Shown here piece by piece: positions 1-64,000 of a stretch of DNA of 64,000 bases. The notes under the pieces are model-generated. The model did not search any database. It saw nothing but the letters and a program-made list of their open reading frames with translations, and was not told the DNA's origin. Position 1 is the stretch's first letter; each line of letters opens with the position of its first letter. The stretch comes from Pseudomonadota bacterium (GTDB lineage Bacteria; Pseudomonadota; Gammaproteobacteria; Steroidobacterales; Steroidobacteraceae), in NCBI GenBank assembly GCA_021807675.1, contig JAKBCR010000003.1, forward strand, positions 1 through 64,000, read 5' to 3'. The translations under genes and the position numbers were made by a program.

Positions 1-239
1 CCCGGATCCAGCGCTTTGCCCAGGCACAGGAAGTGCCCCGCCGCCGCAGGTGGCGGAGCCTTGAGCAAAAAACCGCGCTTTTTGCTCAAGGTGCGCTGGG
101 CGGGGCAGGATGCCCGGATCCAGCGCTTTGCCCAGGCACAGGAAGTGCCCCGCCGCCGCAGGTGGCGGAGCCTTGAGCAAAAAACCGCGCTTTTTGCTCA
201 AGGCGCGCTGGGCGGGGCAGGATGCCCGGATCCAGCGCC
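1..239. repeat. Tandem hairpin repeat, family 1 (locus A), 112-bp period
   Basis: Two full units start at 1 and 113, and a 15-bp stub begins at 225. Each unit can fold into four hairpins on one strand: a short stem from ggcac/gtgcc, a ccgcc/ggcgg stem, a 13-bp stem ccttgagcaaaaa with its complement, and a gcgctgg/ccagcgc stem capped by gggc-aggat-gccc. The array stops exactly at the stop codon of the minus-strand YebC gene. A second locus of the same family lies at 20918-21194 with a 114-bp period. The left end may continue outside the window. The function is unknown; a 3'-end processing or termination element or a REP-type sequence are possible. Confidence 0.9.
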
Positions 240-1033
240 TAAATAAGCGTGTGAAACACCCTCTGCACGTCGTCGTCCTGCTCGAGCTTGTCGATCAGGG
301 CGAGGACTTCCGCCGCCTGCTCCTCGGGCAGCTCGGTCGGCGCGGTGCTGATGTATTCGTGCTCCGCGGATAGCGGAGTGATGCCGCGCGCCTCGAGAGC
401 CTCCTGCAGCTTGCCGAAATCCGCGAACGCGCAACGGATGACGAGCTGAGGCTTACCGGCTTCGTTTCCGGCCGTGCCACCGGCCGTCCCTGGCGGCAGC
501 GCCCCCGGCCCGGACGTCGTGTCCGCGCGCTCGTCGCTTCGCGACTCGCCCATCTCCTCGAGCCCATGATCGATGAGGTAGAGCTCGAGGTCGTCCTGGT
601 CGATGCCCGCGGGGTCGAGCCGGAAGACTCCCATGCGCTTGAAGAGAAAGGCGACGCTGCCTGAGGTGGCGAGATTGCCGCCGTTCTTGGTGACGATGTT
701 GCGGACCGAGGCGACGGTGCGCGTGGGATTGTCCGTCGCGGCTTCCACCAGCAGCGCCACTCCGTGCGGCGCGTACGCCTCGTAGTGCACTTCGTGGTAG
801 TTGGTCGCATCGCGCCCCGAGGCGCGCTTGATTGCCGCCTCGATCTTGTCCTTGGGCATGTTGACGGCCCGCGCGTTCTGAATCACGCGGCGCAGTGTCG
901 GGTTCGAGGCCGGATCCGGGCCGCCGGACTTCACCGCCATGGTGATGTCCTTGGCGATGCGGGCGAACTGCTTCGCCATGCGGTTCCAGCGCGCAAACAT
1001 CGTGTGTTTGCGGACTTCGAAGATGCGTCCCAT
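239..1033 (-). CDS. YebC/PmpR-family transcription or translation regulator
   Basis: This 264-residue protein belongs to the YebC/TACO1 family, whose members act as DNA-binding regulators or help ribosomes through difficult stretches. The family core is clear: an N-terminal basic segment, then [28 protein letters not shown] and [15 protein letters not shown]. The N-terminus [16 protein letters not shown] is the subtype best known from Bacteroidetes rather than the AGHSKWANIKHRK form usual in Escherichia. A Gly/Ala/Ser-rich linker of about 35 residues near positions 160-193 separates the two halves and looks like an insertion. The stop codon abuts repeat family 1. The desaturase gene lies just upstream on the same strand (15-bp gap), so co-transcription is likely. 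Confidence 0.85.
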
Positions 1034-1048
1034 GGGGGACCTCGCCGG

Positions 1049-2224
1049 TCAGGCGAGCTGCGCCTGCAAGATACGCAAGCGGCGCCGCTGCAGCCGCAGG
1101 CTGCGCTCCAGCTCCTTCAATCGCTGCTGGAAGCTGGCGTGCTCCCAGTGCTCGATGACGGCACGCTTCTTCTCTTCCAGCCACTGCTCCTTTACCTTGG
1201 CCCATTCCGCGACGGCGGCGAGGAACGTGTCGTATTCGTGCGCCACCCTCTGGCGCAGCTCACTGACCCGTGAGGCCGGCGCGATGGCAGGGAGGCTGGC
1301 GAGCTTGCGCTGGGCGCGCGTGAACTGCATCGAGAGCAGCGCCCGCTGGATCTGGAACACGGGAGTGCGCTTCAGCCGGCGGGTGAGCCCGACCACCTGC
1401 AGGCTGGCGATCAGCCACTTCGTCGGATCCCACTGCCACCAGCGCACCCCGTTGCGGTAGTCGTGGGCGAAAATGTGGTGGAAGTTGTGGTAGCCCTCGC
1501 CGAAGGTGAGCACCGCGAGCACCGGATTGTCGCGGGCGGTGTTCTCATCGGTGTACGGGCGCTCGCCCCACATGTGCGCCAGGGAGTTGATGAAGAAGGT
1601 GAAGTGGTGGCTCAGCAGGAGCCGCAGCACGCCGGCGAGGAGGAAGGCTCCCCAGACATCTCCCATCAGCCAGCCGGCGAGGAGCGGCAAGCCGAAATTC
1701 GTGACGAGCACGAGCGGCACATAGTGCCGGTGCTGGAATGCGAGTATGCGATCGCGCCGCAGGTCGGGGATGTTGCTGAAGTCCTCCTGGCCGCTCGGGT
1801 ACTCCCGCACCATCCAGCCGATGTGCGAGAACCAGAAGCCTCGCTGGGCCGAATAGGGGTCGCGGTCGAAGTCATCGACGTGCAGGTGATGCCGGCGGTG
1901 CCCGCTGCACCACGCCCAGGCGGTGTTTTGCAGCGCCATCGAGCCGAAGATCATGAAGAGAAGGCGCAGGCTCCAGTGTGCCTCGTAGGTCCGGTGCGCC
2001 CAGAGCCGATGGTATCCGGCGGTGATCGACATCTCATTGGCGGCGAGGAATACACCGAAGAGCACCCAGGCCGAGGCCGAGAAGCCATGGGTCAGGCCGT
2101 ACCAGGGAACGAGGGTTGCGGCCGCCAAAAAAGTCAATGAAAACAGGAGGGTATTCGTCCAGATCAGAGGCGCCCGGGTCGCGGCAGGGGCGAGGGAGCT
2201 CGGTACGGTGGGACGGGACGGCAT
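1049..2224 (-). CDS. Acyl-CoA/fatty acid desaturase (delta-9 type)
   Basis: This 391-residue membrane di-iron desaturase would introduce a double bond into acyl chains of membrane lipids. The three histidine boxes are present: HRLWAH (residues 72-77), HRRHH (109-113) and a C-terminal EGYHNFHH. Hydrophobic segments precede box 1 and lie between boxes 2 and 3. The reading frame stays open upstream to about 2773, but that part is low-complexity Arg/Pro/Gly-rich and unlike the family, so the start is placed at the ATG of MPSRPTVPSS. After the catalytic domain there is a highly charged, probably coiled-coil tail of about 100 residues (Lys, Glu, Arg and Gln rich), which is not needed for desaturation and is unexplained. 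Confidence 0.88.
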   Translation of the reverse strand: MPSRPTVPSSLAPAATRAPLIWTNTLLFSLTFLAAATLVPWYGLTHGFSASAWVLFGVFLAANEMSITAGYHRLWAHRTYEAHWSLRLLFMIFGSMALQNTAWAWCSGHRRHHLHVDDFDRDPYSAQRGFWFSHIGWMVREYPSGQEDFSNIPDLRRDRILAFQHRHYVPLVLVTNFGLPLLAGWLMGDVWGAFLLAGVLRLLLSHHFTFFINSLAHMWGERPYTDENTARDNPVLAVLTFGEGYHNFHHIFAHDYRNGVRWWQWDPTKWLIASLQVVGLTRRLKRTPVFQIQRALLSMQFTRAQRKLASLPAIAPASRVSELRQRVAHEYDTFLAAVAEWAKVKEQWLEEKKRAVIEHWEHASFQQRLKELERSLRLQRRRLRILQAQLA

Positions 2225-2789
2225 GGTGATCGCGGGCTCCGCAGGGGTGGCCGGTAAAACCGAGTAAACATAGCACGGTTCGCCACCCCGTGGTGAGCCC
2301 CCCCGGGGCGGGTTGGGAGGCCCCGCACGCTTGCCCGCGCGCCGGGCCCGGCGATTCGGGGCCGGGCCGCCGGCCCGCCGGCCCGGGTCGGCCTGCGCCG
2401 GGCGCAAGCGGCGGCGGGCCGCCGCGAGTGCGATCCGGCAACGCTGAAGCTCGGGAGAGCGGTACCGGCGATCGCCTCGCTTCTGCTGGCGCCAGGAGCG
2501 ATTCTTGGCGCTCCACGATGTCAGGTTTCGCGAAGGACACACCGCGTTCCATTGTTGACACACTCGCACGGCGGATTGTGCCGCTCCCTTTGCAAGGCCG
2601 CATTCCGACCGGGTTTGCGGTTGCGGGCCGGTATCCGCGGGTGTATTGATGACGCCCGACAACGCAACCGTGCCAGACATGCGTCGAGAACCATGTCCAC
2701 CCTGGAGGGCGCCGTTTCCCTGCGCGTCATTGGTGGAGGAGCGCCGGAAGCGGCCGTATTTCCGCAATACCAAGAATTTTGGAGGAGAT
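2225..2789. other. Long intergenic region upstream of the xoxF cluster
   Basis: About 565 bp lie between the divergent desaturase and xoxF transcription units. Positions 2300-2440 are extremely GC-rich with many nested GGCC/CCGG palindromes. A TTGACA hexamer is at 2555-2560, but I see no convincing -10 at the right spacing. The region should hold the promoters of both units, and the length leaves room for regulation. No family-like protein is encoded; open frames crossing it are low-complexity. Confidence 0.5.
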
Positions 2790-2879
2790 ATGAGCTACCA
2801 GTTTCGATCCTTGGCCGTCGAGGCGATCGTGATCGCCCGGACGGCAGCTTTCTCAGAGTCAGAGAAGGGGGACATATGA
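2790..2879 (+). CDS. 29-codon leader ORF translationally coupled to xoxF
   Basis: This short ORF begins with ATG, preceded by a strong Shine-Dalgarno (ggaggag, a few bases upstream), and encodes MSYQFRSLAVEAIVIARTAA plus nine more residues ending KGDI. Its TGA stop overlaps the xoxF ATG (ATGA at 2876-2879), the classic layout for translational coupling. I do not recognise the peptide. It lacks the Glu-x3-Tyr pair of PqqA, so it is not an obvious PQQ precursor. It could be a regulatory leader peptide or simply a ribosome loader for xoxF. The ORF and its ribosome site are plain; translation is an inference. Confidence 0.5.
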   Translation: MSYQFRSLAVEAIVIARTAAFSESEKGDI

Positions 2880-4741
2880 AATCACCCAATTGGCGCAGGA
2901 TCCTGGCGCCGGCAGTCATCCTCCTGGCGGCAGGCATAGCCTGCGGAGCGGCTTCGGTCGCGCGAGCCCAGGAAGAGCGCAGTACCGATCTCTGGCCATC
3001 GATGGGTCAGAACTACGCGCTCGATCGGCACAGCGATCTGACGCAGATCAACCCCTCCAACGTGAGCCGGTTGGGAATGATCTGGTCGCAGTCCCTGGGG
3101 GCCCTGCGCGGCCAGGAAGGGCAACCGATCGTCGTCAAGGTCGACGGCACGCCGATGATGTACTTCGTCAGCAGCTGGCCGAACATCGTCCAGGCGTTGA
3201 ATCTGTCGAATCCGGATCATCCTGTCGAGGTCTGGAACTACGTGAAGAAGACCGATCGCGACCTTTCGGCCGTGCCGCGCGCCTGCTGCGACACCGTCAA
3301 TCGCGGTCTGAACTACGCCGACGGCAAGGTTCTCTTCAACACGCTCGACGGATATCTCATCGCGCTCGATGCGAAGACCGGGAAGGTGGACTGGGAGGTC
3401 AAGCACGCCTGGCCCGACAAGGGACAGACCGTCACCAATGCGCCGCTGATCGCGGACGGAAAGGTGATCGTCGGCTTCGGCGGCGATGAGTTCGGCGCGC
3501 GCGGAGCGGTCTCGGCCTATGACCTCTCGGACGGCAAGCTCGTCTGGCATTACTACAGCAACGGCACCGACGAGCAGATCGGCTTCACGCCAGAGACCAA
3601 CAAGTGGAATCCGCAGTACGGCACCTACGGCCACAACCTCGGGTTGACCTATCCCGGTGACGAATGGAAGCGAGGCGGAGGAGCGGCGTGGGCCTGGTAC
3701 AGCTATGACCCGAAGCTCAAGCTCGTGTATTACGGCTCGGGCAATCCCGGCCTATGGAGCCCGTCATATCGCTGCGGCGCCAATCCGCCGACGCAGGAAT
3801 CCTGCAACGACGGAAAATGGGACAACAAGTGGTCGATGACGCTGTTCGCCAGGAACGTCGACACGGGCAAGGTCGTGTGGGCCATGCAGATGACGCCGTT
3901 CGATCAATGGGATTATGACGGTGTCAACGAGCCCATCCTGGTCAACATGAAGATCCACGGCAAGACGGTCCCGACGGTCGTTCAGTTCGATCGCAACGGT
4001 TTCGCCTATGTCTGGAATCGGGCGACCGGCACGCTTCTGGCGGCGCACAAGTACGTCTACACGAACTGGGCGGAGAAGGTCGATCTGCATACCGGCCGCC
4101 CGGTGAAGGTGTACGAGCACTCGCCGTTGCTGGTCAATCAGATGGCCCAGGCATGTCCTTCGGCGATGGGCGGCAAGGATCAACAGCCGGCATCCGTCGA
4201 TCCGGCGGACCCGGAGGTCTTCTTCGTACCGACCAACAATTGGTGCATGCAGGACACCCCGCAGAAGCGTACGGACATTCAGCAGGGCATAGTCTACGTC
4301 TTTGCCAACGTCTACATGTACGAGCACAAGCCTGGTATCGCGGGCCGCCTGAAGGCGTTCAACGTGCTGACGGGCAAGACGCTGTGGAACGTCCCGGACA
4401 AGTATCCGGACTGGGGCGGGACGCTCAATACCAGCGGTGGCGTCGTATTCTACGGCAGCTTGGGCGGCGATTTCCGCGCCGTCGACATGAAGACCGGCAA
4501 GGTCCTCTGGGAGCGCAAGCTCGGCTCCGGGATCATCGGCAACCCGATCACCTATGAGATCGACGGGCACCAGTACGTGTCGGTCTTCGCAGGTATCGGC
4601 GGCTGGATCGGGCTGCCCATCACGGCGGGCCTCGATCTCAACGACAAGTATGGAGCGATCGGAGCGACGGCGATGGCCAAGGCAACTCACCTGAACCTGA
4701 TACCCCAGGGCGGTGAGCTGTACACCTTCCGCCTGATGTGA
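2876..4741 (+). CDS. xoxF: PQQ-dependent methanol/alcohol dehydrogenase, XoxF-type (lanthanide signature)
   Basis: This 621-residue periplasmic quinoprotein oxidises a primary alcohol and passes electrons to a cytochrome c. A signal peptide ends near residue 31 (SVARA-QEE). The adjacent cysteines that form the vicinal disulfide over PQQ are C137-C138. Metal and catalytic residues fit the family: E205, N290 and D346 in WDYDGVN. The second aspartate two residues on (D348) is the hallmark of lanthanide-binding XoxF/PedH enzymes; calcium-binding MxaF has alanine there. Between N290 and the DNKW motif a short insertion carries two extra cysteines (C300, C310). The start is chosen at 2876 because aagggggac precedes it and a signal peptide follows; the frame is open further upstream. 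The exact alcohol cannot be read from sequence. Confidence 0.92.
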   Translation: MKSPNWRRILAPAVILLAAGIACGAASVARAQEERSTDLWPSMGQNYALDRHSDLTQINPSNVSRLGMIWSQSLGALRGQEGQPIVVKVDGTPMMYFVSSWPNIVQALNLSNPDHPVEVWNYVKKTDRDLSAVPRACCDTVNRGLNYADGKVLFNTLDGYLIALDAKTGKVDWEVKHAWPDKGQTVTNAPLIADGKVIVGFGGDEFGARGAVSAYDLSDGKLVWHYYSNGTDEQIGFTPETNKWNPQYGTYGHNLGLTYPGDEWKRGGGAAWAWYSYDPKLKLVYYGSGNPGLWSPSYRCGANPPTQESCNDGKWDNKWSMTLFARNVDTGKVVWAMQMTPFDQWDYDGVNEPILVNMKIHGKTVPTVVQFDRNGFAYVWNRATGTLLAAHKYVYTNWAEKVDLHTGRPVKVYEHSPLLVNQMAQACPSAMGGKDQQPASVDPADPEVFFVPTNNWCMQDTPQKRTDIQQGIVYVFANVYMYEHKPGIAGRLKAFNVLTGKTLWNVPDKYPDWGGTLNTSGGVVFYGSLGGDFRAVDMKTGKVLWERKLGSGIIGNPITYEIDGHQYVSVFAGIGGWIGLPITAGLDLNDKYGAIGATAMAKATHLNLIPQGGELYTFRLM

Positions 4742-4747
4742 TAGATC

Positions 4748-4787
4748 ATGGCACCTTGCGGGAGCCGCGGCTCCCGCAGGGTGCCAT
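4748..4787 (+). terminator. Strong hairpin after xoxF
   Basis: A 17-bp stem (atggcacc..gcgggag with its complement, one G-T pair) closes on a ccgcgg loop, starting 7 bp after the xoxF stop codon. There is no U-run after it, so it may act as an mRNA-stabilising or partial-termination structure that leaves xoxF expressed above the downstream genes, rather than a full terminator. Confidence 0.6.
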
Positions 4788-4883
4788 GCTTGCCCCCGTT
4801 CGCGGCGCCTGACCGGAAGAGCGCGGGAACAGGATGGTTGTCCTCGAGTCCAAGGTTATGCGACTCTCAGTCCAGGGTGCCCG

Positions 4884-6674
4884 ATGCCGGTTATGTCGCG
4901 ATCTGCCCGCTGCGCGCTGTCAGCGGCCGCTTTGGTGATCACCGCGGTTCTCGTCTCGACCGCGTTTGCTGACACGGCCCCGCCCCGGACGGCGACTCGC
5001 TCGGGCTATCTGCAGGGGCCCTGGGCCGGCAAGGACTTCGACCAGCTGGATCAAGCGGAAATAGATGCGGCCAGGCAAGCCGCTCTGACCGCCCGCTTCC
5101 GCGTCCTTCGCGTCTGCGCGGACCCCGGCAACATGCCCCTTTCCGATCGCAAGCGGCAAGGGTACGAGAACAAGATTCTCGACGTTCTCGCCAAGGCCCT
5201 CGGCGCCAGGCTGAGCTACTACTGGCGTGCGTACACCGGCAACGTCGTCGGTGAGGCATTCGGAACCGCCGACGAGTGCGATCTTCTGATCGACATGCCC
5301 GTTCATGCCGAAGGGATCCTGACGACCGTTCCGATTTACCGTACGACCTATGTGCTCGTGTGGCGGAGCGATGAGCACCTTGACATCAAGAGCCTGAGCG
5401 ATCCGAGGCTGAAGCGACTGCGAGTGGGGGTGTTCCAGATCTCCGCACTGCGCCGGGCGCTCGCGGACCATGGCGTCGTATCAAACGTGAAGGTCTGGCC
5501 GGTGGCGAGCGACACGGAGTGGGTCCCGGCGCATCAGCCGTGGAATCAGGTCGAGGAGGTGGTCGATGGCAAGCTTGACGTCGCCGCCGCGTGGGGGCCC
5601 ATGGCCGGTTGGCTGAAGACCATGAAAGGGGCGCCGATCACCATCCAGCCCACGAATCTCATGGACAACGACATCCCGATGGAATTCAGCCTAGGGATTG
5701 GCGTGCCCCCTCAGGACGTGGTGCTGAAATTTGCGCTCGACGACGCACTCAGGGCGCATCGGGCCGAGATCCAGAGCATCCTGGACCGATACGGCGTGCC
5801 GCTGGTGAAGTGCGCCGACTGTGTCATCCCGGGTGACCTTCCGGCGCATGGCAGCTACATGCTGCACATCTCCCCGGCCGACACCGGCAAGCCGACGCAC
5901 TGGGCCGTTTCGCGGGCACAGGTCGACAAGTGGCTGGCGGAAGGGTCGAGCGTCAACAAGGAGCTTTGGGATGCCGTACTCGCCAATGACGTCGATCGCG
6001 CTGCCTATCTGATCGGCAAGGGCGCCGACGTCAACAAGCTGAGCAATCTGGGCACCTCGCCGCTGACCGTGGCCGCCCGTGCCGGCTGCATCCCCATGAT
6101 GCAGCTTCTCGTCGCGCACGGGGCGAAAGTGGACCAGCCGGACAGCGACGGATCGACGGCGCTCATGGGCGCGGTCATGCGAAATCAGATCAAGGCCATA
6201 AAATTCCTGCTGGCGCATGGCGCAAACCTCCACAAGGGCGCGCCTCCCGGCTTCACGCTCCTGTCGCTCGCCCTGGAGGAGCAGCAGTACGATGCCGCAT
6301 ACGCTCTCATCAAAGCGGGCGCGGACGTGAACACCCCGGCCAGCAAGTACCGGCTGACACCGCTCATGGTGATCGCGAGCGAGCTGCCGCCGGGACCGGA
6401 AAGCAGGGTCAGGATGTTCCAGGACCACACGCCGATGGACGTCGCCCGCGCCTTGCTCGAGCGCAAGGCGAACGTCAACGCGACCGACACCGCCGGAGTG
6501 ACCGCGCTCATGATTGCAGCCGCGCATGATAATTCCCCCATGATCGCTCTGCTGATTCAAGGGGGCGCGAATCCGCACATGAAGTCGGCGGCGGGCCAGA
6601 CGGCGCGTGAGATCGCGGTCGAGAACGGCAATCTCGACGCCGAACGGGCCTTCAGTCTGCTGGTTCCGAATTAG
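4884..6674 (+). CDS. MoxJ/XoxJ-like periplasmic binding protein fused to ankyrin repeats
   Basis: This 596-residue exported protein has a signal peptide in the first 30 residues, then a solute-binding-protein domain (about 50-320). Its FRVLRVCADPGNMPLSD and CDLLIDMPV segments match the quinoprotein-dehydrogenase-associated family (MoxJ/XoxJ). XoxJ is known to interact with XoxF and is thought to help its maturation. From about residue 355 to 590 there are roughly six ankyrin repeats (for example GADVNKLSNLGTSPLTVAAR, GAKVDQPDSDGSTALMGAVM, NVNATDTAGVTALMIAAA). I know of no standard family with this fusion. It lies 142 bp after xoxF and 43 bp before the cytochrome gene. Two in-frame ATGs (4884, 4893) are possible starts. 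Role: probably assembly or activation partner of the dehydrogenase, with the ankyrin part as a binding platform. Confidence 0.85.
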   Translation: MPVMSRSARCALSAAALVITAVLVSTAFADTAPPRTATRSGYLQGPWAGKDFDQLDQAEIDAARQAALTARFRVLRVCADPGNMPLSDRKRQGYENKILDVLAKALGARLSYYWRAYTGNVVGEAFGTADECDLLIDMPVHAEGILTTVPIYRTTYVLVWRSDEHLDIKSLSDPRLKRLRVGVFQISALRRALADHGVVSNVKVWPVASDTEWVPAHQPWNQVEEVVDGKLDVAAAWGPMAGWLKTMKGAPITIQPTNLMDNDIPMEFSLGIGVPPQDVVLKFALDDALRAHRAEIQSILDRYGVPLVKCADCVIPGDLPAHGSYMLHISPADTGKPTHWAVSRAQVDKWLAEGSSVNKELWDAVLANDVDRAAYLIGKGADVNKLSNLGTSPLTVAARAGCIPMMQLLVAHGAKVDQPDSDGSTALMGAVMRNQIKAIKFLLAHGANLHKGAPPGFTLLSLALEEQQYDAAYALIKAGADVNTPASKYRLTPLMVIASELPPGPESRVRMFQDHTPMDVARALLERKANVNATDTAGVTALMIAAAHDNSPMIALLIQGGANPHMKSAAGQTAREIAVENGNLDAERAFSLLVPN

Positions 6675-6717
6675 GCGGCGGCACACCATACCGGTAGTCA
6701 ATCGGAGGAATCACTTT

Positions 6718-7239
6718 ATGACGCGCTTCGCTGGCGTAGTTGCTTTGGTTTCGGCGGTGATCGTGGCGGCGGGATGCTGGCTGCTCGCGCCATCCCGTGC
6801 CGAAGCCGCTTCCCCACCGCCCTTCAAGTTGACCGCCGCCGTCTTGAGCCAGCCGCCGGTGCAAGTCGTTGCCGAGGCCCCCAAGGGGTCGCTTCACAAT
6901 CCCTACAATGGCAATCCCAAGATCGCCAAAGAGGGCCACAAGCTGTTTTTCGATTACGGCTGCAGCGGCTGTCACGGCGGCGGTGGAGGCGGAGGCATGT
7001 GTCCGCCGCTCATCAATGGCGTCTGGATCTACGGTGGGAGCGACGATACCCTCTTCCGTCTCATCTCACTCGGGTCAGATAAGCTTCACAAGGCAGGTTA
7101 CCACCGGCAAGCCCTGGAGAGTGTCATCGCCCCGATGCCGCAGATGGGCCTCCTGATCCACCACGCCAGCGATGTATTCAAGATCATCACCTGGCTCCGC
7201 TCGGCCTATCAGGGGCCTCCGGGTCACAAGTACCACTGA
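6718..7239 (+). CDS. Cytochrome c, XoxG/PedF-like electron acceptor
   Basis: A 173-residue exported mono-haem cytochrome c. The signal peptide ends near SRAEA (about residue 30), the haem site is CSGCH (C82, C85, H86), and M140 or M143 in MPQMG is the likely distal ligand. A glycine run follows the haem site. Small class I cytochromes of this kind take electrons from PQQ alcohol dehydrogenases (XoxG, PedF, c-550). The ATG is preceded by a good ribosome site (cggagga). Position directly behind xoxF and the MoxJ-like gene supports the role. Confidence 0.87.
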   Translation: MTRFAGVVALVSAVIVAAGCWLLAPSRAEAASPPPFKLTAAVLSQPPVQVVAEAPKGSLHNPYNGNPKIAKEGHKLFFDYGCSGCHGGGGGGGMCPPLINGVWIYGGSDDTLFRLISLGSDKLHKAGYHRQALESVIAPMPQMGLLIHHASDVFKIITWLRSAYQGPPGHKYH

Positions 7240-7252
7240 GCGCCGCACGATC

Positions 7253-8476
7253 GTGCGACGGCCGACTCGCGTACTCGGGCTGCTCACGCTGGCTTTGCTG
7301 GCCGGCGTGTGCCAGTCCTTCTGGGCACCCGGCGCGACGGCTCACGCGGCGGTGCGAAATTTCGCGATCACCTTCCTGCGCAAGAAATATCACTTCAATC
7401 CTGAGATCCTGCCGTCGCTCCTCGAGACGCATCCGTCCAATCTGGGACTGGCCGGCGCGCAGGAGGCGATTTACGAGATCAATACCGCCGGCAAGTTCAT
7501 AGGGTGGAACTTCAAGCTGAATGTCGTGACCGTCCCGGACGGCGGTAACCTCGCCGCCGCGGCAGGGCAGCTGCTCGCGCAGGGTCCCAAGGTCATCATT
7601 GCCGACCTCCGTCCCGACGACCTTTTGACTCTCGCCGATTTGCCGTCCGCGAAGGATGCATTGATCCTCGACATGCGGACGACCGAGGATCGCCTGCGGC
7701 AGCAGGAGTGTCGGGCGAACGTGTTTCACCTGCTTCCCAACCAGGCGATGCGGACGGATGCGATCGCTCAATACCTGATATGGAAGCGCTGGCCCCGGTG
7801 GTTCATCATCCAGGGCCCCACGAAGGAGGATGCGGTCTATGCGGCGGACATTCGCCGCTCGGCCGCCCGCTACGGCGCCCACATCGTCGCGGAGAAGACC
7901 TACGACTACAATCCCGGCTCGCGCCGCAGCGACACCGGCTATCAGCAGATCCAGACGCAGATGCCGCTCGCGACAGAGGTCGGAGGCGATTACGACGTGA
8001 TATTCGTCGCGGACGAGACCGATCTCTTCGGCGATTATCTCCCCTACAACACCTATGCGGCGCGTCCCGTCGTGGGGACCCAAGGGCTCGTGGCGAGCGC
8101 CTGGACCCCGGCCTACCAGGAATATGCCGCGCTGCAGATGCAGCAGAGGTTCGATCTCTTCGCCCATCGGGGCATGACCGAGCGCGACTATGGTGGCTGG
8201 CTCGCCGTCAAGATCATCGGCAACGCCGTCATGCGCGCGGACAAGACCTCGCCGATGCCGATGCGCAAGTACCTGCGGTCCAAGGACTTCCTCGTCGCCG
8301 GCTACAAGGGGCAGGGTTTGACCTTTCGCCGCTGGGACAACCAGCTGCGTCAGCCGGTACTGCTGTCGACGCCGCTGATGACCGTCTCCATGTCGCCGCA
8401 GCACGGCTTTCTCCATCCGGGGTACACGACCGATACCCTGGGCTTCGATGAGCCGGAGACGAAATGCCATTTCTAG
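7253..8476 (+). CDS. ABC substrate-binding protein of PQQ-alcohol-dehydrogenase systems
   Basis: This periplasmic protein has about 407 residues from a GTG at 7253, with a signal peptide (VLGLLTLALLAGVC, then AHAA). The body resembles branched-chain-amino-acid-type binding proteins (Peripla_BP_6 fold) found beside PQQ alcohol dehydrogenases; PedA of Pseudomonas belongs to this group. An ATG at 7172 would also keep the frame but overlaps the cytochrome gene by 68 bp and puts 27 residues before the signal peptide, so the GTG 13 bp past the cytochrome stop is preferred. It overlaps the next gene by 13 bp. Likely job: ligand capture for the PedBC-like ABC pair at 12050-13644. The ligand may be a lanthanide complex, PQQ or the alcohol. 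Confidence 0.75.
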   Translation: MRRPTRVLGLLTLALLAGVCQSFWAPGATAHAAVRNFAITFLRKKYHFNPEILPSLLETHPSNLGLAGAQEAIYEINTAGKFIGWNFKLNVVTVPDGGNLAAAAGQLLAQGPKVIIADLRPDDLLTLADLPSAKDALILDMRTTEDRLRQQECRANVFHLLPNQAMRTDAIAQYLIWKRWPRWFIIQGPTKEDAVYAADIRRSAARYGAHIVAEKTYDYNPGSRRSDTGYQQIQTQMPLATEVGGDYDVIFVADETDLFGDYLPYNTYAARPVVGTQGLVASAWTPAYQEYAALQMQQRFDLFAHRGMTERDYGGWLAVKIIGNAVMRADKTSPMPMRKYLRSKDFLVAGYKGQGLTFRRWDNQLRQPVLLSTPLMTVSMSPQHGFLHPGYTTDTLGFDEPETKCHF

Positions 8477-9453
8477 GGACGACCGGACGCCGCACCGCAC
8501 CGGTCGTATTGGCCGCAGTCCTGTGCTCCTTCGCCGCGATGGTGCGCGCCAGCGAGCTCTTCGTCACGAACGAGATCGACGACACGGTGACGGTCCTCAA
8601 CGGCGATACCTACAAGGTGATCGCGACCATCCCCACGGATCAGCGGCCCAGGGGGATCTTTGCGACTCCGGACCACAAGTACGTCCTGGTCTGCGACGGT
8701 GACTCGAGCAACATCGATGTCATCGATACGAAGACCTTGAAGGTGGTGCGCAGGATCGAGACCGGCCCGGACCCCGAGACGCTGGCGATGTCCCCTTCGG
8801 GCGACAAGGTCTACGTGTCCAACGAGAACAATGCACTGGTCACGGTCATCAATTTCGCCACGGGCAAGTGGATCACGCAGATCCCGGTCGGAATCGAGCC
8901 GGAAGGTCTCGCCGTCACCCAGCACGGGCGGACCGTGGTGGTGGTCTCCGAGACGACCAGCATGGCGCATTTCATCGACACGAAAACCTGGAAGGTCGTG
9001 GCCAATGTTCTCGTCGATACGAGGCCGAGGATTGCGCAGTTCACCCGCGATCAGCGCTTGCTCTGGGTCTCTTCGGAGGTCGGCGGAACGGTCTCGGTCA
9101 TCAATCCGCGCAGCCATCAGATCGTACACGTCATAAACTTCCACATTCCGGGTGTCGACAAGGAGTACATCGGGCCCGTCGGGGTACGCTTCACGCCCGA
9201 CGACCGAACCGCGTTCGTAGCCTTGGGGCGCGCCAATCGGGTTGCGGTAATCGATGCCAGGACCTACAAGGTCGAGAAGTACATTCTGGTCGGACAGCGC
9301 CCCTGGCAGATCGCCTTCAGCCCGAATCACAAGAGGCTCTTCGTCGTGAACGGTCTCACGAATGACGTGACGATCATCGATGTGTCGTCCCTGGAAGCCA
9401 AGAAGTCCGTTCCTGTCGGCCGACTGCCGTGGGGCATCGCCGTCGTCCCGTGA
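8464..9453 (+). CDS. PQQ-system-associated YVTN beta-propeller protein
   Basis: This 329-residue exported protein has a signal peptide (APVVLAAVLCSFAAMVRA) and about seven blades built from repeats such as ELFVTNEIDDTVTVLNGDTY, KVYVSNENNALVTVINFATG and RLFVVNGLTNDVTIIDVSSL. It matches the beta-propeller family that accompanies PQQ-dependent catabolism and ABC genes (Ped and Lut clusters). The fold suits periplasmic scaffolding or metal and ligand binding; no enzymatic residues are evident. The ATG overlaps the upstream gene by 13 bp, and the stop overlaps the next GTG, so the genes are tightly coupled. Confidence 0.83.
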   Translation: MPFLGTTGRRTAPVVLAAVLCSFAAMVRASELFVTNEIDDTVTVLNGDTYKVIATIPTDQRPRGIFATPDHKYVLVCDGDSSNIDVIDTKTLKVVRRIETGPDPETLAMSPSGDKVYVSNENNALVTVINFATGKWITQIPVGIEPEGLAVTQHGRTVVVVSETTSMAHFIDTKTWKVVANVLVDTRPRIAQFTRDQRLLWVSSEVGGTVSVINPRSHQIVHVINFHIPGVDKEYIGPVGVRFTPDDRTAFVALGRANRVAVIDARTYKVEKYILVGQRPWQIAFSPNHKRLFVVNGLTNDVTIIDVSSLEAKKSVPVGRLPWGIAVVP

Positions 9454-10460
9454 GATCCTTGCGCGCGCGGCCCGTCCGTGTGGTGTGGTGCGTCCGCTGG
9501 GTGTTCATCACGTTTTTCGCGGTTATGGCTGCCGGACGCGCGCACGCGCGCGCGGAGCCCACGCTGCGCATCGGCGTGTTGAAATTCGGCACCGTGAGCT
9601 GGGTCATGGATGTCATTGCCCATCACGGGCTCGCCAAAGCGAACGGTATTCGCATCGACGAGCTGGCGCTCGCGAGCACTCAGGCGACCCTGGTGGCCCT
9701 GCAGGCGGGGCGCGTCGATTGCGTGGTGACGGACTGGCTGTGGGTGTCGCGCCAGCGCGCCGCCGGGGCGGATTGGACATTCTTTCCGTTTTCGACCGAC
9801 CTCGGCGCGCTGATCGCGGCGCGCGGCGCGCCGATTCATCGGCTGGTGGATCTGCGCAATCGCCGGCTCGGCGTGGCCGGCAGTCCGCTCGACAAGAGCT
9901 GGGTGATCCTGCAGGCGCTTGCGCGCGAGCAGCACATCGACCTCGCGCGGGACGCGCAAATCTCGTTCGGCGCCCCGCCGCTTCTCGATCAGGAGCTGCT
10001 GGAGGGCCGCCTCGATGCGGTGCTGACGTACTGGAACTTCGCCGCGCGGCTCGAGAGCCGCGGCCTGCCGCTCGTGCTGTCGATGCGCGACGGCCTGCGG
10101 GAGCTTGGCTTCAAGACCGCGATTCCACTCGTGGGCTATGTCGTGTCCGACCGGTGGGCACGGCAGCATCCCGCCGTATTGGCGGGATTCGTGCGCGCCA
10201 CGCGTCAGGCGGAGTCGATCCTCGCGACATCGAATGCGGAATGGGACTGGCTCGGGCCGAGAATCAGGGCACGCGATCCTGCGCAGCTCAAGGCGCTGCG
10301 TGAGGCGTTCCGTGCCGGCATTCCGGCCCATTGGGGCAAGGACGAGCGGCGCGAGGCCGAGGCGCTGTATGCGCTCTTCGCCAGGATCGGCGGTAAAACT
10401 CTGGTCGGCTCCAGCGCGACCCTGCAGCCCGGAACCTTCCTCGACGGGGTACGCTACTGA
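9450..10460 (+). CDS. NitT/TauT-type ABC transporter substrate-binding protein
   Basis: A 336-residue exported binding protein of the NrtA/SsuA/TauA superfamily. After a signal peptide come TLRIGVLKFGTVSWVMDVIA, a core with the typical ALQAGRVDCVVTDWLW, and a LGVAGSPLDKSWVILQALAR segment. The GTG start overlaps the propeller stop (GTGA). An ATG at 9429 is the alternative but sits inside the upstream gene. It forms a complete importer with the permease and ATPase that follow. Members import small anions, sulfonates, pyrimidine precursors or similar; the substrate here is unknown. Its place inside a PQQ dehydrogenase operon is the main clue. Confidence 0.82.
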   Translation: MRSLRARPVRVVWCVRWVFITFFAVMAAGRAHARAEPTLRIGVLKFGTVSWVMDVIAHHGLAKANGIRIDELALASTQATLVALQAGRVDCVVTDWLWVSRQRAAGADWTFFPFSTDLGALIAARGAPIHRLVDLRNRRLGVAGSPLDKSWVILQALAREQHIDLARDAQISFGAPPLLDQELLEGRLDAVLTYWNFAARLESRGLPLVLSMRDGLRELGFKTAIPLVGYVVSDRWARQHPAVLAGFVRATRQAESILATSNAEWDWLGPRIRARDPAQLKALREAFRAGIPAHWGKDERREAEALYALFARIGGKTLVGSSATLQPGTFLDGVRY

Positions 10461-10461
10461 A

Positions 10462-11247
10462 ATGAGCGTGGCCCCCTCCGCGCAGCGCACATCGTCCTGG
10501 CGGGTGACATCCTCGCTCGCGCAGCGTGTCGGCTCTGTCGCCCTCTTCATCGCCGTATGGCAGATCGCGGCCGATGTCGCCCACAGCCGGCTGCTGCCCT
10601 CGGCCAGCGCCGTCTTCATCGCCCTGGTGCAACAGAGCGTGCACGGGCCGTTGCTCTTCAATCTCGGTATCACCCTGGCCCGCGTCGCGGCCGCCTTCGT
10701 CGTGGCGATGGTCATCGGCACGGCGATCGGTATCGTGATGGGCCGGTCGCGGACCATAGATGCGCTCTTCGACAGCTGGCTCGTGCTGCTGCTCAACCTG
10801 CCGGCACTCGTCATCATCGTGCTGGCCTATGTCTGGTTCGGCCTCACCGAGGCGGCGGCCATCGGCGCCGTGGCCGTCAACAAGATCCCGGCCGTCGCGG
10901 TGACGCTGCGCGAAGGTGCCCGCGCGCTCGACCCGAGCTATTCGGAGATGTCGGAGAGCTTCCATGTCAGCCGGTGGCGGACGCTTCGGCACGTGATCAT
11001 GCCGCAGCTCTATCCTTATATCTTCGCGTCCGCGAGGTCGGGCCTGGCGCTCGTATGGAAGATCGTGCTCATCGTGGAGCTCCTGGGGCTGAGCAACGGC
11101 GTCGGCTTCGAGATCCAACTCTACTTCCAGCAGTTCGACGTGACCCACATCCTGGCCTACACCATCGCCTTCGTGGCTGTCGTCCAGCTGATCGAGTGGG
11201 CGGTGTTCCAGCCGCTCGAGCGGCGCGCGGGGCGGTGGCGCCAGTGA
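10462..11247 (+). CDS. NitT/TauT-type ABC transporter permease
   Basis: A 261-residue inner-membrane protein with about six transmembrane segments and the binding-protein-dependent permease core. The EAA-like loop (EMSESFHVSRWRTLRHVIMP), where the ATPase docks, is at about residues 165-185. ATG at 10462 begins right behind the stop of the binding protein; a longer frame upstream overlaps that gene and is rejected. The stop overlaps the ATPase GTG (GTGA). It belongs to the SsuC/TauC/NrtB family and pairs with the genes on either side. Confidence 0.85.
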   Translation: MSVAPSAQRTSSWRVTSSLAQRVGSVALFIAVWQIAADVAHSRLLPSASAVFIALVQQSVHGPLLFNLGITLARVAAAFVVAMVIGTAIGIVMGRSRTIDALFDSWLVLLLNLPALVIIVLAYVWFGLTEAAAIGAVAVNKIPAVAVTLREGARALDPSYSEMSESFHVSRWRTLRHVIMPQLYPYIFASARSGLALVWKIVLIVELLGLSNGVGFEIQLYFQQFDVTHILAYTIAFVAVVQLIEWAVFQPLERRAGRWRQ

Positions 11248-12014
11248 CACCGGCCCTGGTCGCGGATATCCGCGAAAAGCGCTATCCGGGCGCGCGCGGG
11301 GCGAAGTCTCACGTGGCGCTGGCCGACCTCTCGCTGCAGGTGGCGGTAGGCGAGATCGTGGCGCTCGTCGGTCCGTCCGGCTGCGGCAAGACGACGTTCC
11401 TCAACATCGTGGCCGGGCTCGACCGGAATTTCGCCGGCGACGTCCGACTCACCCCGCGGGCCGATGGCCAGCCGGCGCGGGTCGGCTACGTCTTTCAGGA
11501 GCCACGCCTGCTTCCGTGGCGAACGGTCTGCGAGAACATCGCCCTCGTCCTGCCGCAGCATCGCGCCGATGCCGTCGTCAGGGACATGTTGAATGCGGTG
11601 GGCCTGGCCGAGGCGCGCGATCGTTATCCGCCGCAGCTGTCGGTCGGGATGAGCCGCCGCGTATCCATCGCGCGCGCCTTTGCGATCGAGCCGGACCTGC
11701 TGCTGATGGATGAGCCCTTCGTCTCGCTCGACCACGACACGGTAGAGCAGCTGCGAAACCTCTTGCTCAAGCTGTGGCGCGCGCGGCCGACGACCGTCCT
11801 CTTCGTGACCCATGATCTGCGCGAGGCGCTGGTTCTCGCCGACCGTCTGGTGCTGTTGTCAGCCTCGCCGGCCCATGTGGTGGCCGACCTTCCGGTGAGC
11901 CTGGCGCGCAATCGCCGCGAGAGCGGCCCCGAGATCGAGCGGCTGCGCGAGGAAGTCCTGCGTTACCACCGGGAGCTGATCGGCGCCGCAGGGGCGGCGA
12001 CCCCGGTCGAATGA
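11244..12014 (+). CDS. NitT/TauT-type ABC transporter ATP-binding protein
   Basis: A 256-residue ABC ATPase with Walker A GPSGCGKTT, Q-loop FQEPRLLPW, Walker B LLLMDEPFVSLD and switch histidine in FVTHD. The signature reads LSVGMSRR where most relatives have LSGGM(R/Q)QR, so the second signature position is valine, a substitution worth noting for activity. GTG at 11244 overlaps the permease stop; GTG at 11235 is also in frame. The protein energises the importer of 9450-11247. The next ABC gene starts 35 bp later and belongs to a different ABC subfamily. Confidence 0.85.
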   Translation: MTPALVADIREKRYPGARGAKSHVALADLSLQVAVGEIVALVGPSGCGKTTFLNIVAGLDRNFAGDVRLTPRADGQPARVGYVFQEPRLLPWRTVCENIALVLPQHRADAVVRDMLNAVGLAEARDRYPPQLSVGMSRRVSIARAFAIEPDLLLMDEPFVSLDHDTVEQLRNLLLKLWRARPTTVLFVTHDLREALVLADRLVLLSASPAHVVADLPVSLARNRRESGPEIERLREEVLRYHRELIGAAGAATPVE

Positions 12015-12049
12015 TAAGCTGTATCATGCCCATGAGGCGGTGAAGCGCG

Positions 12050-12841
12050 ATGTTGGACCTCAAAGCAGGGGTGGCGGATCGAGGGGCCGAAAGGGTACCC
12101 GGCCGGGAAGCGCCGCCGCTCATCGTCGAGGGACTCAGCCACTCGTTCGGTAAGCGCGAGGCCCTGCGCAGCGTGTCCTTCAAACTCGATCGGGGCGATC
12201 GCACGATGCTGCTCGGATTGAATGGCGCGGGCAAGACGACCCTCTTCTCCCTCATCACCCGGCTCTACAACCATCGCAGCGGCTCGATCCGGATCTTCGG
12301 GTGGAAGATCAAGGAGAACCCCTCCGAAGCGCTCGCCCGGCTGGGCGTGGTGTTCCAGCTGCCGACCCTCGATCTCGAGCTGTCGGTTGCCCAAAACCTC
12401 TACTATCACGCCGCTCTGCACGGCCTGCCGCGCCGCGAGGCCGGCGTCCGCCTCAGGCGTGAGATCGAGCGCGTCGGGTTGACCGAGCGGCTGCGTGAGC
12501 ATGCGCGCACCTTGAGCGGCGGACAGCGCCGCCGCGTGGAGATCGCACGTGCCCTGGTCCATCAGCCGAGACTGCTGCTGCTAGACGAGCCGACGGTGGG
12601 GTTGGACGTTGCGAGCCGTCAGTTCCTGCTCGATCACGTCCGCATGCTGTGTCGCGAGGAAGGGATCGCCGCCCTGTGGGCGACCCATCTGATCGACGAG
12701 GTCGATTCCGCCGCACGCGTGATAGTGCTGCACCAGGGACGGATCCTCGCCGAAGGCCCGGTGCCGGAGGTGATCCGCCGCGCGAATGCGTCGTCGATGC
12801 GCGAGGCGTTCGACAAGCTGACCGGTGAGCGGGGCGAATGA
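12050..12841 (+). CDS. ABC-2-type ATPase of PQQ-alcohol-dehydrogenase system (PedB-like)
   Basis: A 263-residue ABC ATPase of the kind encoded with PQQ-dependent alcohol dehydrogenases. Walker A is GLNGAGKTT, signature LSGGQRRRVEIARAL, Walker B LLLLDEPTVGLD, and the H-loop ATHL. Start ATG follows ggtgaag. It overlaps the permease by the ATGA at 12838-12841. Relatives (PedB in P. putida, LutE in Methylobacterium) belong to transporters required for efficient growth with lanthanide-dependent dehydrogenases, so lanthanide handling is the favoured hypothesis; export of a product or cofactor is the alternative. Confidence 0.83.
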   Translation: MLDLKAGVADRGAERVPGREAPPLIVEGLSHSFGKREALRSVSFKLDRGDRTMLLGLNGAGKTTLFSLITRLYNHRSGSIRIFGWKIKENPSEALARLGVVFQLPTLDLELSVAQNLYYHAALHGLPRREAGVRLRREIERVGLTERLREHARTLSGGQRRRVEIARALVHQPRLLLLDEPTVGLDVASRQFLLDHVRMLCREEGIAALWATHLIDEVDSAARVIVLHQGRILAEGPVPEVIRRANASSMREAFDKLTGERGE

Positions 12842-13644
12842 AAGCCGTCCACTATTACCGCTGCATGCGCGGCATCGTCTGGCGCGAGGCCCTGCGCTTC
12901 CTCAACCAGCGCGGCCGTTTCCTCGCGGCTCTGGTGCGGCCGCTGGTGTGGCTGCTGATCTTCGCCACCGGATTTCGCTTCGTGCTCGGCGTTTCGATCA
13001 TTCCGCCCTATCAGACCTACATCCCCTATCAGGTGTACATCGCGCCGGGCCTGATCGGCATGATCATCATGTTTCAAGGCATGCAGAGCTCGCTGTCGAT
13101 GGTGTGGGACCGCGAGACGGGCAGCATGCGCACGCTTCTGGTGAGCCCGCTGCCGCGCTGGTATCTCCTGGCCTCCAAGCTGATTGCGGCGGTGATCGTC
13201 TCGGTCCTGCAGGCGTACGTCTTCCTTGGCATCGCCTATTTCTGGGGAGTTCATCCGCCGCGCCTCGGATATCTCACCGTGCTTCCGGCCTTGATCCTCG
13301 CGGGCATGATGCTGAGCGCGCTCGGCCTCTTCCTCTCGTCCGTGATCCGCCAGCTCGAGAATTTCGCGGGCGTGATGAATTTCGTGATTTTCCCGATGTT
13401 CTTCGCCTCGTCCGCCCTCTACCCCCTCTGGACGGTGCAGCAGGCGAACGAGCGGCTCTACCAGATCTGCATGGCCAATCCGTTCACGCATGCGGTCGAG
13501 CTGATCCGCTTCGCGCTGTACGAGAAGTTCAATCTCGAGGCGTTCGCGGTCGTCGCCGGGTCTCTCATCGTCTTCATGGTCCTGGCGGTCATGGGTTACG
13601 ATCCCGGGCGCGGGCTCATCGCCCGGCGCGGGGGCGGCGAATGA
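12838..13644 (+). CDS. ABC-2-type permease (PedC-like)
   Basis: A 268-residue inner-membrane permease of the ABC-2 class with six predicted membrane segments and the conserved loop MVWDRETGSMRTLLVSPLPR after the second. It matches the permease family named after PedC of phenylethanol-degrading Pseudomonas. It overlaps its ATPase (ATGA) and is the last gene of the long plus-strand cluster, followed 11 bp later by a terminator hairpin. The binding protein at 7253 and propeller at 8464 are the probable periplasmic partners, although the NitT/TauT module sits between them. Confidence 0.83.
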   Translation: MKAVHYYRCMRGIVWREALRFLNQRGRFLAALVRPLVWLLIFATGFRFVLGVSIIPPYQTYIPYQVYIAPGLIGMIIMFQGMQSSLSMVWDRETGSMRTLLVSPLPRWYLLASKLIAAVIVSVLQAYVFLGIAYFWGVHPPRLGYLTVLPALILAGMMLSALGLFLSSVIRQLENFAGVMNFVIFPMFFASSALYPLWTVQQANERLYQICMANPFTHAVELIRFALYEKFNLEAFAVVAGSLIVFMVLAVMGYDPGRGLIARRGGGE

Positions 13645-13654
13645 TGCCGCTCCT

Positions 13655-13684
13655 GCCGCTCACCGGCTCCGGCCGGTGAGCGGC
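13655..13684. terminator. Bidirectional terminator hairpin between PedC-like permease and porin
   Basis: A perfect 12-bp stem (gccgctcaccgg with its complement) and a 6-base loop lie between convergent stop codons at 13644 and 13697. It has no long T-run on either side but is well placed to end both transcripts. Confidence 0.65.
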
Positions 13685-13696
13685 CTGGCCCACATG

Positions 13697-14821
13697 TTAG
13701 AATTTGTACACCCCCTGCAGCGCGACTTCGGTCTGGTTGCCGCTGTAGACCGTCACCGGGCTCACTGCCTTGACGAAGGTGGGTTCGCTCGAAGTGTCGT
13801 ACCGGCCCTCGAGCCGCAGCTCGAAGTCCGACACCGGATCGTAGCCCACGGTGATCGTGCCTTCCTTCAAGATTTGTCGCGTGCCGGTCACCAGCGTCGT
13901 GCCGTTCTTGTCGTCGAGATACTCGCCACGCAGTGACACGCGCCACTGGCTGCTCAGCTGGTAGTTGACGTAACCGGCGACTCCCTCCCAATCTCCGCCG
14001 GTGAGGTTGCCCGGGGTCGCGGCGCTCGTCTCCTGCTTGCCCCAGTCGTAGCTCACCACGAACGAGAGGCTCGAGGTCGCATTGAGCGTGGCGACGGTGT
14101 CGAAGAAGGTCCGCTCCGCGCCATATACCGGGTCCTTCCCGGCGTAGACCTGCGCCGTAAGCGAGAAATACTTGTTGGGATTCAGGGCAATCCCGAACTC
14201 GCCGGTCTTCGAGCCGTAGTTGATCTTGGTGTAGTTCCACCCGTTGTTGATGCCTACGATCACGCTCACCGTGTCCGTGACCGCGTACGTCGCGCGCAGT
14301 CCGGTATGGGTCATCGGCTCGGCGAAGAAGAGAAGCGAGCGCGAGAAATTGGTGTTGCCCGTGGGCGCGATGACCTCGGCGCCCGCCAGCGTCGTGAACT
14401 TTCCGGCCTGGATCGTGAGCGGTCCGGTCACGTACTGCGCGTAGCCCTGCAGGATGTCGAAGGCGTGGGTGGGAGCCGGGAAGGGGTTGCTCGCGCTCGC
14501 GCTCTCCGCAGCATTGACGATCTTCGCGTCCTCACCGGCGATCAGGTCCACCACCGCCCCGAAGCCCGACTTCGGCTGATAGCCGAGCGTCAGGCCCGCC
14601 TGGTCGAGCTGAAAAGTGTCGTGCGAAGTGTCGAACTGGTGGTCGGTGTTGTAGCCGGAGGAGTGGTAGTAGGAGGCAGCCACATAGCCGGACTCCGTGA
14701 TGCCGGAGTTGGCCAGCACCTGGGACAAGGTGGAGCCGGCTGCGAGCGCGCCCGCCGGCGCGGCACCGGCGGCGGCGATGGCTGCCGTAATGTGGATTCG
14801 CTGCAACAGAGACTTCTGCAT
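13697..14821 (-). CDS. Putative beta-barrel outer membrane porin (BBP2/OmpL-like)
   Basis: A 374-residue secreted protein with a signal peptide (AAAIAAAGAAPAGALAA) followed by alternating polar and apolar strands typical of a porin and ending in the outer-membrane signature VALQGVYKF with terminal Phe. The early motif GYVAASYYHSS and the QAGKFTTLAGAEVI and NFSRSLLFF segments fit the putative beta-barrel porin-2 family. It lies convergent to the xoxF cluster and has its own promoter-like region upstream. It may supply small solutes to the periplasm, but a link to alcohol oxidation is only positional. Confidence 0.78.
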   Translation of the reverse strand: MQKSLLQRIHITAAIAAAGAAPAGALAAGSTLSQVLANSGITESGYVAASYYHSSGYNTDHQFDTSHDTFQLDQAGLTLGYQPKSGFGAVVDLIAGEDAKIVNAAESASASNPFPAPTHAFDILQGYAQYVTGPLTIQAGKFTTLAGAEVIAPTGNTNFSRSLLFFAEPMTHTGLRATYAVTDTVSVIVGINNGWNYTKINYGSKTGEFGIALNPNKYFSLTAQVYAGKDPVYGAERTFFDTVATLNATSSLSFVVSYDWGKQETSAATPGNLTGGDWEGVAGYVNYQLSSQWRVSLRGEYLDDKNGTTLVTGTRQILKEGTITVGYDPVSDFELRLEGRYDTSSEPTFVKAVSPVTVYSGNQTEVALQGVYKF

Positions 14822-14896
14822 TGGGGCCCCTCTGAATACCGAAGGATGTCGGTGGGCGCCGAGTCAAAGCATGCGCCATGCCAAGTATGTTTATCG

Positions 14897-14925
14897 TTAA
14901 TAATCAAATACTTGTATTCAATCAA
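14897..14925 (-). promoter_or_regulatory. Likely sigma-70-type promoter of the porin gene
   Basis: Read on the minus strand, TTGATT (14925-14920) and TATTAA (14902-14897) are separated by exactly 17 bp, inside the only markedly AT-rich stretch nearby. Transcription would start about 70 bases before the porin ATG. Each hexamer matches the consensus at four of six positions. Confidence 0.5.
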
Positions 14926-14929
14926 GACA

Positions 14930-15272
14930 TTATCGCGCCCTCGATTGCACCGACATGGTGCGGTGCCGCGGATGCTCCTCCCCAATGAAGTGCACACTGG
15001 CTGCGGATCGGGTGCGGCTGCAGCCACATACAGGCCGCGACCCGGCCCGGAACGCCTCCGCAGCCCCCGATGTCATACTTTTCCTTTGATGTCAGCCGCG
15101 TCTGACGGGTTTTTCAGACATTACAAATGAGTTACGCTGCGAGAATCCCTCCGGATCACATCAGAGCAGAGCCGGACTGTCGCGTGATGGCGACAGGGGA
15201 CTCTGTTTATGCCGCGAAGACCGGGCGCGGCATGAGCGGATGGTTTGAGCGGAATGGCCCGGGGGAGCCTAG
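14930..15272. other. Intergenic region between porin and opgG
   Basis: About 340 bp without a credible gene, between divergent transcription units. A weak gtcag/ctgac hairpin followed by ttttt lies at 15091-15114. The promoter of opgGH must lie here or just before, but no strong hexamer pair stands out. Confidence 0.4.
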
Positions 15273-16835
15273 GTGTTATCGTTTCATCGAACGCAGCTGG
15301 CCGCCGCCGCCTTTGCCCTCCTGTTGCTGACCTCCGCGGTCGGTCATACGGCGAGCGCTCCGCCGCGGCCGCAGGCACCCGCATTCACGTTCGCCTCGGT
15401 GCGACGGCTTGCGCAAGAGCGCGCCGCGCGTCCGTACCACATCCGCTCGACGCCCCTGCCTCGAGCGCTGGCCACGCTCAGTTACGATCAGTATCGCGAT
15501 ATCCAATTCCGGCCCGCCGCCGCGCTGTGGCGCGGTCAGTCGATGTTCGACGTGCAATTCTTTCACCGGGGCTTCAACTTCAGCCGCCAGGTCAACATTT
15601 ACGAGGTGTTGCCCTCGGGTGTGTGGCCGGTGACCTATAGCCCCTCGATGTTCCGCTTCGGGCGGAGCGTGCCGCGAGTCATGCTTCCCGCCGACCTCGG
15701 CTTCGCGGGCCTGAGCGTGCACTACCCCCTCAATACGCCGGGGTACGACGATGAGGTGATAGCCTTTCTCGGCGCCTCCTATTTTCGGGCGCTCGGGCGC
15801 AATCAGGGGTATGGCGTCTCGGCCCGCGGTCTCGCCATCGATACGGCGACACCCGCTGGGGAGGAGTACCCGTATTTCACGGATTTCTGGCTGGTACGGC
15901 CGCAGCCGAACCAGCACAGCACGACCCTCTATGCGCTTCTCGACAGCCCGAGCCTGGCCGGGGCCTATAAGTTCAACGTACGCCCAGGCACCATCACGCA
16001 GGTGCAGGTCACGGCGGAGCTCTACCCCCGGCGCACGGTGGATAAGCTCGGCATCGCCCCGCTGACCTCCATGTTCCTCTACGGCAAGAACTCCGCGCGC
16101 CGGCGTTTCGATGACTGGCGGCCGGAGGTTCACGACAGCGACGGTCTCATGATGCAAACCGGCACCGGGGAGTGGCTCTGGCGGCCGCTCGACAATCCGC
16201 GCAAGCTCGAGGTCAACCGCTTCATGGATGACAACCCCAAGGGCTTCGGGCTCATCCAGCGCGACCGCAACTTCGCCGACTACGAGGATCCGCAGTCGCA
16301 GTTCGAGCGGCGGCCGAGCTACTGGGTTCAGCCGCTCGGCGACTGGGGCAAGGGCGGCATCGAGCTCGTCGAGATTCCGAGCGACGAGGAGATCCACGAC
16401 AATATCGACGCCTACTGGGTGCCGAGCGCTCCCGTGGTGCCGCACGCTCCCATCCGGTTCTCCTATTTGCTATCGGCTTACCTGCACTCCGATGACCGCT
16501 GGCCTCCCGGTGGCAAGGTGGTTGCCACGCGGTTCGGGCCGGTGATGAACGGCGCCACGGCGGTGCCAGGCATGCGGCTTGTTCTCATTGATTTTACCGG
16601 TGGCGACCTCGATTCTCTCTTGCCAGCGCAGCCAGTGCGCGCGGACGTCTGGGCGGACGGCGGTGCGGTAAGCGATGTCACTGTTCAGCGAATCCCCGAG
16701 AACGGCCACTGGCGCGTGACGATGGAGGTGAAGCCGAGCGGCGACCAGCCGGTGGACATGCGATGTTACCTTAAGCTCTACGGCGAAGCCTTGACCGAGA
16801 CATGGACCTACCAGTGGACACCTTCGGGCTCATAG
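15273..16835 (+). CDS. opgG: Periplasmic glucan biosynthesis protein OpgG (MdoG)
   Basis: A 520-residue periplasmic protein with a signal peptide (LAAAAFALLLLTSAVGHTASA) and the long MdoG domain. Recognisable family segments include LSYDQYRDIQFRP, ALWRGQSMFDVQFFH, FGRSVPRVMLPADLGFAG, EVIAFLGASYFRALG and YGVSARGLAIDTA. It acts with the glucosyltransferase OpgH to make osmoregulated periplasmic glucans, probably processing or branching the beta-glucan backbone. The GTG start follows gggggag. The 3' end overlaps opgH by 34 bp, so the two are translated together. Confidence 0.92.
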   Translation: MLSFHRTQLAAAAFALLLLTSAVGHTASAPPRPQAPAFTFASVRRLAQERAARPYHIRSTPLPRALATLSYDQYRDIQFRPAAALWRGQSMFDVQFFHRGFNFSRQVNIYEVLPSGVWPVTYSPSMFRFGRSVPRVMLPADLGFAGLSVHYPLNTPGYDDEVIAFLGASYFRALGRNQGYGVSARGLAIDTATPAGEEYPYFTDFWLVRPQPNQHSTTLYALLDSPSLAGAYKFNVRPGTITQVQVTAELYPRRTVDKLGIAPLTSMFLYGKNSARRRFDDWRPEVHDSDGLMMQTGTGEWLWRPLDNPRKLEVNRFMDDNPKGFGLIQRDRNFADYEDPQSQFERRPSYWVQPLGDWGKGGIELVEIPSDEEIHDNIDAYWVPSAPVVPHAPIRFSYLLSAYLHSDDRWPPGGKVVATRFGPVMNGATAVPGMRLVLIDFTGGDLDSLLPAQPVRADVWADGGAVSDVTVQRIPENGHWRVTMEVKPSGDQPVDMRCYLKLYGEALTETWTYQWTPSGS

Positions 16836-18799
16836 CAGTGGATGCGGATCGTGTACGACGCGCGGCGCGCTGGCGCCGAGCGCTCTTTTTCACATTGACG
16901 CTCCTCACCGCCGCGGTGGCGACGGGGATGATGTGTGACATTCTCGCCGCCAACGGGCTGACGGACCTCAAGGATGCGGGTCTGGTTCTCTTCTACGTTC
17001 TCTTCGTCTGGATCACAGGCGCCTTCTGGACCGCGCTCGCGGGATTCATGGTCCGTCTGCGGGGAGGCGATCCGCTGTCGCTCAGGCCCGGGGATCTCGC
17101 AGGCCGGCCTCTTGCCGGCCGCACCGCGATCCTTATGCCGATCTACAACGAGGACACCACTCGGGTAGCGGCCGGGCTCGAGGTGATCTGGTCCTCGCTC
17201 GCACGGCTGCCGGAGCAGGCGGCGTTCGATCTCTTCATCCTCTCCGACACTCGCAAGCTCGAGATCGCGGCGGCCGAGGAAGCCGCGTGGCGCGACCTGA
17301 CGGCGCGCCATCACGCCCGCGGACGGATATTCTATCGGCGGCGGGCGGAGAATCTCAGCCGCAAGGCCGGGAACATCGCCGACTTCGTGCGCGCCTGGGG
17401 CGGCGCCTACGACTATGCAATCGTACTCGACGCCGATAGCATCATGTCGGGTGAGGCTCTGGTCGATCTGGCCAGGCTCATGGACGCGCACCCGCAGGCC
17501 GGCATCATCCAGGCGCTGCCGCTTCCGGCCGGCCGGGAGACGCTCTTTGCGCGCCTCATTCAGTTCGCCGCGCGGCTCTCGAGCCCCATGCTCGCGAGCG
17601 GCCTTGTCTGGTGGCAGCTCGGAGAGGGTAATTACTGGGGCCACAACGCCATCCTGAGGCTCAAGCCCTTCGCCGATTACTGCGATCTGCCGCGGCTGCC
17701 GGGCTCGCCACCCTTGGGCGGGGAGATCCTGAGCCACGATTTCGTGGAGGCGGCCTTCATGCGCCGTGCGGGATTCCAGATCTGGCTGGTGCCCGAGGAC
17801 AGTGGCAGCTGGGAAGAGGTCCCCTCCAACATCATCGACTATGCGGCGCGCGACCGACGGTGGGCGCAGGGCAATCTGCAGCACCTGGGGCTCCTGCCCA
17901 TGCGGGGGCTGCACTGGCTGAGCCGGGTGCACCTCATCACGGGCGTTCTCTCTTATGCCAGCTCCCCGTTGTGGCTCCTCGTGCTGGCCCTGAGCTCGAC
18001 CGTCGTGATTCTGGATGCGCTCCATGGGCATCAGTACTTTACGCCGGGCGCCTATGCGCTCTTCCCGACCTGGCCGAAGTACCGGGATGGAGAGATCGTG
18101 GCGCTGCTGTCGATCACCGTCGCCGTGCTTTTCCTGCCCAAGGTCTTCGGCGCGCTGCTCGCGCTGAAGGACCCGCGGCTGCGGCGCGGGTTCGGGGGCG
18201 GTCCGCGCCTCTTCGCGAGTCTCGGCCTCGAACAGCTCTTCAGTGTTCTGCTGGCGCCCGCGATGATGCTCTTCCATACGACTTTCGTCGTGACCACGCT
18301 GGCCGGCAAGCCGGTCGTATGGCACGCACAGGAGCGCGGCGATCGCGGCATCGGCGTGCTCGAAGCGCTCGAGCGGCACAAGTGGCACCTCGCGACAGGC
18401 CTCACCTGGGGAGCGGTGATCCTCGCCTTTGCACCGCGCTATATCTGGTGGCTGTTGCCGGTGCTTGCGGGCATGGTGCTGGCCGTGCCGCTCACGGTCG
18501 TGACGAGCCTGACCGGTGCGGGTCTGTGGCTGCGCAAGCATCGCCTGTTGCTGACGCCGGAGGAGACCGAGCCGCCGGCGGAGCTGGCCGCATTGAGCGC
18601 ACGCCTCGGCGCAGGCGCAGTATTTCGGCAGGAGGTGTCGCCACCGCCTGCTGCGAGCAGCACCCCGGACTCACCCAACCCCGTCCCCGAGCGCGTGCCG
18701 CTGCCGATGCAGGCACAGCCGCCGCGCTATTTGACCGCCCGGGACGCGCTGGCGTGGATCGGGCGCCGCTGGAGCGTCAACTCGACTTCGACTCCTTGA
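16802..18799 (+). CDS. opgH: Glucans biosynthesis glucosyltransferase OpgH (MdoH)
   Basis: A 665-residue inner-membrane family 2 glycosyltransferase that polymerises glucose from UDP-glucose into the backbone of osmoregulated periplasmic glucans. Two N-terminal membrane helices precede the catalytic domain, which shows TAILMPIYNED, the metal-binding DAD of VLDADSIM, the ED of VPEDSGSWEE and the RRWAQGN motif. Several more membrane helices follow, and the end is Pro-rich. It is shorter than the roughly 850-residue enterobacterial protein, mainly because the N-terminal cytoplasmic region is reduced. Confidence 0.92.
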   Translation: MDLPVDTFGLIAVDADRVRRAARWRRALFFTLTLLTAAVATGMMCDILAANGLTDLKDAGLVLFYVLFVWITGAFWTALAGFMVRLRGGDPLSLRPGDLAGRPLAGRTAILMPIYNEDTTRVAAGLEVIWSSLARLPEQAAFDLFILSDTRKLEIAAAEEAAWRDLTARHHARGRIFYRRRAENLSRKAGNIADFVRAWGGAYDYAIVLDADSIMSGEALVDLARLMDAHPQAGIIQALPLPAGRETLFARLIQFAARLSSPMLASGLVWWQLGEGNYWGHNAILRLKPFADYCDLPRLPGSPPLGGEILSHDFVEAAFMRRAGFQIWLVPEDSGSWEEVPSNIIDYAARDRRWAQGNLQHLGLLPMRGLHWLSRVHLITGVLSYASSPLWLLVLALSSTVVILDALHGHQYFTPGAYALFPTWPKYRDGEIVALLSITVAVLFLPKVFGALLALKDPRLRRGFGGGPRLFASLGLEQLFSVLLAPAMMLFHTTFVVTTLAGKPVVWHAQERGDRGIGVLEALERHKWHLATGLTWGAVILAFAPRYIWWLLPVLAGMVLAVPLTVVTSLTGAGLWLRKHRLLLTPEETEPPAELAALSARLGAGAVFRQEVSPPPAASSTPDSPNPVPERVPLPMQAQPPRYLTARDALAWIGRRWSVNSTSTP

Positions 18800-18941
18800 G
18801 CTCGATGCTGCACTTCGATGGCGCACGGCCCGCAGACGTGCACTGACTCCGTGCCTCCCCGGTGCCGGCTTGCTGGCGGAGGCGGCTGCATAACGCCTTG
18901 CCACTGGCGCGGGAATTGCATGCCCTCCACCCGGAGGGCCC

Positions 18942-19607
18942 ATGACAGTGCTCGATTTCGCCAAGATCGCTTCCTGGCCGGCATCCAACGAGGAGTCCGC
19001 GCCCGAGCCCGCCGTCTCCGTAGGATACTCGAGCCGACTCACCCGGTCGCAGATCGTGGATGCGGCGACGCGGCTCATCGCGCGGCGCGGAGATCACCGC
19101 ATCCCGTGGCCGTCCATCGCCATCGAGGCGGGAGGCGAGTCCCTCGGCGCGGCGCCGGACTGGCTCGATGATCATTCCGCTCTGATCGATCAGTGCTACG
19201 CGCGCACGGCGCAGGCGCTCAGCGACAGTCTGTTACGCGCCGAGACCGCGCCCGGGAGTGCCCTGGACAAGCTGGCGGCCTTTCTGGTCGCTGCGCTCGA
19301 GGCGCGGCGGGAGTTGGGAACTCTGCTTTCCTTCCGGCGCGGGCGCAACCTGCCCGACGCGCTGCAGCGGCGCTTGCATGAGCGCGATATGATGGTACGC
19401 ACTCGGCTCAAGCGTCTGCTGGAGCAGGGCAGGCGCGACGGGTCGCTCGCCCGGCGCAATCCGGACAGCGCCTGCGAGCTGATCCTCGCGAGCCTCATGG
19501 TGCCGGATGTGGCCGTCACCGATCCGGAGCAGCTGATCTGGGACAGTGAGCTGGTGGAGCTGCTGCTCGCGGCCTTGGCCGAGCCTCATCCGACCGAAAG
19601 CAAATGA
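18942..19607 (+). CDS. TetR-like transcriptional regulator
   Basis: A 221-residue protein with the start of a TetR-type DNA-binding domain (RLTRSQIVDAATRLIARRGD, residues about 32-51) and a C-terminal helical part resembling ligand-binding domains. The usual second half of the helix-turn-helix (V-S-x-x-x-L-Y-x-H-F) is poorly conserved here, replaced by a PDWLDDHSALID stretch, so DNA binding may be altered. A ggagg ribosome site lies directly before the ATG. The gene is probably its own unit after opgH. Targets are unknown. Confidence 0.65.
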   Translation: MTVLDFAKIASWPASNEESAPEPAVSVGYSSRLTRSQIVDAATRLIARRGDHRIPWPSIAIEAGGESLGAAPDWLDDHSALIDQCYARTAQALSDSLLRAETAPGSALDKLAAFLVAALEARRELGTLLSFRRGRNLPDALQRRLHERDMMVRTRLKRLLEQGRRDGSLARRNPDSACELILASLMVPDVAVTDPEQLIWDSELVELLLAALAEPHPTESK

Positions 19608-19712
19608 GATCAGGCCGCCCCGGGGCCCGCGAGAGACTCGAGTAAGATGGTTGGCTGCTCGAAGCGCCGTCAGGCGGCTTTGAGCCCGTCAACCACTGGC
19701 GAGGAGATACGC

Positions 19713-20906
19713 GTGCTCGAGCATCTCGACCGGCTGCCGCCGGACCCCATTCTCGGCGTCATGGCCGCCTTTCGCACCGATCCGGACCCGCGCAAGGTGG
19801 ACCTGGGCGTCGGAGTCTTCCGCGACGATGCGGGGGAGACTCCGGTCATGAGGGCGGTCCGTGAGGCGGAGCGGGAGGTGCTCGCCCGACAAACGAGCAA
19901 GACTTACATCGCCGCGGTCGGCAATGCCGGCTTCAATGAGGCGATGGAGCGGCTGGTCCTGGGGCAGGGGCATGCCGCCCTGACCTCGGGCCGCTTGCGC
20001 ACGATTCAGGCGCCGGGCGGATGTGGCGCTTTGCGGCTGGGCGCGGAGCTCATCCGGGCAGGGGCGCCGGAGGCCGTCGTGCATGTCAGCACGCCCACAT
20101 GGGCCAACCACGTGCCGCTGCTCTCGAACTGTGGTCTGAAGCTCGAGCGGTACCCCTACTTCGACCCGGCTACCGGCGGAGTCGCCTTCGAGGCGATGCT
20201 CGACGCCCTCGATCGGCGGCCGCCACGATCCGTCGTGCTGCTGCATGCCTCGTGTCACAACCCGACGGGCGCCGACCTCGACGACGGTCAGTGGCGTGAG
20301 CTGCTCGCGCTCGTGCGGCGGCGCTCGCTGCTGCCTTTCATCGACATCGCCTACCAGGGCCTCGGCGCAGGAGTGGTGGAGGATGCCTACGGGCCGCGAC
20401 TCTTCTGTGCGGAGTTGCCTGAGGTGCTGGTTGCGGTGTCGTGCTCGAAGAACTTCGGCCTCTACCGCGAGCGCACCGGCGCTCTGCACGTGCTCAGCGC
20501 GACGCCGGCCGCCGCCGATGCGGCGATCAGCCAGCTCATGCGAATCGCGCGTGGCCTGTATTCCATGCCGCCGGATCACGGCGCGGCCATCGTGCACGCC
20601 ATCCTCAGGCAGGAGCGGCTGCGCGCGTCCTGGGAGGGAGAGCTCGAGTCGATGCGGCTACGGATCCAACATCTGCGCGCCGCGGCGGTGGAGCGGCTCG
20701 CCGTGACTTGCCCCCGGAAGGACTTCGGCTACATCGCGCGCCAGCGCGGGATGTTCTCCTATCTGGGCGTCGATGCCAGGGCCGTCCGGGAGCTGCGGGA
20801 GCGGCACCACGTCTACATGATGGACGACAGCCGGATCAACATCGCCGGCCTGCGGATGGAGAACATCGGGTACTTCGCGGAGGCGGTCGGGAAAGTCGTG
20901 GGCTAG
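19713..20906 (+). CDS. Aspartate/aromatic amino acid aminotransferase
   Basis: A 397-residue PLP enzyme of fold type I, the AspC/TyrB group, which transfers an amino group from aspartate or aromatic amino acids to 2-oxoglutarate. Clear family segments: VDLGVGVFRDDAGETPVM, KTYIAAVGNAGFNEAMERLV, HASCHNPTGADL, FIDIAYQGLGAG, and the PLP lysine K246 in SCSKNFGLYRERTG. The GTG start is chosen because gaggag precedes it and the length then equals that of E. coli AspC; the frame is open 22 codons further upstream. Substrate choice between AspC and TyrB cannot be settled by eye. The stop is followed by repeat family 1. Confidence 0.9.
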   Translation: MLEHLDRLPPDPILGVMAAFRTDPDPRKVDLGVGVFRDDAGETPVMRAVREAEREVLARQTSKTYIAAVGNAGFNEAMERLVLGQGHAALTSGRLRTIQAPGGCGALRLGAELIRAGAPEAVVHVSTPTWANHVPLLSNCGLKLERYPYFDPATGGVAFEAMLDALDRRPPRSVVLLHASCHNPTGADLDDGQWRELLALVRRRSLLPFIDIAYQGLGAGVVEDAYGPRLFCAELPEVLVAVSCSKNFGLYRERTGALHVLSATPAAADAAISQLMRIARGLYSMPPDHGAAIVHAILRQERLRASWEGELESMRLRIQHLRAAAVERLAVTCPRKDFGYIARQRGMFSYLGVDARAVRELRERHHVYMMDDSRINIAGLRMENIGYFAEAVGKVVG

Positions 20907-20917
20907 CCCGACAAGAG

Positions 20918-21194
20918 GCACATGGATGCGCGCTGGGCTGGGCAGGATGCCCGGATCCAGCGCTTCGGCCCAGGCACACGGATGTGCCCCGCCGCCGCAG
21001 GTGGCGGAGCCTCGAGCAAAAAACCGCGCTTTTTGCTCGAGGCGCGCTGGGCTGGGCAGGATGCCCGGATCCAGCGCTTCGGCCCAGGCACATGGATGTG
21101 CCCCGCCGCCGCAGGTGGCGGAGCCTCGAGCAAAAAACCGCGCTTTTTGCTCGAGGCGCGCTGGGCTGGGCAGGATGCCCGGATCCAGCGCTTC
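20918..21194. repeat. Tandem hairpin repeat, family 1 (locus B), 114-bp period
   Basis: Same element as at 1-239, between the convergent aminotransferase and TPM genes. Units begin at 20950, 21064 and (partial) 21178; a truncated piece at 20918-20949 precedes them. The four hairpins of locus A recur, with paired changes that keep the stems: the long stem reads cctcgagcaaaaa here and ccttgagcaaaaa there, with matching changes on the other arm, and the ggcaca/tgtgcc stem is one pair longer. As at locus A, the array ends at ccagcgc right beside the stop codon of the minus-strand gene. Confidence 0.92.
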
Positions 21195-21818
21195 TCAGAG
21201 TATCTCGATCAAGCCGTCGGAGAGCTCGCTGACATCGTGAGGATCCGGCGGGTAATGCGTCGCCATGGCGGCGCCGCAGGCGCCGATCGCGTCCACGAAG
21301 CCGTCCGCCACCCGGGCTCGGCGCACCTGAGCGACGAACTTGTCGATGATGTCCTTCCAGTGGGCTTCGCCGATCTTCTCGTGAATTCCTTTGTCGGCCA
21401 CGATTTCCACGTAGCGCTCCGCGAGTGAGACGAAGAACAGCACTCCGGAGTGGTGCGGTGTGAGCTGCACGCCCTGGATGTAGAACTGCGCCTTGGCGAG
21501 CCGGCCGGCGTGCGCGTGCTTCACACGACGCGGAACCAGCATCAGATGCAGCTTCGGAAACGACAGGAGCAGCACCGTGAGCACGATGAAAATGAGCAGT
21601 TGGATCTGATAGAGATGTACCCAGCGAATGGGCAGTCCGGCGAGCAGGCACGCGCCCGGGAACAACAGTGCTGCGATCGCCGACCAGAGGAGGGGTAGAA
21701 ACACGTAGTGGTTGCTCGCCCGCGCCACCACGGCGACGAACTCGCCGCTCGTGCTCTTCTCTGCGGAATGGATCGCCGCCGTGATCCGGGCCTTGTCGTC
21801 AGCGGAGAAGCGGATCAT
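21195..21818 (-). CDS. TPM-domain membrane protein
   Basis: A 207-residue protein. Residues 1-40 and 90-190 carry the TPM (TLP18.3/Psb32/MOLO-1) fold, including SADDKARITAAIHSAEKSTSGEFV and GVLFFVSLAERYVEIVADKG, with two hydrophobic segments at about 40-85 that should anchor it in the membrane. It is the last of three co-directional genes with a second TPM protein and LemA, a common bacterial trio of unknown function, possibly concerned with envelope homeostasis. The enzymatic activity of TPM domains in bacteria is not settled. Confidence 0.78.
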   Translation of the reverse strand: MIRFSADDKARITAAIHSAEKSTSGEFVAVVARASNHYVFLPLLWSAIAALLFPGACLLAGLPIRWVHLYQIQLLIFIVLTVLLLSFPKLHLMLVPRRVKHAHAGRLAKAQFYIQGVQLTPHHSGVLFFVSLAERYVEIVADKGIHEKIGEAHWKDIIDKFVAQVRRARVADGFVDAIGACGAAMATHYPPDPHDVSELSDGLIEIL

Positions 21819-21821
21819 GTC

Positions 21822-22649
21822 TCACCAGCCTCCCGAGGCGCCGCCGCCCCCGAAGGATCCGCCGCCGCCTCCGAAGCCGCCGAAACCCCCTCCCCCGCCA
21901 AAGCCGCCGCCTCCGAAGCCGCCGCCTCCACTCAGCATGCCGAGCAGGAGCCAGCCCAGCCACCCGCCTCTGCCTCCCATGCGACCACCCCCTGCGCCGC
22001 GGCCGAGCATGACTCGCAAGAGCGGCAGGAATACGAAAAGGAGGATGAGCAGCATGAGGAATCCCGTGCCACCGCGGTCGCGGACCTGCTGCTGCTCGGC
22101 CGCCTGCTGGTGACCGCCCAGCACCGAGAGAATGGCGTCGGCTCCGGCGGTGATGCCACCCGCATAGTCGCCCTTGCGGAAGCGGGGAACGATCACATTG
22201 TGGATGATGAGGAAGCTCTGCGCATCGGTCAGGGTGCCTTCGAGGCCGTAGCCCACCTCGATGCGCACCTGTCTCTCACCCGCGTCGACGATCAGCAATA
22301 CTCCGTTGTTCTTGCCCTTCTGGCCGATGCCCCAGTGCCGTCCCAGCTGGTATCCGTAGTAGTCGATGGGATAGCCGCCGAGCGTTGGAAGGGTGACCAC
22401 CACGAACTGCGTGCCGTTCTCGCGGGAGTAGGCGGCGAGCTTCCGTGAGAGCCGGTCGAAGACGTCCCTGGGAAGGAGGTGCGCATCGTCCACCACCGGG
22501 CCCGTGAGCGCGGGGAAGGGCGGCATGCCGGCATCGAGCGCGTTCCGTGCCGTGGACGCCGGGATCGCCGCCAACATGAGGAGCGAAGCGAGCGCCCAGG
22601 ACAGCCAGGAAGCTACCTGTGACCTTGGTTGTTCGCTTACCGGAGCCAT
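21822..22649 (-). CDS. YgcG-family TPM-domain protein with glycine-rich tail
   Basis: A 275-residue exported membrane protein. A signal segment (about 12-34) is followed by the TPM domain (about 45-185; LTGPVVDDAHLLPRDVFDRL, QFVVVTLPTLGG, NNGVLLIVDAGERQVRIEVG), one transmembrane helix (LMLLILLFVFLPLL), and a tail that is almost only Gly and Phe with Ser at the end. This architecture is standard for YgcG proteins. It starts 40 bp after the LemA gene and ends 3 bp before the next TPM gene. Partner of LemA by context; molecular role unknown. Confidence 0.85.
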   Translation of the reverse strand: MAPVSEQPRSQVASWLSWALASLLMLAAIPASTARNALDAGMPPFPALTGPVVDDAHLLPRDVFDRLSRKLAAYSRENGTQFVVVTLPTLGGYPIDYYGYQLGRHWGIGQKGKNNGVLLIVDAGERQVRIEVGYGLEGTLTDAQSFLIIHNVIVPRFRKGDYAGGITAGADAILSVLGGHQQAAEQQQVRDRGGTGFLMLLILLFVFLPLLRVMLGRGAGGGRMGGRGGWLGWLLLGMLSGGGGFGGGGFGGGGGFGGFGGGGGSFGGGGASGGW

Positions 22650-22689
22650 CTATGCTTCTCGGACGCGTTCGTCCCGGGTCGGCGGCTCT

Positions 22690-23295
22690 TTAGAAGCTCA
22701 CCTTGGGAACCTGCTGGGCCTGCTCCGAGATCGTGAAGTTCTGTATGGGCTGGTAACTGCTGTAGAAGAGCGAGTGGTACCACCGGCCCGGGATGGTCGT
22801 GAGCTCCGTGTCGTATTGTTGCACCGCCAGGATGTAATCGCGGCGTGCCACGGCGATCCTGTTCTCGGTGCCCTCGAGCTGTGCCTGCAGGACGAGGAAG
22901 TTCTGGTCGGCCTTGAGGTTGGGGTAGTTCTCGGTCACCACCATCAGGCGCGAGAGTGCGCCGCTCAGGGTCGCCTGATTCCGCTCGAAGGCGTGAAATG
23001 CCTTGGGGTTGGTCAGGATGTCCGCCGGAATACGGGTCTGTGTGACCTTGGAGCGGGCGTCCGTCACGGCTTCGAGGACGTCCGCCTCGTGGGCGGCATA
23101 CCCTTTGACGGTTGCCACCAGGTTTGGAATGAGGTCGGTGCGCCGCTGGTACTCGTTCAACACCTGGCTCCAGGCGGCATTGACCTGCTGCTTGTCGCTC
23201 GGGATGTTGTTGATGCCGCAGCCGCTCAGGAGCAGCAACGTGCTTGCCAACGCGGCCCATCGGGCGGTTTTCAGGTGACGACGGGGTCCGGACAT
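22690..23295 (-). CDS. lemA: LemA family lipoprotein
   Basis: A 201-residue LemA protein. The N-terminus has a lipobox (LLLLSGC), so it is probably an outer- or inner-membrane lipoprotein, unlike the membrane-helix LemA of many bacteria. The helical core is typical: NAAWSQVLNEYQRRTDLIPN, LVATVKGYAAHE and ENYPNLKADQNFLVLQAQLE. It is first in the lemA-ygcG-TPM operon on the minus strand. The function of LemA is unknown; the family is widespread and co-occurs with TPM proteins. Confidence 0.9.
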   Translation of the reverse strand: MSGPRRHLKTARWAALASTLLLLSGCGINNIPSDKQQVNAAWSQVLNEYQRRTDLIPNLVATVKGYAAHEADVLEAVTDARSKVTQTRIPADILTNPKAFHAFERNQATLSGALSRLMVVTENYPNLKADQNFLVLQAQLEGTENRIAVARRDYILAVQQYDTELTTIPGRWYHSLFYSSYQPIQNFTISEQAQQVPKVSF

Positions 23296-23483
23296 GTAAG
23301 CCTCTCGATATGCCCCTACCGCAGCAGGTGCGCATCATAGCACCGCTTCGGCGGCGCGCGCTTGCCGCCGATCAGTTGGCGTGAGCGGATTTCCTTGGCG
23401 GCTGCGCGGCCCTGTCATCGTCCGGCTGCGCGCACCAGCTCTTCCAGAAGGCGCGACGGTCGATTATGGCTCCGCAGCGTGGC

Positions 23484-24011
23484 TCAGTAATTCCCCGGGG
23501 CCTGCGGCTCACCCTTGCGCTCCAGGGTCATGAACGTGAACGGATAAGCGTTCCGCTCGTCTGCCGGATGGCTGTGGCACTCGACGTCGGCCCACTGCGT
23601 GGGGTCGAAATCGGGGAAGAAAGTGTCGCCGGGAATCTCGGCGTGTACGAGCGTGAGATAGATGCGACGGGCGAACGGCATGAGCAGCCGGTAGATTTCC
23701 GCGCCGCCGATCGCAACCAGCTCCTCGGCATCCCGCGCGCAGCCCAGCGCCTGCCCGAGCGAGCGGACGACGATCACTCCGTCAGCAGCCCAATCACGGT
23801 CGCGCGTGAGGACCATGTTGGTGCGGCCCGGCAACGGACTGCCGATGGACTCGAAGGTCTTGCGCCCCATCAGCAGGCGCTTGCCCATCGTCAGAGCCTT
23901 GAAGCGTCTCAAGTCATCCGGAAGGCGCCAGGGCAGGGAGTTGTCGCGCCCGATCGTGCCGTTCTCCGCCATCGCGGCAATCAGAGAGATGAGCGGTTGC
24001 TGCAGGATCAT
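23484..24011 (-). CDS. folA: Dihydrofolate reductase
   Basis: A 175-residue NADPH-dependent enzyme that reduces dihydrofolate to tetrahydrofolate. Key segments: LIAAMAENGTIGRDNSLPWRLPDD with the catalytic Asp, MGRKTFESIGSPLPGR for cofactor binding, and AIGGAEIYRLLMP. The ATG of MILQQPLISLIAAM is chosen; the frame is open another 48 codons into kup but without family similarity. thyA, whose product generates dihydrofolate, lies three genes upstream on the same strand, so the two reactions of the thymidylate cycle are encoded together, with kup and the SET gene between them. Confidence 0.93.
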   Translation of the reverse strand: MILQQPLISLIAAMAENGTIGRDNSLPWRLPDDLRRFKALTMGKRLLMGRKTFESIGSPLPGRTNMVLTRDRDWAADGVIVVRSLGQALGCARDAEELVAIGGAEIYRLLMPFARRIYLTLVHAEIPGDTFFPDFDPTQWADVECHSHPADERNAYPFTFMTLERKGEPQAPGNY

Positions 24012-24034
24012 GAGGCGCAGGCGCAAGAGCGGCG

Positions 24035-25894
24035 TCAAATCTCGACCACGGTGTTGAGCACCACCACTCCGCGGAAAGGCATGCGGAAGAACTCCGCGGC
24101 CTGCGTGCTGTGCCGCTGCATCCAGGCGAAGAGGCGTCTGCGCAGACCCTTCCATCCCGGCAGCGGCCGCGCGCGCACCACGTGCTGGCCGACGAAGAAT
24201 GAGCTGTCCTCCGTGAAGACTCTGAGACCCCGCGCGCGGCAGGCCTTCAGCGCCTCACTGACATCCGGCGTCTCCATGAAGCCGAACCGCGCGTTGACGA
24301 GGTAGACACCGGGCAAGGGTTCCTCGATCTCCACCCGCCTCACCGGGTCTTGGCGTGGTGTGCGCATCACCTCGAGATTGAGGACGATCACCCGCTCGTG
24401 CGCGACGCCGTTGTGCTCGATGTTGCGGATCAGCGCCGAAGGTATGAGGCTCGGGTCGCTGGCGAGAAATACTCCGGTCCCCGGGACGCGATGCAGCCCC
24501 GCGATCAGCTTCGGCAGCTCGCTGCGCGGCACGGCCATCTTCGCCAGCGCCGCTCGCAGCTCCTGTCGTCCGCTGCGCCACGTCATGAATACCGTGAACA
24601 GGATGCCCGCCAGCGTGAGCGGAATCCAACCGCCCGTCGGCACCTTGGTGAGGTTGCCGAGGACGAACACGGTGTCCACCACCATCATCAGGCCGAACAA
24701 GGCGCCCACCGACCACTTCGACCAGCTCCATTGGGTCGCCGCGACGAAGGATCCCAGAATGGTTGTCACCAGCATGGTGCCGACCACGGCCGCCCCGTAA
24801 GCGCCTGAGAGCGCGCTCGATGAGCCGAAGCCGATGACGAACGCGATCACCGCGATGAACACCAGCCAGTTGACGATCGGCACGTAGATCTGTCCCTTCT
24901 CCGTGGCCGAAGTCTGCAGCACCCTGATGCGGGGCAGGAGGTCGAGCTGCACGGCCTGCCGCGCCATGGAGAACGCGCCGGAGAGGACGGCTTGCGAGGC
25001 GATGACCGTCGCCGCCGTCGCCAGAATGACCATCCAGGGCAGCGCCGAGGCGGGCACCATGAGATAGAGCGCCAGCGGCAGGTATCGCCCCCGCGCGAGC
25101 AGCAGCGCCCCCTGGCCGAAGTAATTGAGAATGAGCGCGGGCCATACGAGCGAGAACCAGGCGATCCGCACCGGCTCCTTGCCGAAGTGCCCCATATCGG
25201 CATAGAGCGCCTCGCCACCCGTGATGGCGAGAAACACCGCGCCGATGATCGCGAACGCGACGCCCGGCCGGTGCGCGAGCAGCTCGATGCCGTATAGGGG
25301 GTCGATCGCTTCCAACACCACCGGATCGTGGCGGATGGCCACGGCCCCGGTGAGCCCGATGACGACGAACCAGACCAGCATGATCGGGCCGAAGAGACTC
25401 GCGACCCGCGCCGTACCGCGGCGTTGATAGGCGAACAGACCCGCGATCACGCCGATGGTCACCGGGATGATCGCGCTCTTGAGGCTGGGGTTCAGCACCT
25501 CCATGCCCTCGACGGCGCTCAGCACCGAGATGGCCGGCGTGATGAGGGAGTCGCAGAAAAAGAACGCCGTCCCCGCGAGCGCGAGCCACACCGCCACTCG
25601 CGCCCAGAGGCTGCCGGCAATGATCTGCCGCTGTGCCAGGGCGAACATCGCGAGTATCCCGCCTTCTCCCTCGTTGTCCGCACGCATGATGACGCTGACA
25701 TACTTGACGGTCACCGAGATGGTCAGTGCCCAGAGAATGAGCGACAGCGCGCCGAGCACCGCCTCGCGGTTGAAGTGGCCGGCCTGGGTCAGGGTCTCAT
25801 CGAGGGCATAGAGCGGGCTCGTGCCGATGTCACCGTAGACCACGCCCATCGCGCCGATGACCGCTGTCAGGCTCCAGCGACGGGACTGGCTCAT
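24035..25894 (-). CDS. kup: Low-affinity potassium transporter Kup
   Basis: A 619-residue inner-membrane KUP/HAK/KT potassium-proton symporter. The N-terminal GVVYGDIGTSPLYALDETL is diagnostic, followed by about twelve membrane helices (for example ADNEGEGGILAMFALAQ, FFCDSLITPAISVLSAVEG, AITGGEALYADMGHFG) and a cytoplasmic C-terminal domain. The start MSQSRRWSLTAVIG is chosen; the frame is open further upstream but reads as low-complexity sequence overlapping the SET gene in another frame. It sits between folA (23 bp) and the SET gene (20 bp), probably as part of one transcript. Confidence 0.94.
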   Translation of the reverse strand: MSQSRRWSLTAVIGAMGVVYGDIGTSPLYALDETLTQAGHFNREAVLGALSLILWALTISVTVKYVSVIMRADNEGEGGILAMFALAQRQIIAGSLWARVAVWLALAGTAFFFCDSLITPAISVLSAVEGMEVLNPSLKSAIIPVTIGVIAGLFAYQRRGTARVASLFGPIMLVWFVVIGLTGAVAIRHDPVVLEAIDPLYGIELLAHRPGVAFAIIGAVFLAITGGEALYADMGHFGKEPVRIAWFSLVWPALILNYFGQGALLLARGRYLPLALYLMVPASALPWMVILATAATVIASQAVLSGAFSMARQAVQLDLLPRIRVLQTSATEKGQIYVPIVNWLVFIAVIAFVIGFGSSSALSGAYGAAVVGTMLVTTILGSFVAATQWSWSKWSVGALFGLMMVVDTVFVLGNLTKVPTGGWIPLTLAGILFTVFMTWRSGRQELRAALAKMAVPRSELPKLIAGLHRVPGTGVFLASDPSLIPSALIRNIEHNGVAHERVIVLNLEVMRTPRQDPVRRVEIEEPLPGVYLVNARFGFMETPDVSEALKACRARGLRVFTEDSSFFVGQHVVRARPLPGWKGLRRRLFAWMQRHSTQAAEFFRMPFRGVVVLNTVVEI

Positions 25895-25914
25895 GAGGGG
25901 AGCGCCGCGCGCCT

Positions 25915-26547
25915 TCAGCGGCGCCGCGAGGCCTTTGCGTCGGTCCCGCGCGCGCGCCTGGTATCCCTGCCTCGCTGCGCGGTGCTCCTGCCGTGCCGTC
26001 CACTGTCCTTTCCCCGCCGCTTGGTGTCGCGCGCCCGCCGTGTCGCTCTGGTCGGCGGAGGCCGCCGCTTCGCCTTGCCTCGGGGGCGCTTGGGCGGGTC
26101 CGGCGGCCAGAGCATCGTGCCGCGGCACTCCGGGAAGCCGCAGCGGCAGGCGAACACCTCGTCTATGCCGGGTGGATCATCTTCCTCGCGCTGGATCTGA
26201 TAGTCGTAGGTCATCTCCTCGCCTGGCTCGATGGTGCGGATAGCCTCGATGAAAACCCGCCGGCTCTCGATCACCGACTCGCAGTTGGGATTGCAGGAAT
26301 GATTGAGGAACCGCGCATCGTTGCCATCGACGCCGGCGTCGATGACGGTCCTCGAGTCGACGATGAAGAGGAATGTATGGGCGTCGTTAGCCTCCTTGCT
26401 CTCGTAGCGCCGGTCGGCCTCGCTGTGCGACACCCGCTCGCCGAGATACTCGATGATGCGGGTGCCCTTGCGGATGCGGCGCAGGGCAAAGGCGCCCAGC
26501 CCATGGACCGAAGAGCGGCGCACCTCGAACAGCGGCTGGCGCGCCAT
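25915..26547 (-). CDS. SET-domain protein lysine methyltransferase-like protein
   Basis: A 210-residue protein with a complete SET domain: HGLGAFALRRIRKGTRIIEY, the catalytic NHSCNPNC, EMTYDYQI, and a post-SET-like cysteine cluster C-x-C-x4-C in ACRCGFPECRGTM. SET enzymes transfer methyl groups from S-adenosylmethionine to protein lysines and are mainly eukaryotic, although bacterial copies exist. The last 60 residues are almost all Arg, Lys, Pro and Thr and could bind nucleic acid. The ATG lies 1 bp past the thyA stop, so translation is coupled to thyA. The target protein is unknown; a DNA-binding or ribosomal protein is plausible. Confidence 0.88.
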   Translation of the reverse strand: MARQPLFEVRRSSVHGLGAFALRRIRKGTRIIEYLGERVSHSEADRRYESKEANDAHTFLFIVDSRTVIDAGVDGNDARFLNHSCNPNCESVIESRRVFIEAIRTIEPGEEMTYDYQIQREEDDPPGIDEVFACRCGFPECRGTMLWPPDPPKRPRGKAKRRPPPTRATRRARDTKRRGKDSGRHGRSTAQRGRDTRRARGTDAKASRRR

Positions 26548-26548
26548 G

Positions 26549-27343
26549 TCAGACCGCCACCGGCGCGGCGATTGCGGGGTGATGCTGGTAGCCCACGAAC
26601 TCGAAGTCCTCGAAGGTGTAGTCGAACAGGGTGGGGGGGCGGCGTCGGATGTGAAGTCGCGGCGCAGGGAAGGGGGGGCGCGCGAGCTGCAGTCTCGCCG
26701 GCTCGAGATGGTTGAGATAGAGGTGGCAGTCGCCGCCGGTCCAGATGAGCTCGCCCGGCTCGAGGTCGCACTGCTGCGCGAACATGCGGGTGAGCAGCGC
26801 GTAGCTCGCGATGTTGAAGGGCACACCGAGGAAAACGTCGGCGCTGCGCTGATAGAGCTGACAGGACAGCCGGCCGTTCGCCACGTAGAACTGGAAGAGC
26901 GCGTGGCAAGGCATGAGATGCATCTGCGCGAGCTCGCCCACGTTCCACGCGCTGACCAGGATCCGGCGGGAGTCCGGATCGCCGCGCAGCTGCTCGAGCG
27001 CCGCGCGGATCTGGTCCACGGTGCGCCCGTCGGGCGCCAGCCAGGCGCGCCACTGCTTGCCGTATACCGGCCCCAGCTCGCCGCGCTCATCGGCCCATTC
27101 ATCCCAGATGGTGACGCCGTGATCGTGCAGCCAGGCGACATTGGTGTCACCGCGCAGAAACCAGAGCAACTCGTAGACGACCGAGCGCAGGTGAACCCGC
27201 TTGGTGGTGACCAGCGGGAAGCCATCGGACAAATCGAAGCGCAGCTGCTCCCCGAAGAGTGACAGGGTCCCGGTGCCCGTGCGGTCGGTCTTGCGCGCGC
27301 CGCTCTCCAGGATGCGACGCATCAGATCGAGGTAGGGCTTCAT
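26549..27343 (-). CDS. thyA: Thymidylate synthase
   Basis: A 264-residue ThyA, the length of the E. coli enzyme. It methylates dUMP to dTMP using methylenetetrahydrofolate. Family landmarks: [18 protein letters not shown], the catalytic cysteine in [12 protein letters not shown], the dUMP-binding [20 protein letters not shown], and GDCHLYLNH. It lies between lgt (10 bp) and the SET gene (1 bp). The product dihydrofolate is recycled by FolA, encoded further along the same strand. Confidence 0.96.
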
Positions 27344-27353
27344 CGCGCGCGGC

Positions 27354-28160
27354 TCACTGCGCGGTGGCGCCGACGTTACCCGAGCGCACGCGAGCGCTGT
27401 AGGCGTAGGTAAGCAATGCGCCGCCGATGAAGATCATCGGTATCGAGAGGAGCTGGCCCATGGTGAGCCACCCCCAGGCGAGATATCCGATCTGCGGGTC
27501 CGGCAGACGTACGAACTCGCAAAGGAATCGAAAGATGCCGTAGAGCAGCAGGAAGAGGCCTGAGGGGGCCAGCCGCGGGCGCGCTCTCGCAGTGAACCAC
27601 CACATCACGGTGAAGAGCACGATGCCTTCGAGAAAGCCCTCGTAGAGCTGCGAGGGCTGGCGCACCACGCCGTGGTAGAGGAAGCCCCAGGGAAGCGTGG
27701 TCGGCTTGCCCCACAGCTCGCCGTTGATGAAATTGCCCATTCGGCCGAAGAAGAGGCCGGGAGCCGGCAGCGGAGCCGTGAAGTCAAACACATCGGCGGC
27801 GCTGCGGCCGCGACGCCGCGCGAAGATCGCGAGGGCGATGATGGCGCCGATGAAGCCGCCGTGGATGGACATGCCCCCGTCCCAGACCTCGAACGGGTAC
27901 CACGGGTTGTGCCTCGTCCAGAAGGTCATCCCATAGATGAGCACGTAGCCCAAACGGCCGCCGAGTATGCCGCCGACCATCCCGAAGAAGACGAGGTCGT
28001 CGACGTCCACGGGCTTCCAGGTCGAGCCGGGCCGGGCGGCCCGCCAGCGCCCCAGCAGCCACGCGGTCGCGAACCCGATCAGGTACATGATTCCGTACCA
28101 GTGCACCTTGATCGGACCCAGCCGAAAGGCGATCGGATTGATGTCCGGGTATACGATCAT
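27354..28160 (-). CDS. lgt: Prolipoprotein diacylglyceryl transferase
   Basis: A 268-residue inner-membrane enzyme that attaches diacylglycerol from phosphatidylglycerol to the lipobox cysteine of prolipoproteins. The signature is present: [17 protein letters not shown], with HGGFIGA upstream and YEGFLEG downstream, in a protein with about seven membrane helices. The ATG of [12 protein letters not shown] is chosen; 13 more in-frame codons exist upstream but overlap the end of rlmI. The lgt-thyA pair is conserved in many Gammaproteobacteria. Confidence 0.95.
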
Positions 28161-28171
28161 GGCGGCGGAGT

Positions 28172-29392
28172 TTAGCCGACCTCGCGGGCCACGCGGCAAA
28201 AGAACGCCTTGAGATAGCGCGTCTCCGGGATGGCGGGGTGGACGGGGTGGTCGGGAGATTGGCCGCCGGACTCCAGGATTTGCACGAAGCGGCCGGTGTG
28301 GCGGGCGGCCGCCTGGATGGCTGCGACCAGATCCTCGGGCGCGAGGTGGTATGAGCAGGAGCAGGAAACGAGCAGTCCTTCGCCGTCGATCAGCGAAAGC
28401 GCGAGCTGATTGAGTTTGCGGTATGCCGCCTGTCCCTGCGGGATGTCCTTCTTGCGCTTGATGAAGGCTGGGGGATCGAGCACCACGACATCGAAGCGCT
28501 CACCCCGCTCCTGCAGTGCTTTCATCCCCTCGAAGGCATCGGACCGGATCGTCTCCAGCGCGACCTGGTTCGCCTGGGCATTGCGCCGGGCGAAATCGAG
28601 CGCCGTCTGCGAGGAGTCGATGCAGGTGGCGGTGGCAGCGCCCGCCTTCAGGGCGGTGATGGCCCAAGCGCCCGCATAGCTGCACACGTCCAGAACCCGC
28701 GCCTGCGGCCAGAGATAGCGCGCGAGGCGCGCCCGGTCGTGAGTCTGGTCGTAGAACCAGCCGGTCTTCTGCCCTTGCGTCAAGGGCGCCTGGAAGCGAA
28801 GACCCGCCTCGACGGCGGTGATCTCAGCGGGAATCTCTCCGAAAGCGGCCTGCGCCAGCTGCGGCAGCTGCTCGAGCTGCCGCGCCGCGGAATCGTTCTT
28901 CCAGTAGAGTCCCGCCGGCGAGAGCAAGCCGCGCACCGCATCGGCGACGATGTCCTTCAATGCTTCCATGCCTGCGGTCGCGATCTGTCCGACCAGCACA
29001 TCTGCGTAGCGGTCGAGAACCAGCCCCGGCAATCCGTCAGATTCCCCGAATACCAGGCGGTAATAGGGGTCTCGGTAGAGTCGCTCACGCAGAGTAAGCG
29101 CCGCGCGCAGCCGAGCGTCGATGAGCTCGCGACCGATGGGCTGGGTGGGGCTCCTGCTGAGGATTCGCGCGCAAATGAGCGCGTGCGGGTTGACGTAAGC
29201 GTGACCCAGGAACTGGCCGCGCTGCGACTTGATCTCGGCGAGATCCCCGGGCTCGAAGGTCGCGAGCGGCGTAGCGTCGGAATCGATCTCGTTGCTGAAG
29301 ACCCAAAGATGTCCCGCGGACAGGCGGCGCTCTTCGCCGCGCTTCAGCCGCAGCTCGCGGGCGCTGGATGATGATGGAGAGACTGAGGTCAA
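28172..29392 (-). CDS. 23S rRNA m5C methyltransferase, RlmI family
   Basis: A 406-residue class I methyltransferase of the YccW/RlmI family, which methylates a cytosine in 23S rRNA. An N-terminal PUA domain (LRLKRGEERRLSAGHLWVFS) is followed by the family middle domain (GLPGLVLDRYADVLVGQI, GQKTGWFYDQ) and the Rossmann fold with VLDVCSYAGAWAITALKAG, a VVLDPPAF motif and the catalytic cysteine region SCSC. The start appears to be TTG at 29392. It is the first gene of the leftward run rlmI-lgt-thyA-SET-kup-folA. Confidence 0.85.
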   Translation of the reverse strand: MTSVSPSSSSARELRLKRGEERRLSAGHLWVFSNEIDSDATPLATFEPGDLAEIKSQRGQFLGHAYVNPHALICARILSRSPTQPIGRELIDARLRAALTLRERLYRDPYYRLVFGESDGLPGLVLDRYADVLVGQIATAGMEALKDIVADAVRGLLSPAGLYWKNDSAARQLEQLPQLAQAAFGEIPAEITAVEAGLRFQAPLTQGQKTGWFYDQTHDRARLARYLWPQARVLDVCSYAGAWAITALKAGAATATCIDSSQTALDFARRNAQANQVALETIRSDAFEGMKALQERGERFDVVVLDPPAFIKRKKDIPQGQAAYRKLNQLALSLIDGEGLLVSCSCSYHLAPEDLVAAIQAAARHTGRFVQILESGGQSPDHPVHPAIPETRYLKAFFCRVAREVG

Positions 29393-29509
29393 GGCAGTTG
29401 ATCGGTCCGATTCGGCGGCCGGCAGTATAAACGTGCTCTGCGCAGCCCAAAAGCGATCGATCTACGGTCCAGAGCCCGCTGGCGGCGGTACTCTTTGCGC
29501 CGTCCAAAA

Positions 29510-29610
29510 GCAAGTGAGTGAGCGTCAGGGCCGCTCCCTGGACCGCGGGGCCGACTCCCTGTGAAAGAGCGGGCCGCCAAAAGCGGCAGGATGCCGGCTT
29601 TGCGCCAATA
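29510..29610 (+). repeat. Dispersed palindromic repeat, family 2 (copy A)
   Basis: This copy shares with 54561-54664 the conserved blocks gcaagtgagtgagcg, cagggccgctccctgg and, at the end, cggcaggatgccg...tttgcgccaata. It can form a cagggccgctccctg hairpin and a terminal hairpin around an AGGAT loop. It lies in the 250-bp gap between divergent rlmI and the DUF255 gene, ending 33 bp before the DUF255 start. No coding potential is evident. The rest of the gap (29393-29509) shows nothing distinct. Confidence 0.8.
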
Positions 29611-29643
29611 ACCATACAGGATCGGGGTATCCTCCCGGGCTGC

Positions 29644-31737
29644 ATGGACACTCGACATCTGAACCCGGACGGCACGCCGAAATACACCAACCGGCTGATC
29701 GGCGAGACCAGTCCCTATCTGCGCCAGCATGCGCACAATCCTGTCGACTGGTACCCCTGGGGCGAGGAAGCCTTCACGCGGGCGCTGCGAGAGCGCAAAC
29801 CCATCCACCTCAGTGTCGGTTATGCCGCCTGCCACTGGTGTCACGTGCTCGCAGCCGAGAGCTTCGAGGACGAGGCGACCGCGCAGGTGCTGAACGAGCT
29901 GTATGTCAACATCAAGGTGGATCGCGAGGAGCGGCCCGACGTCGACCGCATCTACCAGATCGCGCAGCAGATGCTGACGCAGCACTCCGGCGGCTGGCCG
30001 CTGACGATGTTTTTGACACCGGAGGACCGGCGGCCGTTCTTCGGCGGGACTTATTTCCCCAAGGAGGCGCGTTTCGGGTTGCCCGCCTTCAAGGACCTGC
30101 TGCTGCGCGTGGCCCGTTACTACCGCGATCATCAGGCGGAGCTCAAGCAGCAGAACGAGGCGTTGATGTCGGCATTCGCGCAGCTCGAGCCACCTCCTCC
30201 CGAGGCGACCGTCGAGCTGAGCGAGGCGCCGCTACGCCTCTGCCGACAGGAGCTCGAGCGGACGCTCGACCCCCGCTACGGCGGCTTCGGCGGCGCGCCC
30301 AAGTTCCCGCACCCGAAGTCGCTGGAGTTGCTGTTGCGCCGGTGGCGCGCCGAAGCCGACGGCGCGACGCCCGATCTGCACGCTCTTTACATGGCCGGAC
30401 TCACGCTGCGGCGCATGGCGGACGGCGGCATCAACGATCAGCTGGCGGGTGGATTCTGCCGCTATTCGGTCGATGAGTATTGGATGATTCCCCACTTCGA
30501 GAAGATGCTCTATGACAACGGGGGTCTGCTCGCGGTGTACGCCGATACTTATGTTGCTACCGGCGATGTCTTCTACGGAAGGGTGGCGGGAGAGATCGCC
30601 GACTGGGTGCGGCACGAGATGCAGTCGCCGGAAGGCGGGTACTACTCGAGTCTGGATGCCGATTCGGAAGGGCACGAGGGGAAGTATTACGTCTGGGATC
30701 GGGACGAGGTGCGCGCCGCGCTGACTGCGGAGGAGTACGCGGCGTTCGCTCCCCGCTATGGCCTCGATCGCGAACCCAACTTCGAAGGTCACTGGCACCT
30801 GCACGTCTTTCGCTCAGTGCAGGATGTAGCTTCCACGCTGGGCCGCTCGCCGGAGGAGGTCGAGTCGGCGCTCGCGACCTCGCGCCGTAAGCTCAAGCGC
30901 CTTCGCGAGAGTCGCACCCGTCCGGGCCGGGATGACAAGGTCCTCGCGTCCTGGAACGGCCTCATGATCCGCGGCATGGCCGTCGCGGCGCGGGCCCTCG
31001 GTCGCGACGACCTCGCCGATTCCGCCGGACGCGCGCTCGAGTTCGTGCGCCGGGCGCTCTGGCGCGACGGGAGGCTTCTTGCCACTTACAACGACGGTCG
31101 CGCGCATTTGAATGCTTACCTCGACGATTATGCGTTCCTCGCGGACGCCATCATGGAGCTGCAGCAGGTCCGCTTCCGCGCCGATGAGGTGCGATTCGCG
31201 CGCGAATTGCTGGAGGTGGCGCTGCAGCACTATGCCGATGAGGATGCCGGGGGATTCTTCTTTACCGCGGATGACCACGAGCAGTTGATTCACCGGCCGA
31301 AGTCCTTCGGCGATGAGGCCACGCCGGCGGGAAACGGCGTAGTGGCCTGCGCACTGCAGCGGATGGGCCTTCTTCTCGGCGAGGAGCGCTATCTCGAAGC
31401 GGCGGAGGGGACCTTGCGGGCGGCATGGGCGATGATGGAGAAGTGCCCCCAGGCGCACACGACTCTCCTCATCGCGCTCGAGGAGCTGTTGGATCCGCCC
31501 GAGATTGTCGTGCTGCGTGGCGCGCCGGAGACGATCGAGGCCTGGCGGCGCGAGCTGGCCAGGCTCTATTCGCCGCGGCGGATGGTGCTCGCCGTGCCGG
31601 CCGACGCGCCGGATCTGCCGGCGGCCCTTGCCGAGAAGGCCCCCCAGGGTCCCGCCGTGGCCTATGTGTGCCGCGGCACCATCTGCGGGCCACCCGTCGG
31701 CTCGTTTGCGGAATTGGCCGAGGTGCTGCGCGCCTAG
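29644..31737 (+). CDS. DUF255 thioredoxin-domain protein (YyaL/SSP411 family)
   Basis: A 697-residue protein of the YyaL family. The N-terminal thioredoxin-like domain has [20 protein letters not shown] and the CHWC site in [18 protein letters not shown]; the rest is an alpha/alpha barrel like N-acylglucosamine epimerases ([44 protein letters not shown]). Human SPATA20 is a relative. The biochemical role is unknown. The ATG of [10 protein letters not shown] is chosen because the family alignment begins there; no good ribosome site is seen. The stop is 3 bp from the convergent putA stop. Confidence 0.85.
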
Positions 31738-31740
31738 CGC

Positions 31741-34700
31741 TCAGGAATACAATTCCACCGCGCCGCCGATCGCCGCCGTGTTGATGGTGAGGGTTCGCTC
31801 GATGGCGAAGCGCTGCAGGTAATTCGGGCCGCCCGCCTTGGGCCCCGTGCCGGAGAGCCCCTGGCCGCCGAACGGCTGTACGCCGACGACCGCGCCGATC
31901 ATGTTGCGGTTGACGTAGGTATTGCCGACCGGCAGCACACGAAAGGCGTGCTCCGCCATGCTCTCGAGGCGACTGTGCACGCCCAGCGTCAGAGCGAATC
32001 CTGTGCAGCGGATCGCCTCCAACACCCGCGGAACCTCGTCGGCGCGGTAGCGGTATACGTGGAGAATCGGGCCGAACTCCTCCGTCCGCAGCTGGTCGGG
32101 CGAGCGCAGCTCGAAGAGCCGCGGGCCGAAGAAGTGGCCGCTCCTCTCACAGTGCTCGACCGGACAGGAGTAGAGAAGCTTCGCCTCGCCCATCATGCGC
32201 TTTGCGTGCTCGTGCAAGCGCCGCCGAGCGTCCGCGGAGATGACCGGGCCGACATCCGTCGCCGGTTCCGCGGGGTCACCGATCGTGAGACACTTCATCG
32301 CGCCGATCAGCATCTCAAGGACACGGTCCGCGACTTCCTCCTGCAAGTAAAGCACACGCAGCGCCGAGCATCGCTGTCCGGCACTGGTGAACGCCGAGGC
32401 GATCACATCGTCGACGACCTGTTCGGGGAGCGCGGTCGCATCGACGATCATCGCATTCACACCGCCAGTCTCGGCGATGAGCGGCACGATCGGCCCCTCC
32501 CGCCCCGCCAGAATGCGGTTGATGGTCGCGGCCGTGGCAGTCGAGCCGGTGAATGCCACGCCGGCCAGGGCAGGATGAGTCAGCGCGGTCGCGCCGAAGA
32601 CGGGCCCGTCCGACGGCACAAGCTGCAGCGCGTCGCGCGGGATGCCCGCCTCGTGCAGGAGCCGCGTCATCGCGTGCGCGACCAGAGCCGTGGCCGGGGC
32701 GGGCTTGGCAAGGACGGAGTTGCCGGCCACCAGGGCCGCGGTGACCTGTCCGGTGAAGATGGCGAGCGGAAAATTCCAGGGGCTGATGCAGGCAAACACG
32801 CCGCGACCCTGCAAAGAGAGGAGATTTCGCTCGCCTACCGGCCCGTCGAGCTCCCGGGGCGCGGCGAACAGATCGCGGCCGCGCCCGGCGTAGTAACGGC
32901 AGAAGTCCGCGGCTTCGCGAACTTCCGCGATCGCATCGGGCAACGTCTTCCCGGCCTCCCGCACCAGCAGGTGGAGGAAAAGCCCGCGCCGACCCTCCAG
33001 CAGGTCCGCCGCGCGATCCAGGCACGCGGCGCGCAGGTGGGCGGGTGTCGCATCCCACGCGCGTTGGGCCCGCGCGCAGCTCGTCATGGCGCCGGCGATC
33101 TCGGTCTCGGTCGCGTCCCTCGTGAGGCCCACGACTTCACTGGCATCGGCCGGCGAGCGTACCGGCACGGTGGGCTCGATCGCCCGTCCCTGGATCAAAA
33201 CGGGTCCGCCGAGACAGGTCCCGGCGGCCGCCGCGCTGAGCTCGCCCTGCAGCGCGGCGAGCTCCGCCGGGTTGCCGAAATCCGCGCCTCGGGAATTGCG
33301 GCGCGAGCCGAAGAGCTCGCGCGGCTCGCGGATCCGCGCGGGATTGCCGTTGCCCGAAGCCGCGACGGCTCCGATGAAGTTGGGAAGGATCTCACCCACG
33401 ACCTGCTCCACGGGTATGTGTTTGTCCAGAAAGCGATGCACGAACGAGGTGTTGGCGCCGTTCTCGAGCAACCGCCGCACGAGGTAAGGCAGAAGCTCCT
33501 CGTGCGTGCCGACCGGAGCGTACACCCGTACCGGTGGGATTTCGGAGGCGTCGGCGCGGGCTGCGTCATAGAGCGCCTGCCCCATGCCGTGGAGGCGCTG
33601 GAACTCGTAGACTGCGCCCTCTGGCGCCAGCGCCATCACCGCCGCCACGGTCAGCGCGTTATGTGTGGCGAACTGTGGATAGATGACGTCGCAAGCTTCA
33701 AACAGCCGCCGCGCACAGACGAGGTAATTGGCGTCAGTGGCGGCTTTGGAGGTATACACCGGGAAACTATCGAGTCCACGCTCCTGGGCGCGTTTGATCT
33801 CCGCATCCCAATAGGCGCCCTTGACCAGCCTCACGGACATGTGCCGGCCGGAACGTCTGGCGAGTTCCGCCACCCAATCCAACACCAGGAGCGCCCGCCT
33901 GCCGTAGGCCTGAACGGCGAGCCCGAGGCCGCTCCACTCCCGGGTGCCGGCGTCGCGCGCCAGAGCATCCACGATATCGAGCGACAGATCGAGCCGATCG
34001 GACTCCTCGGCATCGACGGTCAGTCCGATTCCGGCATCGCTGGCGCAGCGGGCGAGAGCGAGCATGCGGGGAACGAGGCGCTCGATCACCCTGGAGCGTT
34101 GCGTCAGCGCGTAGCGCGGCTCGAGCGCGGAGAGCTTCACCGAAATGCCCGACCGGCGGTGAACGGAGTCGGCCGGTTGCGACCGCAGCGCATCGATGGC
34201 ACGCGCGTAGGCGTCGCGATAGCGCTCCGCATCGGTCTGCGATCGTGCCCCTTCCCCAAGCACGTCGAAAGAGCACAGCGCGAGCTCGCGGTCACGACGC
34301 CCTCGCGCGAGCGCCTGCTCGATCGATTCCCCGACGATGAACGCGCGTCCCATCATCCTCATGCCGCGCCGCAGGGCAGCTCGCACCAGGGGTCTCACGA
34401 CCGGCGAGAGAGGCGCGCGTCGAGTGTTATCGGGCGACGGATCCGGCAGCAGCCGGCTTGCGGTGCCGAGCAGCGCGAGAGCCCGCCGGGCCGGTGGGTC
34501 GAAGCTTCGCTCACCGCGCTCGCGCAGCGCGGCCAGCCGCTCGGCGATCAGACGATCGGCGCATCGAGGATCCGGGGTGCGCAGCAATGCCTCAGCCAGG
34601 CTCATGAGCGCCTTGCCCTGGCGGCTGTCGAGCGGAAATTGGTAGAGGAGCGACTCGGCGAGCGGTCTCGAGCGCGTGCTCGCGCGGGCCGCCTCGATCC

Positions 34701-34872
34701 AGCGCATGGCGCGGCCCCGGGCGGCCGCCAGAGTGTCCGTAAGAGGCAGCAGGCTCTCGTGAATCTCCCGGAGGGCCTGTGCCTCGGGGCGCAGCGTGGC
34801 CTCGCGGATGTGCTTTCGCAGGCTGCCGAGAGTGCTCTTCTCGGGAGGGTGGGGCTCGAGTAGCGCAGACAT
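31741..34872 (-). CDS. putA: Bifunctional proline dehydrogenase / glutamate semialdehyde dehydrogenase PutA
   Basis: A 1043-residue two-enzyme protein that oxidises proline to glutamate, channelling the P5C intermediate. The N-terminal half is the FAD-dependent PRODH barrel (SVKLSALEPRY, VRLVKGAYWDAEIKRAQERG, FATHNALTVA). The C-terminal half is the aldehyde dehydrogenase (ISPWNFPLAIFTGQVTAAL, GFTGS-like VAFTGSTATA, and the catalytic Cys in SAGQRCSALRVLYLQ). It lacks the ribbon-helix-helix DNA-binding domain of trifunctional PutA, so it is not self-repressing; the divergent Lrp-type gene at 34976 is the likely regulator. It is probably membrane-associated, giving electrons to quinone. Confidence 0.95.
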   Translation of the reverse strand: MSALLEPHPPEKSTLGSLRKHIREATLRPEAQALREIHESLLPLTDTLAAARGRAMRWIEAARASTRSRPLAESLLYQFPLDSRQGKALMSLAEALLRTPDPRCADRLIAERLAALRERGERSFDPPARRALALLGTASRLLPDPSPDNTRRAPLSPVVRPLVRAALRRGMRMMGRAFIVGESIEQALARGRRDRELALCSFDVLGEGARSQTDAERYRDAYARAIDALRSQPADSVHRRSGISVKLSALEPRYALTQRSRVIERLVPRMLALARCASDAGIGLTVDAEESDRLDLSLDIVDALARDAGTREWSGLGLAVQAYGRRALLVLDWVAELARRSGRHMSVRLVKGAYWDAEIKRAQERGLDSFPVYTSKAATDANYLVCARRLFEACDVIYPQFATHNALTVAAVMALAPEGAVYEFQRLHGMGQALYDAARADASEIPPVRVYAPVGTHEELLPYLVRRLLENGANTSFVHRFLDKHIPVEQVVGEILPNFIGAVAASGNGNPARIREPRELFGSRRNSRGADFGNPAELAALQGELSAAAAGTCLGGPVLIQGRAIEPTVPVRSPADASEVVGLTRDATETEIAGAMTSCARAQRAWDATPAHLRAACLDRAADLLEGRRGLFLHLLVREAGKTLPDAIAEVREAADFCRYYAGRGRDLFAAPRELDGPVGERNLLSLQGRGVFACISPWNFPLAIFTGQVTAALVAGNSVLAKPAPATALVAHAMTRLLHEAGIPRDALQLVPSDGPVFGATALTHPALAGVAFTGSTATAATINRILAGREGPIVPLIAETGGVNAMIVDATALPEQVVDDVIASAFTSAGQRCSALRVLYLQEEVADRVLEMLIGAMKCLTIGDPAEPATDVGPVISADARRRLHEHAKRMMGEAKLLYSCPVEHCERSGHFFGPRLFELRSPDQLRTEEFGPILHVYRYRADEVPRVLEAIRCTGFALTLGVHSRLESMAEHAFRVLPVGNTYVNRNMIGAVVGVQPFGGQGLSGTGPKAGGPNYLQRFAIERTLTINTAAIGGAVELYS

Positions 34873-34975
34873 GAGGATCGGGGCTCCGCTGGAATGGTTG
34901 ATTACGCTAATTCTATTAGCTATGGAAGAGGATATTTTTACGTTTTAATGGAATTAGCAGTAAGATTAACCAGCA
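34873..34975. promoter_or_regulatory. Divergent putA / lrp-type promoter region with palindromic operator
   Basis: An AT-rich 103-bp gap. It holds a perfect inverted repeat gctaat-tct-attagc (34906-34920) and another attagc half-site at 34953-34958, 38 bp from the attagc arm. Lrp/AsnC proteins bind such spaced AT-rich palindromes. Hexamers resembling -10 sites are tagaat for putA (inside the palindrome, minus strand) and taagat at 34961-34966 for the regulator. This fits autoregulation plus proline-responsive control. Confidence 0.55.
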
Positions 34976-35488
34976 ATGATTTCAAAACCCCCCGCCTCAC
35001 AGCACAATCCACCGACAGATCGCCCGCTCGATCGGATAGACCGAAAGCTGCTCGCACGGCTGCAGCAGGACGGCCGCGTGCCGGTCTCCCAGCTCGCCCG
35101 GGAGGTCAACCTCACGGTCACGCCGACTTTGGAGCGGGTCCGCCGGCTCGAGGCCCGTGGCTTCATCGACGGCTATTTCGCGCGCCTCGATCCGCGCAAG
35201 CTGGGCCTCGGCCTGCTCGCCTACGTGGAGGTCTCACTGGATCGCACGACGCCCGAGGCGTTCGAGCGCTTCAAGGAGGTCGTCCGGGCCCACGACGAGA
35301 TCATGGAATGCCACATGGTCGCCGGCGGCTTCGATTATCTGCTGAAGGTGCGGGTGAAGGACATGGAGACCTACCGCCATCTCCTCGGTGAGACCATCGC
35401 CTCCGTGCGTGGTGTGCAGCAGACGCACACGTATTTCGTCATGGAGGAAGTCAAGTCGACTCATGCTGTCGTGATGCCAGAGGGATAG
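34976..35488 (+). CDS. Lrp/AsnC-type regulator of putA
   Basis: A 170-residue Lrp-family regulator. The N-terminal helix-turn-helix is LDRIDRKLLARLQQDGRVPVSQLAREVNLTVTPTLERVRRLE (shown in part: VSQLAREVNLTVTPTLERV), followed by the RAM ligand-binding domain with VAGGFDYLLKVRVKDMETYR. Placed divergently from putA, it is most like the PutR/BkdR type that activates proline catabolism in response to proline. Binding to the intergenic palindrome is inferred. Confidence 0.9.
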   Translation: MISKPPASQHNPPTDRPLDRIDRKLLARLQQDGRVPVSQLAREVNLTVTPTLERVRRLEARGFIDGYFARLDPRKLGLGLLAYVEVSLDRTTPEAFERFKEVVRAHDEIMECHMVAGGFDYLLKVRVKDMETYRHLLGETIASVRGVQQTHTYFVMEEVKSTHAVVMPEG

Positions 35489-35644
35489 AGCGACGTATGT
35501 TCGAACGCGTGAAATGACGTCGCGGATAGCTGGGTTACGGTGACCTCATCGGCGCCAACCATGGCGGCGGGCCGTTTTGGCGGTGATGTTCGGCGTTGCG
35601 CATGGACACTGACGCGATCTCGAGCCGGAATCCCCGCTACCGCA

Positions 35645-36991
35645 TCAGCCGAGGCGGTCCGCTATCAACTTTTGCGCCAGATCGAGATCCACACTTCCCG
35701 CCGCGTCCCGACCATCCAGCTCTTCCAGGATTCTCTCCTGAGCTTCTCCGCGCCGCAGCGCCTCGGCATAAGAGATCTCCGGATGGAACATCACCATGGA
35801 GTAGCGCGGAATGAAGCGGCCGGGGAACCGCCGCTCGAGCTCCATCGCGAGCGCCTTGCGCCGCAGGTAAGTCGGGTCGCGCACCGTATCGCGCATCTCG
35901 ACATAGTTCTCGAGCGCCATCTGCGCGATGGCGGTGGTGTTGGGGAGTCGGGAACGCTCGAATTGCGTGAACAGCGCCTCCCAGTCGTCATGCCGGTCCA
36001 GAAGGCCATCGAAGACGAGGCAGTCCTCGAAAGCCGCGTTCATGCCCTGCCCGTGGAAGGGAACGATGGCATGGGCGGCATCTGCGAGCAGCAGCACCTC
36101 GCCGCCGATGTGCCACGGGTGCGCGTAAACGGTGCCGAGCTGGCCCTGCGGATGGCTCATGAATTCCTCGAGAAGATGCGGCATGAGCCGCGCCGCGTCG
36201 GCGAACTGGCTTTGAAACAACGTCCTGAGCCGATCGCCGCCCAACAGGGAGCCGAAGCTGTCGGGGCCGCTGCGCGCCAGGAAGAGAGTGGCCGTGAAGC
36301 TGTGGTCGATATTCGGCAGCGCGATCAGCATGAAGCCGCCGCGCGGCCAGACATGCAGGGCATGAGGCTCCATGGCGTAGTGGGCCTCGCGCGCCGGGAT
36401 GGTGAGCTCCTTGTAGTCGTGATCGAGGCGCTCCTCCCGCACGCTGATGTGTCCCGCGCGGGCGAGACTCGAGCGAACGGCCGATCCGGCGCCGTCGGTG
36501 GCGATGGTCGGTGCCATCGGCACATGGCATTCGCTGCCGGAAACGTCGTCGTGCAAGCGCAGCGTGCCTGCTTCCGGCAGGGCTGCGAGGCACGTCTGCC
36601 GGAATCGCAGACACACCCGAGGATGCCGCGCCGCTTCTTCGATCAGTAGCCGGTTGAGGTCGGCGCGGCTGACGGAGTAGATGACCTCGTCCTCGCGCTG
36701 GCCGTATGGCTGCAGCTGCGTCTCGCCGGATGGCGAGTGGACCATGCGCCCCCGCATGGGAATCAAGAGGGGTCGGATGCGCTCCATCATTCCCGCGCGC
36801 TCGAGCGCCCGGATGCCTCGGGCGGCGAGCGCGAGGTTGATGGACCGGCCGCGCTCGCTCTGCGCCCGCCGCGGGTCGGGCCTGCGCTCGTAGAGGTTGA
36901 CCGGCAATCCCCGGCGTGCCAGCAGCACGGCAAGGAGCGCCCCGGCGAGCCCGGCGCCGACCACGTTGATGGCTCGATCGCAGAGGCTCAC
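35645..36991 (-). CDS. kmo: Kynurenine 3-monooxygenase
   Basis: A 448-residue FAD monooxygenase that hydroxylates L-kynurenine to 3-hydroxykynurenine. Dinucleotide-binding GAGLAGALLAVLLARRG is at the N-terminus. The family-specific RGRSINLALAARGIRALE and the second FAD motif ALLADAAHAIVPFHGQGMN-like stretch (LLADAAHAIVPFHGQGMNAA) are clear, as is FMLIALPNIDHSFTATLF. The start overlaps the kynU stop (ATGA). Last gene of the leftward kynurenine operon; the 156-bp gap to the convergent lrp-type gene shows nothing notable. Confidence 0.95.
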   Translation of the reverse strand: MSLCDRAINVVGAGLAGALLAVLLARRGLPVNLYERRPDPRRAQSERGRSINLALAARGIRALERAGMMERIRPLLIPMRGRMVHSPSGETQLQPYGQREDEVIYSVSRADLNRLLIEEAARHPRVCLRFRQTCLAALPEAGTLRLHDDVSGSECHVPMAPTIATDGAGSAVRSSLARAGHISVREERLDHDYKELTIPAREAHYAMEPHALHVWPRGGFMLIALPNIDHSFTATLFLARSGPDSFGSLLGGDRLRTLFQSQFADAARLMPHLLEEFMSHPQGQLGTVYAHPWHIGGEVLLLADAAHAIVPFHGQGMNAAFEDCLVFDGLLDRHDDWEALFTQFERSRLPNTTAIAQMALENYVEMRDTVRDPTYLRRKALAMELERRFPGRFIPRYSMVMFHPEISYAEALRRGEAQERILEELDGRDAAGSVDLDLAQKLIADRLG

Positions 36992-38256
36992 GGCTCTTGG
37001 CGAAGCGCCTGGCTGAGCGCCTCTGCGCCGCGGAAGACATCCGCGAAGCTGTTGTAAAGCGGGACGGGCGCGAGGCGGATCGTGTCGGGCTCGCGCCAGT
37101 CGCCGATCACGCCACGGGCGGTCATCGCATCAAATACGCGTCGTCCCCGGCCCTGCGGCCCGGTGATGCGAACGGACAGCTGGCACCCTCGGGACTCGGC
37201 GGCGCGCGGGGTGATCAGCTGAACGCCGGGCGCCAGACGGGCGAGGAGATATTCCAGATAGCCGGTGAGCGCCGCTGATTTCCGCCGCAAGCCCGGCAAG
37301 CCTGCCTGATCGAAGAGCGCGAGCGAGGCGATCAGCGGCGCGGCAGAGAGGATGGGTGGATTGCTGATCTGCCAGCCCGCGGCGCCTGGGGCGGCCTGGA
37401 ACTCGGGGCGCAAGCGAAAGCGTGTGGCGGGCTCGTGTCCCCACCATCCCGTAAGGTGAGGACGGTCATGCCGCTCGTGAACGAAGCAGCCGCCGATGGC
37501 CCCGGGGCCGCCGTTCAGGTACTTGTAGCTGCACCAGACCGCGAAGTCGGCTTCGATGTCATGCAGGGCGAGCGGCATGTTGCCGATGGAGTGGGCGAGA
37601 TCGAAGCCGGCCACGCAGCCGGCCCGGTGTGCGGCGCGAGCAATTCTGCCGAGGTCGAATGCCTGACCGGTCCGGTACTGCACGCCCGGCCACAACACCA
37701 GGGCCACCTCGGAGCCGCGCTCCTCGAGACGAGCCTCGATCGATTCCTCCGGGAGGGTGTCCATCCCGCCGCGAGGGGCCAGCTCCATCAGCGCATCCCG
37801 CGGGTCGAGCCCTCGCCAGGCGATCTGGGAGGCCAGCGCGTGCTGATCGGAGGAGAACGCGCCGGCCTCTATGAGGATGCGGTATCTGTCGCCGCTCGGG
37901 CGATAGAACGCCGCGAGCAGCAAATGCAGGTTGACTGTCAGCGAGCTCATCGCCACGACCTCGGTGGCTCGCGCGCCGGCGAGAGCCGCGAGACCGTCAC
38001 GGAGGTTCTCGTGGTAGGGTATCCAGGGCCGCCGCGCATGATCGTGATCGAGCACCGCGAGCCGCGCCCAATCCTCCATCTCCTCCATGACGATGCCGCG
38101 GGCGTCGAGAGGCATGAGTCCGAGCGAGTGGCCGCACAGGTACACGAGTGGCTCGACCCGATCCCCCCGAGGGAACGCGAAACGCTCCCGAAACCCGCGG
38201 AGCGGGTCCGCCTCATCGAGACGGTAGGCGAACTGCAATGTCGGCTCGTAGGTCAT
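36988..38256 (-). CDS. kynU: Kynureninase
   Basis: A 422-residue PLP enzyme that cleaves (3-hydroxy)kynurenine to (3-hydroxy)anthranilate and alanine. Family segments: YLCGHSLGLMPLDAR, VVAMSSLTVNLHLLLAAFYR, FDLAHSIGNMPLALHD, and the PLP lysine in WCSYKYLNGGPGAIGG. The ATG of MTYEPTLQFAY is chosen; upstream codons in the same frame overlap the preceding gene. The order formamidase-kynU-kmo, then the dioxygenase upstream, gives consecutive steps from N-formylkynurenine. Confidence 0.95.
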   Translation of the reverse strand: MTYEPTLQFAYRLDEADPLRGFRERFAFPRGDRVEPLVYLCGHSLGLMPLDARGIVMEEMEDWARLAVLDHDHARRPWIPYHENLRDGLAALAGARATEVVAMSSLTVNLHLLLAAFYRPSGDRYRILIEAGAFSSDQHALASQIAWRGLDPRDALMELAPRGGMDTLPEESIEARLEERGSEVALVLWPGVQYRTGQAFDLGRIARAAHRAGCVAGFDLAHSIGNMPLALHDIEADFAVWCSYKYLNGGPGAIGGCFVHERHDRPHLTGWWGHEPATRFRLRPEFQAAPGAAGWQISNPPILSAAPLIASLALFDQAGLPGLRRKSAALTGYLEYLLARLAPGVQLITPRAAESRGCQLSVRITGPQGRGRRVFDAMTARGVIGDWREPDTIRLAPVPLYNSFADVFRGAEALSQALRQEP

Positions 38257-38273
38257 CAATTTCCGTGCGATGC

Positions 38274-39089
38274 TCAGGAAGCCAGGCGATAGAGCAGCGG
38301 CCGGCTGGGCACGGCATCGCCGTTGATCGCGGGGACCTGTAGTTGCAGGAAATACGCCCCGTCGGCGATATCGTCCGCGATGTAGGCGAGCTCCGTGACC
38401 GTGCACTGTGATCGCGCCGCGCGCGCAGCGGCCGCATCCCCCGGGGGCAGCCCGAAGAAAAGCCGGTGCGCGGCAAGCCTGCCCTCGTCGTGCGCGCGGT
38501 CGATCGAGGGCAGGTCCACGATCAGGTGCTCGATGCCGCGCTGGATGAGGTATTGCGCCGCTTCGCGCGTGAGGTATGGGGGCGTCATGTCGGTGTAATC
38601 ACGAGTGCGCTTGGACGGCTCGTTTGGGAGAGTGCGGATCACCAAAGCTCGCGGGGCAAATGGCGGCTCCGCCGGCCACCCGGACTGCAGCGCGGCGCGT
38701 GTCACCAGATGATCCTCAATACGCGGCATCGGATCGGAGCGCTCGGTCGTTTGGCCGGACGGTGCCGGCTTCACGGAGAGGAGCAACGCCGGCATCAGGC
38801 CGAGCGGCACGACGCGCTGCGCATGCAGCGGCTCCCGTGTCAGATGACCTGCGCACTCGGTATGAGTGCCGTTGCAGTGGGGAATCAGCGTGATGGACTC
38901 GCAATTGCAGCTTGCGCCGCGCGTCACCGATCCGGGAAATCCCGGCACCGAGTATGGCTGCGAGCTGGCGCGCGGCGCGCCGAAGTGCCGCACCTGGGGT
39001 CCCTGAAAGTCGATTGGCACGCTGAGATCGAGCGGGCGCGTCAGGTCGACGCGCAGCTCCCGCCCGTCGATCGCAAGTACTGCATTCAA
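38274..39089 (-). CDS. Cyclase-family hydrolase, probable kynurenine formamidase
   Basis: A 271-residue metal-dependent hydrolase of the putative cyclase family, to which bacterial KynB belongs. The metal motif is a variant, HCNGTHTECAGH, where classical KynB has H-x-G-T-H-x-D-x-P-x-H, so it forms a distinct subgroup. DLSVPIDFQGPQVRHFGAP and LIVDLPSIDRAHDEGRLAAH are other conserved parts. Because it lies between kynU and the 3-hydroxyanthranilate dioxygenase, hydrolysis of N-formylkynurenine is the natural assignment. It overlaps the dioxygenase stop by 4 bp. Confidence 0.75.
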   Translation of the reverse strand: MNAVLAIDGRELRVDLTRPLDLSVPIDFQGPQVRHFGAPRASSQPYSVPGFPGSVTRGASCNCESITLIPHCNGTHTECAGHLTREPLHAQRVVPLGLMPALLLSVKPAPSGQTTERSDPMPRIEDHLVTRAALQSGWPAEPPFAPRALVIRTLPNEPSKRTRDYTDMTPPYLTREAAQYLIQRGIEHLIVDLPSIDRAHDEGRLAAHRLFFGLPPGDAAAARAARSQCTVTELAYIADDIADGAYFLQLQVPAINGDAVPSRPLLYRLAS

Positions 39090-39601
39090 CCGGGGCGCTC
39101 CAGCACCGCGCCGCAGCGGGAGCAGGTGCGACGCTCCTCGTTGGCATAGAAGCGCGCGAACACCGGCGGCAGCTGCGTCTCGATGTCGGTGAGCTCGATG
39201 AAATCCTCGTGCAGCAGATTGCCGCAGCGCTCACAGTACCACTGGAAGCCGTCGTGCTCGCCGGCCAGCCGGCGTCTCTCGACCACGAGCCCCACCGTGT
39301 CGGCCGGCCGCTGCGGGGAATGGGGCACCTGCGCAGGCAGCAACAGGACCTCGCCCTGGCGGATCGGCACATCCATCCGGCGGCCGTCCTGCATCGTCCT
39401 CAGCACGATGTCGCCCTCGAGCTGATAGAAGAATTCCTGTCCGGGATCGATGTGATAGTCCTGGCGCGAGTTCGGGCCGCCGATCACCATGATGATGAAA
39501 TCGCCATCCTCGAATACTCGCTTGTTGCCCACCGGGGGCTTGAGGACATGCCGGTGCCGGTCGACCCAGTCGCGCAGGTTGAACGCATGCAGGGGCTTCA
39601 T
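39086..39601 (-). CDS. 3-Hydroxyanthranilate 3,4-dioxygenase
   Basis: A 171-residue cupin dioxygenase that opens the ring of 3-hydroxyanthranilate, giving the precursor of quinolinate. Active-site iron ligands lie in DYHIDPGQEFFYQLEGDIVL (His, Glu) and LLPAQVPHSPQRPADTVGLV (His). The bacterial-type C-terminal rubredoxin-like metal site is present as CERC and CSRC pairs. Its ATG is followed by MKPLHAFNLRDWVDRHR, typical for the family. It heads the leftward kynurenine operon; the upstream gene apaH ends 9 bp away, so co-transcription is possible. Confidence 0.93.
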   Translation of the reverse strand: MKPLHAFNLRDWVDRHRHVLKPPVGNKRVFEDGDFIIMVIGGPNSRQDYHIDPGQEFFYQLEGDIVLRTMQDGRRMDVPIRQGEVLLLPAQVPHSPQRPADTVGLVVERRRLAGEHDGFQWYCERCGNLLHEDFIELTDIETQLPPVFARFYANEERRTCSRCGAVLERPG

Positions 39602-39610
39602 GCCGGCTCC

Positions 39611-40444
39611 TCATTCATCGGGAGTTTGATAGCCGTCGCACGCTACCGAGATCGGCGCGCGGTCGCCGGCCTGCGCATCGTCGAGGCTCAGCGCGGTGAG
39701 CGCCCCACCCCAGACACAGCCGGAGTCGAGCCCGATGACATCATCGCGCACGATCAGACCCAGCGCAGACCAGTGACCGAAGACGACGCGAGCGCCCCTC
39801 GTGCGGCGGCCCTGGACATCGAACCATGGAAGCCAGGGTGAGTCGCCTGCGGGAGGCTTGCCCTTGAGACGCAAGTTGATGCGTCCATCGCGGGTACAGA
39901 CACGCATACGCGTGAGCACGTTGATGGCGAATCGCAGGCGATCGGTGCCCTCGAGCTCCCCGCTCCAGTGATCCGGCTCATCGCCGTACATGTGATCGAA
40001 GAGATCAACCGGATCCTGGCGGAGCGCGAATTCGACCTCACGCGCCAGTCCCAGCGTCGTCTCGACCGTCCACTGGGGCACGACCCCGGCATGCACCAGG
40101 AGGTCTCCTGCCTCGAAATGCGCCAGGGGCCGGGTCGCGAGCCACTCGAGCAAGGCATCGCGGTCGGGGGCGCGCAGGATCTCACCCAGAGTGTCGGTGC
40201 GGCGGGCGGTTCGGCTGCCGTAGGCGACGGCCAGCAGGTGCAGGTCGTGATTCCCGAGAACCACCACCGCGTTGTCCTCAAGTGAGCGCACGTAGCGCAG
40301 CACGTCCAGCGACCGGGGTCCTCGATTGACGAGATCGCCGACGAACCAGAGGCGATCGCGGTCGGAGCAGAATCCCAGGCGCGCGGTGAGCGCGCGCAGC
40401 TCCTCGTAGCAGCCTTGAATGTCGCCGATCGCATGCCGAGTCAC
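39611..40444 (-). CDS. apaH: Symmetrical bis(5'-nucleosyl)-tetraphosphatase ApaH
   Basis: A 277-residue metallophosphatase that splits Ap4A into two ADP. The phosphoesterase motifs are GDIQGCYEEL, GDLVNRGP, GNHDLHLLAVA and HAGVVPQW, and GHWSALG near the C-terminus. The start is a GTG at 40444 (VTRHAIGDIQGC); the frame continues 31 codons upstream but reads into apaG. apaG lies 22 bp upstream, the usual gammaproteobacterial order. Confidence 0.95.
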   Translation of the reverse strand: MTRHAIGDIQGCYEELRALTARLGFCSDRDRLWFVGDLVNRGPRSLDVLRYVRSLEDNAVVVLGNHDLHLLAVAYGSRTARRTDTLGEILRAPDRDALLEWLATRPLAHFEAGDLLVHAGVVPQWTVETTLGLAREVEFALRQDPVDLFDHMYGDEPDHWSGELEGTDRLRFAINVLTRMRVCTRDGRINLRLKGKPPAGDSPWLPWFDVQGRRTRGARVVFGHWSALGLIVRDDVIGLDSGCVWGGALTALSLDDAQAGDRAPISVACDGYQTPDE

Positions 40445-40466
40445 TGGGGCTCTCGCGCGAGGCCCG

Positions 40467-40847
40467 TCAATGCAGAATTCCCGGGATCGCCAACCGGAAC
40501 GCGGGGATGGGGGCATCGAACTGCTGTCCCTCGGCATCCACCATCTGGTAGCTGCCCTCCATCGTGCCCACGGGCGTTTCCAGGACGGCGCCGCTCGAGT
40601 AGCGAAAGCCTTGCCCGGGCTCGATGCGCGGCTGCTCGCCGACTACGCCCTCGCCACGGACTTCCTTCACCCTGCCGTTGGCGTCGGTGATGATCCAATG
40701 CCGCGTCAGGAGCTTGGCCGCGCGTTGGCCCTCGTTGCGGATGGTGATGGTGTACGAGAAGACGTATTTCTGCTCGCTGGGGCTCGATTGCTCGTCGAGG
40801 TATGTCGTGGAGACCTCGACGCGGATATTGTGCGGATCCTGGCTCAT
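40467..40847 (-). CDS. apaG: ApaG protein
   Basis: A 126-residue ApaG, an immunoglobulin-like beta-sandwich protein of uncertain biochemical role, found beside apaH in most Gammaproteobacteria. Segments YVFSYTITIRNEG, LLTRHWIITDANG, and GVVGEQPRIEPGQGFRYSSG and GSYQMVD are typical. It is 11 bp downstream of the universal stress protein gene and 22 bp upstream of apaH, on one transcript with rsmA and pdxA. Confidence 0.95.
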   Translation of the reverse strand: MSQDPHNIRVEVSTTYLDEQSSPSEQKYVFSYTITIRNEGQRAAKLLTRHWIITDANGRVKEVRGEGVVGEQPRIEPGQGFRYSSGAVLETPVGTMEGSYQMVDAEGQQFDAPIPAFRLAIPGILH

Positions 40848-40858
40848 GCGGCGGGATC

Positions 40859-41311
40859 TTACGCGGACGCGCCTTTGCCGACCCGCACGGAGAGCACATC
40901 GCAGGGCGCGGCATGCAGCACGGTGTCCTCGGTGAAATTCACCAGAATCGAGAGACCGTGGCGCTCGCGGCTGCCGAGGACGATCAGATCGATCTGCCGC
41001 TCGCGCGCGATGCGCACGATCTCCGCCTTGACGTTGCCGGATTCGACGCGGTGCGACGCGCCCGGCAGGCCGAGCTCCTCCGCCAGCGCTGCAATGCGCT
41101 GACGTGCCTGCGCGAGCAACTCGTCCTCGATGCGGACGGCGGGCATGAGGGTCTCGCCCATTGGCTCGACGGGCATGAATTCCACCACGTGCAGCAGCTC
41201 GAGCTGTGCGCCCAGGGCCACGGCCAAATCGCGTGCGCGCCTGCCGATCTGCAGGCTGTCCCCGGTCAGATCGACCACGAGCAGGATGCGACGGTACGGG
41301 TATGTGGACAT
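40859..41311 (-). CDS. Universal stress protein, UspA family
   Basis: A 150-residue single-domain Usp with RRILLVVDLTGDSLQIGRRA at the start and the nucleotide-binding region DLIVLGSRERHGLSILVNFT followed by APCDVLSVRV. The Gly/Ser pattern G-S-R-x-x-H-G fits the Usp fold, although the classical G-x2-G-x9-G-S/T is only partly kept. It is inserted between rsmA and apaG, which are direct neighbours in E. coli. Role: stress survival, inferred from family only. Confidence 0.88.
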   Translation of the reverse strand: MSTYPYRRILLVVDLTGDSLQIGRRARDLAVALGAQLELLHVVEFMPVEPMGETLMPAVRIEDELLAQARQRIAALAEELGLPGASHRVESGNVKAEIVRIARERQIDLIVLGSRERHGLSILVNFTEDTVLHAAPCDVLSVRVGKGASA

Positions 41312-41351
41312 GTGCCGGCCCTCGAAGGTTCTCTGGCCCGCACAGCGTATC

Positions 41352-42164
41352 TCAGGCCGCGTCCGGCGGCAGCTTTACCTGGCCGGCGATGGCATTGAAG
41401 AGGACCGGCGAGACCGTCTCCGGTCGGGTCGAAGGATCTACCCCGCAGCTCTCGATCTGCTGCGCCGTGGCGAGACCGCGCAGCGCATTGCGGAGCGTCT
41501 TGCGCCGGTGTGCGAAGGCCGCGGCCACAATGGCCGGGAACGCGGGATTGGCGGTAAACGCCGGCTCGGCCCGGACCGTGAGCCGCGCGACGGCCGACCA
41601 CACTCGCGGTGGCGGCTGGAAGGCTCCGGGACCGACATCGAACAGGCGCTCGATCTGCAGCCATGGCGAGAGCATCACCGTCAGGCGCCCGTAAGCGGTG
41701 TCACCCGGCCGGGCAGCCATCCGGGCGACCACCTCGCGCTGCAACATCACGTGCAGGTCGCGGATGTCGCGGACGCTCTCCAGCAGGTGAAAAAGCAAAG
41801 GCGTAGAGATGTTGTAGGGGAGATTGCCGATGACCCGCAGCGCCTGGCCGCGCCGTCTCGCCAGGGAGCCGAAGTCGACCCGCAGCGCGTCGGCATTGTG
41901 CAGGGTGAAACGCGGGTCCCCGCCCCATTCGTCGCGTAACCGGGCGGCGAGGTCGCGATCGATCTCGATCGCATCGAGCGAACCGCAGTCGGATGCGAGC
42001 AGCCGGCCAGTCAGTGCGCCCCGGCCAGGCCCGATCTCCACCAGAGCCTCGCCGGCTGCCGGAGCGATCGCGGCCGCGATCCGCTCGATCACCGCCGGGT
42101 CGTGGAGAAAATGCTGGCCGAATCGCTTTCTGGGCCTGCCCGGGAGGCTTCCCGAGGGCATCAC
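41352..42164 (-). CDS. rsmA: 16S rRNA dimethyladenosine transferase RsmA
   Basis: A 270-residue enzyme that dimethylates two adjacent adenosines near the 3' end of 16S rRNA during small-subunit assembly. Motifs: KRFGQHFLHD at the N-terminus, VEIGPGRGALTGRLL for S-adenosylmethionine, the catalytic NLPYNIS, and FAHRRKTLRNAL at the C-terminal part. It overlaps the pdxA stop region by 4 bp (42161-42164), so translation is coupled. Also called KsgA. Confidence 0.96.
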   Translation of the reverse strand: MMPSGSLPGRPRKRFGQHFLHDPAVIERIAAAIAPAAGEALVEIGPGRGALTGRLLASDCGSLDAIEIDRDLAARLRDEWGGDPRFTLHNADALRVDFGSLARRRGQALRVIGNLPYNISTPLLFHLLESVRDIRDLHVMLQREVVARMAARPGDTAYGRLTVMLSPWLQIERLFDVGPGAFQPPPRVWSAVARLTVRAEPAFTANPAFPAIVAAAFAHRRKTLRNALRGLATAQQIESCGVDPSTRPETVSPVLFNAIAGQVKLPPDAA

Positions 42165-43138
42165 GCGGCTCGGGCCGCGAGCCGCATCGCCAGCTCCACG
42201 GCCGCGGTCATGCTCCCGGGGTCCGCCCGCCCCGTGCCCGCCAGATCGAGCGCCGTGCCGTGGTCCACGGACGTTCGCAGAATCGGGAGGCCGAGCGTCA
42301 CGTTCACGGCACTCTCGAAGCCCGAATGCTTGATCACCGGCAAGCCCTGGTCGTGGTACATGGCGAGCACGATGTCGAAATCGGCGAGCACGCGGGGGAC
42401 GAAGACCGTATCCGCGGGCAGAGGACCGGCAACCCGCAGGCCGCGCTCACGCATGCGGGCAATGGCTGGCCCGATCACGCGGATCTCCTCATCGCCGAGA
42501 TGGCCGCTCTCGCCGGCATGGGGATTGAGGCCGCAGACGGCGATCCGCGGCCGTTCCATGCCCCACCACCGCGCGAGGTCGCGGTCGAGGATCTCCAGGA
42601 CCTCGCAGAGCAGCTCCCCGGTGATCGCAGCGCTCACGCGGCTGAGTGGCAGGTGCGTCGTGGCAAGCGCCACGCGCAGAGAGTCCGTCGCCAACATCAT
42701 CACCGGCCGCGGGGCGCCCGTGCGATCGGCGAAGAACTCCGTGTGACCCGTGAAGGGAATGCCGGAGTCGTTGATCGCGCCTTTATGGACCGGCGCCGTC
42801 ACTATGGCGGCGAACTCGCCGCCGAGAGCGCCATCGCAGGCGCGCTCGAGCAGCTCCACGACATACGGGCCATTGCGCGCATCGAGCCGGCCCGCAATCG
42901 CCGGTGCCCGCAGCGGATGGTGCTCCACTGCGAGGGTCCCGGGTGTGTGGTGGTGCGAAGCGCGGTCGTACTGCCGTAACTCAACCTTGATTGCGAGCGC
43001 GCGCGCGCGCTCGGACAGCATTTCCCGGTCTCCCAGGCAGATGAGATCGCAGTCGAGCTGCCGGCTCGCCAGGCTCAGGCAAATGTCGGGTCCGATACCC
43101 GCGGGCTCACCCGAGGTCAGTGCGATGCGCCGCGGCAC
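42161..43138 (-). CDS. pdxA: 4-Hydroxythreonine-4-phosphate dehydrogenase PdxA
   Basis: A 325-residue NAD-dependent dehydrogenase in pyridoxal phosphate biosynthesis. Typical parts: LTSGEPAGIGPDICLSLA, the metal-binding FTGHTEFFADRTG, GLNPHAGESGHLGDEEI and MYHDQGLPVIKHSGFESAVN. It sits between surA (16 bp upstream) and rsmA (overlap), as in E. coli. PLP made by this pathway is the cofactor of the kynureninase and aminotransferases in this window. Confidence 0.96.
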   Translation of the reverse strand: MPRRIALTSGEPAGIGPDICLSLASRQLDCDLICLGDREMLSERARALAIKVELRQYDRASHHHTPGTLAVEHHPLRAPAIAGRLDARNGPYVVELLERACDGALGGEFAAIVTAPVHKGAINDSGIPFTGHTEFFADRTGAPRPVMMLATDSLRVALATTHLPLSRVSAAITGELLCEVLEILDRDLARWWGMERPRIAVCGLNPHAGESGHLGDEEIRVIGPAIARMRERGLRVAGPLPADTVFVPRVLADFDIVLAMYHDQGLPVIKHSGFESAVNVTLGLPILRTSVDHGTALDLAGTGRADPGSMTAAVELAMRLAARAA

Positions 43139-43154
43139 GGTGGGTCGTGACCGG

Positions 43155-44462
43155 TCAGCCGGCCAGGATCTTCACGTACGCGTCATCGCGCAGGCGCTGG
43201 AGCCAGAGCTCAGTATCCTCATCGGCCTTGCTCGCCCGGATCGCCTCCATGGCGTCCAGCCGTTTGACTTCCTGCGTCGCATCGTGACTGCGGCGCCCGA
43301 GCAGCTGCGCGATGTGCCAGCCGTACCGTGTCTTGAAGGGCTGGCTGATCTGGCCCACTTTCAGCTTGGCGATGACCGCGGCGAACGTCGGATCGAAGAC
43401 ATCGGGGCTCTGCCAGCCGAGGTCGCCGCCCTGCGAGGCGGAGCCGGGGTCCTGGGAGACGGCGGCTGCGGCCACCGCGAAGGTCTCCTTGCCGCTCAGG
43501 ATGCGCTGGCGGATCCGCTCCAGCCGCTGGCGCACGGTGGCATCGTCCTGCAGCGCATTGGTCGCGAGCAGGATGTGGCGCACGTGGACCTGCTGCACGA
43601 TGTCCTTCTTATCCCGCGTGCGGACCTTGTCGAGCTTGACGATGTGAAAGCCGGTCGGCGTGCGCAGCGGCGGCGCGACCTGGCCGGGCTTCAGCTTCAG
43701 AATGACGTGGGTCAGGAATGTCGGCAGCTCTGACCCCTTGCGCCAGCCCAGGGATCCGCCCTGCAGCGCATCCTCGCTGTTGGAATAGGCTACGGCGAGC
43801 TTGGCAAAATTCTCACCCTTGCTGGCGCGATGGTAGACGTCCTCGGCCCGTTGCTGAGCCTGGGTGATCTGCGCGGGCGTTGCGTTCGGTGGCACCGCGA
43901 TCAGGATGTGCGAGACGTCGTACTCCTCGTTGGACGAGGGCTCCTTGCGCTCCTTCGTCAGAAACTGGTTGATCTCGCGCGGCGTGACGACGATCCGCTG
44001 CAGCACATCGCGCTGGCGCAGCAGCCCGATCGTGAGCTGCTGGCGCATCTGCTCACGGTAGGTCGCGTAATCGATCCCCTGCTGGGCGAGCACCGTCGGC
44101 AGGTCGGAAAACGCGATGTTGTTGCGCTTGGCGACGTCCTCCAGCGCGGCATTCAGCTGGTCGTCGGAGATCGTGATGCCGTCGCGCTTCGCCTGCTCCA
44201 GCTCGATCCGCTGCAGGATCAACTGATCGAGCACCTGCTTGTGCAGGACGCTCTGCGGCGGCAGGGCCATGTTCTGCGCCTGCAGGCGAGCCGTGACCGC
44301 CTTCATCTGGTCGTCGACCTCGCTTTCCAGCACCACGCCGTCGTTGACCACGGCGGCGATGCGATCGAGGAGCGTCCCCTGAGTGGAGAGGTCCCGGGTT
44401 TGCGCCAGCGCCACGCCCTGGAAGGCCAGAGCGCCCAGAATCAGTACCAATAGCCGCCGCAT
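43155..44462 (-). CDS. surA: Periplasmic chaperone/peptidyl-prolyl isomerase SurA
   Basis: A 435-residue outer-membrane-protein chaperone. A signal peptide (LLVLILGALAFQGVALA) is followed by the SurA N domain (LLDRIAAVVNDGVVLESEVD) and two parvulin domains: the first with VSHILIAVPPNAT...GGSLGWRKGSELP, the second with VRHILLATNALQD...GGDLGWQSPDVFDP. The ATG of MRRLLVLILGAL gives a proper signal peptide; upstream frame is spurious. lptD, a main SurA client, lies 34 bp upstream. Confidence 0.96.
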   Translation of the reverse strand: MRRLLVLILGALAFQGVALAQTRDLSTQGTLLDRIAAVVNDGVVLESEVDDQMKAVTARLQAQNMALPPQSVLHKQVLDQLILQRIELEQAKRDGITISDDQLNAALEDVAKRNNIAFSDLPTVLAQQGIDYATYREQMRQQLTIGLLRQRDVLQRIVVTPREINQFLTKERKEPSSNEEYDVSHILIAVPPNATPAQITQAQQRAEDVYHRASKGENFAKLAVAYSNSEDALQGGSLGWRKGSELPTFLTHVILKLKPGQVAPPLRTPTGFHIVKLDKVRTRDKKDIVQQVHVRHILLATNALQDDATVRQRLERIRQRILSGKETFAVAAAAVSQDPGSASQGGDLGWQSPDVFDPTFAAVIAKLKVGQISQPFKTRYGWHIAQLLGRRSHDATQEVKRLDAMEAIRASKADEDTELWLQRLRDDAYVKILAG

Positions 44463-44496
44463 GCGCTCGTCATCCTCGATGGAGAGGCCCTGGGTC

Positions 44497-46866
44497 CTAG
44501 CGGGCCGGGAATGCCTGAGAAGTCGCTTCAGTCGGAGTGTAGCCGGGAATGGCCTCGGTAAGAGAGGCATCCGACGCCGATCCGACACTGGCGAGTCCCG
44601 TGAGTTCCAGCTGCAGCCACACGCCCGTATCCTGGGGGCCCGTGCGGGCCGTGCTGGTGGTGGGGCGCGCGCCTACGTAGCGGCGCGCGCCAAGGCGCAG
44701 GCTCCAGCAGCACGCACGGTACTCGAATCCGGCGAATCGCTCCAGCGCCTCGTGGTCCGCCAGCGAGTACACGGCACGGGCGAAGACGCTCCAGGAGCGC
44801 CCGATGGGCCACGCGGCGGAGGCCTCGAGCTGCTCGACGTTGCAGCTCGGCGTCACCGGAGTGCCGCAGAGGATCGTCTGCCCCACCTGGCCCTGGCCGG
44901 TGACCAGGGCGGCCTGGCTCAAGACGCCCCGCTCGAATCGGTAGCCGAGATTGACCACCCGGTCAGGCGCGGGGTGGTACTGCACGTCGACCAGCGCGCG
45001 CTGCATCTGCGATGTCTGCGGGTCCCACTGGAGGGCGGCATCCGCGCTCCAGTGCTGGAAAGCGGTGAGCGCGAGCTGCGCGATCAGATCCGAGCGCCGG
45101 TCCGTGCGAGGCAGCTCACCCGGCAGGGTGACGCGGGGAGTCGTGAAATAGATCTCCTGCCCGATCGTGGCGGTCAGGTATTGGCGCCCGTCGAGCGCAT
45201 CGAGAAGGCGCGTCGTGACTCCCACACTCACCTGGTTGGCATCCCCGACGCGGTCGGCGCCGACGTAGCGGTTGGTGCGGTAGAGCTCCACCGGATTGAG
45301 GTCGGGCACCGCGGTATCGAAAACCGGCAGATCGCGCTGATTGCGATAGGGTACATAGAGGTACATCACGCGCGGCTCGAGCAAGATGGTGCGCTGGCCG
45401 TGCGATCCGGCTGCGCGCTCGAGTTTCAGCCCCGTATCCACGCTGGCGATGGGAAGCGTCCTCGAGGGCGAGCTCGGCTCGCCGGGCGTGGTGTTGGAAA
45501 GCTCGTACTGCGTCGCGCGCCAGGCGATCGACGGCCGGACGAAATAGCCCGGTCCGTCTATGTTGAGAGAGGTCGTCGGATACAGGTCGAGTCGCCAGCC
45601 CGTCACCCCGGTCGAGCGCTGGAAGTCCACGACTTCGGAGTGGAAGCCGTAACGCACGAGGTCCCCGGGGCCCCAACCGTAATCGGCGCTCACGGTGAGG
45701 TCCGGCAGGCGCGCATAAGGACGCTGATCGAGTGGCAGCGTGCTGTCGATCGTCTGGAACTGCTGCGCCATGCCCTGGATATTCCAATGCAGGTCTCGGT
45801 AGGAGAGCACGGCGCGCCGATCGAGGAACGGGGTGCTCGTGCCCTCCGGGCCGGAGGAGAAGTCCTCGAAATACTGCGTATCGCTGACGTTCTCGCCTGC
45901 GAGAGTCAGTCGGATATCGTCCGGCAGCTCGGTGACGTTCCTCAGCCGGATGCGGCTGCGGCTCGCATGGTAGACCGCATCGTTGGGCAGGTAGTCCCAG
46001 TCGAGCTCGCCGTGCTGCCGCCGTGTGAGGTAGCGGAAGTCGCCGCCGATGTCGGGGCCGCGGCGACTGTATTCAGTCGGCTCGAACGTGAAGTCGGCGT
46101 TGGGAGCGATATTCCAGTACCAGGGTATCGAGACCTGCGCGCCGCCGCGCGACGTGTTGCCGATCGTCGGAAAGAGAAAGCCGCTCTTCCTCACGTTGCC
46201 CAAGGGAAACGACACCCAGGGGAGATAGAGAATCGGCACTCCCTTGAAGTCGACGCGAGCGTTCCGTCCCGTGCCGATCCGCTTGCGGGTATTGAGGGTG
46301 ATGCGGGATGCTCGCAAGATCCACGATTGGTCATTGACCGGGCAGGTCGTGAAGGTGACGCGCTCCAGGCGGATGAGGCCCTGCGGGGTGAGCTGCATTT
46401 CCCGTGCGGCGCCGCGCGCTGAGCGGTGCAGCAGATTGAAGCGCGCCGACTCGAATCGCGCACCTGCGGTCGGGGAGTAGCTGCCGCCCGAGCCCGTGAC
46501 GTGCACCAGCGGGTCGGTGTAGTCGATGCCGCCCTGAGTGCGCAGGGAATTGTTGTTCCTGTTGTACTGGAGCCGGTTCGCCTCGATCTGCCGCCGTCCC
46601 TGGCGCACGACGACGTGTCCGCTGAGGGTCAGCATCCCGTTCTTTCCCACCGTGGCATGGTCGCTTCTGATGTCGACCTTGCCCCCTCCGCCAAAGGACC
46701 TCTCGCCGCCGGCCGACCTGGCGACCGGCGTGCCCGGTGCGGTCGAGGCCGCGGCCGCCATCGGCGCCGGCGTTGCCGAGGGAGTGGGCGGATCGCTGGC
46801 GCGTACGAGAGGGGTGAGGCCGCCGAACGACAGCAGGGCGGTCCAGAATGGGGTCCAACGCGGCAT
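44497..46866 (-). CDS. lptD: LPS-assembly outer membrane protein LptD
   Basis: A 789-residue outer-membrane translocon that inserts lipopolysaccharide into the outer leaflet. A signal sequence and Ala/Pro-rich linker precede the OstA/LptA-like jellyroll (about 60-180; NGMLTLSGHVVVRQGRRQIE, NNNSLRTQGGIDYTDP). The large barrel follows, with the conserved cysteine pair in YRACCWSLRLGARRYVG and a further cysteine in TTCPVND, as in disulfide-bonded LptD. ATG at 46866 or 46878 are both possible; the open frame further upstream runs into the divergent amgK. Only about 12-24 bp separate it from amgK. Confidence 0.93.
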   Translation of the reverse strand: MPRWTPFWTALLSFGGLTPLVRASDPPTPSATPAPMAAAASTAPGTPVARSAGGERSFGGGGKVDIRSDHATVGKNGMLTLSGHVVVRQGRRQIEANRLQYNRNNNSLRTQGGIDYTDPLVHVTGSGGSYSPTAGARFESARFNLLHRSARGAAREMQLTPQGLIRLERVTFTTCPVNDQSWILRASRITLNTRKRIGTGRNARVDFKGVPILYLPWVSFPLGNVRKSGFLFPTIGNTSRGGAQVSIPWYWNIAPNADFTFEPTEYSRRGPDIGGDFRYLTRRQHGELDWDYLPNDAVYHASRSRIRLRNVTELPDDIRLTLAGENVSDTQYFEDFSSGPEGTSTPFLDRRAVLSYRDLHWNIQGMAQQFQTIDSTLPLDQRPYARLPDLTVSADYGWGPGDLVRYGFHSEVVDFQRSTGVTGWRLDLYPTTSLNIDGPGYFVRPSIAWRATQYELSNTTPGEPSSPSRTLPIASVDTGLKLERAAGSHGQRTILLEPRVMYLYVPYRNQRDLPVFDTAVPDLNPVELYRTNRYVGADRVGDANQVSVGVTTRLLDALDGRQYLTATIGQEIYFTTPRVTLPGELPRTDRRSDLIAQLALTAFQHWSADAALQWDPQTSQMQRALVDVQYHPAPDRVVNLGYRFERGVLSQAALVTGQGQVGQTILCGTPVTPSCNVEQLEASAAWPIGRSWSVFARAVYSLADHEALERFAGFEYRACCWSLRLGARRYVGARPTTSTARTGPQDTGVWLQLELTGLASVGSASDASLTEAIPGYTPTEATSQAFPAR

Positions 46867-46878
46867 GAGGGGCGGCAT

Positions 46879-46884
46879 TATAAT
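46879..46884 (+). promoter_or_regulatory. Perfect -10 hexamer (TATAAT) just before amgK
   Basis: TATAAT ends 6 bp before the amgK ATG. If it is used, transcription would begin at or next to the start codon, giving a leaderless or nearly leaderless mRNA. No clear -35 is seen at 17 bp (caacgc). The element lies between the divergent starts of lptD and amgK. Confidence 0.45.
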
Positions 46885-46890
46885 GGCGCA

Positions 46891-48632
<1,742 letters not shown>

Positions 48633-48667
48633 AAGACCCATTGCGCCCGTGGCGTAAAATATGCGCC

Positions 48668-49738
48668 ATGGCCAGTCTCAAAGACATCCCCATCGTCACC
48701 GCTGCGGTGCCCGCACAGCCGGAGAGCTTGCGCAGCGGAGATAAATACATTACCGATCAAGGGTTTACCGCAATCCGGGACGGCATCAAGGCGTCCGCTG
48801 CGAGCGGTGCCTTGGCGTCGGGCCCCGCGACACGCATGGGCAAGCCCTCTTGGCTGCGGGCCAAAGCTCCCTCGGGCGTGGGCTTTCAGGCCGTCAAGGG
48901 CATCGTCAAGGAGCATCGCCTCGCCACCGTTTGCGAGGAAGCGAAGTGCCCGAACATCGGCGAGTGCTGGAATGCCGGCACGGCCACCATCATGCTAATG
49001 GGTGCCGTCTGTACCCGTGCCTGCCGCTTCTGCTCCGTAGATACCGGAAACCCACATGGCTGGCTGGATGGGGACGAGCCGGAGAACGCCGCCCGCAGCG
49101 TGGAGCTGATGAAGCTGAAGTACGTCGTACTGACTTCTGTCGACCGCGACGATCTTCCTGACGGTGGTGCCAGCCATTACGCGGCGTGCATTCGCGCGAT
49201 CAAGCGGCGCAATCCGGCGATCGCGGTCGAGGCGCTGACGCCCGATTTCGGGGGAGTGCTCGAGGATGTCGAGAAAGTCGTCGAGTCCGGGCTCGATGTC
49301 TTCGCTCAGAACATCGAGACCGTCCGTCGCCTCACCCATCCGGTGAGAGACCCGCGTGCCGGTTACGAGCAGACGCTTCGCGTGCTCGCTCACGCGAAGC
49401 GATACAAGCCGGGTGTGTTGACAAAGAGCAGCCTGATGCTGGGCCTCGGCGAGACCGACGCGGAGATCGAAGAGACCCTTACGGACCTGCGGGCCGCCGG
49501 CGTGGACATCGTCACGCTCGGCCAGTATCTGCGCCCGACGGTCAACCATCAGCCCGTCGAACGGTACGTAACTCCCGCGGACTTCGACCGCTACCGCGGG
49601 AGCGCGCTCGCGCGGGGCTTTCTCGAGTGTGTGGCGGGCCCGCTGGTGCGCTCCAGCTACCGTGCGGAGCAGGCGCTCAACCGTAACAACGCCGGCCTGG
49701 ACAACACCCGCCTTGCGCCCGAGAAGAGGGCAATTTGA
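48668..49738 (+). CDS. lipA: Lipoyl synthase
   Basis: A 356-residue radical SAM enzyme that inserts two sulfurs into octanoyl chains on lipoyl domains. The radical SAM cluster is CTRACRFC; the auxiliary, sacrificial cluster cysteines lie in [27 protein letters not shown] and [17 protein letters not shown] are also typical. It carries an extra 40-odd N-terminal residues relative to short homologues. A taaaat hexamer ends 7 bp before the ATG, suggesting a promoter of its own. It overlaps lipB. Confidence 0.96.
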
Positions 49739-50448
49739 GCGCCGGGCAAGGCAAGCTCGCGGCCAATACGACGGCTGGCATGCACGGTGAGCCGCGAGCC
49801 TCGCGGCCGGTACCGCCGCACCTCGTGCGCCATCTGGGTCTCGTGGCGTATGAGCCGACCTGGCGCGCCATGCAGCGCTTCACGGACGAGCGTGGCCCCG
49901 ATACGCCGGACGAGATCTGGCTCCTCGAGCATCCGCCGGTATTCACGCTCGGCATGAACGCGAGCCGCGATCACGTGCTCGCCGCGGGCGATATCCCCGT
50001 CGTGCAAATCGACCGCGGAGGACAGGTCACCTACCACGGGCCCGGCCAGCTCGTCGTCTACCCGCTAGTGGACCTTCGGCGAGCGAGTCTGGGCGTTCGC
50101 GACATTGTTACCGCCCTCGAGCGCAGCGTCATCGATTACGCTGCCGAGCTCGGCATCGCGGCCGAATGCCGCAGGAGCGCGCCCGGGGTGTATGTCGACG
50201 GCAGAAAGCTCGCGAGTGTCGGTATCCGTGTGCGCCGCGGCGCCAGCTATCACGGGGTGGCCCTCAACGTCAGCGTCGATCTGGCGCCGTTTCGCCTCAT
50301 CAATCCGTGTGGCTATCCGGGCCTCGAGATGACACGCCTCGCCGATCTGAGCGATGTCGAAGATGTGAGCGTTGCGGCGCAGGCCCTCGAGTCGCACCTG
50401 CTGCGGCAGCTGTACGCACAGCCCGGACCGAGCAGACCGGATCGCTAA
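49735..50448 (+). CDS. lipB: Octanoyl-[acyl carrier protein]:protein octanoyltransferase LipB
   Basis: A 237-residue enzyme that moves octanoyl from acyl carrier protein to lipoyl domains, supplying the LipA substrate. Key parts: [38 protein letters not shown], the lysine in [17 protein letters not shown] and the catalytic cysteine in [12 protein letters not shown]. The TTG start overlaps the lipA stop and is preceded by agaagaggg; ATG at 49780 is the alternative and gives 222 residues, closer to the family norm. In Pseudomonas lipB precedes lipA; here the order is reversed. Confidence 0.93.
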
Positions 50449-50503
50449 GTTGGTCGATCTCGCCGAAAGCAAACTGGCCCCTGTCAGTCATTAGCGGCTT
50501 GTG

Positions 50504-50534
50504 CCACACCGCGGCCGGCCGGCCCGCGGTGTGG
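50504..50534. terminator. Terminator hairpin between lipB and TonB-dependent receptor
   Basis: An 11-bp perfect stem (ccacaccgcgg with its complement) and a 9-base loop lie between the convergent stop codons at 50448 and 50544. There is no strong T-run; a shared terminator for both strands is likely. Confidence 0.65.
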
Positions 50535-50543
50535 GGGTCGGCG

Positions 50544-52871
50544 TCAGTAATGGAATTTGTAGTGCAGCTCGGCGTAGATCTGGAACGGATTGTTCCAGTG
50601 GACGCCGCCGAAGGTCAGGCTGTTGTCCGTGAGCAGGTGGCGGTTGGTGACGTTGAGGGCGGTGATCGATGCGGTGAGACTCCGGCTGAACGTCTTGCCC
50701 ACCCCGAGATCGAGCTCGGCATGGCTGGGAAGGTGGCTCGGCTGAAAGGTGGGCGGCCCCGCATTGCCATTCGAGAAGCCCGAGCCGACGTAGAGGTTCA
50801 CGGAGGCGAAGAACCCCCGGGGCAGGTTGGCGTTGAAGCCCATGTTCAGCGTGTTGCGCTGATCGTGATCGAGGGCGTAGTAGCCTACTCCGGGTGAGAA
50901 ATTCGTGAGGCCGCCGCTGGTGCCACCGAAGCCGTCCGCCGTTTGATTCGAGAAGGCCAGATGCGCCTGGCCATAGCGCCAGAAGGGCGGCGAGCGCACG
51001 GCGAGCTCGTAAGCCTTGATCAGCGCCCCCTTGTCGGTCAGGGGGAAGAAGACGTCCGAGTTGCCGATGGCATTGTGGTCGAAGAAGTTCCGTGCCTCGT
51101 TGACGAAGTAGTCCGCCTCGATGCTCCAGCCGTCGACCGGAATGGTGATGCCGAACTGGCGCTCCGTATCGCGCTCCCCGCGCAATGGAAGGAAGCCGGT
51201 ATCGTTGCTGGTGGCGTACGAGACGAGAGGGCCCGAGAGCGTCTCGAGCGGGGGTGCCTGATAATACTTGCCCCAGAAGGCGCTCAGCACCCAGTTCAGG
51301 CGTGGCAGCACCACCGAGACGCCGACCCTCGGGTCGCTGGCGTTCTCGGTCACCTGGCCCTGGAAATGCGTCTGCCGCAGTCCCGCCGAGAGTGACAGCC
51401 AATGAGCGGGCTGGAAAGTGTCCTGCACCCACGCGGCGACGAGCCCTCCGGTCGGGCTGTTCGACTCATTGACCGGTGGAGGCGGCAGAGCGCCGGGCGT
51501 GGTGGAGGCGTTGAACAGCAGATGGAAGAGCTCCTGGTCCTGTTGAGCGAACCCGAAGAGGCCGATGTCCAGGTGATCGCGTCGCCCGAAGTGCAGCCGA
51601 AGGTCCTCCTGTCCGCCCTCGTACGTCGAGGAGTGATGATCGGTGGTGCTGATCGGCGAGTCGTTCGGGCCGCCGTCGTAGTTTGCTCGGTTGTAGTGGT
51701 AGAGCAGCGAGCTAGTGAGGACAGCGTCGCTCGTAAAAGTATGCTCCCACGACAGGACGGCGAAGGTGTCAGCCTCCCGCTGCACGTCGTTTGCAAGCTC
51801 ACCGGGGAAGTTCGGAATCTGGTACTGATCCGCGCGCGATTGGAAGACGAAGCGCACCTCATTCTGCGCGCTCGGAGCGTACTGGAGGTTGGCGAAGCCG
51901 CCGTAGCCCCGCTCGGCGTCATGGATCACCTGGCTTACCGGAGTCTCGATACCGAGATTGCTGCGATTGCCGTCGATGCTCGCGTAGTACGCGAAGTGTC
52001 CCGTATGGCTGCCGACGCTCAGGTAGTCGTTGGTCTGGCCGAAGTTGCCCGCACTCACATCGAGCACGCCTTCGTTGTGGCGTCCGAAGCCGCTCTTCGG
52101 GATCACATTGAAGATGCCGTAGGTGCGATCACCCTCGTCCGCCTGGTAGCTGCCGCGCTCGACTCCCAGGGTCTGGATATCCTCGGGATCGATCGTGGGA
52201 CCCAGATCGCTGCCGATATTGGTGTTCGGGATCTCGACGCCGTCCACCAGCCACGCGGTCTGGTGCCCCCCGCGTACGTGGAGCTGGTCGTGCACCATAT
52301 ACGCGCCCGGAACGTAGTCGGTGATCATGGCCATGCTGTTGGTCAGGTTGGCGCCCGGCGTGCGCTGGATGTCCACCTGGCTCACGAGCGTGATGGGTGT
52401 CACCGATGCCACGACCGGCGGCGCCACCGCCGCGGCGCTGATGGTGACCTTGGCGAGGCGTGAGGTGCGCTGGAGAATGATGCGCGGGCTTGGGAAGTAG
52501 CCGGACTCCACTGTCACCGGCTGCGTTGCGGCTAGAAACCCGGCGCGGGATGCAGTAATCCGGTAAGTACCCACGGACACCGTGGGGAAAGCGAATCGGC
52601 CGCGCGCATCCGTGCGCGTCGTGCGGACCGGTCCCGCAGCCGATTTGAGCCTCACCCGTGCGCCTGCCACGGGCTTTCCGCCGGGATTGTCAACGATACC
52701 GCGGACGCTGCCGAACGCTGCGGCCCAACTTTGCGCGGGCCTGAGGAGAAGGAGCGCAATGAGACACGCCAGCCCGAGTCTGGCCGGTCGCGAAGAGGCC
52801 ATCGAGACACCGAAATGCGAAGGAATGCCGCCGCGCGCCCCATGCGCGTGGCCGCCAATGATCTGACTCAC
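50544..52871 (-). CDS. TonB-dependent outer membrane receptor with carboxypeptidase-like N-domain
   Basis: A 775-residue receptor. After a signal segment (LGLACLIALLLLRPAQSWAA) comes a carboxypeptidase-regulatory-like domain (VRGIVDNPGGKPVAGARVRL...GRFAFPTVSVGTYRI), then the plug (QLHVRGGHQTAWLVDGVEIP) and a beta-barrel ending YAELHYKFHY. GTG at 52871 follows ggag and adds a His-containing leader (IIGGHAHGARGG); ATG at 52802 is the alternative. A DUF2946 gene directly upstream is often found with copper-linked receptors, so a metal or metallophore substrate is plausible but unproven. Confidence 0.85.
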   Translation of the reverse strand: MSQIIGGHAHGARGGIPSHFGVSMASSRPARLGLACLIALLLLRPAQSWAAAFGSVRGIVDNPGGKPVAGARVRLKSAAGPVRTTRTDARGRFAFPTVSVGTYRITASRAGFLAATQPVTVESGYFPSPRIILQRTSRLAKVTISAAAVAPPVVASVTPITLVSQVDIQRTPGANLTNSMAMITDYVPGAYMVHDQLHVRGGHQTAWLVDGVEIPNTNIGSDLGPTIDPEDIQTLGVERGSYQADEGDRTYGIFNVIPKSGFGRHNEGVLDVSAGNFGQTNDYLSVGSHTGHFAYYASIDGNRSNLGIETPVSQVIHDAERGYGGFANLQYAPSAQNEVRFVFQSRADQYQIPNFPGELANDVQREADTFAVLSWEHTFTSDAVLTSSLLYHYNRANYDGGPNDSPISTTDHHSSTYEGGQEDLRLHFGRRDHLDIGLFGFAQQDQELFHLLFNASTTPGALPPPPVNESNSPTGGLVAAWVQDTFQPAHWLSLSAGLRQTHFQGQVTENASDPRVGVSVVLPRLNWVLSAFWGKYYQAPPLETLSGPLVSYATSNDTGFLPLRGERDTERQFGITIPVDGWSIEADYFVNEARNFFDHNAIGNSDVFFPLTDKGALIKAYELAVRSPPFWRYGQAHLAFSNQTADGFGGTSGGLTNFSPGVGYYALDHDQRNTLNMGFNANLPRGFFASVNLYVGSGFSNGNAGPPTFQPSHLPSHAELDLGVGKTFSRSLTASITALNVTNRHLLTDNSLTFGGVHWNNPFQIYAELHYKFHY

Positions 52872-52984
52872 GGGTCACTCCAAGCTGCGGGGCGCGCAAG
52901 CGGCCCGCACCGGCTTTCGGGAATGCCGTGCGGAGCTCCGGCGCAAGACGCCGGGCGCTGTCACGGCTCATCGGTTGCTGTGGG

Positions 52985-53383
52985 TCAGACGGCGGCGGGA
53001 GGCGCGCGAGCCTGCGGAATGTGGACCAGGCGGACGTGCCGGTAGGCGGGGATGGTGACGGCGACGATCTCGATCGCCATCCAGACGACACACGCCATCG
53101 CCATGGGGAGCGATGCAGGCCCGGGCGTCGAGCTGTTGCAGAAGAGGCAGTGATCCGCATGGGGGTGATGACCGGCCCCATCGGGTGTGCCCTGCCCGTG
53201 ATGCAGGAGCCACGCCGGGAGTCCATCATCGCAAATCTTCAGCGACAGCGTCCCGTCGGCTGCGGGCATGAATCCGATCGGGATGCATGCCCGCGCCGCC
53301 AGGGCCAACAGAATGAGCCATGCGAGCGGCGCGCGCGAGCCGCGTAATCGCCGATGGAGAAAGATATGTCGCAGGCGATCCAT
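52985..53383 (-). CDS. DUF2946 family protein
   Basis: A 132-residue protein with a membrane-spanning N-terminus (LAWLILLALAARACIPIGFMP), a His- and Cys-bearing loop (HHPHADHCLFCNSS) and a second hydrophobic stretch. This layout is that of DUF2946 proteins, which are of unknown function and often encoded beside TonB-dependent receptors and metal-related genes. It lies upstream of the receptor on the same strand, with 113 bp between. The histidines and cysteines suggest metal binding. Downstream neighbour on the other side is ybeD. Confidence 0.75.
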   Translation of the reverse strand: MDRLRHIFLHRRLRGSRAPLAWLILLALAARACIPIGFMPAADGTLSLKICDDGLPAWLLHHGQGTPDGAGHHPHADHCLFCNSSTPGPASLPMAMACVVWMAIEIVAVTIPAYRHVRLVHIPQARAPPAAV

Positions 53384-53395
53384 TCTCTCGGGTCG

Positions 53396-53668
53396 CTAAA
53401 TGAGAGTCAGAACGCCCTCGCAGGCCTTGAGATCCGTGGCGAGCGCCTCGATCTGCTCACGCGACTCGGCCCGGATACGGTAGGAGACCGAGAGGAAGTT
53501 GCCGTTCTCGCTCAAGCGCTCGCTTACCCGCTCCGGCTCGATGAGTGGCGCGTGACGCAGAACGATGGCATGCACGCGAGAGCGGAACTCAGCCGAAGGC
53601 CTGCCGATGACCTTGATCGGATAGTCGGTGGGAAACTCCAGCAGTGGCGGGTGCTCGCTCATCGCCAT
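53396..53668 (-). CDS. ybeD: DUF493 (YbeD) family protein
   Basis: A 90-residue protein of the YbeD family, a small ferredoxin-like fold often found between dacA and lipB. LLEFPTDYPIKVIGRP at the start and YRIRAESREQIEALATDLKA are typical. It may regulate lipoate metabolism or be an allosteric partner; the function is unproven. The ATG (53668, or 53662) overlaps the end of the aminotransferase gene. The usual neighbour lipB lies 2.9 kb away, on the opposite strand. Confidence 0.9.
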   Translation of the reverse strand: MAMSEHPPLLEFPTDYPIKVIGRPSAEFRSRVHAIVLRHAPLIEPERVSERLSENGNFLSVSYRIRAESREQIEALATDLKACEGVLTLI

Positions 53669-54534
53669 GGCTGCTGCCGCAGCTCCTGCTTCCAGCGCTG
53701 GAATTCATCATACACCCGCCGCCACAGGGGGCCAGGCCGACCGGTACCGACGGGCTTGCCATCGAGCGTCGTCACGGGCTGCACTTCGCGAGTCGCCGCG
53801 CAGATCCAGATCTCGTCCGCGCTGCGCAGCTGCGATTCGGCGATCGGGACGGCCCGGCAAGGTATCCCGACTCGGGCGGCGAGCTCCTCTACGACACCGC
53901 GTGTCGTCCCGGGGAGAATCTGTTGCGAGTTGGGAGGCGTGCGAAGCTCCCCGCCGATCACGACGTGCACCGTCGAAGCCGAAGCCTCCGTCAGATCGCC
54001 ATTACGCAGGAGGATCGTCTCGGCCGCGCCGGCATCCACCGCGAGCTGGCGCAGCAGCACATTGGCAAGGAGTGCCACCGACTTGATATCGCAGCGGGCC
54101 CAACGCGTGTCCGCCGCGGTCACGCAGGCGAGCCCTTTCTCCGAGAAAGCGGGCGGGGCGATCGGCAGCGGCGCGCAAAATGCGAACACCGTGCGGGGAA
54201 CGTCGGGGAGCGGAGCGTGATTCCGTCCCCCCTCCGCGCCCCGCGTCACCTGCCAGTAGATGTACTGATCGCCGCCGCCGTTGCGAGCGATGAGGGTCCC
54301 GAAGATATCGCACCACTGCGCCCGGCTGTGCGGGTCGGCCATGCGGATCTCGGCGAGACTGCGCGTGAGCCGAGCGTAGTGCGCCTCCAGCCGAAAGGGC
54401 CGGCCGCCATACACCGGCATCACCTCATAGGCGCCGTCGCCGTACAGAAAGCCCCGGTCGAGCGGCGAGATGCGCGCCTGCGCGAGCGGCAAATACTCGC
54501 CATTCAAGTAACAGACCGGAAAAGGCTCGGCCAC
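53659..54534 (-). CDS. dat: D-amino acid aminotransferase (class IV PLP)
   Basis: A 291-residue fold type IV PLP enzyme, most like D-alanine aminotransferase. YLNGEYLPLAQARISPLDRG and FLYGDGAYEVMPVYGG are the N-terminal signature; the PLP lysine lies in RCDIKSVALLANVL, and EASASTVHVV and TTRGVVEELAARVG follow. It probably makes D-glutamate or D-alanine for peptidoglycan, which suits its place between dacA and ybeD. The GTG start at 54534 follows gaggag; the frame extends ten codons upstream. Confidence 0.88.
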   Translation of the reverse strand: MAEPFPVCYLNGEYLPLAQARISPLDRGFLYGDGAYEVMPVYGGRPFRLEAHYARLTRSLAEIRMADPHSRAQWCDIFGTLIARNGGGDQYIYWQVTRGAEGGRNHAPLPDVPRTVFAFCAPLPIAPPAFSEKGLACVTAADTRWARCDIKSVALLANVLLRQLAVDAGAAETILLRNGDLTEASASTVHVVIGGELRTPPNSQQILPGTTRGVVEELAARVGIPCRAVPIAESQLRSADEIWICAATREVQPVTTLDGKPVGTGRPGPLWRRVYDEFQRWKQELRQQPWR

Positions 54535-54560
54535 GACACCGGCTCCTCGGTACGTCAACA

Positions 54561-54664
54561 GCAAGTAAGTAAGCGGCCCAGGGCCGCTCCCTGGGCCGAG
54601 GGATCAAACGCGGTCATGGGGCCGCGCTCGCGCAAAACGGCAGGATAGCCGTTTTGCGCCAATA
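54561..54664 (+). repeat. Dispersed palindromic repeat, family 2 (copy B)
   Basis: Second copy of the element at 29510-29610, sharing gcaagtaagtaagcg, cagggccgctccctgg and the terminal gccgttttgcgccaata. The final hairpin is perfect here: 12-bp stem gcgcaaaacggc with its complement around loop aggata. It lies between dacA and dat, both leftward, and ends 2 bp before the dacA stop codon; it may influence how much transcript passes from dacA into dat. Confidence 0.82.
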
Positions 54665-54666
54665 TG

Positions 54667-55857
54667 CTAATGAAACCACAGGCGAACGCCATCCATCGCC
54701 CGCGTGAGCAGGCCGCCCGCGGGGACCGCCTCCAGGGTGATGAGCGGCTCGCGCCCCACCACCTGGCCAGTGCCGTCGGTCACGGTGAGCTCGCCGACCA
54801 CGCTGCCCGCGGCAAGCGGTGCGATGAGCTGCGTTTTGGTCAGAGCCGCGTTCGTCTGGAGGCTCGCCGTCTTGCCGCGTGGCACGGTGACGTAGAGGGT
54901 GTGGGGCGCGCCGACGGCGGCATATCCGGCGGCGGACTCATAGACGCGCGGCTTGAGGACGGGTGCGCGCGCGGTCGCGACCTTCTCCGTCTCGAAGAAA
55001 TTGAATCCGTAGTTGAGCAGCGCCTCGCTGTCGGACAGGCGGGCGTCCCAGCTCGGCGCGTGAAGCACGACCGACACGAGCCGCATGCCTTTGCGGTCGG
55101 CGGAGGCGATGAGGCAGTAGCCGGCCGCCTTCGTGTGGCCGGTCTTCAGGCCGTCCACCGACGGGTCGGTCCACAACAGCGTGACGCGGTTGCGCTGCGT
55201 GATGTGATCCCAGGTGAACTTCTTGATCTTGAAGATGAAGTAGTACTGGGGGAAGTCGTGGATCAGGTCCCGGGTCAGAGTGGCCAGATCGCGCGCGGTC
55301 GTGTAGTGGCCCGGCATCGGCAATCCGTCGACATCCTCGTAGTGGGTCGACTTGAGGCCGAGCCGCTGCGCGTATTCGTTCATCATCTGGACGAACCCCG
55401 CCCGGGTGCCCCCCACCTTCTGGGCGAGGGCGACGGTCGCATCATTGCCGGACTCCACGATCATGCCCTTCAGCAGGTCGATCACCGGAATCTGAGTGCC
55501 CGGATTGATGAACATGCGCGAGCCGCCGGTGCGCCACGCCGCATCACTGATGGGTACCGGGGTGTCGAGCGTGAGCTGCCCGGCCTTGAGCGCCGAAAAC
55601 ACGATGTAGGTGGTCATCAGCTTGGTGAGGCTCGCCATCGGCAGGCGCTCGTCGGCGTTTTTCTGCGCGAGCACCTGTCCGGTCTGGTAGTCGATCAGGA
55701 TGTACGCTCCGGCATCCAGCGCCGGGGCGGGCGGCAGCGGTATGGCGGGCGATGAGGGCTGCGGGGTCGGTGCGGTGGCGGCCGTGGCGCGGATGCAAAC
55801 CGAGAGCAGTGCGAAAGCGGCGGCCGTGAGCCATGAAGCGGCGGGAGAGCGGGGCAT
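54667..55857 (-). CDS. dacA: D-alanyl-D-alanine carboxypeptidase (PBP5/6 type)
   Basis: A 396-residue penicillin-binding protein that trims the terminal D-alanine from peptidoglycan stem peptides. The signal peptide is followed by the catalytic triad motifs S-L-T-K (ASLTKLMTTYIVF), S-G-N (VESGNDATVALAQ) and K-T-G (DGLKTGHTKAAGYC). A C-terminal beta-sandwich domain and an amphipathic end (AMDGVRLWFH) for membrane attachment complete it. rlpA lies 87 bp upstream. Confidence 0.95.
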   Translation of the reverse strand: MPRSPAASWLTAAAFALLSVCIRATAATAPTPQPSSPAIPLPPAPALDAGAYILIDYQTGQVLAQKNADERLPMASLTKLMTTYIVFSALKAGQLTLDTPVPISDAAWRTGGSRMFINPGTQIPVIDLLKGMIVESGNDATVALAQKVGGTRAGFVQMMNEYAQRLGLKSTHYEDVDGLPMPGHYTTARDLATLTRDLIHDFPQYYFIFKIKKFTWDHITQRNRVTLLWTDPSVDGLKTGHTKAAGYCLIASADRKGMRLVSVVLHAPSWDARLSDSEALLNYGFNFFETEKVATARAPVLKPRVYESAAGYAAVGAPHTLYVTVPRGKTASLQTNAALTKTQLIAPLAAGSVVGELTVTDGTGQVVGREPLITLEAVPAGGLLTRAMDGVRLWFH

Positions 55858-55944
55858 CCTCGGAAATCCTCGTGAGTGGCGTGGAGCGCGCGGGCGGATT
55901 GTACGATTCTCGGCGCGCGTTTAAGTTCGATCGGAGAGCATGGA

Positions 55945-56775
55945 TTACGGGGTGACGAGGCGCGCGCCGGGGTAGCCGAGAGCGGTGAGCCGCGCGAGGA
56001 GCCGGTCGTATTCCGGCACGCCGCTCACCGGTCCGACGCGCACGCGATACAAGCGACTGCGGGTCACGGGCGGGCCGAGCACGAAGGCGCCCGCCAGCCC
56101 TGCTGTGTGCAACCGCGCGAGCACCCGAGCCGCGTTGCGGCGGATCGCGAACGCTCCCACCTGCACGTAAAGCGGCGGGGGCGGGCGCTCCGACACGCGG
56201 GTGAGGACGTCGGGATTCTCGGGTGTGACGGCCCGTACCTCGACGAGCGCGGTGCCGGTCGCGAGCATGCCGAGCTTCGCAGCGGCAACGTACGAGAGGT
56301 CGATCAACCGGTTGGCCACGAAGGGACCGCGGTCATTGACCTTCACGATGACGCTGCGGCCGTTGCCGAGGTTGGTCACCCGGACGAAGCAGGGCAACGG
56401 CAGGGTCTTGTGCGCCGCCGTCATGGCGTACATGTTGTAGTGATCGCCATCGGCCGTCCGCATGCCATTGAAGGTCGGACCATACCAGGAAGCTACCCCG
56501 GTGGCCTCGTAGCCGGCGGCTGTCGCCAGCACGTAGTAGCGCTTGCCGTCCACCTCGTAGAAGGGGGGGTTGCCGCTTGCTGCGCGGGGCAGAAAACGCG
56601 GCATGGCGTTGGGAATCGCGCTGATGTCCCGCGGCAGCGGCGGCAGTGGCACGTTCGCAGCCGGCTCGCGGTGTCTCGTGGTTGCGCAGCCCGCGAGCAG
56701 CGCGGCCAGAGACATCATCCAGACGAGCCCCCAGCGCGCCGGGCCAAATGGTGCGGGGCGATTGACTCGGCGCAT
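55945..56775 (-). CDS. rlpA: Rare lipoprotein A, septal-ring lytic transglycosylase
   Basis: A 276-residue outer-membrane lipoprotein with lipobox LLAGC and a double-psi beta-barrel domain (GVASWYGPTFNGMRTADGD, AAHKTLPLPCFVRVTNLGNG, VKVNDRGPFVANRLIDLS), then a C-terminal SPOR domain (YVQVGAFAIRRNAARVLARL) that binds denuded septal glycan. RlpA in Pseudomonas cleaves naked glycan strands. Start at 56775 (MRRVNRPAPFG) gives a standard lipoprotein signal; the frame runs 37 codons further. Confidence 0.93.
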   Translation of the reverse strand: MRRVNRPAPFGPARWGLVWMMSLAALLAGCATTRHREPAANVPLPPLPRDISAIPNAMPRFLPRAASGNPPFYEVDGKRYYVLATAAGYEATGVASWYGPTFNGMRTADGDHYNMYAMTAAHKTLPLPCFVRVTNLGNGRSVIVKVNDRGPFVANRLIDLSYVAAAKLGMLATGTALVEVRAVTPENPDVLTRVSERPPPPLYVQVGAFAIRRNAARVLARLHTAGLAGAFVLGPPVTRSRLYRVRVGPVSGVPEYDRLLARLTALGYPGARLVTP

Positions 56776-56895
56776 CCTGAGCCGGGGTCGTGTGGAGCCG
56801 CCTACGGCGTTCAAGAGCACTCCCTGCGCTTCCAGTGCGACCGGGCCCGGGACGAGCCGAGCACTAGCGGCGACCGCAGCATTCACGTGCCACGC

Positions 56896-57975
56896 TCATC
56901 GGGCGGCTCTCCTGGGCTGAGCCGCAGTGCCGCTCGAACTCGCGGCGGGAGTCACCGCGGGAGTGGACGGGGTGAGCCGCAGCGCGATCGCCCGCGCCAG
57001 CTCATCGACCGCCATCGCATACAGGGCACTGTGGTTGTAACGGGTGAGCGCGTAGAAATTGTTGAAGCCAGCCCGGTAAGTCGGGCCGTCCTGTTGCTGT
57101 GCGAGGAGCAGCACGACCCGCGTATTGCCTGGCTCATGGCTCTCGACCCGCACTCCCTGCTCGTTCAGGCCGTCGATGGTCTGATCCAGGGAGAGATTGT
57201 CGGGGTTGATATGGAAGGTGGCGCCGGGGTCGATTCTGACGTCGGCCATGACCGGCGCACCCTCCCGCCAGCCGCAAGCGTGCAGGTAATGGGCGATGCT
57301 CGCGAAGATGTCGTCCCAGTCCGAGAAGAGGTTGCGCGTGCCGTCGTCGTTGCCATCGACCCCATACCGCAGGTAGGCCGAGGGCATGAACTGTAGCGGC
57401 CCCATGGCGCCCGCATAGGAGCCCTTGACGGTGAGCGGATCGAGCTTCTCCCGGTGAGCAAGCACCAGAAAATCCTCGAGCTCGCGGCCGAAGAAGCGGC
57501 TGCGGGGTGGATAGTCGAATGTGAGCGTCGCGAGCGCATCGAGCACGCGGTAAGCGCCCACGATCCGTCCGTAGTAGCTCTCCGCGCCGAGAATCGCGAC
57601 GATGTACTGCGGTGGCACGCCTTCCTCGGCGCTTGCCCGCTCGAGCGCGTCACGGTGCGCGCGCCAGAACTCGGCTCCCTCGGTGATTCTCTGGTTGGTG
57701 AGGAAGATTCGCCGGTACTGCCACCACTGCAGCACCTGCTCGGCGGGGCGGCTGATGTCCTCGATGATCTGCGGCTGCTCGCGCGCCTGCGTGAGCACCT
57801 TAAGAACCGCCTGGCGGCCGAGCCCGTCGCGCCGCGCCACCTGGGTGGCGAACGTCTCGAGCTGTGCGCGGGGGAACGGGAGGCCGGGCTCGGCGGCCGT
57901 GGCGCGAGCGCCGAGCGTGCCGAGGGCCGCGGCAGCGAGTGCCGGTAGCAGGAGCGTCTGGGTGAGTCGAGACAC
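56896..57975 (-). CDS. mltB: Lytic murein transglycosylase B
   Basis: A 359-residue exported transglycosylase that cuts glycan strands to anhydro-muropeptides, feeding the recycling done by AmgK and MurU. The catalytic Glu is in AILGAESYYGRIVG; QFMPSAYLRYGVDGNDDG and DDIFASIAHYLHACGW are typical of MltB/SltB1. The signal peptide is not a clear lipobox, so it is periplasmic, as SltB1. It starts 1 bp past the rodA stop. Confidence 0.93.
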   Translation of the reverse strand: MSRLTQTLLLPALAAAALGTLGARATAAEPGLPFPRAQLETFATQVARRDGLGRQAVLKVLTQAREQPQIIEDISRPAEQVLQWWQYRRIFLTNQRITEGAEFWRAHRDALERASAEEGVPPQYIVAILGAESYYGRIVGAYRVLDALATLTFDYPPRSRFFGRELEDFLVLAHREKLDPLTVKGSYAGAMGPLQFMPSAYLRYGVDGNDDGTRNLFSDWDDIFASIAHYLHACGWREGAPVMADVRIDPGATFHINPDNLSLDQTIDGLNEQGVRVESHEPGNTRVVLLLAQQQDGPTYRAGFNNFYALTRYNHSALYAMAVDELARAIALRLTPSTPAVTPAASSSGTAAQPRRAAR

Positions 57976-57976
57976 T

Positions 57977-59116
57977 TTAGGAGCCCATGAGTTTGCGGTG
58001 GGCGTGGAGCGACATCAGAATACCGAAGCCGGCGAGCACGGTCACCACCGAGCTTCCCCCATAGCTGACGAGCGGCAGCGGGACGCCGACGACCGGAAGG
58101 AGTCCCGTGACCATTCCGGCGTTGATGAAGACGTAAACGAAGAAAGTCAGCGTGAGGCTGCCCGCGAGCAGGCGCGAGAAGGTGTCGGGTGTCTGCATCG
58201 AAAGGTACAGCGATCGGCCGATGATGAAGGCGTAGAGCAAAAGGAGGGCGGCGAGCCCGAGCAGGCCGAATTCCTCGCCGATGACCGCGAAGATGAAATC
58301 CGTGGTCCGCTCCGGCAGGAAGTCGAGCTGCGCCTGGCTGCCGTTCATCCAGCCCTTGCCGAAGACGCCTCCCGAGCCGATCGCGATCTGCGACTGGATG
58401 ATGTGATAGCCCGCGCCCAGAGGATCGGCTTGTGGGTTGAGGAAGGTGAGCAGGCGCTCGCGCTGGTACCCGTGCATGTACCGCAGGCCGAAAAATGCCC
58501 CGAGCACGCCGATGAGGAGCAGACTGATGATCACGCGCACTCTCAGTCCCGCGAGGAACACGACCAGCGCGCCCGCGGCGGCGATGAGCGCCGAGGTTCC
58601 GAGATCGGGCTCTTTGGCCACCAGTCCGACGGGCACCAGGATGATGGCGCCTAGGGTGAGCAGCGTGGGCCATTTCGGCGGCAGCGGCCGCTCGTGCAGA
58701 TACCAGGCGCACATCATGGGAACCGCGAGCTTCATCAGCTCGGACGGCTCGAATCGGACTGGACCGAAGCTCAGCCAGCGTTTGGCGCCGAGGTGCACGT
58801 GGCCCACGACGGTCACGGCGAGAAGCAGCCCGATGCCGATGAGATACAGCCAGGGGGACACCCGGCGCAGGAAGTTGGGACTGACGCGGGCGAGTGCCAA
58901 CATGACCGCCGTGCCCAGTACCAGGCGCATGAGCGTCCGGACCTCGATGTCCAGGTTCTCAGTTGAGGCGCTGTAGAGCACAACGAGGCCGTATGCCGCC
59001 GTCAGGGCGAGACCCGTCACGAGAGGTCCATCCATCTTCAGAGCGAGCAGTACGCGCGCCGCTCCGGTGAGCGTACGCCGCGTGCGCGACTCGGAGCTGA
59101 TTTCTTCGTAGATCAT
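57977..59116 (-). CDS. rodA: Peptidoglycan polymerase RodA (MrdB)
   Basis: A 379-residue SEDS-family glycosyltransferase with about ten membrane helices, which polymerises lipid II during rod elongation. Diagnostic regions: ALVVFLAGLRVRVI, GWMNGSQAQLDFLPERTTDF and VVGVPLPLVSYGGSSV. Its start overlaps the mrdA stop (ATGA), reflecting tight pairing with its partner PBP2. Confidence 0.96.
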   Translation of the reverse strand: MIYEEISSESRTRRTLTGAARVLLALKMDGPLVTGLALTAAYGLVVLYSASTENLDIEVRTLMRLVLGTAVMLALARVSPNFLRRVSPWLYLIGIGLLLAVTVVGHVHLGAKRWLSFGPVRFEPSELMKLAVPMMCAWYLHERPLPPKWPTLLTLGAIILVPVGLVAKEPDLGTSALIAAAGALVVFLAGLRVRVIISLLLIGVLGAFFGLRYMHGYQRERLLTFLNPQADPLGAGYHIIQSQIAIGSGGVFGKGWMNGSQAQLDFLPERTTDFIFAVIGEEFGLLGLAALLLLYAFIIGRSLYLSMQTPDTFSRLLAGSLTLTFFVYVFINAGMVTGLLPVVGVPLPLVSYGGSSVVTVLAGFGILMSLHAHRKLMGS

Positions 59117-61131
59117 GGGCTCGCCTCTGCGACCTGCTGCTGCAACGGCGTCGGCGTTGCGGGTATTCCGGGATCTACGCGCGGTTTGATGCCGGACGGC
59201 TCCGAGAGCCGCCCTCTGCCCGGGTGGGGCAGGAGCTTGCCGTTTGGCCCGAGGAGATACGCGTCCATGATCTTGCGTGCGATGGGCGCGGCGGCTACGT
59301 CTCCCCAGCCGGCATGCTCGACCAGCACCGCGACCGCGATGCGCGGCGCCTCGGCGGGCGCGAAAGCGATGAACCAGGCATCGTCGCGCAGCCGCTCCAG
59401 CGTCTTGTCCTTTTTGTACTCTCGCTCACTGGCGGCCCCACTGGCATCCTCGGCGACCACCTGCGCCGTGCCGGTCTTGCCGGCGATGGCGTAGGGACTG
59501 CCGCGCATCTGCCAGTACGCCGTACCGCGCGGGTTGGCGGTCACGCCGACCATGGCATTGACCACGATCTTCCAGGAAGCCGGGCTGATCATCGTGAGAT
59601 CACCGTCCAGGATCGGGCGCTTCCAGTGGATCTTCCCGGTGCGTGGGTCGCGCAGTCCCGTGACGAGCCGTGGCGCAAAGGACAGGCCGCGCGTCGCGAG
59701 GATGGAAGTGTAGTGCGCCAGCTGCAGGGGTGTGACCAGGAAGTATCCCTGCCCGATGCCCAGGATGACCGTATCGCCCGGGAACCACACCCGGTCGGCA
59801 GGATTGCGGAAATGGCTGGCTTTCCACGCCCGCGAGGGCGACAGGCCTTGCTGCTCGCCCGGGATGTCGATGCCGGTCGGCCGCCCGAAACCGAAGTTCG
59901 GCAGCCAGGCGCCGATGCGATCGATGCCCATCTCGTGCGCGAGGCGGTAGAAATACACATCGCAGGACACGATGATGGCCTGGCTGAGGTCCACCGAGCC
60001 GCAGTTCTCGTGCATGGCGTTGTGGTAGAGATGGCGGCTGCCGGGCAGGTGATAGGCCCAAGGAGAGTACACCGGCAACTGGGGGTTGATGACTCCGTCA
60101 GTGAGCGCTCCGAGCGCGAGGGCCGGCTTGATCGCCGAGCCCGAGGGCAGTTGCGCGCGCAGCGCGCGGTTGAAGAGCGGCCGCTGCGGATCGTCCATGA
60201 GAGCGCGGTACTGTTGCTCGCTGATGCCGCGGGCGAAGAGGTTGGGATCGAAGGTGGGCGAGCTCGCGAGCGCGATCACGTTGCCGTTCCACGGGTCGAT
60301 CGCCACCACCGCGCCCGGCCGCCCGGCAAGCAGCTGCTCCGCCACTCTCTGCACCTTCAGATCGAGCGACAGGATCACATCATCGCCCGGAACGGGCGCC
60401 TTTATCTCCAGATCCTTCGCGAATACGCCGGGACGCCGGACCGGCCGGCCCTGGGCGTCGACCAGGATCTGGCGGTAGCCGTTCACGCCGTGCAGCTCCT
60501 TCTCGTAGGTCGCTTCGACGCCAGTCTTGCCGATCACCGCCGTCCCGGCGTACGCCGCCGCGTTGATATGCTTGAGGTCGTGCTCGTTGATGGTACCGAC
60601 GTAACCCACGGCGGCGACGGCAAGTGAGCCGTGAGGATACCAGCGGGCCTGGCGAGGCTTGATGTCGATGCCGGGGAACTCGTACCGCCGCACCGCGAAC
60701 CGCGCCACCTCCTCGTCCGAGAGGTGGAGGCGAATCGGCACGCTGTCGAAGCTGCGCCGCGACTTGATGGTGCGGATCAGCTCCGGGATGTCCTCGGCCT
60801 GCAGCAGCCCGAGCTTCACGAGGCGGCGCAGCGATCCCTTGAGGTCCGGTACCTCGTCCGGGACCAGTTCGAGCTGGAATGTAGGCTGGTTGGAGGCGAT
60901 CACCTCGCCGGAGCGGTCCATGATGAGTCCGCGCGCGGCCGGGATGGGCTCGGTGCGCACCCGGTTCTCCTGGGAGAGCGTGGAATAGTACTCGTGCCGA
61001 TCGACCTGCAGCAGGTAGAGCCGTCCGAAGAGAGCCAGCGCGAGCAAACCCATCACGGCGCCCGCGAAGATCGCGCGGCGGTCGAAGATCCGCTGCTCTC
61101 GCCAGTTGTCCTTGATGCGGACTGGGGACAT
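59113..61131 (-). CDS. mrdA: Penicillin-binding protein 2 (MrdA)
   Basis: A 672-residue class B PBP that crosslinks new glycan in the elongasome. One N-terminal membrane helix (AIFAGAVMGLLALALFG) precedes the dimerisation domain (NRVRTEPIPAARGLIMDRSG) and the transpeptidase with S-x-x-K (PSGSAIKPALALGAL), S-x-N-like SCDVYFYRLA and K-T-G (IAGKTGTAQVVAE). A disordered Pro-rich tail follows. mreD ends 108 bp upstream. Confidence 0.96.
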   Translation of the reverse strand: MSPVRIKDNWREQRIFDRRAIFAGAVMGLLALALFGRLYLLQVDRHEYYSTLSQENRVRTEPIPAARGLIMDRSGEVIASNQPTFQLELVPDEVPDLKGSLRRLVKLGLLQAEDIPELIRTIKSRRSFDSVPIRLHLSDEEVARFAVRRYEFPGIDIKPRQARWYPHGSLAVAAVGYVGTINEHDLKHINAAAYAGTAVIGKTGVEATYEKELHGVNGYRQILVDAQGRPVRRPGVFAKDLEIKAPVPGDDVILSLDLKVQRVAEQLLAGRPGAVVAIDPWNGNVIALASSPTFDPNLFARGISEQQYRALMDDPQRPLFNRALRAQLPSGSAIKPALALGALTDGVINPQLPVYSPWAYHLPGSRHLYHNAMHENCGSVDLSQAIIVSCDVYFYRLAHEMGIDRIGAWLPNFGFGRPTGIDIPGEQQGLSPSRAWKASHFRNPADRVWFPGDTVILGIGQGYFLVTPLQLAHYTSILATRGLSFAPRLVTGLRDPRTGKIHWKRPILDGDLTMISPASWKIVVNAMVGVTANPRGTAYWQMRGSPYAIAGKTGTAQVVAEDASGAASEREYKKDKTLERLRDDAWFIAFAPAEAPRIAVAVLVEHAGWGDVAAAPIARKIMDAYLLGPNGKLLPHPGRGRLSEPSGIKPRVDPGIPATPTPLQQQVAEASP

Positions 61132-61239
61132 GCTTCAGCGCTTCCCGGTGCGTTTTCCGACGCGCTGTCGGTCTTTGTCCATGCGGGTCTCAGTGGGCCT
61201 TACGGCGTAAACGTGGCTCTCGGATAGCGGAAGAGGCGC

Positions 61240-61734
61240 TCACGTTCGGGGTCGATAGCTGCGCGCCAGGACCGCCGCCGCCGCCGGCCAGATCAATGCG
61301 CCGGTGAGCGTGGGCACCCAGCGCAGCGGCGTCGTCGAGGCGTGGCCGGTCCAGCCGTCGATGGCGAAGAGAACGAACTCGTAGAGGATGAGTCCCGCGA
61401 AGACGATCAGCGACTGCTGGAAGATCGGCTTCGAGCGGATCCTCTGGTGCTCTCGCACGCCGAGATAGGCGAGGAACGCTAGCGCGAGCGCATGCTCTCC
61501 GAGCACCGGACCCTCGAAGGCATCGAGCATCAGCCCGCAGATCCAACCGAGGGCGATTCCGCCGGCGCGCGGTGCGGCGATCGACCAGTAGATCACGGTG
61601 AGCGCGAGGAATCCGGGCCGGATGATCTCCAGCCAGGAGGGCAGCGGCAGCAGCGTCAGAATGAGCGCGCCGACCACCGTTTTCAGCATCGCGATGCGCG
61701 GGCTGGGCAAGCTGGTGCCTTTCAGCGAGGACAC
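61240..61734 (-). CDS. mreD: Rod shape-determining protein MreD
   Basis: A 164-residue inner-membrane protein with about five helices, part of the Rod complex with MreB, MreC, RodA and PBP2. GLMLDAFEGPVLGEHALALA, the family core, and RPGFLALTVIYWSI are recognisable. The GTG start directly follows the mreC stop codon with no spacing. Function: structural partner of MreC. Confidence 0.92.
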   Translation of the reverse strand: MSSLKGTSLPSPRIAMLKTVVGALILTLLPLPSWLEIIRPGFLALTVIYWSIAAPRAGGIALGWICGLMLDAFEGPVLGEHALALAFLAYLGVREHQRIRSKPIFQQSLIVFAGLILYEFVLFAIDGWTGHASTTPLRWVPTLTGALIWPAAAAVLARSYRPRT

Positions 61735-62979
61735 TTAATGTGTCCTCGCTCCGGCGAGCGCCCGTGCCCGGGCTCGTCGCGAAGCGACGAGCGGGCGGAC
61801 ATGGAGTCCGCCCCGGGCTTTCGCGCAGCAGGGATAGCGCAGCGAAATGCGCGGGCGTTTCCCAGTGCCGCTTCCGGCTTCGTGGCTGCGGGACTCAGAG
61901 GGGACCCCGCCGCCATGGGTGGCCAGTGGCACGGCCCTGCCAGCCGGAGTCGTGATGCGCGTCTTCGGTGCCGGGCCGGGGGCCCCGCCTGTCGCGGCTT
62001 TCGGCATCGGGGATCGCGGCGTCGGAGCAGCGGGCGAAGTCTGCGCCGGCCTTGCGGGCGCGGGCAGCGCCTGAATGCTCCTGTCGCCGGTGGTCAGCTC
62101 GCCATTGTGCTCCCGCAACGGGGCCGACGGGCTGTCGTGACGGAACCAGATCAGCATGACCTCGCTGTCGGTTGCGAGATGCGCGAAGGGTGCGGCGCGC
62201 ACGTGCGCAAGTGGCTGCACGGCGTCCTTGTGGACCTCCGTTACCCGGGCTACTGGATAGCCTGGAGGAAACACTCCTCCGAGACCCGAGGTCACGAGGA
62301 CATCACCTACGCGAATATCGGCGTTGGCGGGCAAGTAGGGCAGGGCAAGCGAGGTCGCATCGCCGGCCCCGACGGCGATCGTCCTCAGGCCCGTGCGCTC
62401 GATCTCCACGGGAAGCGCGTGCTCCGGATCGGTGATGAGGATGACCTCGGCGCTCCAGGGTCCCACATACATCGTCTGACCGACGACACCATGGTCGTCG
62501 AGCACCGCCTGACCCTGAGTGACGCCGTTCAGGGAGCCACGGTCGATGAGCACGCGCTGCCGCAGCGCATCGAGCTGAATGTTGACTATGTGGGCGGCCA
62601 TCCAGCGTTGCGCGACCGGAGGCAGCGCTTTGCGCAACCCGATGAGCGCGGCGTTCTGCTTCGCCAGCGCGTCATAGCGCATGGAGCGCAGCTCGAGATC
62701 GCGCAGTCGGGTGTGCAGACGCTGATTCTCGGCCTCGAGCGAGTCACGGCTCGCGAAGCTATTCTCGATCCACCGCCATGCCGCCACCGGTGAGCTCACG
62801 ATGAGCTCGACCGGGTAAGTCGCCGCCTGCAGGATGTAGTGAGCGCGCTCGAGCCAGTTGAACCGCTGGTCGAGGACCATGATGGCGATCGAGGCGATCG
62901 CGTACAGGGTGAAGCGAAACCCGGGCGAGCCTCCACGCCCCTGCAGCGGTCTACCCGACCCTGTCCCGAAGCCCGCCAC
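61735..62979 (-). CDS. mreC: Rod shape-determining protein MreC with repeat-encoded tail
   Basis: A 414-residue bitopic protein that links MreB to PBP2. A short cytoplasmic part and one membrane helix precede a coiled coil (ENQRLHTRLRDLELRSMRYD) and the beta-barrel domains (IDRGSLNGVTQGQAVLDDHG, VTSGLGGVFPPGYPVARV). After residue 300 comes a Pro/Ala/Thr-rich linker, and the last 40 residues (rich in Arg, Ala, Ser) are encoded by a palindromic repeat and resemble no MreC. The C-terminus seems to have been extended by an inserted element. Confidence 0.93.
   Translation of the reverse strand: MAGFGTGSGRPLQGRGGSPGFRFTLYAIASIAIMVLDQRFNWLERAHYILQAATYPVELIVSSPVAAWRWIENSFASRDSLEAENQRLHTRLRDLELRSMRYDALAKQNAALIGLRKALPPVAQRWMAAHIVNIQLDALRQRVLIDRGSLNGVTQGQAVLDDHGVVGQTMYVGPWSAEVILITDPEHALPVEIERTGLRTIAVGAGDATSLALPYLPANADIRVGDVLVTSGLGGVFPPGYPVARVTEVHKDAVQPLAHVRAAPFAHLATDSEVMLIWFRHDSPSAPLREHNGELTTGDRSIQALPAPARPAQTSPAAPTPRSPMPKAATGGAPGPAPKTRITTPAGRAVPLATHGGGVPSESRSHEAGSGTGKRPRISLRYPCCAKARGGLHVRPLVASRRARARALAGARTH
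61766..61818. repeat. Three-way-junction palindrome inside the mreC 3' end
   Basis: An outer stem gcccg/cgggc (61766-61770 with 61814-61818) encloses two adjacent perfect hairpins: gctcgtcgc-gaa-gcgacgagc (61772-61792) and gggcggac-atgga-gtccgccc (61793-61813). It is followed by a weaker tttcgc/gcgaaa hairpin to about 61847. It lies within the coding frame of mreC and just before mreD. The design resembles REP/BIME elements. Confidence 0.75.
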
Positions 62980-63001
62980 TACCCTTTGAGCGCTCCCGCC
63001 G

Positions 63002-64000
<999 letters not shown>

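Follow-up and report, generated by a model that had tools for sequence, protein, structure and literature searches.

A XoxF1-type dehydrogenase in a probable ten-gene operon with an ankyrin-tailed XoxJ and predicted lanthanide and PQQ importers

Organization of the gene block

The window analyzed is a 64,000 nt stretch of DNA from an uncultured soil bacterium of a Steroidobacteraceae-like genus, known as a MAG. Ten co-directional genes are found on the + strand at positions 2876–13644, with intergenic gaps of 142 bp or less. These encode a XoxF, a XoxJ, a XoxG-like cytochrome c and a PedA1A2BC/Lut-type system, with a second ABC system inserted within the last. Six of the ten genes pass the cut-offs of curated family models. 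A search for a shared gene order, which an earlier note on this DNA had proposed, shows that the same order recurs in those loci of the genus that are long enough to display it, and thus the arrangement is not due to chance. The second ABC set is inverted in two loci of the genus (L044 and L045). Family models, common direction and recurring order bear out the note's description of a compact XoxF locus that carries its redox chain and two ABC systems. The ten genes probably form one operon. An Rfam search of the DNA gave no matches, and promoter and terminator scans gave nothing that exceeds chance.

The XoxF1-type dehydrogenase and its metal

The first gene (positions 2876–4741, + strand) encodes a PQQ methanol/alcohol dehydrogenase of 621 aa that matches model TIGR03075. 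The ATG is at 2876, not at 2790 as was given previously. The best PDB match is 7O6Z, a neodymium enzyme, with 777 bits and 58.7% identity. In a tree made by a quick method, whose references include XoxF1, XoxF2, XoxF5 and MxaF but no XoxF3, XoxF4, PedH or ExaF, the protein is inside the XoxF1 clade with 7O6Z and apart from XoxF2, XoxF5 and MxaF. The Asp diagnostic of XoxF1 (Asp172 in AP8) is D204 here; this position is Gly or Ala in the XoxF2, XoxF5 and MxaF rows. A270 is at the position of the AP8 Cys. By the PDB match, the tree and the diagnostic Asp, the dehydrogenase is classified as XoxF1 type. The earlier note had set a tree as a test that could refute its reading, and the enzyme is outside the calcium-type MxaF. 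An MxaF placement is ruled out by this tree, and a PedH/ExaA-type placement by bit scores only. Searches of the genome returned no enzyme of the mxaF type, and its sole pqqC match is on another contig (C405) beside pqqB, pqqD and pqqE; the earlier note had likewise seen no mxaF or PQQ biosynthesis genes in the window.

The D-x-D signature is present as the catalytic Asp D346 and the extra Asp D348, numbered from the ATG at 2876. Lanthanide use had been read from this motif. The motif stands, but the inference from it alone was overstated, as the published evidence on XoxF1 conflicts. Of the XoxF types, XoxF1 is one of those less understood. The XoxF1 of Methylacidimicrobium thermophilum AP8 contains Nd (PMC8546591), whereas Ca has been reported in XoxF1 of Ca. 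Methylomirabilis oxyfera, and La represses xoxF1 of Methylocella silvestris (PMC9291206). Given these Ca and La-repression reports, D-x-D as proof of lanthanide use was dropped, and the metal of the XoxF1 in the window is to be considered disputed, as it is for the XoxF1 type. The same two reports, together with the seven other D-x-D quinohemoprotein ADHs of the genome, favor a different reading, where XoxF1 uses calcium in vivo, or calcium and lanthanide alike, and these other ADHs are the main beneficiaries of the Ped/Lut genes. This is rather unlikely in view of D346/D348, of the Nd-bound state of the closest solved relative, AP8 XoxF1 (PMC8546591), and of the presence of Lut-type genes in the same gene block as XoxF1.

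The XoxJ-ankyrin fusion

The second gene (positions 4884–6674, + strand) encodes a protein of 596 aa. It has a signal-like N-terminus, a XoxJ/MxaJ domain at residues 75–308, a CxxC linker and ankyrin repeats at approximately 361–586 that match Ank families. The score of residues 75–308 with TIGR03871 is 235 bits against a cut-off of 212, which agrees with the MoxJ-like protein previously noted beside the dehydrogenase. The C-terminal CxxC and ankyrin-repeat domain had been overlooked. The protein is thus a fusion variant and not the single-domain form of approximately 250–300 aa of characterized XoxJ/MxaJ. An AlphaFold model of the fusion has a pLDDT of 87.7 and a pTM of 0.56, and Foldseek matches this model to XoxJ (6onp) and to ankyrins.

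All 52 ankyrin-XoxJ fusions examined, which are from Proteobacteria, Binatota and Verrucomicrobia, adjoin XoxF1. Among the short XoxJ/MxaJ, 20 have a neighbor that is known, and in no case is it XoxF1. The pairing of XoxF1 with XoxJ-ankyrin therefore extends far beyond the genus, and the ankyrin tail marks the whole XoxF1 subtype, a property that is apparently unreported so far. A search of open-licence PMC for ankyrin with XoxJ or a quinoprotein produced no relevant paper; the subscription literature could hold one.

The ankyrin domain most likely represents an extra protein-docking surface specific to the XoxF1 system. Its sequence diverges faster than that of the XoxJ domain, with pairwise identities that average 42% and 52%, respectively, and the tail is without a known function, as would be expected of a neutral passenger that was inherited from an ancestor of XoxF1 clusters and has no role in XoxF1 function. 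Such a passenger is unlikely, since the tail is present in every intact XoxF1-linked XoxJ of Proteobacteria, Binatota and Verrucomicrobia, the CxxC is conserved in 51 of the 52 fusions, and several ankyrin positions are invariant. With respect to a docking role, a tentative proposal, perhaps somewhat more doubtful than not, is that every XoxF1 system is built on an ankyrin-tailed XoxJ that acts as a periplasmic adaptor. The XoxJ domain would hold XoxF1 and the ankyrin surface would recruit a second partner, e.g., the cytochrome or the proteins that deliver PQQ or lanthanide. Such an adaptor may explain the unusual metal behavior of XoxF1 relative to XoxF5.

Cytochrome c and the PedA1A2BC/Lut-type system

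The XoxG-like cytochrome c (positions 6718–7239, + strand) is 173 aa and has one CxxCH. It is above the cut-off for PF00034, in keeping with the cytochrome c noted earlier, and below that of the MoxG/cL model TIGR03872, with 41 bits. It is followed on the same strand by a PedA1/LutA-type periplasmic binding protein (7253–8476, TIGR03863) and a PedA2/LutB-type YVTN beta-propeller (8464–9453, TIGR03866). A PedB/LutE-type ABC ATPase (12050–12841, TIGR03864) and a PedC/LutF-type ABC-2 permease (12838–13644, TIGR03861, 404 bits with a cut-off of 241) are at the end of the block, also on the + strand. All four are above the curated cut-offs, as anticipated from the PedA-type protein, propeller and PedBC-like pair previously described. 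PedA1A2BC and Lut have roles in lanthanide-dependent growth (PMC6839425, PMC7391723), and the set here, with all four components present, is a predicted lanthanide importer.

The PqqT-type second ABC system

A second ABC system is indeed present at positions 9429–12014, + strand. It consists of a PqqT-like periplasmic protein with an NMT1 fold, predicted to bind PQQ (9429–10460), a BPD_transp_1 permease (10462–11247, PF00528) and a taurine/nitrate-like ATPase (11244–12014, PF00005). The permease gene accompanies that of the binding protein in most other loci, and the ATPase gene accompanies both. The binding protein matches PqqT structures 9b1u, 9b1v and 9ooz at 5e-63. A profile of its orthologs matches them at 4e-98, far above any other family, and Foldseek gives 2.5e-34 for PqqT with the next family at 6e-16. 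The Lys of the LDK motif, K156, is present in 29 of 30 orthologs and is taken to correspond to K142 in the PQQ pocket of PqqT. By these comparisons the protein is a PqqT ortholog and the set is a predicted PQQ importer; the block would thus provide one importer for lanthanide and another for PQQ. The profile result led to rejection of a taurine/nitrate/sulfonate or lanthanophore importer. No relevant paper that connects NitT or taurine with lanthanide turned up in open-licence PMC, although subscription papers may differ.

The earlier note had assigned both ABC systems to lanthanide capture. The two sets do adjoin, and PqqT with PQQ also holds Gd3+ in 9B1V, so a PQQ-lanthanide complex is a possible ligand. 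Yet the second binding protein belongs to the PqqT (PQQ-binding) family, and PqqT binds PQQ with a Kd of 50 nM (PMC12124388) while its binding of La3+ via PQQ is only micromolar (PMC12828617), which makes lanthanide capture by both systems very unlikely. The proposal of a single lanthanide-capture and alcohol-oxidation unit stands for XoxF, its redox partners and the Lut-type importer, but not for the second ABC system.

PqqT-like genes are found only in PedC-positive genomes, in 19 of 19 cases in Gammaproteobacteria (p 7e-30) and 38 of 38 in Pseudomonadota (p 1e-39), both p values being uncorrected for relatedness. The PqqT-like gene is within 15 kb of PedC in 25 of 37. In other gammaproteobacteria the dehydrogenases near the cassette, where found, are of the lanthanide D-x-D type. 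This PqqT-PedC linkage spans more than 20 Pseudomonadota families and points to joint inheritance of PQQ capture and lanthanide import. As pqqB-E genes are present in the genome itself, the need for PQQ import is not obvious. Import into the cytosol is odd for PQQ, a periplasmic cofactor.

Proposed function

The ten genes very probably make up an operon that centers on a XoxF1-type quinoprotein methanol/alcohol dehydrogenase and includes predicted lanthanide and PQQ importers. In the periplasm, XoxF1 would oxidize a short alcohol, methanol or another, and pass electrons to the XoxG-like cytochrome c. The XoxJ domain and XoxF1 may dock in the manner of MxaJ and MxaF, with the ankyrin domain probably offering an additional docking surface. 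Lanthanide would enter the cell via the PedA1A2BC/Lut-type proteins, and the PqqT-type protein, permease and ATPase would capture and import PQQ, such that both could be supplied from one operon. No fae was found in the genome, and methylotrophic growth is thus unproven.

The clade-wide ankyrin fusion on a helper protein provides a concrete handle on the XoxF1 metal question. A taurine/NMT1-like ABC annotation beside lut/ped genes can be re-read as a predicted PQQ system, and an uncultured Steroidobacteraceae-like soil genus gains a testable alcohol-oxidizing role.

Comparison with known systems

AP8 XoxF1 (7O6Z, PMC8546591) has the same D-x-D and diagnostic Asp at 58.7% identity, but it has Cys240 where Ala is present here and is from another phylum. 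XoxJ (6ONP) and MxaJ (5SV6, 9ISM) share the fold and family of the N-terminal domain, and their genes are likewise beside those of their dehydrogenases; the CxxC linker and ankyrin domain are absent from all examined XoxJ/MxaJ beside XoxF5, MxaF and other XoxF. PqqT of Methylorubrum extorquens AM1 (9B1U, 9B1V, 9OOZ; PMC12124388) shows approximately 41% identity over the model and has the same fold and LDK motif. The protein here differs in that its gene is in a putative XoxF1 operon, together with genes for the permease and ATPase of its system, and its PQQ binding is predicted.

PedA1A2BC of Pseudomonas putida KT2440 (PMC6839425) and lut of M. extorquens AM1 (PMC7391723) also comprise a binding protein, a YVTN protein, an ATPase and an ABC-2 permease. 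These serve PedH or XoxF5, whereas the set in the window is linked to XoxF1 and has the PqqT-type genes between the propeller and ATPase genes. In the xoxF1 cluster of Methylocella silvestris (Msil_3146-3149; PMC9291206), a TonB receptor is by xoxF1, in contrast to none adjacent here, and the PedB/PedC and PqqT genes are together at another locus (L211) instead of in one block. As in the window, xoxF1 has its own xoxJ and xoxG with adjacent LutB and LutA homologs, and strain TVC (L050) has the same ankyrin-tailed XoxJ.

Gene block and host genome

The block at positions 2876-13644 consists of ten genes, all on the same (+) strand. The first encodes a PQQ dehydrogenase (TIGR03075) that carries the aspartates D346 and D348 described in the earlier note, although it begins at an ATG at 2876 and not at 2790. 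It is followed by an XoxJ/MxaJ-type protein (TIGR03871), a cytochrome c (domain match) and Ped/Lut-type genes (TIGR03863, TIGR03866, TIGR03864 and TIGR03861), among which lies a second ABC set of an NMT1-fold binding protein, a permease and an ATPase (domain matches). Intergenic gaps are at most 142 bp and several genes overlap, which suggests an operon. A promoter and terminator scan gave no signal beyond chance. A BBP2-family porin gene (13697-14821, - strand) is convergent with the block, an adjacency kept in five genus loci; the porin could be an entry route for alcohol or metal. Distant from the block is a TonB-dependent receptor gene (50544-52871, - strand) with a carboxypeptidase-regulatory-like N-terminal domain.

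The host assembly is 5.1 Mb in 430 contigs and 97% complete. The closest named contigs are from gammaproteobacterial MAGs, one labeled Steroidobacteraceae. No second XoxF and no MxaF were found in the host genome, the remaining quinoprotein matches being quinohemoprotein alcohol dehydrogenases (ADHs). Host contig C405 carries pqqB, pqqC, pqqD and pqqE.

Dehydrogenase type and metal use

The best solved match of the dehydrogenase is 7O6Z, XoxF1 of Methylacidimicrobium thermophilum AP8 (777 bits, 58.7% identity), followed in order by XoxF2, XoxF5, MxaF and ethanol-dehydrogenase types at about 290 bits. A tree of 90 sequences, of the kind proposed in the earlier note, places it inside the XoxF1 clade with support of 99-100; this is a quick-method tree with SH-aLRT values only and without PedH, ExaF, XoxF3 or XoxF4 references. 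An Asp termed diagnostic for XoxF1 (PMC8546591) is D204 here, and is kept by every XoxF1 relative with letters at that position except L061, an XoxF1 paralog of Methyloceanibacter marginalis, which has Asn and no XoxJ nearby. Verrucomicrobia bacterium LP2A, too, has a second XoxF1 (L088) with no XoxJ nearby. In seven loci of genus relatives (L028, L030, L033-L037), a short XoxJ accompanies a distinct XoxF-like enzyme (motif DGWD[YF]DG, about 45% identity to the window enzyme); this enzyme sometimes replaces XoxF1.

Lanthanide use had been read from the D-x-D motif, which does not settle the metal, as reports on XoxF1 conflict. The Ca. M. oxyfera enzyme seemed to contain Ca, and M. silvestris XoxF1, together with its own XoxG and XoxJ and the neighboring LutBAH homologs, drops on La addition (PMC9291206), but AP8 XoxF1 holds Nd (PMC8546591). 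XoxF1 with Lut genes may be a set for lanthanide scarcity. Seven other quinohemoprotein ADHs of the host (L002-L008; contigs C9, C426, C203, C337, C5 and C307) have WDYD, with an Asp two residues past the catalytic Asp, where the solved homologs 1KV9, 1YIQ and 1KB0, aligned to one of the seven, have Thr. By this motif they may be further lanthanide-type enzymes, and the predicted lanthanide importer of the block may therefore serve them too.

The second ABC system

The earlier note joined both ABC systems in one lanthanide-capture unit. This does not hold for the second binding protein (9429-10460), which is of the PqqT type. PqqT, known from M. extorquens, is periplasmic and binds PQQ with a Kd of 50 nM (PMC12124388). 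The ortholog profile hits PDB entries 9B1U/9B1V at 4e-98, and the window protein by itself hits them at 5e-63; with the predicted model, PqqT bound to PQQ scores 2.5e-34, ahead of SsuA, the next family (6e-16). A lysine taken as K142, by our own numbering assignment, is kept in 29 of 30 orthologs. Because profile, sequence and model all match PqqT, the pair is best interpreted as a predicted lanthanide importer plus a predicted PQQ importer. For a PQQ maker, the simplest idea is that import to the cytosol would recapture leaked cofactor. Two genus members with XoxF1 and the PqqT cassette, G048 (99% complete) and G055 (95%), gave no PqqC match; judged by gene content, these may be PQQ auxotrophs living on scavenged cofactor.

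Of the own-genus genomes tested, every one with a closely related XoxF1 has the binding protein and none of the others does, in exact agreement with PedC presence. Homologs (E 1e-30 or better) occur in 19 of 369 Gammaproteobacteria, all among the 21 with PedC over the cut-off, and in 38 of 398 Pseudomonadota, all among the 56 with PedC (Fisher p = 7e-30 and 1e-39, uncorrected for relatedness; a few genomes are common to both samples). The two genes are less than 15 kb apart in 25 of 37 cases. In eighteen further loci, most picked for proximity, the binding protein adjoins PedABC genes (18/18), and many also adjoin XoxF5/XoxJ5. Loci beside PedABC genes include those of Hyphomicrobium zavarzinii, Hyphomicrobium sp. 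NDB2Meth4, Methylocella silvestris TVC and Methyloceanibacter marginalis. Where dehydrogenases adjoin it in other gammaproteobacteria, all have the lanthanide-type Asp. The cassette (9429-12014 in the window) is flipped inside the XoxF1 locus in L044 and L045, as expected of a self-contained module. In L160 and L161, from two gammaproteobacteria of one family, a PqqT-like gene directly precedes PedB and PedC without a matching permease beside it; here PqqT might work with PedBC. The Ped/PqqT locus L163 (flanks 309-3437 and 10608-13556) has SoxYZ-like, metallo-beta-lactamase, binding protein and cytochrome genes on one flank, and cytochrome and TonB-dependent receptor genes on the other.

The XoxJ-ankyrin fusion

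In the window protein, a signal-like N-terminus is followed by the XoxJ domain, a CxxC and ankyrin repeats. Wherever an XoxF1 locus has an intact XoxJ, one reading frame encodes the whole fusion (L082 is truncated by a contig end). Over all loci, 52 of 52 fusions are beside XoxF1, as are 0 of 20 short XoxJ/MxaJ with an identifiable neighbor. A whole-genome TIGR03871 search of 15 genomes found short forms beside XoxF5 or MxaF and long fusions beside XoxF1. Since the loci were collected partly via XoxF1 and the 15 genomes picked for holding it, the argument leans mainly on the short forms and on the search of whole genomes. The predicted model (pLDDT 87.7, pTM 0.56) has two confident domains whose mutual placement is uncertain; the top Foldseek matches include XoxJ 6ONP, MxaJ and ankyrins. 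MxaJ binds MxaF in a complex (9ISM), which by analogy supports the idea that the XoxJ domain docks on XoxF1.

Physiology and comparison with known systems

Neither the host genome nor 14 genus members yielded a fae match; H4MPT-linked formaldehyde oxidation is therefore not evident from gene content, and methanol growth of the host cannot be claimed. Among open-licence PMC papers, none was found that links ankyrin with XoxJ. The gene block belongs to a known kind of XoxF1 operon, here as a variant pairing predicted lanthanide and PQQ importers; its most interesting part is the clade-wide ankyrin fusion on XoxJ, which is apparently undescribed so far.
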